Positions 1-64,000 of a stretch of 64,000 nt of DNA are shown in pieces; position 1 is the first letter of the stretch; every line of letters starts with the position of its first letter. Made by a program: the position numbers and the translations under genes. The stretch is taken from the NCBI GenBank assembly GCA_009869945.1, contig WIXG01000042.1:270630-334629 (forward strand), read 5' to 3'. The stretch is from Mesaphorura yosii (taxonomy: Eukaryota; Arthropoda; Collembola; Poduromorpha; Tullbergiidae). The notes under the pieces are model-generated. The model saw nothing but the letters and a program-made list of their open reading frames with translations, was not told the DNA's origin and did no database searches.

Positions 1-598
1 TGACAACTACCTAAGTAGTTTTGACTTTATTTACAGGTAATCCGAGGTAAATGTACAGCGAATCCTTCATTAATATTTGATTTTGCACACTTCACAAGAA
101 TAGGGCAGTTTTAGACAACGAGCAAGTAAACATGTAAACATATTCTTAAACATTTCATTAAAGTTCGGTAATATTCTACTAGATGCCCAGCATTTAGTTT
201 GCAGCCAAAATTGCACACATTTTGCTGCACAAATTAGAGTCTAATTTAGTATTAGTAGACCCTTATCTCTTAAATCTAGTTAAAATATAGTCTGGATAGG
301 CTGACAGGGTTCAGGTCTGGAAAGGTGTGTCAGTGCATTAAACAAATTATGCACATTGGCGTTACAGGTACAAGATTTAAATTAGTGGCCATACTTCTAA
401 TTTACTTAAGGTACATGATTGCACATTGGCGTTTGACAGGGTTAACCCCCAATGGAATTTCGGAATGGAATTTCGTTCCTGCAAAACGCGGAACTCAATT
501 CTTCACAAGTTAACCTTATTATTACAATTACATCGAGAATGCCATCCAGCATCCACAAAACTTTAAAAACTTATTGGCATTTAGTGTATTAGTCAATT
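1..598. other. Downstream flank of RGK copy A, no gene seen
   Basis: AT-rich, with only short unsupported frames. A minus-strand AATAAA lies at 31-26, 570 bp beyond the copy A stop; it could end a long 3' UTR but is not assigned. Confidence 0.6.
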
Positions 599-3500
599 CT
601 AGAGAACATGAAGATTTTCACAAGATTTTGATTTCGAATTCTGACAAAGTTTCCCCAAAATTTCTTTCGCCAGATGCAGAGAAAGTGAAGTCCGAGATGA
701 ATGAATTTGCTGTTCTTTGTGTCTTTTGCGGCGTCGCATCTGCTTTCTTTGCTTCTCGGTACGAAGCCGACATTGCTTCAGAGTGCCGACCAGTAATTCG
801 TCCACGTTGTGCTGGATTCCGCTGGAAGTCTCAATGAACTTGCAGTCATGAGCACAGGCAAGAGCTTTTCCTTCTACAAGAAAGTTAAAACAGCCCCAGT
901 CAATAAAGTAAAGTGGGATTTGTAAGAAAACTTCTTCAAACGCAACGAATTTCATTGCATCATCTGAACGAATTACGTCAATGCAAGTTATTAACTTTAC
1001 TACGCATGTTTTCTTGTCATTCAAATGCCCTAAGGATCGTGGTTGCGTGGTTTTGCTGCTTTGCAAATCAAATTGCCATTAAGTGGTAATAATTTTAAAA
1101 TAATTAGATTAGTTTTCTAGCTGAAGTTAAGATAGCACGGAACAGAGAAAACTGTGCAAGCATCGTCTGAGGCTGCGGAAAGCAAGTTGGCATTGAGTCT
1201 GGTAAGTCGCAGGAGCATTCTAGTTTTCTACTGAAATTGTTCAAATCTGGAGATCATAAACGCAAAGCCCTGCTTAGGTGAATGTGTCTTGTGTCAGCGA
1301 TTGTTTGAAATTATTGGAGTGGGCGCTGTTCACTTGTTATACGGCATCTGGATTGTATTACTGAGTCTGTTTAATGTACTCATCAATGGTATAAAGTAAT
1401 GCGCAATACGGACGCAGAAATAAATCGCTTTGTGTTTTCGCACTCGCACTTAAGTGGGTTCCCAGAATTTGTTCAGATATTTGATACGAACAGCACGCGG
1501 ATGTGAGTTCGGGGCACTTGATAATAAATTAAGCGTGGGATTCCATTGTGCTCTCGTAATTTGCGCTCCACAAATAGTTCAGTTATTTACCAGATTGAGG
1601 ATAATACCTATCCAGTAACAATGGACGGACCGACGGACGCCGCGCGGTGCAGGTATGAAAAATGAGCTCGCTTCGTTTCTTCTTTCGGGTTTCGTGTTGC
1701 TACTAACTACAAACGAGAACAATGGCTCGCAGTTGGACTGCCGCTTTCACTCGTCTGCCTCGTGTTTGGCTCGCATTCACATTCTTTCCCAACAGCAAGA
1801 TATTGTTATTCCCTATTTTCATCAAGGGAAATCAAAATCCTTTATTGTAAGGACTCTTGAATTCCCCGAAAGTAAAAAATGCTGAATGTATTCCATCAAA
1901 CACAACACTTTACTCAAGAGTTCTGCGAAATAGAGACGACTGTTATCGAAATCGAAGTCGAAGCGAAATATTTCCTTTCTGCCTGAACCAAAACATCTGC
2001 AAATCCATCTCGCACTCATATTCTTATGAAGTAATGTCTAGTAAAGTTATCCGAAATATGGAAAGCCCCTGTAAAGACGGAAAATTCAATTCAGTCGCAT
2101 TCAGACATTATGCTTGCTTACAATTTGCATGTTTTAGATTTGTGTCTGTGCTGATTTCCTGTTCCAAGGAACGAAGGAAAGTTTTTCCATTTCGACAACT
2201 TTTTATATCTCACATTCACCGAATAGACTGCCGTGTTCAAATTTCGTATCTGTATTCATTTCAGGTAATTTTATGGCTTCGGCTTGCAGTTCAGAAAACA
2301 AGAAAAGCCCCCGTTCTACCTCAATTCAATTCGAAAAACTTTAGTGCGCATTCAATTTTGAATAATAGACTTTCACTATTCACTGTTTTCACTTGCTTTG
2401 TGAGGTCCTGTCTCACAAGCAATTGTTCGAAAATCCTTTGTTCACAGGTCGTGCGACTATATGAGGTGCTTATACTTCTGAATTCGTGACAATATTTCCA
2501 GGAAAATTGCAGCGTTTAACTTCAATTGTTCGTTTCAAGAATTTAGATGAGTTACCTTGCGGTGTCGTCACACGAGCTCGTGCCAAGTCGCATTTGTTCG
2601 CCACGAGAATTACAGCCTTCTCACGAGTAACGCCTTCTTGCCACAGATACCGAAGAATGTCACTGGCAAACCGAAAGCTGGAGCGGTCAGTAACCGAGTA
2701 CACGACGATAGCCGCATGTGGCTCGTACGTCGAGATTGAGTTTTCGACCTGAAATAGCAGTAACATGGTCAAATATAGTGACAATTCTCATGACAAGCAA
2801 AGGCGAAGGTCAATTAGTTAAGGCAGCAACATGCCACATGCTACATGTTTTAGTTAGTAATAATAATCATTACGACTATGACGTCCGCTATCCGCAACGC
2901 TTGCATGATGAGTCTGAGGATGTACATAACTACTGCAAACTTTTTTCCTCTTTCAGCCGACTCTTTTCGTGGTTTTGTCGTTAAATTCCAATTTATTTCC
3001 AATCAGTGCCGACGAAAGAGTTTGCCTTTATCTCAGACTTGTAATCCCGTACTCGTGCTCGTGGCTTCGCAAGAAACCACCCAATGCCAGAATTAAATAA
3101 ACTGGGAAAACTAAGCCCTCAGATTATTATGTCCTGAAACAAGTGACGAAAGCTCTACGCTCGTAATATCACGAGTAAACAGTAAATGCACAAGACAGAA
3201 GGACATACATAGCATTCAATAGTAGAGAATATGGTACGTGTAGAACAAGAAATCATGACTCAGCATCACAAGAGCAAAGCGAGCTGACTGAGACTGACGC
3301 ACGTTGCCTAAATGTCAACATTCTCGCTGGTGCATGCTCCTGTACCAAGCCGTACTGTACTGTGCGGTGGACTTTACAGATTGCGTGCAGGTTCGAATGT
3401 CGCGTTCGCGTAAACCATGCACAAAAATCAATACAGTTTCTTACCGACATCTCATTAGTGGGATGGTCAATCAAAACAAGCTCCGACTCCTTCTCCTCCA

Positions 3501-6500
3501 ACAATACGGAAACTGTTCGCTCACCGAATTCGTCATCTGGAAGAAAGCACAGGTTGAGGTCACTTCCATTCACATATTCTGCTATCTCATATATTATTCG
3601 AAACAGATCACAAGTTAATGCAAACACCGCATAGGACAGCAAATTCATTTGGTTCAAAACCACGAATGCTCACCGCATGACTGCACATTCATTAAAAGTT
3701 CATCCTTTGAATCGCCACTATTTAACTCCAAACGAGCTTTGATTTTCCTGTTACATTTTGTTGAATCTTCTCGTGACATCAAATAAAAATCAGTGTGACT
3801 CTTTCCCATTCCGCACCGTTAAACTTGGAGATGAAAGGAAAGTAATCATGCACTTAGCTTTGATGAACATGACTGTTCACTGTTCATGGTTGTCATTCAG
3901 ATTTGTTACAGTCGAACTTTTATTTTCATGTCACATCCGCGAGCGAGAATCCTGTTTAATAGGCTGGTGGCTTTCACGTAGGGCTTTCAATTCAATGAAC
4001 TACTTTCTCCTCTTTCCTGTCCGTGTGGAGATTGGCATTGGCACTTCCCCCAAGGTCGTCCTGATTTAAAATCAGGGAATTTGTCCTGAACTAGCTCTAC
4101 TGGCTCACGAAAGTGGACTGTCCACAATTTATGCGAGTGTCCCTGAGGTGCATTAAATATTCACTTGGCGTCTCATTGAAGTACAACTCCTTGACCAACT
4201 GGCTGGCGTCTGACCAGGGAGATACTGGTTCTGTTCACTCCAGAGCATCCATAGTCGCACTCCATCTTACTCATTGGGTTCATAAACGATCATTTAGGAG
4301 CTCGTGAGAGTCGTCTGGAAAGGCATGAGCATGAGCACCATAATAATCAGACGATCTCTCATCTCATTCAAGCCAAGAGCGAAATCTTGGAATCATTCAT
4401 TGTCGTGTCCAGATTCTGACTAGAATACAATATAAGCTCCTTGATTCCAAGAATCTCACTGTGCTCGTACCCTGCCTATGTGATCTTGTTTGAATACAGA
4501 CGCTGATGGCAGGTAATATGATACACAATGAACTGTAAAACATAATCAACAATGTCTACCGTTCACGTCCACGGGCATGAATACATCATGCACGTCATGT
4601 ATTCTGTACTGCCAGTGACAATGCAACGAAGATGAATGATATCACTTTCTTCCCCAAACTCGTCGCGACTGCGACTGCCACTTTCTCTTCACATTTCATA
4701 TCAGCGCCAGAATTCGTAATATTCATTGGCACAGCTTTGAACTAGAAAATAAGTAGAACATGGAACTGGAACACTCTTGTCGGAGGTTTCTTTACAACGG
4801 GCAGATAAATTATTGTTAACAATTCTGCTTCATGATGGTTGTGGCACAGCCGCCTGCAATAAAGAATAACCCGCGTCGTGTTTACATGCCTACAATGTCA
4901 CGAGCTACATTCACAAAAGAATGCAGCGATGCAGTATAAAAAGCGGAGAAATAAGGACAGGCCACGAGTATGAAGCACTGTGTCGTGCGCTTAGAATGTG
5001 TGCCATAAAGCTACTGCATTGCTACTGCTTGCTACTTTCTTCACGGATCATAAATCTCCAGCAGACTGTACAGCCTTCTATTCCCATTTACGTTCAACGC
5101 AGCTCGGCTCCAAATATCAATTTTACCTTTCCAATGTCGTATGGAAAGGAACACATATGTAGCGAAATGGAAATTTTGACGTGGCGGGGGCCTACATTGC
5201 AAAAACTGTAATAATAATGGTAATAACACTTTCTCGTGTTTTCACTCAACGAATCGTACTGCACTTTGTATTGCTAGTGTGGCTTGCTCGCTCATTCTTG
5301 ACGCACTTTTATAAAGCTGCTTGGCATTCGCATTGTTCGTGCCGCACTCGTGATACGAGAAGCACGATACGGACAACCTTCACGAGGAAATCCATGCCGT
5401 AAAAATCTCAGGTCCGCATACGCATTGTAAAGTGAAAGACCATAAACTTTCTCTCTCGTGTTCCTTGACCTGGAAAATTTTATGCGTGCGAGCATGCTTT
5501 GCTATTCCATGCTTCCCTTCAGGTGCGGGTTCAGGTTCGCCCGGTTCGCTTGCTGGCTACGGCCATTATAATTATTGCCCACACGTCGCTACACATGTTC
5601 CAATTCCCACTCGCCTTCAAACGCTCGATTTCACTACGTTTATCTCCCGCATTCATCAATCCTAATTTTTATTGTGTCAAACCTCCATCAACATGATTGA
5701 ATAACGTTATAACATAGAAGTGTGAGTTTATCGCCAAGTTCGCTTCAACTTTTATGGCTTACACGGTTATACTTTTGGCCCGGAAACAGCAATCATAAAT
5801 TTTGATTTGATTTTCATGGTTCTGCGGCAAACGACCTCGACATGGAGCAAAGAACAACTTACCCAAGGAAACGTCGTACGTGTTGATGTACTCAGAAGTC
5901 AGAAACTGCTGTAGAAGAGAAGATTTGCCAACGCCAGACGCTCCGAGCAAAGCGATGCGAAACTTGTCCATATTGTGGTTCTGCTCGTTGGTTTCATCGT
6001 CGGATGAGACCGCCGAGCTGCCGCAACATGAACCATCAAACGGTGATCTCTCACCGCTCAGGTTGCTTTGCCTGTGTGGATCGGGAGATGGAAATTTTAA
6101 ATTAAAATTAATGGCACGGGCTTCCTTCAACCCACACTCATTAGCCTCACGTAAACTCGTTAGCTTAATATAATGAGCAAAGGTACGTTGAAGAAGATGA
6201 GCCAGGATCAGGTTGCTCGTTTTTTACAACCAAATTAATTAATGCCATAACTCTTCTTGGTGTGTGCATACACAAAATGCTCACATTTTGACAAGTTTAA
6301 GGTTCGCATTTTGCAAGGTGAAAGCAGACAGACGCCGAATTAAGGAAGCCTGAAAGCAGGTATTTTTAATGGAAGTCTTTTCATACGAGTCTTGATCGGG
6401 CCAACACTCGTTGCTATTTTGTTTATCATGTTATTATAAAATCTCATTATTTTTTGTACATCAAAGGCGCACTAAAAATCAAAGTTTTCCTCAGAAAATA

Positions 6501-9500
6501 AATTATGACATGAAATTTCACTGGAAAATGTCTACTCGTGAATTGCGGTAATGTGGTTATGTCATTATTCACCTGCTATTCGGAGAAGACGCCATGCTGT
6601 TATTCGATTTCGATCTTCTCGGAATGAGCGCATCACCACAGTTGACAACACCTTTGCTCGTGATATGAAATGTGCGTAGCCGATACAGATCGTCCCGCAG
6701 ACCCGAGCGCGGGTTGTAACCTCCTTCAGGCAAACTGCACACGCGTGGCCGAACATGCTCCACAACTGGAATGAAAAACATCGAGAAACTAATTAAAAAC
6801 AGTTCTTTTATTAAGCAAGCATTACTTGAAGCAGCTTATTTTCACTGCCAACTTCCACGTGCGTGAGTAATTTGCTGATATAAGGAATCTTAAACTGATC
6901 GCAGTGTCAGCAAAGACGAAGTGGAGCTAATGAGACTCTTTTGAAAGAGGATTCTGACAAATGAACAAGAAACGCAAGCACGTTCGGCCTTAGACAGTAA
7001 TTATCCCGCGAAAACGGTTGGCTTCCAAGAACGTTTACTTATTAAACGCTGCTGACTTTGTTTTTGAAAAGAAAGAATTTCCTCGAACTTTCTTTGTTGT
7101 CGCTGTATGGTATATGCTTTAAATAAATTTCAATTTTCTATTTTTCGAAAATGCCAATCATGTCGGTTCGTTTATTGCACAACCTTGTCAGGTACCTACC
7201 ACAGCCAAATTGGCCGACTTCAACAAAATTGGTATTGGTTGTGCCTTTCTCTTTTTTTCCCTGGAGAACTCTTTCTGGTTTCAAATTACACCAACCAACA
7301 TCCGCCACAAGCGCTTGGAGGCAATAACGGTGTAGTAGTAAGAAAGACTTGAAACGTGCACGGTATAAGAATTTGAAGCGGCCAAGATTTCTTTTCTCAT
7401 CCAGCTCAAATGAGAGAAAAAAGGAAGAAAGTCTTAAAAGATGACAATGATCGAGTGATTTAAAGATGAGACTAATCCTAATGATGGATTTAAGATGGAG
7501 AAGACTCCATAAAAAACACATTTCAGCCTTAGCAGAATATTTCGATGAATTCTTTTTGAGGCCAGGTGCAAGAGACAATGGGACAAGTACTAAGCGCGCT
7601 TCATCAATTATTCGCAAAGTGTCCATGAGCTGGACTGGGAAAATCCTTCCAGGCAATTTTTAATCCAGAGATGTCTTTCTTCATTGTGATAATCCGCTTT
7701 CATTCATCAGAATGTACATCAACACAAGGAGCCTAACGGAGGTTGATCACGAAAACCCCCGTGGAGGAATTATCGCACATGCTCGTTTTCGGTCGCAGGT
7801 AAATTGAACAATCATCTCCTGGCCAGATATAATCGTTGACAGAATTATATTCCAATGGGACCACACATGGCTTGTCCAGGTTCAGGCTCAGTTCAGGTCG
7901 TGCTCATAATTGAAACAAATGTTTCTTCGCAGCGAATGTGGAGGGAAAATGTGCAGCCCGGCGGGACGAGACTCGCGAATGACGTTGACGTTGACGTCAG
8001 CCGACCCGCGCTTCGTGTGGGATCGCCAAAGCACATTGTCTTCATCGTCTTAAATTTTAATCTAAATGGAAAACTTTGTGTTGTAAATTAAATTTGGATT
8101 TACGAGTCTATATTATCGTGAAGCAGATAAAGTAAGTACAGATTGAAAAATGCGCCGTCTTACGATCGCATCTCTCGCAAATGAGCCTCTTGAAATTGGT
8201 GCCTTGCGTTTATTCTCCGTTCGGAATCCCAATTCGTAGGTAAATATTTGTGAAGTCGAGCAAGTCGGAATGTAATTTATTAAAGTGCTATTATAAAAAT
8301 TGGGTACAGAATCGAAGGCAAAAGCAGTGAGGGAAGAGATCTCAAGTTTATTCACTTAGGCCTATGACGGAGTGGAAAATTGAAAAAGGCAATTTATGTC
8401 CGAGTGAAATGAATAAAAATTGTAATTGTTTCTCTGTAATGAAGTCTCTTGTTTAGCTTAGTTCAGGTTTCTTCATTTGATTATGCAAATAAAATTTGGG
8501 ATAGAGTCCACGGTGCGGAGGCTGAGCAGCTTTTGCATCTGAGTCTCATTGATTCGCAACCTTTGAACTGTACTTCAAATTCAAGCTCGTTCGCATTTCG
8601 CATGTTAAAACTTTCAAACTTTCCAAGTATGCTAAAATTGAATTCCGTGTTTTGTTTGATGAGTTGGCGCACTGGCCTTTGGCCTGTGGACAGGATTTGG
8701 CGATTTAACCGTAATTAAGAGAGAAAGCATTTTCTCGCTCATGAAAGCAATCATTTTCGCTAAATTCTTCCTGCAGGCTACCAAATCATCTACCATGTAT
8801 GACAAAGAATGCTCTCTGAGAGCATTCTTCACTGTGCTACAAAGTAATCCCACCAGACAGCTCAGCAAGTGAAAGTTATTTAATTTAGCTACGCTATAAA
8901 CACAACCACATTCGGCAACACATGCAGGGATTACAGTATCAGTTCCACAGCACAGCGGAGTGCTTTGGCCTCAATAGAGAAAACTCACCATGCGTGCACT
9001 GCATTAAATGAGCTCGTTGGAGATAATGTATGTATTCAGTTCAGTGATCGCGTTCCGCTGCGTATTATAACACAAAGGGAAGGACAAGAATTCTCCAATG
9101 CGTATTTTCTCTTATAAATATTCATGAATATAAATATTTTTTATCATTCTTTCGTTCTAGCGCCTTCGGGCAGCATTAACGCATATATTATGAAGTTGCT
9201 TTTTTTCGCATGAGGGACTCCAGCGCTTGATTCTTTATTGTGTCGAGCTTTGATGTGCGAAAGTGAGAAATTCATCTTTCACTTTCATTTTCCTCATTTT
9301 CGTGGTAAAAATCGTAGTATCATGCCAAACGAGGCGAAAGAACTCCTTTTGGAGTTAAGTAAATAATATGAGACTGGGTTTTCCGTGAGTGGAACTGCAT
9401 TACCTAAATTGCCGTTCTTTCTCCTCCAGAACAAACCGCGCTGCATTCTATTAACTGTTTGCGTTTAGTTTCTGTTGCAACATTTATTACTCGTACGCCT

Positions 9501-12491
9501 CTTTCCATTTTAACCTACTTTCCTAGCTCAAGTGGAAATGACATAGCCCTGCAAATTTCTATTTCTTCATCTGCTCATTATTTTTCTGGTTCTGTTTCCT
9601 GGTCAGACCGTAAAGCCTGGTCAGCGCGTCCAGCACCCTGGCTCGTAGATTCGTATCTTATCGTTCTACGCAACAGCTCGTAGTTTACCTGCCCTAACTT
9701 CGAGAACGAATTGCCTTGAATTGTCGGTCGCTGAAACTGGAAACACTGCTTGCGTGCTACGCACTTATCTGCACCCAATTCCCTGCGCCAATTTTATCCC
9801 GGAAGAAAGATTTCATCAACTAGAAAAATATATTTTTTCAGTTGGGCGGAAATTAAATCCGTGATACAAGTAACGAGTATGAAAACCTTTCCTACCAGAA
9901 CAAGCGGCTTTTCACTCGTGACAACCTCGGTACAAGGAACTAGTCTGAGCTGTCACTTCTGATGTCTTTACTGCCAATCTCCTTGCATGTGCTACTTTCC
10001 TCTTTATTGTTTGCATAATTTCATGCATAATCTTTAGTCACGGCTCTTTAATACTGTCGGATATTTTTCTCGTAAAAACGAAATTGAAGAATTCTTTATG
10101 AAAATAATGGATGAAAGAATACAAAAGCAGGGCGAACAGCTCAGCATAGCGAATTTAAATCCTTCCTTTTCACTGGCGGACAGCCTGCTGACTGCTAAAC
10201 TCCAGTCCTGTTCGTTTACCTCACAATATACGGCAACCATGAACTACATTACGTGCTGGTGATCTTATGAGCAGGAGAGGATCGGGACCAAGACCGCTAT
10301 TACTTTCACTCATCTCTTCTTGCACGGAGCACAAATCCGATCCCGGCGCATAATTATGTTCCACGAATTCATTATGTACAAAGTACAAAAGGTGGACATC
10401 TTTTCCAGGTAATTTATGATTGAATTAGGAATTGCGAAATTTGAGAAGGGTGTAAACCGATAAGCCGCTTACTCTGAGTCTGGCGCGGGAAAGAAAGTTT
10501 TATGCTAAGCCCCGAGTAATCCTTTTCTCCAGCAGCACTGCATTAGGAATGAATCATGATCATGACCATGGGTATCAGTATAATTTACTTCGTCACAGTC
10601 GCCGTCATCTGGGCTACAGAAATTAGATCCCGCGTATGAAATATGAAATGATTAATGTTTACCTTTCCGCTCATGAATACGGGAAATATGAACGCAATGC
10701 TGATGCTCTTCTCTGTTCGGGATAAATTGGTCTCGTTTTACAAATGAAATTGGTTCTCGCTAATGCAAGTGTCAACATTACCGACTTTGCGCAGTACGGA
10801 GTTCCAGGTCCCAACTCGGGAGAAAGTTAGTCAGATCCTTTTCTCCGTTAGGAAAAGACGCCAGTCCAAGCGTTCCCTTGCCTGCCGCAAGGTGTGTGCT
10901 AGCACGTGCCAGGTCGCGAAAATGGAATTAAATATGCAAGATGTGATTAGAATACTGGTAACATGCAAAAACGCTTTTAGCCATAGCCGTGACGATTATG
11001 GCACGGGCCGGTTAGTTGACAGGCTAATCCCATTATTTGCTTATGACCTTGACGTAATAAGCCGGAACAGGAAAGAAGGACGAATTCATGTTAAAATGCG
11101 TAATATTGTAGCCCGGTGTTGGTGTTTACATTGGTGAGTGCATTGCAAATTTGGCATGATGTATAACAGAGTCAGTGTTTAGTGTTTGATCTCGTTTAAT
11201 TAATTAAACAATGTTGGACAAGTAAACAGCAATATGCCTGTAGATCTGACGCGGCAAGGTCGATGTCTGCTTCAAATCCATTCCTGAACCGCAGGCAAGA
11301 CTTTGTAGTGAAGAAAGTTTATAAGATTAATTTGTGCCTGTCAATTGAGGCCGCTGCTACTTTTACCAAACGCATGAGGCCTGCGTAGTGTAACTGTAAA
11401 GCCTGCCCGCGTGAGAAACGCATGATGAGAATTTCAAAATAGGTCTGGAGACAAATAAATCCTTCAACGAATGTCTTAATCGAGGTCACGAACCAATCCG
11501 ACACATTCGCAAGCTCCTTCTTATGGCATGAAATAAATGCGATCTGTCTGGCTCCTGGCTGCTAGTGCGCTTGCGCTGCGTACGTTTTGGCATTGACAAA
11601 TTAGAAAAAAATTGGAGCACAATAAAGAAAACACTTTGAGCCACCCGCGTAGCTGTAATACACGAGTGCAAGTCACGAGAAACTCTGCGCTGTAAATTCT
11701 CTGAAGAACTAGTTTAGCGATAGCGTTAGCACTGAACACAGGAGATGAAATATACTTCAATTGATGAGAAAAAATAGTTTTGAAGTGCAAGCGTCCTACT
11801 TTCACTCGTTCTCAATGCACGTACTGCGTGCACATCGGTAAGGAAATAAGTGTACCAAATTCAAATTCCGATCCAGTGAACATGTAAGTGTTGAAACTTC
11901 CTTTCCTTAGCACAAATGCGGGAATGACTTTGTCAACAAAGGAAACTGGAGCAGTGCAGCCAAGAGCGCTCTAAACTGGGACGCGACACGATACAAGTAT
12001 GAGCACGATGTGTGATTGGTCCATTAAATCCTTAAATTCGGGTTGACTGGATCGAATTCTCAATTCCCATTTCATATCGGCCACCAGCGCTGATACTGAA
12101 GGATAATCAAGGTGGCTAAGCTAAGCGTACCTGGTAGTTCCAAGAAATTAGACTGCCTCCTCGACTGATTCCTGCTGCAGTATGATTTGCTGGGGCTTGG
12201 AATTGGGCTTGTGTCTCCTCCAGTCGCAGTCGTAGCCTGAGAATCTCGTGAGCTTCGCCTCGAAGCCAAGAACGCTAAGTTCCCACGCGGGCTGAACGGA
12301 GACGTCGGCCGCGAAGATGACGGTGACGGCGATGGGACTGGTGAGGAGCTCGATGGAAGCGTTGATCGTGACAATAGCGAGCTCTCTGTTGTCAGATCTG
12401 TTTTGTCGGTACAATCTGAACTTCCGGACGTGCCAGTATATGACTTCCACTCCAAAGGAGCCGGGCGTGGACGACGTCGTTTAGTACTCAT
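599..12491 (-). CDS. Rgk: RGK-family small GTPase, tandem copy A
   Basis: Six coding exons read on the minus strand: 12491-12131, 6765-6573, 6071-5863, 3536-3445, 2748-2556, 873-599. They join in frame to 440 codons plus stop, all with GT-AG borders. Seen: a Ser/Pro-rich N-terminal region (about residues 1-220) with basic Ser sites RRQSNF and RRSKSN; P-loop GASGVGKS (228-235); DHPTN (278-282) where Ras proteins have DxxG; NKCD (336-339); ETSSG (364-368); a basic tail; and the terminus SKSCENLHVL with no CAAX box. Known of the family: Rad/Gem/Rem proteins have a non-canonical G3, a C-terminal conserved Cys motif, 14-3-3 and calmodulin binding, and they inhibit voltage-gated calcium channels and remodel actin. 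The start is the ATG at 12491, giving MSTKRRR as in copy C; the upstream in-frame ATG at 12608 is not shared in sequence. 5' UTR exons are not resolved. Confidence 0.93.
6766..12130 (-). other. Intron 1 of RGK copy A
   Basis: A 5.4-kb intron with no supportable exon on either strand. It holds the triple CRE-like site at 7980. A 172-codon minus-strand frame at 7138-7656 has no recognisable domain or splice context and is treated as chance. Confidence 0.7.
7980..7999. promoter_or_regulatory. Triple CRE-like site TGACGT x3 ending in TGACGTCA
   Basis: Three head-to-tail TGACGT units (7980, 7986, 7992), the last completing the palindromic cAMP-response element TGACGTCA at 7992-7999. It lies in intron 1 of RGK copy A. 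CREB/ATF binding is the known reading of TGACGTCA; an enhancer role here is inference. Confidence 0.35.
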
Positions 12492-15400
12492 TTTGAGACG
12501 CGTCTTACGGAGAAAACACAATTCAAGGTGAGCTGGTGTACTCCGATGTGGTTTGCTGGAATGTTGACCATGCAAAGCTACAGGTGAAACTAAATACGCC
12601 ACGCTCACTCACGAGAGAGATAACTGTTTCGCGTCATACGGCTGAAAGTTCCTTTCACAAGCATGAGACCAGACGTCTCATGTGTAGCAGTAGCGGTAGT
12701 AGAGCCGACACAGCAGAAAGTAGAAAGAGCGTGGTTCTCAGCTCTCGCCAGCCGCATATGCCTTGTGCATTAAAGCATGGAGCTTTGTGCCCACACTCCT
12801 GGGCTATCATAACTGCCATATTTTACCATAAATTTAATTTTTGCATTTTTCAAAATCTTCTGCAACCATTCACCTAATTAAAATTTGTGCGTTCATAAGC
12901 TGAATTAAAGTAATTCCATTCTCCGTATCCTGCTGCACGTGTTACCGGTTAATTCAGTTAAATGACGCTTCGGGGTTCTCTTCAATTGTTTCCCTTTACG
13001 ATTGCAATACGTGAAAGCATAGTCGCTGCCTTTACAAATGCCATTTTATGTGCCATTTCCTTTATTACCTTGTTAGGATAATTAGCCCGGATGTGTAAAT
13101 GTCATCCTGGTCGTTAGTCTCATTAGCTTCTCTTTGTGGACGTGTTCCTCGATGATGATTGTACCTTCACTTTATATTATATGATAGATGGCACATTGTG
13201 CGAAATCCATATGAACCCAGTAAAGACGACTGGGCAGCTTCTTTTCACAACATTTTAGGAAGGTCCCTCTTCTCTCCTTGAACGGAAAAACGGATTCAAT
13301 AAAATTGCGAATGATGCACTGCTTGACACTCACATACTCACAGTCGAGAGTCACTCATGTTTGTTGAGGAAAATCGACCAAATGAAGGTTGCTGCGTCTT
13401 CTCTCTCAGCCGAGATTATGAAGACAGCGTTATCAGTCCTAATACCATCCATCCACTGGCACCATTATTGTCCCTAAATAATAGACTAATACAAAAAGCA
13501 AAAAGTTGGAGACTTCGAAGGCTAGGTGTTCCTGGAACACCTTTCAGTGGCAATGAATAGAATGAATGGCAATTTTCGCAGGTACACGCCACGAGAGACG
13601 TGCTATAGAAATTGGAAATTATGTTTCATCCCCAGAAATTGAACCTAATCACGGATGGGCTTCTGATTGGATTAAAGTAGCGAGTGGCATCAGAAGGTCA
13701 ACGAAAGGTTAATCACATGTCGGAGTGTACAAAAGCAGACAGAGCATTTTCTGTGGCGAGTCTACAGAAAAGGGCGAGAAATCTCGATGGGGATCTCGTT
13801 TCATGTGGGCATTTTAGGCGTCGAATTGTTCGTCCCATCCAGGAGGTCTTCCGCTCCTCGTTGGCGGTACGTCTTTGCAACCCTGGCCATGATTAACGAC
13901 TATTGCAGCGATAATAGAACTGCCTCAAATCTAATATATTTACTGACTGCTGTAGATCAACAGGTTCAGAAACGAGTACATGAATTATTAATTCATTCCG
14001 ACCTTCTCGGCCGCGACCTGAATTCGCTTTTACCTCTTCCTAATTTCCTACTCTTCGATGCTGTTACTGCGTGCTCAGTTCGATCCATTCATTCCAACTT
14101 CCAAATGTTCAGAATGCGAAGGGAGTGAAAGTTTGTTGTTAACTGTTCACAAGTTTTGCTAATAAATTGCTTTCTGGCATACATGAAACTCATGTGCACG
14201 TTTAGAGCCTAACATCTAAGTTCGTGCATTAAACGATTATCTTAGGTTACTTTGATTAAAATTAGAGAAAGTAAATCCCACAGGGAAAGTGTTGCACGCA
14301 ACGGTGGTGCATTCGCCTTGCTCACTCAACTTTCATCTTTTATTGACATCTCCATCGTCAAGAATAATTTGTACGTCATGCGCACTTCCTGAGAAGAAGC
14401 TTTATGCGGTGTGGTTCAACGTACTGATATTTTCCCATGAAACTTTCTTCCACATAAGCACGATAACAGGAATAAAAGCTGTCGTTATCGCCTTGTATCG
14501 CTGCATCTATCATTCAAACAATTTGGCAGGCGTAATCCATCCGCAAGGCACGTGCATCCAATTTCTTTGGCAAAGGATCATAATAAGTTTGTTTTGGGTT
14601 GGGTGGACGACCTCACCGATTTAATCCATTCACTCACCTCAGAAGTACGAAAATAATTTCGATTTTGACTTTTAATGGGATTCGAATTTTCAGACAGCTC
14701 CATTCCAAGGATTTTGGCAGGGTTCTATATGAACGAGAGATTGAGGGATTGCATTGACTGAAAGGGTTGATGACCATGAACAATACAACAAATGCAAAGA
14801 TAATCCAACTTATGATGGCGCAAAGCTGTGCTTCAAGTTTCACTTACTAGAATATCAGCGGAGGAATAAAATTATATACAAACACACATTTCGTAGTCAC
14901 ACCGTTAATGTGCGCTTTGTTCTCTGCTGGACACCACTTAATCGCTCAAGCATTTTTGCAACCGCACTCGAACATGAAGCGCGGCATGAAATGTTAATTC
15001 AATTGTTTTGTTGTCAACTGGAGAGTAATCAAAATCATTCCAAAATTCCCAGATTCACTCGGCACGGCAGCGACTGTTGACAAAAATGTGGTGCACTTCC
15101 AGGAAGATTGTCGTGGAATTTCCTTTCCTTGCTGTGAATTGCGAACGATAATAAAGCGCTGAATCACTAAGCTTTGACACGCTGGGGCAGTCGAACGATG
15201 CTCTAACTCCACCCATTCCGTGTACTTCACTGATGATGTTTTGATGCCCTAATGTTTCGAGTGGGAACTTGAACCATGTCCGGGAGTCAGAAGTTGATGC
15301 GATAGTATTAATGTTGTCTGCTTGCTAAACACGTCTGTCCAGGAGTAGAATGGAATTTCCCAATCTGAATACCCTCAGACTCTTGTGCGCCTTGCTGACT

Positions 15401-15795
15401 CGTGGCACTCGTCATCATCTGACTTGACTTGACCGAATCTAGTAATTCTAGTACTCAAGCACGTTCCAGCTTTCAGTAAACAAATTCAAGTGACACGTGC
15501 CACACAAGCCACAATGAAAAGTGTCTCAGGCCGTTCTCGAGAAACGACTCGCAACATGAATGAGAACATGAGAGTTTTGTTTAATAAGAACTCAAGGAGA
15601 CGGGCTTAAACAGAGATAACGTGGAGTATCACACGGTTGCAGGGACACCAAAGCGCGACGCGTAAAATGTGTAAAATTGTCGGTTAGATAAAGGTGAAGG
15701 TAAACATTTAAAGACAACGCATTTGGGATTTAGAAGTGGGTGGTGACGCTTCTACAATGTGCATAGACGCAGTAAACTTTTCTGTTAATCCAAAT
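12492..15795. other. Spacer between RGK copies A and B
   Basis: 3.3 kb holding the upstream region of copy A (with the shared element at 12562) and the 3' flank of copy B. No coding exon could be supported. Confidence 0.65.
12562..12591 (-). promoter_or_regulatory. Shared element upstream of RGK copy A start
   Basis: On the plus strand: TGTTGAC, nine unmatched bases, then CTACAGGTGAAACT. The same two blocks with the same nine-base spacing occur upstream of copy C. Read on the minus (gene) strand, the second block contains an E-box CACCTG and also resembles a 3' splice site (TTTCACCTGTAG). It is therefore either a promoter element or the border of a 5' UTR exon. Confidence 0.4.
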
Positions 15796-18700
15796 CTACA
15801 AGACGTGAAGGTTTTCACATGACTTTGACTTTGGATCGTTCAGGCAGAGTTTCTCTAAAATTTCTTTCGCCAGTTGAAGTGAAACTGATGTTCTTCGTGA
15901 TGTCCGCTTTCGAGGCTCTTTAGTTTTATGCTTCTTCAGCAATTCTTTTTGCAATTTTTCATCATGAAGACGACACTGTTTCATAATGCCGACCAGCAGC
16001 TCGTCGACGTTGTGCTCTATTCCACTTGACGTTTCAATGAATTTGCAATCGTGAGTGCAGGCCAGACTCTTCCCTTCTGCAGAAAGGAGGTAGTGACATG
16101 TTAAAATATTCAGCGTACATTTAGAATTGCAAAATTGTAAAATGCTCAATGCATACCTTGAGAAGTTACGACGCGAGCGCGGGCCAAATCACATTTGTTC
16201 CCAGCAAGAATCACGGCTTTCTCTTTTGTAATTCCTTCTTGCCAGAAGTACCGCAATATTTCTGTTGCACATCGAAAGCTGGCTCGATCGGTGACAGAAT
16301 ACACAACAATGCATCCATGAGGCTCGTAAGTTGCGATTGAATTCTCGACCTGGAAGAAGAATCACAATTTTTCAATTTTGTAAGTAAGTAAGCGGCTCAT
16401 TAGGTAAGTTTCTGAAGTGTGAAGTCAGTCATCTTCCTAGCTTTAAAACTTTGAAAGCCCTTTAAGTAAGGGACTAAATTATTGATGCTGTCCTAGCATG
16501 TTGAACCAGACCTTGAATGAATTATGTATCAAGGCAGGTATCGAGCATGGTTCAGCATCTCGCTTCTCGTATAACATCCCGGAAATTAAATTATGCATGC
16601 ATGCACTTACCGACATTTCGTTCGCCGGATGATCAATGAACACGAGCTCAGACTCCTTCCCTTCCAACAGCACGGAGACTGTCCTTTCACCGAACTCATC
16701 GTCTGAATAAATAATAAGTTGTGAAACTCAGATCATGTTCCACTTCAACCTTCATTTTCCGGAATCCAAGAGCTGAAGCCACATTTCCTTTGTCTTATCT
16801 TATCGTATGAAATTCCAGTGACCTTTCAAAGCCTGATTTATTTGTAATTTTTAATACTATATTATGTGTGTCACATTTCCCGTATGAGTGTGAGCATTGA
16901 ATTCAGACTTCCTCATCTGCTTGGATTAGATACACGACTTTCTCCTGAAACTCTTTCTCTTATGATTTCACCGTAGTGAAAGCGCTGCACAGAGCCATGA
17001 GCATATTTGAGTCGTAACACTGATAAATTGCAATCATCTTCCTGATGGTTTGCATAACTTCGTGGAAAGCAGCGCTTGTTAATGCACTTGTCTGTTTTAC
17101 TTTTCCGCTGATTCAAATTTATGCTCAGCACTACGACTCAGGTATGAAAACACAGTCGGCGAATGAAAGAAAATGAGTTTTTTCCCTACGACTGCACTGT
17201 GAGATTTACGAGTGCATATGCTGGGCCAGTAAATCCTTTTTATGCATTGTTGAAGTAATATCCTTCATAACTGAGTTTCACTCTTTCCATTCATTGCTTC
17301 ATGGCGTGTGTATTGCCGTATTGCGTTTTAGTTTTAGTGATGTGTATTTGTTCAGCTTCTTTTGCTTCATTTTTATAACGAATGATAGTTGGCAGGAAAT
17401 CAGTTTAGCTATGCTATTTCGATTGGAATCAATAATCCCTTACTCCTACGTATTTCACTGGCACTGGTAAACAGGCTTTTGTTCTTTGACCCGAAGGCTT
17501 CGCAGTTCGTAAATGCCTTAAAAGACCAACGAATCAAGTACGAAATGTCGAACAATGCCTACCGCGATGCCTGTCTACCGTGAGACAAGCATAGAATTCT
17601 AAATTTTGTTTACCATATCTGCTGTTTTTATTTACATTAACATCTTGGGTCGTCAGCCAAGAACTGGGCCGACTATCGTCTATGCAACGTCTATCATTAA
17701 TCTTCCTGCGCTGCGTCATTTGTATTTACAGCGCAGGCAAATAAATCCGTGTCTGGGAGGATTTCATGCACATTTCACACAGCCTCTGCTTACCTAACGA
17801 AGCGTCGTAAGTATTGATGTACTCGGATGACAGGAATTGTTGTAGGAGAGAAGATTTTCCAACCCCCGCGGCTCCAAGCAAAGTGATGCGAAACTTTTCC
17901 AAGCTTACGCTCTTGTCGATATCGTCTTCATCTTCCTCGTTACCATCTTCTGCGTCTGAGATTGCCGAACTGCCGCAGCAGGATCCTTCGAATGGAGACC
18001 TTTCTCCGCTTAAATTGCTCTGCCTGTTACGGAAAACCAATTAGAGAGTTTTTTCGCAATTGTTAATAATGCTTTGATACTCGGTACAGAATCTGACCCA
18101 AGTTTGCATAAACTTTTTTTACTTCACTGTTTTCGGTGCTACTCAAATATTTTCGTTACTCACCGACTATTTGGTGACGAAGCCCTGCTGGTATTTGACT
18201 TGGAGTTTCTTTCGACAAGTGAATCACCACCATTGACAATACCCTTGCTCGTGATGTGAAAAGTGCGAAGTCTGTAAATGTCATCACGGATTTGGGAGCG
18301 TGGGTTGACGGGCAAGCTGCTGACTCGTGGACGAACGTACTCAATTACTGCAAGCAAGCAATTATTCACATTAATGGATGTGTTACTTCCTCTACTACCT
18401 TCGTAGTCGTGCTCTGATCGGAGGTGGAGGGTCGGGGTTAATAAATTGATTTCATGAGAATCAGTGCCTTAAAATGTAAATAACTCATTACAGGTAATGA
18501 ACACCCGAGCACTTCTCCGCATCCGAACACATTATATCATTCATTGACGGGGTCGTTCTGGAGATTAGAAAAATGGGAAACCCACCCTCCAAAACCACTT
18601 CCTTCTTAATAAGAGCGAATGGTCACTCTGTCCGTGACAGAAATAAAGCCCACCCTCTTTCTTTCTCGGGCTTTTCCCACGGAGTGGAAAAGTAAAGCTA

Positions 18701-21096
18701 GTTAATATTATAGAGACACTATTCACGAATTGACTCCGGAGTATCTCCAGGTGTTAATTCATGAAGTTTGAACGTCGAGCAAACACTCTTATATGATTAC
18801 ACGAATAGGGTGTGTCACTCGTTAATTTCAACGCATATGCAAAACCTGAAGTAGAGACTACTGGTAAAAGTGCATAGTGTAAGATAACCAATCCCAGCAT
18901 TATTTCATACAAATCTGGGGTTTAAACAATTTTCCCTCCTCGCAAGCACATAGCAATGAACAACGTAACCCCAACAACACAACATTGAACAACACACATT
19001 CTTGGCAACATTGAAGGTGGGCGTTTTGGCGCACAGTGGCTCCAAGTGTGATATAGTACTTTAATTTTTCCGCCTCGCTTGGCCTGACACCCTCCTTAAA
19101 TGAAAAGATTGAAAGACACGAAACAATCATAACTTTACAATTTAACTTTATAAGCTTACAATATTGGGAGGATAGGGGAAAACTTTGCAATCATTAAAAT
19201 CTTAAAATCATTCCTCAAGTCGCTTCCGCCGGACATAGTCATGAACAATTACATAATTACACATTGTGTACTTCAACACACTTAGCTTTTGTCAAGTCAA
19301 AATTGTTAGGCCTGCGGCCTATTTTCGCTGAAGCTTCTGTTTTGGGGTATTTGTGACCTGCGAACGTGCTCGAGGGACATCGTAGCTGTCACCGAGACCG
19401 ATTTTTGAGCGTCTGTCTCCACTTAAAAAAAAAAGCTACTCCAGTTTCTACATGTTAGAAATGTGATTTCTACATGTCCAATTCCGTACATACAGAAGTA
19501 GCTTAATCAAGCATCCGCAGAGCTCAATTTCCGTTCTTCAACATCACCCAGTCAGCAAACATTCCGCTTTTCGACGTACAAGTTCGTATCTAAATTATGA
19601 AGCGTTTTCCATATGAAATTAAAAAATAACGTGTGACAGAAAAACCGACAGACATTCACAAACCGACAAACACATTGAACATGTGCTAATAAGACTGATG
19701 AGAGAAACACTAATGTAGCTGACAGCTACCAATAACTACTATTTACTGACTTACTGGGTTCGAACCTTAATCGGGTGACACAAGCGAACACGCCTACCTG
19801 TCTAATTTCTCCTGTTCGCATCATTTGCCTAGGTTAGTGCTAGCTGACTTGTGCCTGGATCTAATGACAATAGCGAATGCTTTTGAATGACATGGATTTT
19901 ATGGATATGGAATTGCGTGCAATTAGTTGCGTGAATTTCCGTCTCGGTATTTCAACAACTGGTATCACTTGAGACGCATGCTGTTGAAATATGACACGGA
20001 TAATGGAACCATAGAATCGTTTTCTTTTTGGCAAACTTGAGCTAAAAGATGCAAATATGACACTGCTCATATGCGTGAAGCATAGAAGCATATGAATGTG
20101 TGGCATGTAATATTTTTACTAATCTTAAGTAAATTAATTTGGCTCTGGTCCTCTTGACTGACTTGAGCCGACTTCGTGTCTTTTCTAACTTTCGCCCTAT
20201 TATGTCTGTCTGTAATGAATTAGTCAATTAAGAAAATTAAGCTCAGCCAGCAAAAAACGAAAACAAACCACTACATCGATCAGATGGGCTAGGCGGGCCA
20301 GCACTCGATGGTGGAAAAGTTTTAGGTACCCCATCGGAGACCGTGGATGCTTTCAGCTATAAAATCATTGAATTCGAGTCGCCCGGAGGAACTCCGAAAT
20401 TGTGATATCCTGACTTTAAGTTTGTAAGGAAAAGCTCTTTCACGAGCAAATATTTTGATTTCTGCAACACACATTTTCTTAATATTTGTTTGGCTTCGCC
20501 AAGTGCGGCTACGTGGGAACATATAATCAAATATGGTATCTGCCAGGGTTCTATGACACAAAGAAAATAAAGTGGTATCTGTTAACAGTACTTCTTGATT
20601 GGAATTTGGACCTAAGGCGATAAGGCTATTTCTAAACGGTGAAGTTGAAGGGCTTGATATTTCAATACAAGAGCCACATAGATATGAGTAGGTGTAAAGT
20701 AATTGTACCTGGTAGTTCGAGAAAGTTGGACTGCCTCCTCTCAGTTTTCCGACAGGATCCTCTGGGGCTTGGGCTTCGGTCATACGACGCCCCCGTTGGT
20801 GTGTTAGCAGCCCCCGAATCTTTCGAACTTCTGCGTGACGCCAGGAAGGCCAAATTTCCTCGCGGACTAAATGGCGATGTTGGTCGCGAAGATACTGGGG
20901 ATGGCGATGGAATAGGGGATGACTCTGATGGCAGGGTAGATCTTGAGATTAGCGAACTACTGTCGGCGTCTGTGGAGGTTTCTGTTCTGTCCGTGTAGTA
21001 ATCAGAAGTCGAACTTGTCGACGTTCCAGGAGCAGATTTCCACTGCAGGGAACTTGGGTGAGCACAACGGCGGTACCGCCCGAGTCTCACGTTCAT
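15796..21096 (-). CDS. Rgk: RGK-family small GTPase, tandem copy B
   Basis: Six coding exons on the minus strand: 21096-20709, 18347-18164, 18023-17794, 16702-16611, 16349-16157, 16076-15796. They join to 455 codons plus stop with the same phases as copies A and C. Seen: P-loop GAAGVGKS, DHPAN at the G3 position, NKCD, ETSSG and the terminal SKSCENLHVL, so the GTPase core and the RGK signature are intact. It is the most compact copy; its last intron is only 80 bp. Peculiarities: the N terminus (MNVRLGRYRR) differs from the MSTKRRR/MSTRRR start of A and C; exon 2 lacks a three-residue stretch found in the others (EGG of LPEGGYN); and the RRSxS site of exon 2 is replaced by ERNSKS. The start is the first ATG in the open frame and is less certain than the rest. 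The product is probably a cytosolic or membrane-associated regulator like its neighbours. Confidence 0.92.
18348..20708 (-). other. Intron 1 of RGK copy B
   Basis: 2.4 kb, less than half the length of intron 1 in copies A (5.4 kb) and C (6.2 kb). No exon or repeat supported. Confidence 0.7.
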
Positions 21097-22024
21097 CGTG
21101 GATCGAATACTGATTGGAAGGTTTTCAGCACGGAGAAAGTATTGTTTACGACTCGGGAGGGAATGATGTACTGGTGGTTGGTGTATTCATCGCCTACACT
21201 AAAAAGCACTCTCGATGATGTTTCCGTCTGGCTCAGGTTCTACCTCCAAACCAGGATTTCTTCGTTTGCGGCGTCTCTGCAACCTAAATAATACAGGTTG
21301 TCGTAGTCCCATTTGCCCCCACGCCTTCGCCTCATCTTACGACTATTTTCGTATTTGTCCCAAGTTTCTGAATCAATAAGGCCAAGAGAAACTCAGATGT
21401 GATTAATGCAGATATTCAGACAACATTCATGTACGCCAAGATTCTCCCATAATCCCATCAACAATTCTGGAATTGTGCAAGAACCGACTGTACACAGATT
21501 TTCGTTGTGCTGTCGGCAGCAATGGTGAATAAATAAGGGGTCATAATTTTTTGTCATTGATACCACTGCCTGCTGATCATGACTGTAGTCCGATTGAAGT
21601 GTTTGATATCCAAGCTGTCCTCTGCCGCTTGCACCTATATTTATGTGCAACTAATACTCATCGGTGCTCTTGCGTCGTTCTTACGTGTCTCATCGCCAAC
21701 CGAGACGACACTTCAATTGCCGTTTCCAGCAACGGTATCCATTACAGGGAACAGGTCACCGATAAGAAACATATACTTCGTTGAATATAATGTTTGTGGT
21801 TGTTATTCATCAGAATTAGATAGATTCAACTTTTAGACTTAATTATAGCGTTTAAAGAAGGAAAGTTGCAAGGATATTGCTGTTGGATTGCTTGGACTAT
21901 ATCATTAACATAAATGGCAACGACTGTCTTATTACACTTTTACGGAATGTGGATAAAGGCATACACAAGATGTCGACCGGGTATGGGTCCATAATTACTT
22001 ATTGCATAAACTACATACTTAAAA
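21097..22024. other. Spacer between RGK copies B and C
   Basis: Only 928 bp separates the copy C stop from the copy B start, so the copy B promoter must be compact or lie inside copy C. No other feature seen. Confidence 0.6.
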
Positions 22025-25000
22025 CTACAAAACGTGAAGGTTTTCACAAGACTTCGACTTGGAGTTTTGCAAACACAACTTGCCCAAAATTTCTCTCGCC
22101 AGATGCAATGAGATCGATGTTTTCGAAGCGTGAGTGTGAATGTGCTTCTTCTTTTTGTGATCCTTCTTGCTTCTCTCTCGCCTCGATTTCTCGTCTCGAA
22201 GTCGACATTGCTTGAGTATACCAACCAGCAGTTCATCGACGTTGTGTTGAATCCCGCTGGAGGTTTCGATAAACTTGCAGTCGTGGGCGCAGGCGAGGGC
22301 TTTTCCTTCTGTAAAACAAAAAAGGTGAACGAATGAGTACGTTTTCAATACTTCAGAAGTTCATTTTCATAACCGAATTAAAAATTAACTAAGCGCATAG
22401 CTTCAATTGTCAATTCATTTATACAAGGGACCAGTGTAATATATTCTACGAGGAATAAAATTGAATTATCTCAGCCCAGCATGGATAGACTTTATTTCAG
22501 TGCAGTGAAATGGAGCGAGTTCTTTCCTTTCACCTGCACTTTCTCTTGCCTGAATCTTCCTGTCCTCTTTCTCCTACTTTTGTAACTAAAAGCAAAGCTT
22601 TTGGGATGTATTCACTCTCAATTCACCTGCTCCTTTCGGAATAAGAAATTCTAAAGAGAAACATTTCCATTCACATCCGATTTCGGAATTAAACGCTGCT
22701 TTCACTCATGTCGTGCTTATTGCATAACTTCCAGGCAGCTTCTCATTTCCCTTTAATTGTTCATGGGACTGACATTTGAATCATTGAAAGCGTCCGGAGA
22801 AAAGCATAAGCACCTCATATCCTAAATGCATTAATAATACATGAGTGGAAAATCTGAAAATGTGGCGCTGCAAGAAAAGGAAAATGGGTCAACGAAAGTG
22901 ACTTCTGACACACACGCGGAGGCAAAAGTTTAATTGAGCGAGACAGAGTCAGTGTATAAATCAATCCAATTAGTATCTCCACTCCAAATTCCAACCCATT
23001 CAGAATCGAGTGTGCATTAAATTTGAAGATTGCTTTTGTTCCAGCATCACCGCCCATAACCCGCTCAGATCTTATGTTATTATACGTCAGCGCGTCGGCC
23101 GTGGTATTTTCATGTCTTACTCACAATTCGAATAGCCACTCATCTCTGTGAATGGGTTCGCTGTGATTTTAGTGAATATCATTATCCGATTTTCGAGGCA
23201 GACATCAGAACACTTCTCTTGTTAACAGGAGCATTCACCGGCGAAGTGTACAGTCGGTATTGTCAAGTTGCACAAGTTTTTAACATGGACGAAAGTCTAA
23301 TCATCCCTGGTGATGGTGTCTGGAGAATGCACCTAGATAAAATTTCTAGACGAATCTGTAGGAGGGAGGACTGTCTAACGATTCGAACTTCGTAAATGTT
23401 CAAGAGCAGTAAATTATAGCATATGCATGAATCGAGGCCGATTAAGATTTGATACGTACGACATGAAAAGAGACAGAAAGAGGCCAGAAAAGTTCACGCA
23501 ATTCAGAGTGGATGAGACAAGACCTGAAACGTCAACTTCAATTTTCTTTTCTCTAAATCAAATACGGAAAGATGTGAAGGTTGAAGTTCAATGGCCGTTC
23601 TTTGTCATTCTATAGTGTCGCATTGGCTGAGAAGATGAAGTCAAAACAGACATCACATCGATCATCATTGTTGCGGCCAAAAGGGTAAAGTTACAAAAAA
23701 ATATTGGACACCCGAGCACTTTCAGAGCCATTGAACTTGTCTTTGTGTGAGTCCATCATGGGAATGGAACATAAGGCTAGGAACGAAGACTGAAGACTCC
23801 ATCGCGTTCTTCTACAGTCTCAATTGAATCAACGCGAAACGACCCTCCCAGCAAACGAAGACGGTTCCGTAGCTTTGTTCTGCCAGTTCTCAGTTTAGTA
23901 ACTTTGTTTTGCTCTCTCAGTACAATTTAGTAATTATTGCTTCGGAAGTGCTGAACTTATTGACATAAAATTTTCTCGACGAGGGATTTTCAAAAGCCAA
24001 AACAAGTCACCGGTCAGTGCCCAACGTTCGGGATCTACTATTACGCTGCCTCGTGGTCTTTAGCTGAGATCGTCCAGTCGCAATTAACGCTTACAAGTAA
24101 GTCATTTTACTTTGGCTGAAGTTGACGGCAATGATTTAAAAAGAAAGACCGTCAAACCGTTGATTGCAGGGCTCTCACTCCTTGCAAGACCAAGATGCAT
24201 ATTAAAGAAGTGACTGTCAAAGGGTACAAGAGCTACGCCAATAAAATCGTCATTACTTTTCAACCTGGGCTAAATATCGTCGTTGGTCGCAATGGTTCAG
24301 GAAAAAGCAATCTCTTAACTGCACTGCAAATGATCCTGGCAGATGAAGAAAGCCGGAAGAAAACCCGCCAATCAATGCTTGCTGCCCAGCCCATTGCTGC
24401 TAATGCGTATCGAGGAGAGCCAGGCTACGTGGAAGTAATATTTGATAATCTGGATGGCTTTTTCCCAGAAGATTCGACGGAAGTGTCATTGAAGCGATTC
24501 ATGGGAGGCAAAAAGGACAAATTTTTCATCAACGGAAAGCAAGTCGAACGTTTTGACAAATACCTAGCGCAAGTGGGTCTGGTGACTCCGTACGCCTTCG
24601 TACAACAAGGACGTATCAATCAACTGGCAACGATGAGCGATAAAAATCGATTTGAACTGATGCGAGTAGTTTGTGGAGAAACTGGTTGGAGCAGTATTTT
24701 GGGTCACATCTCTAAAGTCAGACATGAATCACAAATTCTACTTGTGGAGGTTACAGACATCGTGAAAGGACTAACTTCATTAAAATCCACATTGAAGGAG
24801 CAAGTCATCCAATTAGCAAAGTACACCGAGGAGAAAGACAACAAGCAAGCTGCTGAGCACGTTTACTACTCCCGAGAATTGTCCAGAATTCAAACAGCGC
24901 TAGCAACATTGACAGAGAAGAAAAATGTTGTGATTGGCAAATTGAGCCAATCGAAACACAAATTGGAAGAGTACAACGGAAAGATTGATAAGATGAACTT

Positions 25001-28000
25001 ACGATTCTCACGAATCAAAAGAGAAGAGAAACGAATCAAGACGGAAATCGAACTTAACCAAGCAAAGGTACACAAGTTGACATCAGAAATTGGCCAATTG
25101 GAAAATATATGTAAAGACTACGAAAACAGTCAGTCGGCGCAACTTAACGATACAGGAATGGATTCACAACATGCTAAAATAAACTCTCTTCAAGAAAAAT
25201 TGGAAAAGATTGTGGCCAGTTATGAAAAGTATGAGAAAATGGCCGACGACCTTGCTCAACAAAGTAGTCGAGAAGAAATTAAGATCACACAGCTAAGCGA
25301 ACTCATGACTGAGATTAAGGGAAGCGGCTTCAATACTGACAGTCAGTGGAAGAAGTACGTCCAGACAAAAATGGGACAACTCCAAGAATTGCAAGCAAAA
25401 TCAGAAAAATCTGTGACTGAAGTGCAGACGTCAATTGCTACATTGGACAAAATGATCGAGGATAAGAGGAAAGAAATTGATATTCTTAGCGAAGAGAAGC
25501 ACACACGGATCAAATCTGTTGAGAAGATCGTGGCTAAAATTTCCCAGATCGAAAACGAAAAGCACAATCACGAAGCCGAAAAGCAAATCAATTTGCAAAA
25601 TTTGGTCTCCAGTGAAGAGAAGGTCTTCACCATCACCGAACAACTGGATCATCATCACTTAAAAATGAACAGACCATTCGGGGCTGCTGTAATGGGAAGT
25701 TATCAGGGCATGAAGAGAGTTTTAGAGTCGCTGAAACGCCAGGAAGACTTTGAGTCACCAGTAGCCTTTGGTTATTTTGGGACTGTCCTGGAAAACTTAA
25801 CCTGTGATAACGGTTTCGAAACAGCAGTTCATGTCGCAGCGGGAGCGAAACTCTTCCACCATATTGTTGCCACCGATTCAGTTGCACTCAAGTTGCTCAA
25901 AGAATATAATCATCTGCAATGCCGCTATGAAGTGAAGTTCATCGCATTGAATCGACTTCTCCAAGAAAACTTCGACTATCCTGACGACAGTCATACAAGC
26001 CCGCTGATTAAACATCTTAAGTTCAATGAAACCGTGAGGCCCGCAATGGAATTTGTTTTTGGGAAAGTACTCCATTGTGTGACGTCAGAAGTTGCATCAA
26101 GATATGCAAAAAGTTGCAAGCTCACTTGCGTCACCTTTGATGGAGATAAGGTATCCTCTTCGGGGGTTATGTCAGGTATGAAGTCGACATTTATCCAATG
26201 CCTTCCTTAACAAAACTAAATATTTCGATTTCGCCCTTGAGTATGAGTATTGTGCTTTTGACAGGTGGGTACCGTGACAGCTCTGTAAACATAGTTGGAC
26301 TAGAAAATGAAAGACGAGCTTTAACAGAGAAGATTAACAAATCGAAAAAGGTGCTACTTGATTTCAAGAAGTCAGTTGAAAATGGCAGTACTACCACCCT
26401 AGATCTAGCTAAATCCCTGGTGAAATGCGAAACACAGAAGGCATTTGAGAAGTAAGTCAAGAAGCCGTTTTGTGGTTTCAAGATAACGTCAACGACTGCG
26501 GCTGCCTTGAAACCACGATTTTAAGGAACTGGATAACTTGCTGAATAAATTAATTTCATTACATCTAGTGCTGAAATTCAAAAAATCATGAATGTGAAGA
26601 AGGCTCGTGGGGAAGAATTGAAGAATCTGGAACGGAGGCACGATGGAGAACAATTAAAACTGCATCGGTTGAAAAAATCACTGGTTGCAGCAATGGATAA
26701 CATTAAATATTTCAAGCAGCTTACTGATTCGGGTGCAATGCCTCAAGTCAGCGCAGCGCAGTTCAACAAATTGAGTGCGGAAATGAAAACGAAGCTGTCT
26801 AACCTGAAGGATTGCCGTGCGAAATTAGAATCGATAAGAAAGAAACGTGTTATATTGGAAAGACAACTGGAAGAGGCGAAGACGTAAGTTCGGAAAGTGA
26901 ACTTTTCGTAAATCGCAGCATTTTTTATTGTTTCTATTTCTCTGCTAGATCTGAGCAACTATCCGAGTCGTATATGGCCGATGGTTCGGCCTTACCAAGC
27001 ATGAGAAATCTTCTTAGACAACAAGCTGAACAAAAAATTAAATTGATGACAGATTCTGTTTTGACTGTGCAAGATGAAATCCATCAATACCAGAACCTAC
27101 TAGATCAGATTAAAAATCAGGTATTCTAAGACTTTGACTTTGCTGACAACTCATGCAACTTTTTTTTACACTTGCCATTTTCTGCGTTTCAGACTGTCAT
27201 GGACTCACAAAAGTCGGGAAAACTTCACGAAGCCAGTAATGTGCTGAAGGAAGAAATTGCAAACACTGAAAGGGAACTCAACAAACTGCAGGAAACTGCC
27301 TTTGAAGAACAGAATAAGTACTACAAGACAAGTGAGTTTTTACACAAGATTGGGGCATACCCTGCTGGAGCACCTGATTATTCAAAAGAATCAACATCTC
27401 GCCTATTCAAAATTGTAAAAAATGCCAATAAGAATCTCAGCAGTGTCCAATGCATCAATCACCGAGCGAACGAGCAGTATGAAGATGTGACAAGTCTTCT
27501 CAAAAAATCTAAGGAGAATGGGAAGTACTTTGAAACAGTGTAAGACATTTAACGATGCATTACGCACCTCATTTACGATAATTTATGTAGTTCCACTGAT
27601 TTGCAGCGAAAAGCGAATTACTGAACTACTGGATGAAATCGAAAAGAAGAAAAGTGCAATTTGCATTGACACTGTAAGGACGGTGCAAGAATCATTCCGG
27701 AAAATATTTCAGGAACTGGTTCTCAAAGCTAGCGGAATTCGCGGATATGGCCGATTTGTCATGCACGGTGACAGCATCGAGTTCACAGAAACTAATCGCT
27801 TGGAAGTAAGCTTTTCTTAAAATTGTTCTTTGCAACTCGTGTCACCGTTACCATATACCTAATCTGCTGCTGTCTAGGACGGAGAAAGATGGTGGGAAGA
27901 TAAAGAGTTCGAGGGCGCTTCACTGAAAGTGAGCTTCAAAGATTGGGGTGATGAGCCAATGCAACTGATTGACATTTTGCAACTTTCTGGTGGCCAGAAG

Positions 28001-31000
28001 TCGATTGTGGCATTGTCGTTTCTCTTGGCCGTCCAACATGCAAATCCTCAGTGCTTGTACGTGTTTGATGAAGTTGATCAAGTAAGTTGTGATAAGAGGG
28101 TTTAACTGCAAATTAACATGATCTACTCAGTTAATTTTTTCTGCTCAGGCACTGGACCCGTCCTACCGTCAGGCAGTCGCGCAGAAAATGAAGGAGCTGT
28201 CGAACAATGCCCAATTCTTGTGCACGACTTTTCGGAAGGAATTTGTGGAATATGCCGATTCGTTCCTAGGTGTCAGTTTTCGCAATCAGGTAACCACTAT
28301 TTTGTTATCTTTCAACAGTTTAAGCATTCGAATTTTTTATTTTGAATGACATGATTGAATTTCCCGCAGAAATCACAAGTTCGTCCTGTCACTCGTGAAG
28401 AAGCTTTAGATTTCGTTCAGCCCGAAAACAGCGACTTATCAACACCTGGCTTAGATGAATCAATCCTTACAAGTTCTGGAGAACCGGAGCAAAGAGGAAG
28501 TAGCAGTAGCTTCGAAGCTAGAAATGGGTGACGAAAGACTCGTCGCATTAATTAGGCAACTAGCCAAGTTCGATTTAATTCAGCTATACTACTTCTGTTC
28601 CATTTCTTAATATTTACCCTTGTCAGCTTTTCTCGGTTAATAATTGGAAATTATTAAAAACACACAATCCTTTGTTTTCTCTTGTTTCTCTGATGTCTTG
28701 TTTTCGCGTATTTTGAAATCAATTGAATAAGTTGAGAATTCTCTTACAGCAGTAGGGACAAACAGAGAAGTGAATGTGACAAGGACACACTTCCAAAACC
28801 TGAATTCCTTTGAATAAGCTGTATCGACAGGTGACATTTCAATGTGTTTCGCAGGTAGACGCATATACTTATTGACTGTTTGGTCTATTTTTAAAACGCG
28901 ACATGTAGATTTGATTTCCTAGCTCCATTCCGACGTTTTAGTCTATCCACCCACGACAATGTTACCCGGCACGACGTTCTTGCGTGGATGAGCACGGCGC
29001 AGCACAGCTGTTCTGACAGGCTTGTTCATGTACATATCAAAATCATCCTGGTTCTATCGAGTCTTGTTTTGATACTTCCCAATTGAATTTTGTTTTTGAT
29101 TTCCAACTACTAATTACAAGAAACCTTTTTTTTGGGGGGGGGGTATGAAAAGACCAGAAAGAAGGATCCTAAGTTTTGTGGACAGATTTTACATTCGTTC
29201 CATTCAAACGCTATCTTTGTTTCTTGCTGCGTCTTTGAAGTAGTACAATAAATTAAATTCGCAAGTTTGATGCTAAAAAGCTTGAGGTCGCAAAGAGAGA
29301 TTTCTCCAGTTTTTCAATCGCGCAAGATTAAAGACTCTGCGGTTCACCTTACCTTGAGTGGTTGTGACTCGAGCTCTAGCCAAATCACATTTGTTCCCAA
29401 CCAAGATCACAGCTTTCTTCTGTGTCATTCGTTCTTGCCACAAATATCGGAGAATTTCACTTGCTATTCGGAAGCTGCTGCGGTCTGTGACAGAATATAT
29501 CACAATGGTGGCATGTGGTTCGTAGGTCGCGATTGAATTCTCGACCTGTGGAGAAAAATGCGGTGCATTATACAAATTAGATTTCGATCTTGATAACAAT
29601 GAAAAGCTACAAGCATTGGTTTTCGCGATTGTGACAGAGTGGCAGATTGGTTCAGAAATTCTTTGTGTCACTGATATGTGATTTGTGATTTTTCACTGTG
29701 AAAGGTCATGCTAAGTGCCAACAACCTGAGGCTTTCTTCAGATGCAGTTTCTCTTCAATAATATTAAGTACAAGAATCAATAACTATAAATAAAGATGTA
29801 AAAATAGATGCAAATGCATAACAAAATGCATAGAAATTCTTCTTCTGTTGGACAGGAAAGCTTGCAACGAGTATGGCCACCGGAATAAGCGAACAAGACA
29901 GAGTCCACGAATGGCGAGCCCATAATAAACTTTTGATGGAAGTAGCAAACAAAACTTTACTCGTCTCGACATATTTATCTTTGAATATTGTTCCGCCCAA
30001 TCATCTGCACCTGCACGTCTGAGCACAACTCCAGCCACACCTGTCCTTGCAAAGCATTACTGTTTAGTGTGAAGTACAAGCAAGATCGAAGAGGCGGCGA
30101 GTCGAACTTTGCGCTTAATTTGGAATCTTTCTATGGTCGTAACAAAGCGGAGTTGTTTTGCCTATTGCTATTAAAAACTATTCTACGCAGTGTGCAGGTT
30201 GCGGCCAGGCGCTATTTTTACTATTTTAGCAAGCCTTGCGTTTGATCGCATCATAACATTAGTGGAAATCATCACATGCAGAAAGTGGCAGAGGCATCAC
30301 GTCAGGAATAATAATATCTCCACCTCAAAATCATCAAAGTCTCGGTTTTCGGTTCCAATTAAAAGCGCTCCCGATCTCCGGCCTCCAAAAACCGAACCAT
30401 AAAATTTTAAGGTGTTTAAATTTAAATAATAATATACTGTATGCATTTCAATCACAATCACCGTCCTCAACCGTCTCGAGAATGTAGAACGAGACCTTAG
30501 ACTTCAGACTCCAGTTCCAGACATCTGTTCGTTAAGTTCAATCCAACCCCGCCAACGCTTCAGCCTAATTCCCAATTTCAAAGTTCCTAGGTTTCTACTT
30601 CACTTTTGTAATTCCGGAAACGTTGGAACGCCAGGGCTTTCACACCGGTTGCCCAAATGAGCTGAAACTTTCACCATAGATCTGGAATTTCATGAGTTTT
30701 CCAGTAGTGTGCTCGGTTTTGCTGAAGCACTCTTGGTTTGGGCTTTGGATAGGGGATAAATACATACTCCGGACCCTGTATGCCGTGTCTAATAAACGCT
30801 AAATGCAACCGTCTGCTTTGCCTCAACAAGAAAATCCAGGTCCGGCGAAGAAAACCCACACGGAAACTGGGAAATTGGCCATGCCATAAGGCTAACCTTC
30901 ACCATTGAGCAATAAAACAAAGCAACAATAAAAACGCTTACAGTGAGGTAGTTACCGGTACTTAAATGTTAGGAAACACTGGCACGAAGATCGTAAAGCA

Positions 31001-34000
31001 GGAACTTACCGACATCTCGCTCGTTGGATGGTCGATAAAAACCATCTCCGACTCCCTGTTTTCAAGAAGAACTGAGATGGTCTTTTCTCCAAACTCGTCG
31101 TCTGAAAGCCACAAACATATGAATTTAGTGCCTTTTATCGCAAGTCATTAGAATAAAAAATTCACGTCGAGAATTGATTGCCTTCCTTCACCCGCCCCTT
31201 CCGTGCTCTAGTAAATACGCGCTTTCTTTCTTCCAATGAAGTAATTTGACAAGCGCACGTTTGGCTGTCCATTAAATGGCTGGTGTTCCTTGTGTGCTAC
31301 GCGGAATCGGAGGCACAAAAATTTAATTTGGCCCGTGATCGCCAAGTTAACTTTACAACACGTTGGAACTGTCGAAGTTGAAATACGGCGGTGCTCGGTG
31401 TTCGTGCAGCCTTCGTCATGATATGAAAATTTATACCTTCATGAAAGCGTAGGATCGTAATGATTTGCAAAGGTCATCTTGTCTCTGTACACAAGTGCCA
31501 GTTTTAAAGCACAGCGATGTAATGATCGACGCTTACGCAAGCAGGAAGCGCGTAAAACACGTGCCTCATAAAACGAGCACTAAAAGTAAAAGCAGGCTCA
31601 TGGCTGAATAAATGTAATTAATTATGAAGCAAGTCCTTAAAAATTTACAGCTCTTCTTTTTATTATTGTTTGACTTTCACCGTCAACCAATAATACAGCA
31701 CACACAACTCCAAACACACGAAATAAGGCCCAGCAGCTTAACGTAAACGTGCACCACGTGTAATCGTTGACCTACGCTTAGCAATGCAATGCACACGTTC
31801 TCATTAAAATTCCGGAAATTAAATTCGAGGCAATAAATTATTATAATTACGAGTACGAGATGGCAAAAGGGCCAGGTAAAGTGTCCGGAACTTTTCTCAA
31901 CGTTGAGTCATTTTGTCTTGAATTAATTAGTGCGCACACGATCTGATTAATTGGACCGAAAAGTTAATGTTATTGGACACGGTTGCAAAAGTTTGCAACT
32001 CTTTGAATTTTTGACTGCAAAACGTACAAAAGTCTCTGTTAACTTTTTTATGCCATTTCAAGGTTGCACTTGAAAGAACTTTGCCCTTTCTGCGGGGGAA
32101 ATTATGTTCATGTTCATGGTTGTACTTTAAATTAAATTAACGTAAATCTTGACTTGCTTCTGAGAATGCTCAGGCAGAGCTGAACGCTTCCTCTCCGTGC
32201 AATCTAAAGTTGAGGCTTCTTTTGTGCACTGGAAGTATTCGGGAAAGGATAAGCTAGAAAGTTGACACAAGCTTTGATTTGAACCACTTGAAAGTTTCAT
32301 CTTTTCATGCTCTCATACTTCAGAACCGGTTCTTGAACGTATCTGCTTGAATTCTTTTGTCCAAACTCGAACTCTCAAAACGAGTAAAGAGAGCGAAATT
32401 TAAGGTGAAATTCTCCGCCGCAAAATATGCCACGCAGGATAAATAGCAAATCAGAGCGTAATACAGCACAGTTAAGGGAAAGCACGAACCGTTGATTAAA
32501 CGGTGAAAGAATGATGACGTTTTCAATTGTACGAAATCTTCCACTGATGAGAGAGCGTGCTGCATTATCTGGTCTAAGATCTAACTTATCGTGCTCTAAG
32601 ATTTAGTGCAGCCTACCGGTCTGAAATAGCCTAAGCAAGGGTGAAAGTAGTGACTATTGAGCAGTCGAAACTGATACGGAATACGTCTATTATTCAGCAT
32701 TGACCTCATTTGCCACGCTGTGCTGTAAATACAGAAATGTCGAATGTATATCGTCGAAATTCGAAGTACTTACATCAAAGGAGGTGAAACGTAAAATGAA
32801 TGAGGAAAGGCTTAGGCTGGGAATCAAAGAACTACAAGAAGTGATGATCACAGGTTGTTGTCGTAAACTGTCAGACACAGCGGATACCACCCGGGAGTAT
32901 CGAAGCGTGTGCCAACAGTGAATGAAGGTTTAAGTTCCCTTTTAAGTCAACGCAATAAAAAACCTCAATGTGATATTTGCCGTTTCTTGCAGATTTATTG
33001 TAAAAGCCATCATTCTCTGTACAATTTCCACTAGACCCGTGACATTTTTTCGAGGCAAGGCTAAAGTTCACGCAACATTTCCTCTTTCGAACGTTAATAT
33101 TCATAATTCTTGAATGAATGAATTACTCTGCCCTGCCTTGCCTCTGGGAATACTTTCCTTTGTGAAGGACAAAACACTTGAATGATTACTTTTCCTGTTG
33201 AGGTCACAGTTTAAAGTCTGTTTTGATGATGTTAATGTAAAATTCGGCCATTGTGCTCGATCTCTTTGATGAAACCCATTCCCGTTGTAGCCCCGAACTT
33301 GCCACTTGTAACACCTGCGTCATGTCAGCCCATTTGCGTAATATGAAGTGTACGTATCGGTTTTGGGTTTGCTTTGTGTGTTTACATACTTCGAATTTGC
33401 AATCAATCAAATATGCGGGCCTACCTAATGAGGCGTCGTACGTGTTAATGTACTCAGAGGTCATGAACTGAGTTAACAACGATGATTTTCCAACACCCGA
33501 TGCACCGAGAAGCACAATGCGATATTTCGCTAATCGGTCATCGTCTTCTTCGGATGAAATGGCCGAACTTCCACAGCACGAGCCTTCCAACGGCGACTTT
33601 TCCCCGCTGAGGTTGTTTTCTCTGTAAATAAACCAGGCAGGGAGTCAGGCAAAGAGTGAGAGCATTCTTGTGAGAGAGAAAACGCGATTCAAGCACTCAC
33701 CTGCTGTTTGATGAAGCCATGCTAATGTTTGATCTGGATCTCCTTGGAATAAGCGAATCGCCACAGTTGACGACGCCTTTGTTCGTGATGCTGAACGTGC
33801 GAAGTCGATAAATGTCATCATGCAGGCGTGATCGAATATTGTAACCTCCTTCGGGTAAACTGCAGACACGTGGGCGCACATAATCAGCAACTGCAAAACC
33901 ATGGAATGACAATTATTATGCTCTGCCCTTCAAGGCTTCAGTCAGCCTTAAAAGGACCTCGTAAAATGTCTTGTCACTTTACTTAATGCTTCCATTTTAC

Positions 34001-37000
34001 TTGACTAAGTCGCTAAGTGTTGTTATTTCCAAAAGCAAAGTCTTGCTTTCCTGAGAACACTCGTCTTGCACGCGTATGCTTTCAATTCTTTTATTTTATA
34101 AGGCTTTCTACATTAAATGCCTTGTAACACTTTGAGCTGTCAACAGCTTTTCTCTCGTCTTGGTCAAACAGATACTTTTCTTTTGAAAACAAGGCCCTTT
34201 TAATATTCAAGCATCAGGCGTACTTTCTCCAGCTTCTTTTGCAACATTTTTCCGGCTCACTCATAATAATAAATAAAAGCTTTGGTTTAATAGCTTTGTT
34301 TGTAGGCGTATTCCTCGAAATGAATGCGTAGCGAAGAATTGCTGCTTATGCTTTTTTGATTTTTTGGGGACTGCTAGTCTCGTGTGTGTTGTTTTTCTTT
34401 GTGCTGAAAAATTGGAGAGTTTTTAGTATCAACCATATTCAGGTATTACCACGACATGTAGTTACATGTATAGTACAGTTCAAAGTAAAGTACGTGTCAG
34501 CAGCTTTAAATTACGAGAACGCTTTCGAGGGAGCGGAACCAGGAATTTCATCCTGGAATGAAAGCATTTCGTTTCTTTTTTTCGCAGAAATACGACAAAT
34601 GTATCATATCAGCTCGTGTACAACACAACAAAATGAATTCTTATTATAACGAAGCGTGTATCTATGTTCTTATCTCCGGAGCATAAAAGAGATTCGGTTT
34701 TGTTATGTTGCGTATTCCGTGTGTACTACGTATCCATTTCGTCTCACGCGACTTCAGAACTACGAACGCCAGCTCAGACGCGTTCCTGGAACTGGGCTCA
34801 TTTTTAATGTAACATGCGTGTATCCAGTTTCAGGTATTACGTGTAATGACGATGACAAGAGTATCAGTTTTCTCCGGCTTCGAGTGGGTCGTGTCAACCC
34901 TTTAATGTTGATGCTAGACAGACAGGCACCGAGCTGCTAGGATTTCTGGGGCAAAGCGCAGCCTAGTGTTTATGCTCATTTGTTTAGCGTGCAGCATATT
35001 CGTTTGTCATATAACCAGGCATATCGAGTGAAGTTCTCGTTCATTTTTTAAGCTCTGCACTTGTTCCCGGTGCTGGATCTGAATTGACACAGCTGCAGCC
35101 TAACGTTGCCAATCTCATTCAGATTATGCCAAAAACTCAAGTAGCATTTATTTGAATGAAGTTGAGGACTCAGTCGTGGCCGTAACTCTGACGAAGAACA
35201 ACATTTCCATATCCAAGTTTCTTGAACGTGGGCACGAGCAATTTGTCGAGATGAGACGACAGGACGAGCAAATTATATTAAAATGTATGCTGATAATGAA
35301 TGAAGAAAGAAACTATAATTCATGCTTGCGTGGCAGTCTCGAAGCGCCGCTCAGTCCGTGTCCACAGTCTACATGTACAGTGAAGACGAACCATTATTAT
35401 TGCGTGGCAGCGAGTGCAATATTTTTTGTAATATTCTGACAGCGTGAAAGTAGCTATCTGAGCCTGCAGACACTGGACGCCTACTCTTCACAAGTGAAAT
35501 CAACTGTACTAGACCAGAGACTAAGGAACCTTGTGCTCGTGAGTTGGAGATGCTTGCCCTTTTTGTAGGCTTGGCTTTCTTTTCTGTTCTCATCTTCATT
35601 TTATTTGATTACGGAAGCCTAATTTAATTTTTCGTGTGGCTCCAGCATAATTTGTTTCCAATGTTCACTAACGAAAAGGTGGGATGAGCGACCTTTCTTT
35701 CGCTAAGATCAGACACATGCAACATGGCATGTGACAATTTGAAGAAGAGACTTTGTCATTTCCTATCACGACAGTCCAAAGATTCCTCAATTAGTACAAG
35801 TCTGAAAGTCAAAGATTCCTCTGCTTCACAGTCTGCTCAGGAAATTCGGCCCAAGGTCAATTAATTATGGCTCAGGGACAGGAATTTTGATTCTCAGCGT
35901 CTAATCGGATGAATGTCAAGTTCATTCGAGAATCATGAATCAAAGTCCAATTAACATCACATTAGAAGCTTTTAGAACTTTCTCATTTCCCAGCGTTCTT
36001 TAAAAACGTAGCACAACACAATTTCGAAATTGGAGCTTGCTAACGGAACATCATCAACATAAACGAATAATAAGGCCATGCAAACTTTTCATGTTGACTT
36101 TAAACTTGATCTCAATACAATTCAATTTTGGAAATACTCGCCACGCAGCATGTGGGCTCGAGCCCAATATTGTGGCAGATTGAAATACAAAAGTGTGTAT
36201 TTCCATATTTTTAATAATAAAGATTTCTTTTATTGTCAACAAGACGTAGAAGGCCGAGGCAAAAGGACAAATATTGCATACGCAGCAAAAGCACAATTGC
36301 ACTTGAAGAAATAAGCACAAAAGACAAAAATACGCATCCAATTTGGGCACATAATCTCCGCAACTCCGAACTCGTCCATTCTTTTTTATGCTTGTTGTAG
36401 CAACTTATCACATGATTGCTACTTGACAATAAAATATGAATAAAATACTGACTTCTTATTTGACTGCTCATTTTTGGGTGGTTAGCTGTCGTATTGGTAT
36501 TTGTATAGGAAAATCCACAGACGAAGATGGCCGAGCGCTTCAAACTTCAACAAATACGGGTCTTGTCAGCAAGGACTCGATTGATGATGCCATATGTGTA
36601 CATTCAAATTAAATTGGACCGACCCAGATCCAACGCATGCGGAGCATGAATGTCTTTTTAAGTTCGCCATTTGCTACGACAAATTGCATCCTTTGCATCC
36701 AGACACAAAAAGGAAGACAAAATCAATAACAATCGTGTCTGTTATATTTTGACTGTAAGGCTTATCTCGCCGTCGTTATTCACGATCATTAAGAATTGTG
36801 TGCAGTTTTGACGACAAGCCCGAAGTTTATTATTATGCCCACTTAGAAACTTCCAAAAACTGAAGTTATTCTGAGATAAGTGAGAAAGTTGCAAATAGAA
36901 CGTGCAATGCCTGCACTCAACACAATAGCTCAATTCGCATTTTTGCTGTCACTACTTCTATTGCTTATAGCAACAGCAACTTTTGCTAAAAGTAAAACTG

Positions 37001-40000
37001 GTAAAACTGAATTCTATCGTGAGTGCAAACATTTCGAACTTCATTTTGAAGCAGTACCTGGAAGCCGAACCGCACCAGTACCTCGTTCTTTATCCTCTGC
37101 TCTGCAATTAAACTGAGTAATTGATCTTCTGCCTCTTACTCGAGGATGCGCTGCCGGTATCTTGAGTTTTTCTCTTGGACTTCATGATAATTCAGTTGGG
37201 GGACAATTGAATCAGTGGTCGGACTCAAATCAATTCCAGAGTCTAAATTTTAAATTAATAGAAGTTCGAACTGGAGATGCACTTGAACCAGTAAAAGCAA
37301 ACCAAAAGGGAGTCCAGACTCGCTTTTGCAAAAGTAAGTTTTATTGCTTGCCTTATGAATATACTTTTGCTGAGGTTGTCACGTGACAACAAAATTTTGC
37401 TTTTGTATAAGGAACTAAAGCAACAGAAGCAACCAAGCGAATGGAACTAATGAAACCATTAGTTAACAACTGTCGTTAGATTCAAAACGGTGCAATTTAG
37501 GAAACAAGAAAATTGCATGATCTCCGCAGCCCGAGTCGTCACCTGATAAATGTGTGGTGTATAGCAACAAATTGATTTGAGTTCAAACGGCACGATCGCA
37601 CAGCACGTGCGTACACGATCTGGAAGATCTTCAGCGTGACATGCTTTATGCAATTCGTGATTAGCTTTGCATTTCTAATTTGCGCAAAAGATCCGAAACC
37701 GAACTTTCTTTCAAACCTTTCCATTGATCCATGAAAAAATAGACTGACAAAGCTACACGTGGCTTTGATGAACAATGCAATAAAGAAAGAAATGGTAATG
37801 CTAAAACGTATCTTTGTCCGTCTATCGAATTCCGGATTTATGGAATGCTGGATTCACGGCCTCGAGGCCACGCGCCGATGCGCGGACGAGCCGCCACTTG
37901 TTACAAAGCTCAGCAGCAACGGCTTAAAGGAAAATGTGAATCCATTGAAGTATCAGAAAGCGTGAGAAAATTCCCAAGATTTCGTGTCTTCAAGATTCCT
38001 TCAGCGCGTGTTGCCTTCTTTTTTCTTTCTCTTGAAAAGATTGTTTCTAGCGTGCTTATTATTATTTCTGGGATTCTACAAAAAAATTGGAGAATTGACG
38101 TAGAATGGTATTGTCCGGAGAGACTTGCCTTCCTTTATGGTTCAATATGAATATTGAAATGATTAGTAGAAGCGTTACATAGATCAAGTGTGAGGTCAGA
38201 AATGGAAGAAGATAATAAACTCCTTCTCCGTGATTAATTGCTGTAAAATCGACGTTCTTACGAGACTTTTGTCGAGAGACGTCATTTTGGAATGTCGAAT
38301 TTTGGCGGATTTCTAGTTTCTGGTTTTACTGACCTAAAGCATAGCTCCAATCGGTTGGACCATAGTGGAAATTAAATACAGAAAGTTTTTAAGTAATTTA
38401 TTAAACCGCTGTAATTTACTACCAAAACACAAGAGCCACGAGTTTACTTAGTGGCGCTTCCAATAAAACATATGGCCGAGGCTCCACGTGTGTCGGTCTT
38501 CCTTTACAAGTAAGTTCCTACGAGCAAAGTTATTGATGAATGCAGTAAATAGACAGAACAGTGCATTATAAGCGCTGCGCTCGAGCCGTGTTCCATCACT
38601 TTCTCTTCACGAGAATACGTAATCTATTAAGCACTTGAGCAGAGTGCAGAGAGCAGAGAGCAGTGAGCCCTGCGCGGGAAACAAAAGGTTTTTAACTACT
38701 TTGCTCCGAAGCAGCGAAAAATTCGGAAAGCATGGGAAAGTAAGTTTCTGTTTTGATTGCATAAATCCAAAATTTCGTCCGCTTTCATGTCGGCTGCCGG
38801 CGCGGCGTGAAGGACCACTAGCGCACGTTGGAGAGAAAATGGAATTTCTGTGCTCCAATAATTTCATACACTTCAGACCTTTTGCTAATATTAACTTATC
38901 CGTCCGGAGGAGTATATGCCAATGCCACGTCGTACTTCATTACGAACTTTTCCCAAAAACATCAGTCTGTTTGTGAAGGTTTCAACGTTAATTGATTCTG
39001 CTGTCGATTTACTCGCTCGTGTCCTGACTGCCCCTGTAAGAGTCAAATTCCTTACTGCTTCGCAAAGCATAATTGTCAAGCTGTTACTGAAATTGAATTT
39101 TTAAGTGCATGAGAGTTTTGCAATTTAAAGTTCATTACGGCACGAATGGGTGGACTGAACTTTAGCTGAATGACCACGCGAATAATGGAAAATAGAAACA
39201 CTCAGACTGCGCCTAGTCGCGTAAGCCTCCAGCTTTCGGAGAAATTGGCTAAGCAGCATCCGAACGGCCACTTGGCTGGCTTTTGTTCATCATTAGCAAT
39301 TACGCTTTCGTACCCAATCATCACATGTCGGATCATGCCTAGTTTTGCCTTGTTTTGCTTCACATTGGGTCTGCTAATGGGAAATGGTGTGCCATATGAA
39401 GAGGACCTCATTATCAACGGGAGGCGATAACATGCGTCGTGGCCTCGCCGTAGGTGGTGAATGAATTTGCGGATCAATCATGCGAAAATAGAAACAAGAA
39501 AAATTGTTGCTGTTGTTGCCACTTCCAAGTTTCTCCTAATGAAGTGAAAAACGCTACGTTGAGCAACGTGCAAAGAAGGCTTGGTGGACTGCAATCTTCG
39601 GTATCGTTGAGTACGCATAGTGAGCAATATTTCCAGCTCATAACTCGTTTGTATCACGAAGTGCCCTGCGAACATGACTTTTGCAGCAAATACAGAGACT
39701 CTTGACTCCAAATCATTATTTTGCTTCAAAGATTTCGAGTTTCATTCAATCTCAAGATCATCTGAACGATAACAAGACAAGGACATTGAAGATCTGTCGC
39801 AAAACTACAGACTCAGTATTTGCTCTGAATCGACAGTAATCTTGATAGCGAACTGATGAACTGTCGCCCGGAGTTGGTAATTGGATGAAATTTTGATTGA
39901 ATCTCAAAAGTTAAGATAAAGCATGATTTCACTCCAATCAAAAAAGTACGCGCTCTAATTTATTGCCGGACTTCCGCGACAAATCATTTGACGTGAATAT

Positions 40001-40461
40001 TGCAAATCTCTTTGGCTTTAGCCTTTATCTGAACGTTTTGGAATAACTCAACTAAAAAGAGTTCATATTATGCATAACTTACCAGGCAATTCGAGGAAAT
40101 TTGATTGTCTTCTCTTCGCCAGCCGGTACGATGTTCTTGGGCTTGGTGTGGGCAGTGGACTCGTGTCACCGCCCGTGTGCGTCGTGGATTGCGATTCCCT
40201 CGAACTCTTACGCGAAGCCAGGAACGCTAATTTCCCTCTTGGGCTGATACAGGGCGAGTTCGGGCGCGATGCCGCTGCCGACGAAGGAGAATGTAAGGGT
40301 GAGAGCGATGATTCAACCGGATTTGTTGATCTTGATATCAAGGAGCAGTCAGCCGTAAAATCTGTGGTGTCCGTGTAGTCTGAGCTTCCGGAGACGCCCG
40401 TGGAAGATTTCCATTGGAGAGGTGTAGGACGAGGTCGAGGATGTCGCCTTCTTGTGCTCAT
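22025..40461 (-). CDS. Rgk: RGK-family small GTPase, tandem copy C (hosts SMC3)
   Basis: Six coding exons on the minus strand: 40461-40083, 33890-33701, 33621-33425, 31101-31010, 29545-29353, 22308-22025. They join to 444 codons plus stop. Seen: Ser/Pro-rich N-terminal exon starting MSTRRRHP, basic Ser sites RRQSNF and RRSRSN, P-loop GASGVGKS, DHPTS at G3, NKCD, ETSSG and the terminal SKSCENLHVL. Intron phases and the 92- and 193-nt exons match A and B. The gene is long because of introns 1 (6.2 kb), 3 (2.3 kb) and 5 (7.0 kb); intron 5 contains SMC3 on the other strand. The role known for the family is calcium-channel and cytoskeletal regulation. Start chosen: ATG at 40461, matching copy A. 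An upstream in-frame start at 40620 exists but is not shared. The gene stands head to head with MICAL. Confidence 0.92.
24097..24169 (+). other. Probable 5' UTR intron of SMC3
   Basis: A GTAAGT donor at 24097 and a TTGCAG acceptor at 24169 bracket 73 bp, a size like the other SMC3 introns. The acceptor lies 25 bp before the ATG. Inferred from splice consensus only. Confidence 0.4.
24195..28531 (+). CDS. SMC3: Cohesin subunit SMC3, divergent, nested in RGK copy C
   Basis: Nine coding exons: 24195-26175, 26265-26451, 26569-26883, 26949-27120, 27193-27539, 27607-27805, 27878-28081, 28149-28289, 28370-28531. They join to 1235 codons plus stop, close to the usual 1200 or so of SMC3. Seen: Walker A GRNGSGKS (31-38); paired lysines K106-K107 in a GGKKDKFF context, the spot acetylated in SMC3; Q-loop QQGRINQ; long coiled coils; a hinge (about 490-660) ending in SGGYRD; ABC signature LSGGQKS (1103-1109); Walker B YVFDEVDQ followed by ALD, the SMC3-type ending. 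SMC3 with SMC1 forms the cohesin ring that holds sister chromatids and makes loops. Sequence between the motifs departs widely from the well-conserved animal SMC3, so it may be a paralogue or a fast-evolving orthologue. A likely 5' UTR intron is 24097-24169. AATAAA lies at 29247. Confidence 0.93.
29126..29143 (+). repeat. T8-G10 homopolymer junction
   Basis: Eight T followed by ten G between the SMC3 stop and its likely poly(A) signal. It is prone to slippage and sequencing error. Confidence 0.8.
29247..29252 (+). terminator. Possible SMC3 polyadenylation signal AATAAA
   Basis: Canonical AATAAA about 715 bp after the SMC3 stop and 100 bp before exon 5 of RGK copy C on the other strand. I saw no closer canonical hexamer after the SMC3 stop, so this is the best candidate, unproven. 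Confidence 0.35.
29546..31009 (-). other. Intron 4 of RGK copy C
   Basis: 1.5 kb; no supported exon or repeat. Confidence 0.7.
31102..33424 (-). other. Intron 3 of RGK copy C
   Basis: 2.3 kb, AT-rich; nothing supportable on either strand. Confidence 0.7.
36907..37520 (+). CDS. Candidate small secreted protein (weak model)
   Basis: Not recognised. An ATG at 36907 opens a frame with a convincing signal peptide: a 15-residue hydrophobic core rich in Leu and a possible cleavage after ATFA near residue 27. A GTGAGT donor follows codon 37. A model that stays in phase is 36907-37018, 37196-37333 (acceptor TTCAG, donor GTAAGT) and 37480-37520, giving about 96 residues ending near a C-x5-C pair (CKNSKRC). 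Unspliced, the frame would instead give 70 residues, stopping at 37116. It lies in intron 1 of RGK copy C on the opposite strand. Evidence is only signal-peptide likeness plus compatible splice sites, so chance is a real alternative. No function is claimed. Confidence 0.22.
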
Positions 40462-40687
40462 TTCGTACAAGCGGTACGTGATTGTCCCACTTTTCCCGGC
40501 AACCTTGAACGAAAGTCGCAAATCGCAAATGAAGCAATTTAAATTCAGAACGCGTGTAGACATAATTCGAGGAGTAATAAATCTTTCAGAAAGTATGGAC
40601 CTTGCAAATGAAGCCTGCACGAGCCAATTCAGATCACTGCAGTCTTAACTGGAGAGAAATCTTTGTTCACTGGCTGCGGATGAGAAG

Positions 40688-40717
40688 TGTTGACAGATTG
40701 AGACTACAGGTGAAACT
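40688..40717 (-). promoter_or_regulatory. Shared element upstream of RGK copy C start
   Basis: Counterpart of the element at 12562-12591, 227 bp upstream of the copy C ATG (71 bp in copy A). It has the same 7-mer and 14-mer at the same spacing. I did not find it upstream of copy B. Confidence 0.4.
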
Positions 40718-41725
40718 GCTGAGAGTTTATAACTTTCTCTCCGGCTTCCCTTTCTGCTTCTCCTCCTGTGCCGGAGCGGTGGCGGTTTGCCAGACAGCTT
40801 GCTTTGACAAGCAGGAAGCAGAGGCAGAACTTAAAGCTACTGGAAGGTAGGAGAAAGCAGCACGCGGTCCGATACGTCAGAATCAGCCTCGGTTCGTGGA
40901 ATTCAGAAATGAAGCAGTTTATTCAATCTTACATTTCATTTGAATGCTGTTCTGCTCTGCTTTACCCTTTCTTGTACCAACTTCCCCAAGTTGGCTTGCC
41001 GGGCCATTTCTATGCGGAGTAACTGCGAAATATCCAGTGATTAAATGCTTGTAAAGTAATTATTCAGAGTGTTATTATTCAGCTGGGATTAGAAGGATTC
41101 TCATCAACAATTTCGCGTGGTTTGCAGTGAACTAATCGTTGATGATATCGCTGAAGAGTCACAGGATTCTAAAAGCTTATGCGAGACTCTGGTTTGCTGG
41201 ATTCATGAACTCTGGCCTGGTCTGACCACAGCGGAGAAAACCGCGCAGGAGAAAACTATACCTGCCTACGTTACAAACTAGACATTTCAGCCCGAAATCG
41301 CAGAAGTTGTTGGTTTGGTTTTGGAATTACTCATGTGAAAATGTTTCGCAGTACGAAACACAAACACGACGCACGGCTTGTTGACTACCGTCATTAGCTT
41401 TGAATAAATAATTGGGTAAAAGTAGTGCGGCACATGGGTGCGAGTCGCACGGCAGGACAGAACACGACCGCGCGTGACGCGTTATGTGAGCCAGGGGGCC
41501 GGTGGTAAAATAATCATGTCAGTATGACGATGTTTCGACTGACTCGGGTCGCTCATGAGGAAATGCGAGCTGACCAAAAAAGTGCGCAGTGCGCCATTGG
41601 CAGTTTCCAATTATACAGATGACATTTCAACCGCACTCGTCTTTAGGAGTTTTATTTTACAAAATTCGACAAGTCGGTTGATGGGCAGACCAACGCAAAC
41701 ATGCCATAGACTCGAGACATGACGA

Positions 41726-41733
41726 TGACGTCA
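41726..41733. promoter_or_regulatory. CRE palindrome TGACGTCA between RGK copy C and MICAL
   Basis: A perfect TGACGTCA in the 2-kb divergent spacer, 690 bp upstream of the MICAL ATG and 1.27 kb upstream of the RGK copy C ATG. It could serve either promoter; the function is inferred from the motif only. Confidence 0.3.
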
Positions 41734-42423
41734 AAATGTTAGAAAAGTGGTCAGTCAAGTTTAAAGTGCTTAAGTTTGAAGTGATGTCGAATTTCAGTTC
41801 GGTGAATTGAAGGATTTAATGTCGAAAAAAAGAGCTGATGCCAGACCACAAGCTGGCTTGCATGTAAATTCCCCGTAAACAAATTCCACCAATCGTACAG
41901 TTTTATGCGGTGCTGTTCTGGCGCTCGGACCGAATTTGTGTCATAATGAGCATATTCTTGGTTTCTTTCCGTGTTTTATTTTTAGAAGAAGCATATTACG
42001 TATCGCTTCGTGCACGGCACTGCACGTTGGAACAAAAAATGATGCACTCACACCTTCTCCAAGCGCAGAAGCAGACAACAATTTATATTTAGATACAGAA
42101 TTTGCGAATCTGCAGTCATCAGAAAAAGTTTGCGAATCCGTTTTTGGTCGAACGCAGAAACCTAATGACCGAGTTAGTACAGTTACAGGTTAATTGGAAG
42201 CACGAACGGTAAGAAGCACCCGGAAGAGCAATGTAACAAAAGGAACCTTTCTGAGATTTCTTTCTGTCGTGTCCCAAAAGTATCGTGCACAATAGAATGT
42301 AAAAGTTTTTAATTTAATTACGTGCTCAATTTTAAGCTGAAAATCCATTTTGCACACGCGTTTGTACCTGTGCTGGTTAAGTTATTATTAGAAGTAGAAG
42401 CTCGACAAAGACTGCCTGCTACA

Positions 42424-45400
42424 ATGAATTCGGAGGAAGCTCTCTGCTTGGATCTTTTCGACAAGTTTTGTGTATCAAACACATTTTATGCAATTGTTAC
42501 ACAATTTCATAAATTGTGCACGCAGGCTCGTGTGCAACCGGCGAGATTTGCAGACTTCTTTCCCAAATTAAAGGTTCGATTGCCTTACAGCTTTTGATCC
42601 ATATTAACACCTTTGTTTGAGCAGGCAAAGCTGCCGTCGCTTGATGCCCAGCAATTCTTGTCCACTTACGATAAGAAGGTGCAAAGTCCAACTTATCAGC
42701 GCGGCACGATATGCCGTGATCTCAAAGTAAGTTTCGCCATGAGTTTCGATGTCAGCCTCATTTATTTGCGTAATGAACAATCTAATCCTGTGTCTCATGT
42801 CGGCACGTTCACAGGTTTTGATAATTGGTGCTGGACCGTCTGGTCTGCGTTGTGCGATAGAATGTCAGCTTTTGGGAGCCAAAGTTGTCCTGATAGAAAA
42901 GCGGGACGTTTTCTCGAGGAATAATGTGCTCCACATTTGGCCATTCGTAATTCAAGATTTAAAGGCTCTCGGAGCTAAAAGATTCTACCCAAAATTCTGC
43001 GCCGGGTCGATCAATCACATCAGCATCAGTCAACTGCAACACGTCCTGCTCAAGATCGCATTGCTGTTGGGCGTTGAGGTACACGCAGGCGTCGGATTCC
43101 AGAAGCTGGTGGAACCGAAACCGGTAACCCAAAGGACGGAAGAGGGCGAGAGCCCTACGGCCTCTACGGCGAATTCGAATGGTTGGCAAATTACTTGCGA
43201 GCTCGAGGATGATTCTGACTTGGATGTCATCTCCACGGTTGAATCCCAGTACTTTGATGTGATAATTGGCGCAAGTGGAAGGCAGTGCAATTTACCCGGG
43301 TTCAAAAGAAAAGCAATGCGGGCAAAATTGGCGATCGCAATTACCGCCAACTTTGTGAACCACCACACGGCCGCTGAAGCGAGAGTAGGAGAAATAAGCG
43401 GCGTCAGTTTCATATTCCGGCAATCGTTCTTTGAGGAGCTGTACGATTTGACTGGAATCGATCTGGAAAACATTGTGTACTACAAAGATGAAACGCACTA
43501 CTTCATCATGACGGCAAAGAAATCGAGTCTGCTGATGAAAGGTGTTGTGAAGCAGGTGAGTTGCACGCACGTAAAAGAGAAGAAAAGAGGAAATGCAAAC
43601 GGTACGGCATAGCAGGGAGTGACCCAAAGTGATTCTAAATAGGACTTTGCTGAAACGGATGATCTTTTACATCCACGTAATGTCGACAAGACTTCTCTGA
43701 AATCATACATATTGGAGGCTGTGACTTATGCAACGGAGAACAAATTACCGATTCTTGAGTTTGCACTGAACTACCGCGGCGAGGCAGACTTCTCCTTGTT
43801 TGACTTTACGTCAATGTACGCGTCAGAGAATGCCTGCAAGATTTTGGAGAGGCACGGGCGGAAAATAGTCCTTGCACTGGTTGGGGATAGCCTTCTTGAG
43901 GTAAATCCAGGATAAATTTATGCAAAATTTCAGGTCCGTCGTTGAATGTCATAATTTGATGGGTACTGTGTATTTGTGTATCTTACTCAGCCATTTTGGC
44001 CGATGGGAACTGGATGTGCGCGTGGTTTCTTAAGCGCGCTGGATGCCGCCTGGATGATAAGAAGTCTTGCGAAAGGAAACTCGCCTCTGGATGTTATTTC
44101 AGAACGTGAATCTATTTTTAAACTGCTCGCACAAACCACACAAGAAAATCTAAATCGAAATTATTCAAATTACTCTGTCGATCCCCATTCGCGCTATCAA
44201 AACATTAGCATTCAATATGGGAAACCGTACCCGATTCACATTCAGGAGCTGTACGACACCGGCACTGGCACTAGCAATGGCAATGGAAGTTTTAATCTGC
44301 GTTGCTTGACGAAATCTAATCAGATTACAATATCAGCAGAAATACCTGCCTCATTAGTAGGAGGCCCGGATAGGGATCAAACGCAAGGGTCGCCAACACA
44401 AGGACGAGTTGGAGATAACGAAGAGACAAAGGCGGACGAGGCAGATGAATATGAATTTAAAATTACATCTGCAGGTTTAAACAATAAGCCAAGCAGGAGT
44501 CACGGCGTGTCGAGCGTCATCAGCGAGAGTTTGAATCAAAGTCAACCGCAGTCTGGAAAAAGGTCTTCTCAACCTTCTGAAAAGGATTTAGAAAGCAAAT
44601 CCGTGTCACAGAAAATAGGTAACCGAATGCTCCTGAGTCTCATTTTCCCAGCGTACGCGTACTCTGATGCTCTGCTTGACTCTTTGACATTGAATCCTTC
44701 AGATTTTCTGATGGAATGGATACAGTCGGTCGTGAAGCCATTTCGAATTGATGTGCGTGGCATTCACGATCTCTTCGTGCGAGGAGATGGTCTGTGTTGT
44801 CTAATCCATGCATTTCGTCCGGATTTGATACCGCAATTTCCATTTCCACCTGATGTGGAAGAAGGCATTGAACTTGTGGATGCAGCTGCCTTTAGAAATC
44901 AACTGGCTTTCGACTTTCTGCAGGGCGCATACGGCATCACTTGTGTAAGTTTCAGAACAGAATGGGCACAGACGTATCATATCGGTTTACGTGTGCAAGC
45001 AATGTCAGATTTCAATTTGTTTAAATTATGTGCGCCTGTGCGCGTGGGTAGAAATTCTACAAATCCACTTCATTTCACCTTTCACCTACATTCATTCGAT
45101 CCTTTCCTTTCCGGTATCCCGTCTCGTTGATTTCGTATCAAGTCTCGACTTACTTGATGGCAGCCTCTGCATGTCAAAATATAGTACAAATCTCAATTTA
45201 GCTTTTCCCAGTCTTCCTATTCTTTCCTTTTGCTTGTACTATTCAATTTGTTCCCCAACTGAATGCCATGTATCTGACTCATTGCATATTGTAGGCAGAA
45301 TCTGGCTTAAATTCTACTTTGTACTCGTTCACAAATGTGCCTGTCTTGGTGGATTTTTTGACACAAGTCTATAAAGTCTTCAGAGATGAAAGTCCTCATG

Positions 45401-47063
45401 TTTCTCCGCCATCATCGGCTAAAGACCGGTTGCAGGTACGGAAGAAGGTTGCGAATGTTGAATTCTAATTTTAGAATTTTCATTTCCTATTCTATTCTGC
45501 ATAGACGCTGCATTGCATTTTTGTAATTTAGAGAAAATCTCTTTGGGAGCCTAACCACAATCGGTCCGAAACGGTGGGAAGTTTCCCATCAATTCGCCGT
45601 TCAGCAACGGCTGCATCAGTCGATTCGAAACAAAGACGAGGTAAAAGAGAAATGTTTGCTTAAAAAAATTAAAGCGTAAAAAAACTAACATTAGCATGTG
45701 TCCAGTATGCAGATTTTGTATCTCGATTTTCTTCTTTATCTTATGTCTGCCATTTTCAGACCAATTCAGGAAAAATCCGCCTTCGCTCGAATGCACGTCT
45801 ACTCGGCGGGAGCGTAATGATGTACAGCCTGCAAATTCTATCTATAGATTCGAAAAGGTAAGCACGCAGCAGAAGTCCAATTGAGTTCTCAATGTTCATG
45901 ACGTCATTCCCCATTCCATCTTGGAACTCGCTTCACGAATTCACGATTTTATTTAGAGTCCTGATCGCGATCGCGCCAGGAGACAGGCAGAGGCTGAAGA
46001 GACTAAACACAGAGCGATTCAATTTATCAACTCATTAAAGGAAAGAAGAGCCGAGCAAAGAAAAGCCAACAAGGAAGCCATTAAAAAAGCAATCCATTCG
46101 CTTGAAGGTTGTCCTAAGCGTGTGCCTGCGGCTGCTGATGCCGATGCTAATGGAGAAGCAGCAGCAGGCTCATCCGCAAGTACGTCAACGGCGAATTTGG
46201 AACAACAGGACGATTTCTTCAACGAGTATAATTTGAGACTCTGGAGAAAGTCCGTGCCAACAATTCAGGAACGAAGTCAGAAACTGGAAAATAATTTGCT
46301 CGAGTCTGCTGTAAGTCTTTCATGCGAATTTATTTCAGCCTGTTCCATTGTTCTTGCATATTGAGTTGAGTTAGTAATTTGAGGAAGGAAGCAGCGGAAC
46401 GTTTTCCATTTTTGTCTGTTCATTATTCATTAAGGGTTTGAAGAAGAGTCCCGCATCGAATTCCAGTCAACAACGAGTCGTTCGAAAACACCCTCATATT
46501 GGTAAAATAAACGAAAAAGCTCTGAGTATCATACAGCAAAAGTTTGCGGAAACCAAAGGCTACACTGACAACTACACCGTGCATCTTCAGCCGAAGCCCA
46601 CAAGTTCGTCCAGTAGTGGCCCCGGCCCGAATTCGAGTAGTACGAAGACGCAAGAAGATACAACCCCAAACCCAAATCCGGATGTCCCGATGCCAAGTTC
46701 TTCAAGTCAAGATCCCAAGAGCAAATTAGAAAATAATACTGCTACTAATTCCGGTCGCCAAATTCAGGACGCCATGAAGAAAGAACTGGATGAAGAGAAG
46801 TTAGCGAAGACTATGTTTCTGCCCACAAACAGAAGGGATGGACTGGTGTTTGCCGAATCTGTGGACGATGTAAGTCTTTAGTCTTGCACTGGCGTCTCTG
46901 TTTACCGAGACACTCTGCCGGAACTCATCAAATATTCCTTTGCTTTTAGGATCTCGACTTAGATGACTTGGAGACGGAGGAAGAATTCGACGAGGAAGCA
47001 TTGAACGACCTGAGCACAGTCGAGCTCGACGAAATTCTCAATTGGTCAGGCAAATACTTGTAA
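42424..47063 (+). CDS. Mical: MICAL actin-oxidising flavin monooxygenase, lacking LIM region
   Basis: Eleven coding exons: 42424-42573, 42625-42726, 42815-43555, 43643-43900, 43991-44944, 45295-45435, 45532-45640, 45760-45857, 45957-46310, 46435-46869, 46950-47063. They join to 1151 codons plus stop. Seen: an N-terminal helical segment; the FAD-binding GAGPSG (89-94); conserved MICAL blocks [41 protein letters not shown] and [15 protein letters not shown] (G412-D413 is the GD motif); a CH domain (about 650-775) split by the intron at 44945; then a Ser/Pro-rich and charged tail with a probable coiled coil ([13 protein letters not shown] region) and an acidic C terminus. MICAL enzymes use NADPH and oxygen to oxidise actin methionines and disassemble filaments, downstream of semaphorin-plexin signals. 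Odd: no LIM domain and no recognisable bMERB (Rab-binding) domain before the stop. The ATG at 42424 is the one nearest the conserved N terminus. Confidence 0.94.
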
Positions 47064-47093
47064 ATGCACTGCAAACTTAACGTTTTCATTTTT

Positions 47094-47099
47094 TTTATT
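47094..47099 (-). terminator. PSMD1 polyadenylation signal AATAAA
   Basis: Minus-strand AATAAA 83-88 bp beyond the PSMD1 stop. It falls inside what must be the 3' UTR of the convergent MICAL gene, so the two transcripts probably overlap at their 3' ends. Confidence 0.55.
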
Positions 47100-47181
47100 A
47101 ATAAGCAATATTTGTATCATAAATTAGTGTTGTGGGATTTCCAAGTAATTAATTCACATATTTGTATAAAATTGAATCGCA

Positions 47182-50100
47182 TTAATCCTTGGCATCGTCG
47201 TACTCGAATTCTTCTGGGGGTTCAGGTTCATTCTCTTCATCTTCGACTGGAGGACCATGGGCTGCAAAAATTTTGATTGTTTATTATGTGGTTCCGGAAT
47301 GTTCGATACAAATTGAATATTCAAATTCAAAGGCCACTCACCTGCAACATTGAGAACGACATCGACTGGTTCAGTTGACTTCTTATCTCTCACGACAATG
47401 ATTCCGCCTGAGGAAAGTTCCTTCACTGCTTCCCATCTCTGAAGACTTTCGCCATTGCCGTCCTTCTCATCAGGCAACTCCATATAACGGAGCTAAGAAG
47501 AAGAGTAATTTAATTTAATTATGCGTATATTTTATGCTTCCATCCACTCATCGTGTGCCAATACCAACCTGTTGTTTCATCACCCGAGCAGGATTTGCAA
47601 GCATCTCAAACAAGGGCTCCTCTTTCTTGACTTCCTTCTCTTTCTCTTTTTCCTTCTTATCTTCTGGCTTTTCGTCAGTTTCCATTTTTTCTTCAGCAGA
47701 GACTTTAGGCTTCTCTTTCTCCTTCTCTTCTTCAGTTGCTGCTGTCCCTACGGCCTTTGCTTTCTCCGCTTCTCTTTTCTTTGCCTTCGCAGTCACCGAA
47801 AGAATTGCCGTTGCAACCCTTTCTCTCTCTTCCTTCTTACGTTCTTCAAGGGGAGGTGGATAAGCGAAGGTGGACGGTTTCGCATTTGATTTGAACTGAA
47901 GAACTGGCATCTGGATTTAGTAATACAGTAATGTACATCAAGAATGCCAAGAGTACCAAGTTTTTTAGATGAAATTACCTGCAAGTGCTTATTGACTGCA
48001 ACCATGTAAGACGGAGTGAATGAAAGTCCAAGACAAAGAGACATTGGAAACCAATACCAGTAGTGAGTGAACAACAGCATTCCAACAGCTCCTGCAAATA
48101 TTAGACGTTAAAGTTGTAAAGCTCGTACTTTAATAAGACCTTTCTTGGCTCGTGCAAAAACTAACCTTGCAACCAAACGTGACCGGTCCTCGAGCTGAGA
48201 GTTACTGTAACATTTCTTCCACCTCCGTCAATGATTCCCTGTGCTAAAATCGCTCCAAACTTCGCCATCACGTCATCATGCTTATCGTTCAGCACTTTTG
48301 TGTAGAGTGCTCGGAAATCCTTCACCTTGGGACAAAGGACTTCGGTTTGTTGAATAAGTATCATGCTGGATGCGATCAGAGCTCCTTGACGAACGTAGTT
48401 CACTGGATCTTGAGTCAACGGTTCAATTAAAGCTAAAGCCTCCTACGTCACGGAAGATAAAATCAACCTGATCAGAATTATTTAACTCGAAAGACGAAAT
48501 TTTCTTAAGGCAATTTGCCTTACCTTGTTTCCACTTCCGGCGCATGCAATGCCAATTGCCAATGCAGCTCCATATCTTACATGAGGGTTGTAGCTCTCTG
48601 CTAAAAGCGAGACAACGTTTGGACACTGCTCTGATGCACGGAAAAGAAGGAAGCCAAGTCCAATCACTGCTGCACGACGCACATCGTCATTTACATCGGA
48701 TACAGCAACCTGTAATTGTTCACATTAGCTAATTGTCAAACCGTCAGGCTACAATATGGAAACTGCTCTCTTACCTTTAGTAGCTTTTGAATTGCTGAAT
48801 TTGACGCGGTTCCACAATAAGCCATTGCCACAGACAACACTCCCGCTCTTCGAAGAAGTGCATCCTAAGAATATCATTAATCGATTAATCGAAGTGAAAA
48901 CAACAACTTGTAGGTTTAATATCGTTTTATGTGAATGTTACCTTGTCGTTGAGGAGTTCCTCGATTAAACTGTCAGCACTTTCTAACTTGCCAAATGTGA
49001 GTAACGAAATCCCTAGAGCCAAGCCGCGTAAAATCTTCTCATGCTGAGTTTCCTTTGCATAAGATTTCATGCTTTCAATTGCATCTTTGTCCATGGAGCC
49101 TAACATGACCAATCCCATTCCAATTCCAGCCGCCTCGCCAATAACAGCATCGTCTTTATTGAGATTTGAGTGGAGAATTTCGTAGACTTCTTTCTTCGCA
49201 GTTCCCATTGCAGCAAGACCAAGACCAAGGCAAGCTCCGTGTCCAATCATTTCATTCAATGATGGAGACTGCACGAATTCATATATCACATTGCAAATGA
49301 GAGCATCAATGAGGTTTACATTACACTGAGAGTGCTTACCGTTAGCTGCCGAATTAAGTAATCAATAATGTTCGTTCCGTGATTGGCATGGATCAAACCA
49401 AGCGCGAAGAGAGCTCCACCTTCAGAGTATCCAGTCACAGATCCACCTGCCTCCCGAGGCAAGTACGAATGCATCAAGCTGAGAGCTTCGTTTTCATGGC
49501 CACGATGGATAACTCCAAGACTTGCAGTAGCTGTAAACTTCGCCCAATTTGTGGCTCGAGCCAACCAATCCAAATTGTCCCTTAAGAATTGGTCAGAAGT
49601 TGTGCCCGAGTGCATGAAAGCATTCGCGATTACAGTTCCGGTGTGGCAAATTGAAACTCGGACAACTTCCTTGGTTTGCTTGAGAATAGTCAAGTCTGTC
49701 TTGTTGGATCGAATGAGAAACTGAAGTTGAAGCGCAATTGAAATCTAAATGGAAACAGGAAAACATTTGCTCATGATCCCATTACAAGCAATGAATGAAG
49801 TCACTCAAATCGCATACCTCTCCACTTAAAATCTTAAGGAGTTGCTCCCAATGCTTCCTAGTTTCGTCGGTAGCAGAGGCATCTGATCTACCCGGTTTTG
49901 CCCCGGCTTCAGCTGATTCTGTCGCTTCATCAGCTGAGGATGACCTTTCGGATGAATCCGGGAGGTACTGGCCAACTAATTGTTTCAACGATGCTAATAC
50001 TTTCCCCAGGAAATTTTGAGTTGCACTTTCATACAAATCAAACCCAATTTGATAAGCCATGAGTCTATCGTCTTCATCTCTTGAAAGCTTCACCAATAGT

Positions 50101-53053
50101 TTTGCAGCTTCTTCATGATCGTCGAGAAAAATCAGACATTGACATCTACGACAATATATCACAGGGTTTTTCAGTTTTTACAATATTACATAGGTAGTAC
50201 AAATGTTTCACTGATGTTATTTTTTTTACCTGCTGATGTTATCGGGCTTTTTCAGACCAGCATACAAACCGACAAGACTTTTCAGTAACTTATCTCGGAA
50301 ACTTCGTTGGCTGACCAGGCTCATAACGACCCTAAATGCGTACGCCAACATTTCTGCTTCTTGTTCTTCACTCAAAGGAATTGCTCGTCGGAACCTGAAA
50401 TAAGTTGCAAATTCCATCAGTTTCGTAGAAGTACCTGTCAACAGGCCTGAAACCTTATCAACTGAACTTGTGAACTTACATGTCCATTCGACGCGTTTCA
50501 ATTGCAATACCAAGTGCTTGCTTATACTGCTTATCCTGGAAGCATTGTTCGAACATTTGATTCACAATTGATTCCAGATTTGGGTCAACTACGCCATCAG
50601 CAGGTTCATCAGGGTAGGCCTCTGTCCGAAGCAAGATGTATTTATCGAGACATTTGGCTGTAAAGTAGCAAAATATAATGAGTTCACCATGTCACTTTTA
50701 ATTAAGAAAGTATCTCTATAAAGTGAGTAAAGTTACCAAGTATGGTCTCCACATATTCGTCCCGTCTGGTAAGCTGTCCAGTGAAGAGAGTTCCTGCTCC
50801 CAGAGCGTACTTCAAAGACTCCTCAAATGCGCCAAGGTGGTAGTAAACTTTGCTCGCGACCAATGCGGCCAACTCTCGCTGATCTTGGGGATAATTTTCA
50901 TTTTCATGTAGTAACTCGCTGCAATCAAGCGGACAGAAATTATTACTCTCGCGGTCACTGACCAATCAACTCTTTAACTGAGGTTCTTACATTTTACTGA
51001 TGGAGTCAGAAATCTCTGGCCAAAACTCATTCACAATTTTGTTCAATTTTTTCAACGCAAAGTGCTTGAGATCGGCATGAGGTTCGTCCAAGAGCGAAAT
51101 GATTCCAGCTGCAAACATGAGTTAATAACAAAGATTCAATAACTAAAGAAATTATTCGAGTAAAAGCTGTTCGTGACTCCTTGTTGCCATTTGATCGGTA
51201 CATTGTGCGTTCACCGGTAACGAATAAACAGTATCTCTCCGTTTCAGTAATCACTTCTACTACAAATTCAAAATATTTATTTCATATACTGAATGACATT
51301 TACTACAGTAAGTACAAAGAGGATCTTCTTACTGCTGAGCACTCGTAAGCACGCAGGAAAAATGCAAACATGCAGTTGGAAATATTTGTAATTATATCTT
51401 TTCGGAGATTAAATGACTTTTTCACTTCATTATCATCTGACTACAGCACAGCAGGTGAACCAACAACTGGCCCTTTGCTTTCTTTAACCCCACGACCCTT
51501 GCTTGGTCGAGGTTGTTGTGTCTTTTGCTTCTCTCTGTCTTCTTCCTCTTCTCCAAATAATTCTTCTACTAGTTCGTCAAGCTCATCGTCGTCATTCATT
51601 GTTCCAACTTTCTCAGTTCCTTTCTTTTTTGGCTCGACGTCTTCAATATCCTCAAAGTCATCATCGTCGTCATCTTCCACATCTCTTGCATACAACTCCG
51701 GATACTTGGTAAAGCATAATTGCATTTCACGAAATTGTACAAGGCAGTCAGCACCTTTTGGATCTTCCTTGCTGAAATTCCACGCGAGAACTTTTATTAC
51801 AGAGACTCGTGACGAACGGCTGCCATATTATTCGTAATTTCTTAAAGTTACCTTTCGATGAAACAACTAAATGCTCCACGAAATTCAGTTCCACATGGAC
51901 CATGAGCTGCGTTACCGAGACATGGACAGTCCCAATTTATTTCTCCGTTTGGAAATATTGGACCCGCGGTCTTCGGGTCCCAATCTTCAGGATTATCAGA
52001 ATCTTCTTTTAAATCAATTGCAGCATCACCGTCAGTGAGCGCATTTCTCGATCGTCTGGGTCTGCTTCTGGTTGATGTCTCTGTATCTCGACCCCATAAT
52101 TGATCTTCTAACGTTGGTGATTTTTTCTTAGGCGGTCTTGGTGATGGCTGTCCTCTGCTAGGCACAGACGGGTCTCGACCCCACAGTTCATCTTCCGCTT
52201 TTGACATCGTTGAACCCATGATTTGGTGGTATCGATTGATTTCAGGACCTTCCCGTTATAGTAAGGATTCGGAGTCAGTAGATGAATGCGATAATTCTGG
52301 GATCTCAGCTAGTTTACAGTTTGAGTTATTTCAACAATTGGCAACTTGATGTGCGCCGTCCCTTTTAGGAGAAACCTACAAGGCAACAAAGGAAACCATA
52401 TCTTAATGTGAGACTTTAAAATCTAATTGGCCATTAAATGTGTTTCTTTTCTTTGTAATTGCTTGAATTATCATTCATATTGGGCTGGGCCGGGACCTAC
52501 ACTCACATTATTCACTTTATGAGCACAGCTTCAGTGTGCTTATTTTAATTTAATTATGTAATACTACAGAAAGTACTGATTTCCGAAAATTTCGCATTCA
52601 TCTATTTTCTGTCCTATCCACGAGTTCACTTCTTTCTTTCTCGAAGAAATTTTCCACGATGATCGCTGAACATGGGCACTGACCACTTAATCGAGCACTT
52701 CCTACGCTAATTTTGCCTTACACTTATCTCTTTCTTATTCTGATCATTTCAATGGGTTAGCAGGTCGCATTAAGGAAGAGTTGAAACAGAAGATCAATTC
52801 ACCACTATCCACTAGAAAGTAAGATAAGATGGCAATTTTGCGAAATGAAACGCTCGACCCGAACCCAAGAGAAAGCGCAGAATATTTGAAGGTTGAACAA
52901 CCCGATAACGAACTTAAATATATCAAAATCAATCGCCGATCTGGTTTTCGGTACCATTACAGTGATCTCAACAAGGAACCACGAACAACTGAAGTATGCA
53001 ACTAACCAAGTGAAAAACATGAACTTACCGGCAGACGTAAGCACCGCAGCCAT
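47182..53053 (-). CDS. PSMD1: 26S proteasome regulatory subunit Rpn2 (PSMD1)
   Basis: Fifteen coding exons on the minus strand: 53053-53029, 51108-50991, 50918-50737, 50657-50480, 50394-50230, 50145-49818, 49744-49340, 49268-48942, 48864-48775, 48709-48524, 48442-48166, 48091-47979, 47910-47569, 47492-47342, 47261-47182. They join to 988 codons plus stop (human PSMD1 is about 950). Rpn2 is a scaffold of the 19S base that binds the ATPase ring and ubiquitin receptors. Seen: start MAAVLTSA joined to [10 protein letters not shown]; the central proteasome/cyclosome repeats (about 400-760) with many GLGLA/ALGLI and HGACLG motifs; blocks such as [21 protein letters not shown]; a Lys/Glu-rich KEKE stretch in exon 13; and the terminal [12 protein letters not shown]. 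The first exon holds only 25 coding nucleotides and is separated by a 1.9-kb intron that contains CHCHD4. AATAAA (minus strand) sits at 47099-47094. Confidence 0.95.
51276..51281 (-). terminator. CHCHD4 polyadenylation signal AATAAA
   Basis: Minus-strand AATAAA 160 bp beyond the CHCHD4 stop and upstream of PSMD1 exon 2. It would end the nested transcript inside the host intron. Confidence 0.5.
51441..52219 (-). CDS. CHCHD4: CHCHD4 / Mia40 mitochondrial import oxidoreductase, nested in PSMD1 intron 1
   Basis: Two coding exons, 52219-51852 and 51771-51441, join to 232 codons plus stop. Mia40 introduces disulphides into small cysteine proteins entering the mitochondrial intermembrane space. Seen: INWDCPCLG with the redox CPC (residues 98-100), then two CX9C motifs (C109/C119 and C132/C142), [17 protein letters not shown] and KYPELY, all diagnostic. 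An acidic Asp/Glu-rich tail of about 80 residues follows. Odd: animal Mia40 usually has a short N terminus, but here about 90 residues precede the core, with two copies of an ED(E/Q)LWGRD block (9-16 and 38-45) and no membrane segment or clear mitochondrial presequence. A second ATG at 52207 would shorten the product by four residues. It lies on the same strand as PSMD1, inside its first intron. AATAAA (minus) is at 51281-51276. Confidence 0.94.
52230..52237. promoter_or_regulatory. DRE-like TATCGATT just upstream of CHCHD4
   Basis: TATCGATT, 11 bp upstream of the CHCHD4 ATG, resembles the insect DNA-replication-related element TATCGATA common at housekeeping promoters. A single short match, so weak. 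Confidence 0.2.
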
Positions 53054-56000
53054 TTTGATGCCTCCTAGTTCAGGTTCGATGTTTCCAAAGTCAGTAAAAT
53101 GGCGAACCAGAAGATCGCTGTTTAGTAGTCTTGGATTGGTGCGAATTCCTTAGGTGAATAATTAACCTGTGGGTGCTAATTTTTATATTTTACAAACTGG
53201 AGTAATAATCGAAAGGGTCGAAATCGAAATCACTGCTGTAGTTTAATTAATTACAACGTTAAACTGATTCCAACCTCACTTCAGAGTTCAGAGAGCATTC
53301 AACGACAAAAGCGCAATGCAATGACTCTGCAAATTGTCTCAGCGCAAGAGAACGGAATGAAATATGAAATGGAAGAATTCAAATGAGACCGGCGAACGGC
53401 ACGCTCAGCGAAACAACTACGCCAGTTCGAAAATGGCGTGATCAGCCTCAAATACGGTGTACAATTTCAACAGATTTAAGGGAGAAGACATTCTTGAACT
53501 GGTTCTTGTCACTTAATAGATTGACTTTCCATTAGCAATACAATTGCTCCAGTTTTAGGACCACCGATTTGCAACAATATTGATCGAACAATTTGAGGTT
53601 GATTACTAAATTATTGTAAGGCTGGCTGAATGCATGCATTTGGAAGGCTGTTGGGCTCGTTCTCATCTTCTGTACGAAGTCCAACACTTGGCTGGCTAGG
53701 TGTTAGCTATATGCACGTAGGAGTGTATTTTCAAGTTCAACAAACTACTAAGCGAAGCACCACCGTCAAAATACTCAATAGCAGTAGACAACTCGCGCAT
53801 CTCATTTTATCATATGCTTGTCCACGTCCATAAAAGCGCTGGCCGTTTCGCCAGTGTCTTTCCTGCCTTATCGGGCGAATGAGCGTGAACACGTACACGG
53901 GCGAGTTGCGAATTTCAAATGCAAATTCTCACACTCAAAAATAGCTGTGAAAACAAAAATATGCATTTACTTTTGACACTCTGTAATAATTAATATGTAA
54001 TAATTACATTGTCTTACCGGCTACAGACGACCAAAAGAGGATGTAAATCTGCTCATTGTAGTACATTTTTTAAATTGTGCCGTCTGGAACTCAGTCTTGA
54101 TTTTAACCACAATTACGAGTTGTTGTCCAGTCGTGCGCCGGATCGCATAAACTTGCCGAATAGTCATAACTATTACAATTACTTCTGTATTCTTGGGCAT
54201 ATTTCTAACTGTCAAAAAGCACCCAGCCAAACCTGCGCAACCCGTAAACTTGCTAGCGAATGAAACGCTCCGAGTCCAGCTGAAATTATACAAATCCCTT
54301 GAAATACTCAGTGCATGAGACTTTCACTACTTCCAAATCTAAATCGTTGCATGTACTTTCACCACTTTCTAGACCTTCCTTCCTATGAATTTGTCAACCT
54401 TGACCATAAACCGGTGCTTCCACTTGAGGCAATTTTAGTCATGACCGGCAATTGCTACGAGTTTCAGGTGGGATGTCACGCATTTTTCTCTGTCGTGGAC
54501 ATCAAAGATACATTTTTGCGTAAACAAATAGCGATTCCATCGTCTCTTCGACACAGTCCAGGATCACGGTCTGCGCTTTCGAGCAATCTTGCATGTCTGA
54601 CTGCATCCACTCCCGCCGGAGCACTGCGCGATGCTTTTACTTCTCACTCGTCGTGGCGCAGCAGCAGAATTTGATTCAAGGCATTCATTCCACATGCCAA
54701 ACTCCCCTTGGCGAGGTTTAACGAATTGAAGTTCCCCATTTTGTCTTGTTTGCTGTGCTTTAGCCGTGAGCCCACAGCTTCACCTCCGGCAGGGTATGGG
54801 CAAGTACATTTTTTCATAACTTTCTATTCTGAACCTACATTATAGCAGCGTTTATGCCTATGCACTCAGTCAGCGCAGAGCCAACCAAGATAGAAAATGT
54901 TACAAAAAACAAATGTATTCACAAAGAGCCGTAGCTCCACAGTATGAACGAACCAAACCGAGCAGCCAGCAAACTATGGCTCTCCTACTCCTCTCGGGCT
55001 GGCTGGCTGTGGCTGGGAATGAAATGAAATAAAGTAGGCGACCCTCAACCTCGCTCACACAGTTCAGTTTTAGTTGCCACACGGCAAAGAAAGGAGCAGA
55101 GCCTCAGTGTTGCAATCTCAAAAATTCATGAAAGATTACATTTAGGAGCACGTATTCTGCTTCTGCAGCGCATAGCGCAGTAAGAATAGTCGTACGGCAC
55201 ACGCTTACTCCATATTCGTATTCACGACATAGTTTAGCATCGTCTAATCTTAATTTATTCATTAACTAACGACCATCGACGAACCGAGTAAAGCGACTGA
55301 TAATTAACATTGTTCGTTAGTGATGATCACCGCAACCGCTGGATGAATTGTTGGCAACATCATCCATCAGCGTTTGGTTCTGTGTTATTCGGTTTATTTT
55401 TATGATTTATCACCTCGGAAGACACAAGACTTTCGGACTGCTTTGGCAGAGATCAACACGTTTGCATTTAATGTTGATGTTCATCAGTGTACTGACTTGG
55501 CTGGACGCGTGCTTATAGTCTGAACTCAGTTTTGCAATAAACACAACAAAGGGAGAGGAGCTCGAGTACGACCCGTTTGTCTTATCTCTGATATCTGGAT
55601 CGAGAAGAAAACTTGTGGGTTCGTTACCACTACTAGATGCAAGACACAGGAAGAATTCTATTCCGAATCCGAGCTGAAAGTGTCGTGATTGCGACAAGGA
55701 AGACTTTGTCGTGAAAGTGGACGCGAATCGGTTTCGGGAAGTGCAGGCGCAGTGCATAGACCTTAGCGAGCTCTCCGAGCTTGGTCTCTTCACGTCACAT
55801 AGTGACAAACAACATACGTGATTTTACACGCGCAAGTGATCCGAATCTGATGTACTCTGCAATTTTGAATGCAAAGAATGACGTGATACTTGATTGACAT
55901 TAATCTCCTCGTTTCGGACCGGGAAGAAATCACTTGTCTTGATAACTCCGAACGCGAGACGCGACTTCCGAGTGCAAACATTTTCACATCGCAGCGCAGC

Positions 56001-59000
56001 TGTTGATTATCAGTACCAAACAGAGCACAAATGCCTGAAGAAATGTGACCAGCAAGGAGTGCCATGAAAATGACTTGATACAGCGCCACATCGCATAGTG
56101 CGTTATCTTAGCGTAGTGTACGAGAGATAATTGACCACACATCATCATGAAATTCAAGAGGAAATGGACGAAAATGGCTACCATAACTTGAAAATGAGTT
56201 TCAAAACAATGTTGTGCGGTTCTGTCAACGCCCTGCCACGACGAGAAAGTATACATTCAGGTATACGCTAGAAAACTCACGAAACGTACATTAGGAAGCC
56301 GTAATTAATGAAGAAGTGCAACTCCACCACTGTGTTCAACGCTCTTTATTTGTGTTTTGGTTTAGTTTCGTCAGTTTTTGCTTCTAATTTCGTTATTGCG
56401 ATTATCATCGTGGTCGTCATTATTCCTTGTATTAGTGATACAGTTTTGTTGACCAACTACTTGATTCAAGACTTGGACAGATTTATTGGTAATTGTAAGG
56501 CATCATTAGTCGCTACAGATTTACAAAGTAAGTAAACGCTTCATTTATCTTTCTTCTTTCGTAGAATACGGCAGAAATGTGTAGTTTAGCGATTATTTTC
56601 AATTCTTGAGCCTATGGTTTGGGACTAATAAGGAATGCAATTTGAACTCAGAAAATGAATAATTAAGTAAATATTCGTCAGCAAAATATTGAATTCTCAG
56701 CGTGAGTAGTTCATGTTATATGCTAAGCTGCCTTCCCTGTGAAACACATTTCTGCGCCTACGCATTGGGGTAATCTGATGCACGCGGCATCAACTTCGGC
56801 TTCCCGGCTCCTCGAGTCCACGTAAGCCTGTATTGATTCTGGTTGAAAAGACCGAATCAAGTCGAAAGTTGGAATAACACGAAAATAAGAAAATGCTAAA
56901 AGATCTCACAATGCTAAAAAGGTCCGGTAACGAAAGAAATTATGATGTTGATAGTCTACGCATTGTCGCTCGCTGACTGTTCCCTGACGTGACCGGATTT
57001 AGCTGGAAATGCGAATGTATAAAGTGATTTCTATTCAAATACCTGTCTAAATGGTTTCGAAACAGATTAGATTTGGCCAGGCATCTATTTCAACCGGAGC
57101 TTCTGTTGCTCTGTTTCAGACATATTTGAAAGAAGAGCTCTTGCAACCGCAACAGCGAATCTCATTTCTGCAAATCAGAATAAATAATTATCAAGATCAC
57201 ATTTTCTTTGAAGCGTTACGAATTTCTGCGGCATAGCGTCTCGGTTTTGCGAGGTGCGTGCAGCAGCCGCGTGCGATCGCTACGGCAAGGCTTAACGGCT
57301 GGCCAGCCTTCCTTTCCTTCTCCTTCATGTTCAGCCATCCTTCAACTTTTCTCTTCGAATCTTCAAAACGTCCGCGTACTGCGACTGCAGCCCAGCAGCC
57401 AGTCAGTCAGAATTGGAAGCGAAATATCCTCCGCTGCACATTATACTGCAGTGCATCTCGAACGCGCGAGTTTATATCCGCCAGCCAGCATTTTTGGATC
57501 CACGTTATACGTATAAGGCCTCAATATAACCTGTACCGCAGTAATAAGCCATTATGTAGCTGCATACGCGTACTCGCTATAAAGCAAGAAAGATTGTGGA
57601 GATATAAACAAGTTTGGGAACCACAAGCGCACGAAAGAACGGCAACATTTCTTTCATTCCGACTGCCATTAACCATTGTATTAGTAGCAGCGTTTAAGAG
57701 ATCGTGTGTTCGTACCTTAAAGGATTCAAGCTTTTTTGCTACAAGACCACGATCAAGTACCTCGTACAATATCGCAATGGTTAATACAAAAGACAATTCA
57801 CAATTCACACGAAACAGAATCCGTGAATTTTGCATCGTTTTTATTATTTGCCAACTTGTCCGTCATCATTTCTTTTTTCACTTGCAGGTAGCTAAGCTTA
57901 AGCCACGTTATAACACTGCGTTCGCCAATTCCTTTATCATTTGACAAGTGTCTAAATTCTAGACCCAAAGCTTCTGCCGATAGAAATTCGTGTGTAGTAT
58001 AATACAGATCTTTATTGCATAACTTATCTGCATGTCATACAAAACTGCGTTAATGAAATATGTAATCACGAAAATCCGCCGCGCTCCTACAATTTATTTG
58101 CCCTCAATTTCATTCATCCGGTAATAATTCCAATTAAACTATTACATGAAATTGTTTACTATTTACCGGCTTGTATCGCGTCTCCTAACACCTGCCGACC
58201 GACCTGGGAGACTTAAGTTCGATAGACAGGCAGGCACGTGGCCTTGTACCCAATTCATTAACACGCGCAGTCAAAATCCGTTTCTCGTTTCAGTTTGGTT
58301 TTCCATTACTGCGGTTTGGACTAAATTAACCGGCAAACTACCGCTTGCCGTGCCCGGCTTCATGCAGATAGTTCAGCATCATAAGACTTCGAAACGACCT
58401 TCAAACTTCTGGACCTGCTTGTTTATTTCTTGTTGCTTGTTCCACAAGCCAGGCAGTTTTCTCATATTAATTAATGGCATTTTAAAATTTGTTTTGATGA
58501 GCACATGTAAAGGTATTTGGACCGCCAAACATAGACCTCATAATGAGTTGTGAAGCTGACACATAAATTACTGTAGGTTCTCTCGGCTCGGGATGCATTC
58601 TGAGAAAGCTCCTTTTCAAGACAGTAGTTGACAAGTGGTTCTCTTTATTCATGTCCGTAAGTTTCAAATATAACAACAAAATACAAAGTAAGGGCCCATG
58701 AATGTTTAAAAATACGGTCGGGCCGAGTCAAAGATTTGAGGTTCCTCTTACAATGCAGTGCATAACCTTCTTAAATGCTGCCCTTTTCTGTTCTGGAATC
58801 GAACTGAAGTTCGTAAATGAAGGACTTATTTTAACTGAATTCTATTTTTATCAGTACAAAAATGTTTCCCTTGCAAAGAACGTTGGACAAGTTTAGGATT
58901 TCGTGTGCATTTCCTCGCCGTAAATTTCAATTATGAAACCTTGCTACTTTAGTGCTACAAGGCTAGAATGATAGTGACGGGTTGCCCAGCTTTTTGTTGG

Positions 59001-62000
59001 CGAACTAGTATCTATTCCACTCGTTTAATTGGTTGTACGGTAATTACACCCACCTATAATCATGAAACACCTTTTCACGTCGCATGGAATTGTGAATATT
59101 GGCATTACTTGCACCTCGATTATTGTTTAGCACTTATTCCATTCCAATGAACAATTAATTATTAAACTTTGTCTCCACCATTCTGCCTTTCCGATTCAGG
59201 AAGCATTTCAAGTTGAAGGAAACTGAGTCAGTCCAGAAAGTTCTGCAATATGCTTACTCGCCAACCCTATTGGATTACTTTCTTCCCATTTGTTTGGTGC
59301 TGTCCCGCTTAGTTATCGAACTCCGAATCCAATGTTCAAAGCACGCGTACGGCTTTCTTTCCAATTTGCCTTTCTACTGTTCGCTCACGTACCTTTCCGC
59401 TTTCCTTTGGAGTTTTGCATCATGAATTATGATCATGTCCTTTGGTAACATAAATTCGCTGAGGATCGCCAACACATGTTTCAATTACAAGGCTCAGCCG
59501 GGTTTGATTAAACTGCTAGTTCAAGTCCAAATGACGTTTGAATCATTTGGATTTTGCAATCACTTCGTCTACATGAAAACTCTGGCTTTGCGTAACAAAG
59601 CTGTTTTGCGAGTGACACGCAGTACCCAACACGTACTACTTTTATTATCTACATACAACAATAATATTTATTATCGAAGCTACTGTTGTTGATTTGTTAC
59701 GAAAGGATTTATTCCATGTTATAGTGGATCATGTGATTAGACAATTTGCGATATGGACACAGACACCATAATTCGAATTCAGCCGGCAGCAGGCTGGCGT
59801 CGCGATTGCGGTGCGTTGTTGCGAGTGCCCAGTTCATTAACCCGTTTCTTTCTTTCTGTTCTTATTTACTTAATTTTTGCAAATATCTACGCTGCATGGT
59901 TTATGCGTTTGTGCTTGTTCTTGTTAAAAGGCCTGATCAGTGAGCACGCTGCGACTGCACACGAGGATTCCAAGTGGCCAGGGATTTTATTTCTGTCGTG
60001 TACTCGTACCCACCTCAAGGTCCTTTCCTCTAGTATTCATATTCATATTTTACTTCGGTGACTCTATGCGCGTACTGCTGATGTCATTCGTTATACGTGC
60101 GTAATTACTGTGACTATGCCTCGTTATCTCCCAACACTAGCCACCACTCTTGCAGGCTATAATTATGAATCAGTTAAGTAAGTCCTAGCGCAGGACGCAG
60201 CAGAATGTTTAACCGTTTATTCATTTCTTAGCATACATTCGGCTAAGTTTGCCATAGAGCGCCAATAAAAGCTAGAGATTATAGCGGCAGCTCATCAGAT
60301 ATTGGAGTTGATGCTTTCATCAAGTTGAAAATTGAAACGACAACGGGAAGTGGAGAACAAGCTTCTGTCCGTTGAACTAAAATTGATTTTATAATCGCAT
60401 TTTCAATGTTAATTTAGTAAGTGTGGCATTTAGTCAAGTTAAAATTATTCAAGGGGCACAGATGACGGGTCGCGTTTTGATTAAACTGAATCACCGCATT
60501 TTAAACTAAATGCCCTCACAAACTTGGAATGTGGTTGAAGTTCAAGGGTCACGAAAATATTGTCATAAGAAATTGCATACCGACATGGTATGAGCCATAC
60601 TTTTTCTGCGATGAGGACTGCGATGCTATTTTCATTTCGCCGTGTGTTTATGACTGTTGTTTTATGTCTTACTCAAGATATAAAATGAGAAATGTTTTCC
60701 ATTATACAATTTCTCTGTTGCATTTCGAGGAGCACAGAGCACAGAAGGCTCGAAGGGCAATTCAATGCCGTGCCGAGCCGGCGCGCGAGCAGGGGAGCTT
60801 TTGCCATTGCCATTCTGAAAGGCTTGGTTCGGCTTGGCTTAGCTTCACACAATTGCAGGGGTTGTTTTAATACTGCTGCTAATGCTCATTCCGTTCATGT
60901 TACACCATCGTTGCATTTCTGTATTTGGCAGCAGTAGCGGCAGCGGGTAGAATAGAATTCGGGAGAGAGAAGTAAAGCCCGGGAGAGAAGGTCGTCGTCG
61001 GAGCGAGTTGAAAGCAAACTTAGCTAACGAGAGTGTGCGAGAGTCATGACAGGGAGCATTTTTTGCAGTCACTACTATAATGTACGATCCGGGCGCAGCG
61101 TTGTTGCGTAGTGCCAGTGCCGTGATACAAAATGTGGGCAGGCAGGCAGGCAGCGGGAGCAGAAACAACTGGCAGTCGCCAGTGGTTGTGTGGGGAGAAG
61201 AAAATTGAAGTATTTTGTAATCATACGAGTGAAAGTGAAAGAACTTGTAAAATATTATTGCACCTTTGTGCTGTGCGTGGCGTGGCGGTTACCTCGGGAG
61301 ATGCGATTGGGGTGGGAGCTGCTTTCTACGCAGAGCAGGGCACTCGGTTCATGAGATATTGGTAGATCCGGCGGTCTCAATTTAGACAATAGATTCTAAA
61401 TTCGTCATTTTCTCAATGAAATTACCTTAATTAGAATCGTGAACTTCTGTTGCGAACGCTACACGCGGGTCATTCCTAAGTTTGGATGCTGAGATTGTGT
61501 ATCATGCTCTTAGTTTGGATTTCGAATCAAGAATTTGCTGTTGAACGTATCTGTGTCAGATTCGGAGTCGTATCCGTATTCGCACTCAGGAGTTGGCAAA
61601 TAAATAATATTTAGTGACACGCACGGCAATAAACCTGGTGCTGTTGCGAATAGAGTTGTTAACGGTATTTTCATGCTGCTATTTCCATTCCATTTGAATT
61701 CTAAGTCATCGTCATACATTTCCGAGATCTGTCGCTGTGTATATGCATCAGTACATGCATGAGCCTCTCATCGTCTGCGTCTGCAGTCGAGGCCCTGGTT
61801 CTATGAATTTAAGCATGCGGCAGGCTGCGTGGCAAGGAAAGAATTATAATTTATGCTGATGCACGGCATTCTGCAATATTTTGGACAAATAACAAATTAC
61901 AGCCTTTCCTGAAAGCATGCAGTGTGTGCACGGCCGACCCAAGACTAAAGTGGGAGACACCAGATGCGTTCGCGTGGGCTACGCTAGACACACGACACAA

Positions 62001-64000
62001 AGAACACCAATGCAGTAGAAGCATTCAATTTCAGCATCCATTTTGACTTACTACTAACTGCCAAACGCTACAACTACGCAACACAGCGCTGTGCCAATTT
62101 ATACAACCAGTAGTATGGTCCTGGTCTCCTGGACCTGTCTTGGTCTTCCTAAATATTATATGTACCAGCCAGCAACCGTCGTCCAAGAAACGAAGAAAAC
62201 CAATCCATCATGCAAGAGCACCATGCCTTGTATTAATTCCAAATTCGAATACTTATGCAATCAAGAATTGAATCATATTTTTGTGTGAATTCGAACTGGC
62301 AGTTAGCGTTTGGTTGGTTTTGGTATAGCTTGCAAAGGTGCAAGGTCAACACGCTGCTGAGTTGCGATTGCGAGACACACATTGACTCTGGCCTCCTGTC
62401 ATACTCGGCTATAAGAGCGCAGCGGCAAGACGAGTCACTTGTGGCAGCGACAGGCACGCATGCGTCCGCAAAAGAAAGAAGGATTAAGTTCATAGCTCGC
62501 GTTCTTCTGTATTCGTATTCAAGTGACCCAAATTAAAGATAAATAAAAATACGTGATACGGCTTGAAAAACGAGAAGCAGAAGATTGCAAGTCTGCAAGT
62601 TCTTCGAAATCAGATTCGATTCAAGATTGAACCGATCTCCACTGAAAGTAAAAGACAATGCCGGCTGCATTGAATTACTGATATGAGAAGGAAGGGTGAA
62701 CTGAATTCAAAATTTTAAATTCAGGGATGAGCCACGAGCATGAGGAAATGGGCTCCGTCGCCACCCCGGTGCATCCGAAGCCAGAACAAGAGCGTGAATT
62801 AATCTAAGGGCCATATGGTTTCCTTTCTGCTTTCGTGTCATAAACTCACATTTGCATTTGCAGACGTGAAGCAGTAAAAAGTTATATATAGAATATAAAA
62901 ATTATACCCTGTATTTTGCATTTTGCATTAGCTGTATTTTGTCGCATTGAATTTTACGAGGCACTCTGCTCGCCGCACTTTATGCGGCTTATCAAGATGA
63001 TGGCACACATGCCATTTACGACGGAGCGAGTCAGAGACTGAAGGCGACCGATTAATTTACCACGGCAAGGCAAGGCGATGGTTTAACGTTGGAGAGTAAT
63101 GAACTTGTGTTGCTTGTGCCGTGCCACCTTCCACTTCCAACGCCAACATCAACTTTACTGCTCACTAAGCAAAACGGCAAAACTTGCTCTGAAGCTGACG
63201 GGACAGGAAGGATATTTAAATAAAAAGAGAAAAGAATCCTGCTATTTGGTTCATTGGGTTTCTGCCATCCACATTGCACTTTGCTTTGCGCATATGCTCG
63301 ACACATGCATGCAATGGAAACGCACACGGACTGCTACGGTGTGAATAATTTGCGTGACCATTTATTAGCGATAGCGAAAAGGAAAAATGCACACAGAAGT
63401 TTGTATTGGGAGTGAAGTCAACCGAAAACCTCGCTAGCACAGCACCGAACAAGAAGGCTATGCTATAGTTTCAGTGTCGCAAGTGGAGGTGGACACGGCA
63501 CTGACCGGGTCTCACTTTGCCCCAAAGAGACTTGAATCGAGCCGCGCGTGCGAGTTTGACCCTGTAGTGTGTCATACAGTAGAAATTACAATTCGTCAAT
63601 CTGACTGAGCCAACGGGATTGCTGGTGACGGTGACAGGCAAATACGCAATCAGAGAACTGAATTACATTCTGGCTCGCAGAAATGCATCGCACCGGTGCT
63701 TTGTCTTGACGACGACGTTTTATGATTCTACTTTTGATTTGATGCAACTCGCATTGCATTACGTGGATGTTTGGAATGGAATTACGGCGCTTCTCGACAC
63801 TCGAGAGACGACCCGTTTGTTTGAACAATTTTGTGCTGTTGAAAGTGCATTTTTATTACTTTTGTCTCCGCTGCTCCGAGACGTGTTCGTACGATAATAC
63901 TGTATCTATGTTTCGTGCATGCAGTCTGGCAGTGCAGGCTGTATAACTTGAATTTTATTGATCTCAATTTTTTGTTAGTTTTGGGATTCTTCTCCATGCT
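53054..64000. other. 10.9-kb gene-free right flank
   Basis: Upstream of PSMD1 no frame carries a recognisable domain. The longest (57258-57944, plus) starts at a GTG and looks like chance. A GC- and GAGA-richer patch lies at about 60930-61160. The stretch could be intergenic, regulatory, or an intron of a gene extending off the right edge. Confidence 0.55.
61137..61152 (+). repeat. GGCA tetranucleotide repeat, four units
   Basis: Four perfect GGCA units inside a GC-richer patch of the right-hand gene-free region. Confidence 0.8.

Follow-up and report, generated by a model that had tools for sequence, protein, structure and literature searches.

The window, a stretch of 64,000 nucleotides from a contig of Mesaphorura yosii (WIXG01000042.1, hereafter C42, positions 270,630 to 334,629), raises the question of whether two genes on opposite strands, one lying inside an intron of the other, are both intact, which genes they are and how they came to be interleaved. 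We consider it probable that both are indeed intact, the host being spliced across an old, diverged SMC3 paralogue of intron-bearing descent (SMC3-2), whose protein is likely to be working. Nesting in itself is ordinary, since about 6% of the Drosophila melanogaster genes are nested, as reported in the available text of PMC3786989; what is unusual is the presence of a second SMC3 and its half-lost introns.

The interleaved genes and the RGK cluster

The coding span of SMC3-2 (24195-28531, plus strand) is wholly contained in the last intron of RGK copy C (22309-29352, minus strand). The antisense nesting described in the earlier note was thus confirmed, with correct coordinates and good splice ends, and so were the nine coding exons, which are intact and separated by GT/AG introns of 65-117 bp. 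The features are the following:

40083..40461, minus strand: RGK copy C exon 1, serine-rich N-terminus (...RRQSNFLELPG), starting at a likely ATG
33425..33620, minus strand: RGK copy C exon 2, P-loop GASGVGKSS, 5' boundary approximate
31010..31101, minus strand: RGK copy C exon 3, containing DDEFGEKTISVLLENRESEMVFIDHPTSEMS
29353..29545, minus strand: RGK copy C exon 4, NKCD motif
22309..29352, minus strand: RGK copy C last intron, 7,044 bp, phase 1, holding SMC3-2
22025..22308, minus strand: last exon of RGK copy C, completing the GTPase domain and carrying the C-terminus ...SKSCENLHVL with the stop
24097..24169, plus strand: probable 5' UTR intron of SMC3-2, GTAAGT ... TTGATTGCAG, read by eye
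24195..28531, plus strand: SMC3-2, SMC3 paralogue, nine coding exons, 1,235 codons, open throughout
24195..26175, plus strand: SMC3-2 exon 1, 1,981 bp without introns; ordinary SMC3 has 12 introns over the equivalent region
26265-26451, 26569-26883, 26949-27120, 27193-27539, plus strand: SMC3-2 exons 2-5
27607-27805, 27878-28081, 28149-28289, 28370-28531, plus strand: SMC3-2 exons 6-9
602..12497, minus strand: RGK copy A, ends per tblastn match; last intron 874-2555, 1,682 bp
15799..21096, minus strand: RGK copy B, ends per tblastn match; last intron 16077-16156, 80 bp
about C42:256230-266973, outside the window: RGK copy D, last intron 2,568 bp

For intron 1 of SMC3-2 we chose 26176-26264 (1,235 aa), since the resulting protein can be aligned with human and ordinary SMC3, and set aside 26171-26247, the choice with the longest open frame, at 1,239 aa; at introns 4 and 5, donors 27121 and 27540, which keep more residues in frame, were retained, and donors 27067 and 27525, obtained from a human-guided alignment, were set aside. 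In the host, the exon 4 donor reads CAAG in the exon and GTAAGG in the intron, and the last exon, which starts at 22308 and reaches its stop at 22025, is preceded by TTTGTTTTACAG. The earlier note numbers these exons 5 and 6; we found five coding exons, with the intron between exons 4 and 5, a short extra 5' exon being possible.

Copy C has a Ras-type G domain and its top PDB matches are Gem, Rem1 and Rad. All four RGK copies end in SKSCENLHVL, which matches what we take to be the letters of the eleven-residue RGK C-terminal signature. Such a conserved signature, and the existence of arthropod members, are described for RGK GTPases in the available part of PMC4081519, and the likeness to this family (Gem, Rad, Rem1, Rem2 and Drosophila RGK) lies in the best PDB matches and in the C-terminus; unlike the genes treated in that part of the source, where no such cluster is described, the copies form here a tandem array. 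This array comprises four members and not the three previously counted, copy D being located just beyond the window. The last intron has identical position and phase 1 in the four copies, and the sizes attributed to it in copies B, A and C (80 bp, 1.7 kb and 7.0 kb) agree with the 80, 1,682 and 7,044 bp measured. Since copy C is the only one of four with a nested gene in this intron, insertion into copy C is the simplest reading. The timing put forward in the earlier note, during or after the RGK duplications, gained no support: comparison of this intron with those of copies A and D yielded just short, chance-level matches, and synonymous divergence among the RGK copies has reached saturation or is close to it.

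An opposite-strand protein-coding gene within a single host intron is also known from Drosophila, in which 2mit resides inside timeless2 (PMC3786989, available text); the genes are different, and SMC3-2, unlike 2mit, is a relocated multi-exon paralogue. The nesting in M. yosii is known from assembled sequence and might be an artefact of assembly. We regard this as very improbable, given that the window has zero Ns, that the flanks 22309-23300 and 28560-29352 each match only themselves in the genome (in a search that skips very common words) and that exon order is regular on either side.

Probable splicing of the host across SMC3-2

Selective constraint on the last exon bears directly on whether copy C still uses it. 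Over the six pairs of RGK copies, pS in this exon is 0.74-0.89 vs pN of 0.13-0.21, with 67-80% protein identity, and in its 41-residue GTPase part pS is 0.78-1.00 vs pN of 0.01-0.09, with 83-98% identity; the three pairs that include copy C are no worse than the remaining three. Because the last exon of copy C is constrained like those of the other copies, the host very probably splices over the nested gene, and copy C would be a Gem/Rem/Rad-type GTPase gene that still reaches its last exon over a 7-kb intron. On the contig, the four exon-4s alternate with the four last exons, which leaves the exon at 22308 without any other partner there.

The exon at 22308 could instead be a relic, with copy C ending in a different last exon upstream of SMC3-2. 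Human nested genes were reported to cause intron retention and cryptic polyadenylation (PMC3192792, available text), and a minus-strand ATTAAA-type signal is present at 28574; between 21000 and 22310 the minus strand has neither AATAAA nor ATTAAA, and so there is no canonical poly(A) signal beyond the last exon of copy C either. However, the minus strand has no AATAAA in 28500-29352, the splice ends and the stop of the 22308 exon are intact and this exon shares the constraint described above, making its being a relic very improbable. When exon 4 is read into the intron, a stop is reached after 26 residues and the sequence of the last exon is absent.

A second SMC3 gene and the origin of its introns

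The earlier note named the nested gene simply as SMC3. It is not the ordinary SMC3 of this genome, and SMC3-2 as sole SMC3 is ruled out, by an ordinary SMC3 on another contig (C44), which has 22 coding exons and 53.5% identity to human SMC3. SMC3-2 is a diverged paralogue, 29% identical to ordinary SMC3 and 27% to human SMC3 (377 bits against the latter vs 1,322 for the ordinary gene). A PDB search retrieved SMC3 first (E 2.4e-111), with human, S. pombe and yeast SMC3 as the top matches. In a tree of five sequences, built from the N-terminal 660-680 residues, ordinary and human SMC3 group together to the exclusion of SMC3-2 (support 79), a position for which long-branch attraction is likely in view of its branch length of 2.0; on the same data, sisterhood with ordinary SMC3 stands unrejected (AU 0.24), and the site patterns group SMC3-2 with ordinary SMC3 in 13 cases, with human in 4 and with S. 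pombe SMC3 in 19. Pattern searches for relatives gave 44 matches in contigs of prokaryotes and 88 in those of viruses, none of which was confirmed.

The eight introns of SMC3-2 are all in phase with the nearest intron of ordinary SMC3, and six of the eight lie within one alignment column of it; the other two are 23 and 17 columns off, in gappy coiled coil, and their identity rests therefore on phase and order. This correspondence indicates that the source was an intron-bearing SMC3 gene, and a fully processed retrocopy is excluded. The retained introns are unevenly distributed, since SMC3-2 has eight of the nine ordinary introns in its 3' part but lacks all 12 in its 5' part; if 13 of 21 introns were lost at random, the probability that these would include every one of the first 12 is 4.4e-5. 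The earlier argument, that a gene which keeps its introns did not arrive as a simple retrocopy, holds for full processing and not for a semi-processed retrocopy, which fits this distribution. An old, strongly diverged SMC3 paralogue lies in the copy C intron on the opposite strand; 12 introns are missing from its 5' half as a single block, either through loss or because they were never there, for which the simplest explanations would be copying from a partly spliced pre-mRNA or a DNA duplicate later overwritten by cDNA.

In the former case, which we hold to be a serious possibility, though not an even bet, the 5' introns of the pre-mRNA would have been co-transcriptionally spliced and the 3' ones not, and the copy would have landed antisense in the RGK intron. 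The 12 contiguous missing introns, together with those still present in the 3' part, are consistent with it, as is the location of SMC3-2 and ordinary SMC3 on separate contigs; against it, a single 3' intron, at human residue 1050, is missing too, no long A run was seen by eye 3' of SMC3-2 and a promoter would have to be acquired. The alternative, in which the entire SMC3 gene was duplicated or translocated as DNA and later lost its 5' introns en bloc by cDNA recombination, is given the same tentative standing. The eight phase-matched introns would be retained directly in this way, and genes read here as SMC4 and SMC1 also contain long intron-free blocks (667 and 772 aa), so that block loss of introns needs no retrocopy. 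Nevertheless, loss mediated by reverse transcription is biased to the 3' end according to the available text of PMC3488318, the opposite of what is seen here. The two halves of SMC3-2 have also diverged about equally from ordinary SMC3 (193/653 vs 150/513), which excludes a recent replacement of the 5' half with cDNA from ordinary SMC3, counts against the DNA-level route and agrees with a semi-processed origin.

Rodent preproinsulin I is a semi-processed retrogene that likewise lost part of its introns and kept others; SMC3-2 differs in its many 3' introns and in its strong divergence. The split intron pattern makes SMC3-2 a clean case in which to examine whether gene movement can occur as partly spliced RNA. 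In the copy C intron, repeats of at least 16 nt comprise nine direct families and four inverted pairs, all imperfect and 16-25 nt long.

The SMC3-2 protein and its possible cohesin context

Pfam recognises SMC_N and SMC_hinge in the SMC3-2 product. Relative to human SMC3, the segments that we take to be Walker A and the LSGGQ signature are identical, those presumed to be the Q-loop and Walker B differ in 2/8 and 3/12 residues, and the presumed KKD is retained (GGKKD vs GAKKD). KKD contains the two acetylatable lysines of SMC3, and the conserved coiled-coil neck of SMC3 binds the kleisin N-terminus. In a 50-residue alignment, the neck of SMC3-2 has diverged to the coiled-coil background, with an identity of 8/50 between SMC3-2 and ordinary SMC3, compared with 43/50 between ordinary and human and 15/50 between yeast and human SMC3.

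SMC3-2 would most likely act as an SMC3-type ATPase, joined to SMC1 by the retained hinge and ATP heads, and would serve a specialised, perhaps germline, cohesin variant with altered kleisin contact. The complete scenario, namely that SMC3-2 retained its ATPase as well as the SMC1-binding hinge, abandoned the standard kleisin neck and so forms a cohesin that has a different kleisin or lacks one, was born semi-processed in the RGK intron and perhaps works in the germline, appears rather unlikely as a whole. Should SMC3-2 pair with SMC1 while lacking the normal kleisin contact, nature would have provided an experiment showing which surfaces of SMC3 are required by cohesin. In a sawfly study, it was suggested that long-branch SMC duplicates may be losing coding potential (PMC13239252, available text); the open frame of SMC3-2 would speak against such a loss here.

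The genome has two SMC6 genes, and one SMC1 and one RAD21/REC8-type gene were recognised. For kleisins, there was one Rad21_Rec8_N match, and one of two listed Rad21_Rec8 C-terminal matches was above the cut-off, both on contig C425, in a search that a diverged REC8 or an intron-split domain could escape; for STAG, one of three listed matches was above the cut-off.

Within the literature searched, a second SMC3 is rarely reported in animals. The available text of PMC2680839 describes diverged second SMC3 genes in Daphnia pulex (SMC3B) and Anopheles, with expression evidence for SMC3 copies. Compared by description, these are, like SMC3-2, distant long-branch arthropod genes beside an ordinary SMC3, and they were placed outside the metazoan/fungal SMC3 clade, much as our tree separates SMC3-2 from the pair of ordinary and human SMC3. 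Daphnia SMC3B also has fewer exons (14 vs 21) and keeps the hinge and ATPase ends. Unlike SMC3-2, no nesting in an RGK gene is described for these copies in that text, and Daphnia has two SMC1 and three REC8 genes, against the single genes of each type recognised here; two SMC6 genes are described there too, as in M. yosii.

A second SMC3 gene within an RGK intron

The earlier note placed a complete SMC3 gene antisense inside the last intron of copy C of the RGK genes, tandem Gem/Rem/Rad-type GTPase genes, and an SMC3-type gene is indeed well located there:

24195-28531, + strand: SMC3-2, 1,235 codons in nine coding exons; introns of 65-117 bp, all GT/AG
22309-29352, - strand: last intron of RGK copy C

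In a PDB search with the SMC3-2 product, SMC3 came top (human, S. pombe and yeast), upholding the gene type; the nested copy is not, however, the ordinary SMC3 of this genome, which lies on contig C44, where a spliced alignment with human SMC3 as the guide gives 22 coding exons (1,322 bits against the human protein). On one alignment, ordinary and human SMC3 share 646/1207 residues, SMC3-2 and ordinary SMC3 343/1166, and SMC3-2 and human SMC3 311/1169; given this low identity to both, the nested gene is a diverged SMC3 paralogue. A nested antisense arrangement is in itself ordinary; the interest of this locus comes from the second SMC3, with its split pattern of introns and altered neck. We recognised no paper describing such a nesting of SMC3 in RGK among the titles and abstract starts searched, subscription journals being mostly outside the search.

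A six-frame genome search with SMC_N gave matches at at least seven loci (13 of 56 candidates scored), read as follows, with the names SMC1, SMC2 and SMC4 assigned by eye from translations; five of these seven were recovered with SMC_hinge.

SMC loci matched by SMC_N, by contig
C143: SMC4
C592: SMC1
C325: SMC2
C44: ordinary SMC3
C42: SMC3-2
C61 and C65: two SMC6

The two SMC6-type genes (stretches L006, C61:226500-236400, and L007, C65:236500-246400) are different, as judged by PDB searches with 99- and 91-residue pieces, and Daphnia pulex is likewise reported to have two (PMC2680839, excerpt). No SMC5 was recognised among the loci matched by SMC_N. Long intron-free stretches were observed in the gene read as SMC4 (L002, C143, 2506-4509; 667 residues) and in that read as SMC1 (L003, C592, 4110-6428; 772 residues), in which respect ordinary SMC3 is unlike them.

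Intron pattern, origin and age of SMC3-2

Ordinary SMC3 has 21 coding introns and SMC3-2 eight, each identical in phase to the nearest ordinary SMC3 intron (8/8); six lie within one alignment column of it, and the other two are 23 and 17 columns off, in gappy coiled coil. None of the 12 ordinary SMC3 introns before residue 666 is found in SMC3-2, which from residue 666 on lacks one of nine (residue 1050). With 13 of 21 introns removed at random, the chance of losing every one of the first 12 is 4.4e-5; the introns therefore went in a single event or a small number of events rather than one by one.

Two routes to this pattern seem about equally probable. A copy of a partly spliced pre-mRNA, with the 5′ introns removed first, would directly yield both the absent 5′ block and the retained 3′ introns, although the intron-free 667 and 772 residues of the genes read as SMC4 and SMC1 suggest that SMC3-2 needs no special explanation. 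A DNA duplicate may equally have lost its 5′ introns later, as a block via cDNA, but the usual cDNA route of intron loss is described as 3′-biased (PMC3488318, excerpt), whereas the loss in SMC3-2 is 5′. Divergence from ordinary SMC3 is similar in the two halves of SMC3-2 (29.6% and 29.2% identity; ordinary-human 56.5% and 49.8%), so any cDNA overwriting would be old.

In a tree of five sequences, built on the N-terminal half, SMC3-2 fell outside ordinary plus human SMC3 (support 79, branch 2.0), and a tree with SMC3-2 as sister of ordinary SMC3 was not rejected (AU 0.24). The published excerpt on Daphnia SMC3B describes similar tree behaviour (PMC2680839). Sporadic SMC duplications, one of them of SMC3, are also reported from sawflies (PMC13239252, excerpt).

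ATPase motifs and neck of SMC3-2

SMC3-2 matches human SMC3 at every residue of Walker A and of the signature, the Q-loop differs at 2/8 residues and Walker B at 3/12, and the KKD motif is retained. The two ATPase lobes of SMC3-2 match ordinary SMC3 at 48% and 54% of residues; its hinge matches at 37%, in a region for which the ordinary-human figure is itself just 46%. In known structures, the SMC3 neck beside the head holds the kleisin N-terminal domain. Over these residues (161-210), ordinary and human SMC3 agree at 43/50, yeast and human at 15/50, and SMC3-2 and ordinary SMC3 at 8/50, comparable to the coiled coil of SMC3-2 that adjoins it (45/265); shifting SMC3-2 along the alignment gave 11/50 at best. 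The C-terminal neck follows the same trend (15/65 vs 44/65). From these comparisons, SMC3-2 is likely an ATPase that pairs with SMC1 and whose contact with the kleisin is altered or missing. The genome search returned a single RAD21/REC8-type kleisin and a single STAG above cut-offs, thus no alternative kleisin for SMC3-2 was found.

The RGK cluster and probable splicing of copy C across SMC3-2

Copies C, B and A are arranged head to tail on the minus strand of the window (C42:270630-334629, of a 93 Mb assembly in 1,127 contigs), and a fourth, copy D, which shares their exon layout, lies beyond its start (C42:256230-266973; stretches L008 and L009). All share serine-rich N-terminal, P-loop, switch-region, NKCD-motif and last coding exons, and they are assigned to the RGK family from a PDB search in which Gem, Rem1 and Rad were the top matches among the best 60 of 502 sequences. 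Among the nine matches listed in the genome search, four were strong, all on C42; a weaker fifth one lies on C19 (55% over 42 residues). At least 66 matches to Chitin_bind_4, a cuticle family typical of arthropods, indicate that the assembly is from an arthropod.

Last intron of the RGK copies (position and phase identical in 4/4)
Copy C: 7,044 bp
Copy D: 2,568 bp
Copy A: 1,682 bp
Copy B: 80 bp

Nei-Gojobori counts (own script, exons 2-5 only) gave for the last exon, across six copy pairs, a pS of 0.74-0.89, near or at saturation, and 13-21% nonsynonymous difference, the three pairs with copy C being no worse constrained than the remaining three; between C and D, pN is 0.01 over the 41 residues completing the GTPase domain. 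Four exon-4s alternate with four last exons on C42, leaving the exon at 22308 without another partner on that contig. Because its last exon is constrained as in the other copies and has no other partner, copy C very probably splices across SMC3-2. Against this counts the absence of both AATAAA and ATTAAA on the minus strand of 21000-22310.

Which RGK copies (602-40461 and copy D) are most alike depends on the exon: A and B in exons 2-3 (87%), A and D in exon 4 (89%), and C and D in the last exon's GTPase portion (98%). This may reflect gene conversion among the copies. Two further features were observed:

1851-2489, + strand: stop-to-stop open frame of 212 residues lying in copy A's last intron; it has no Pfam match and is probably due to chance
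42743-43612, + strand: MICAL-type monooxygenase exon (Pfam Rossman_Mical, E 2.4e-38)
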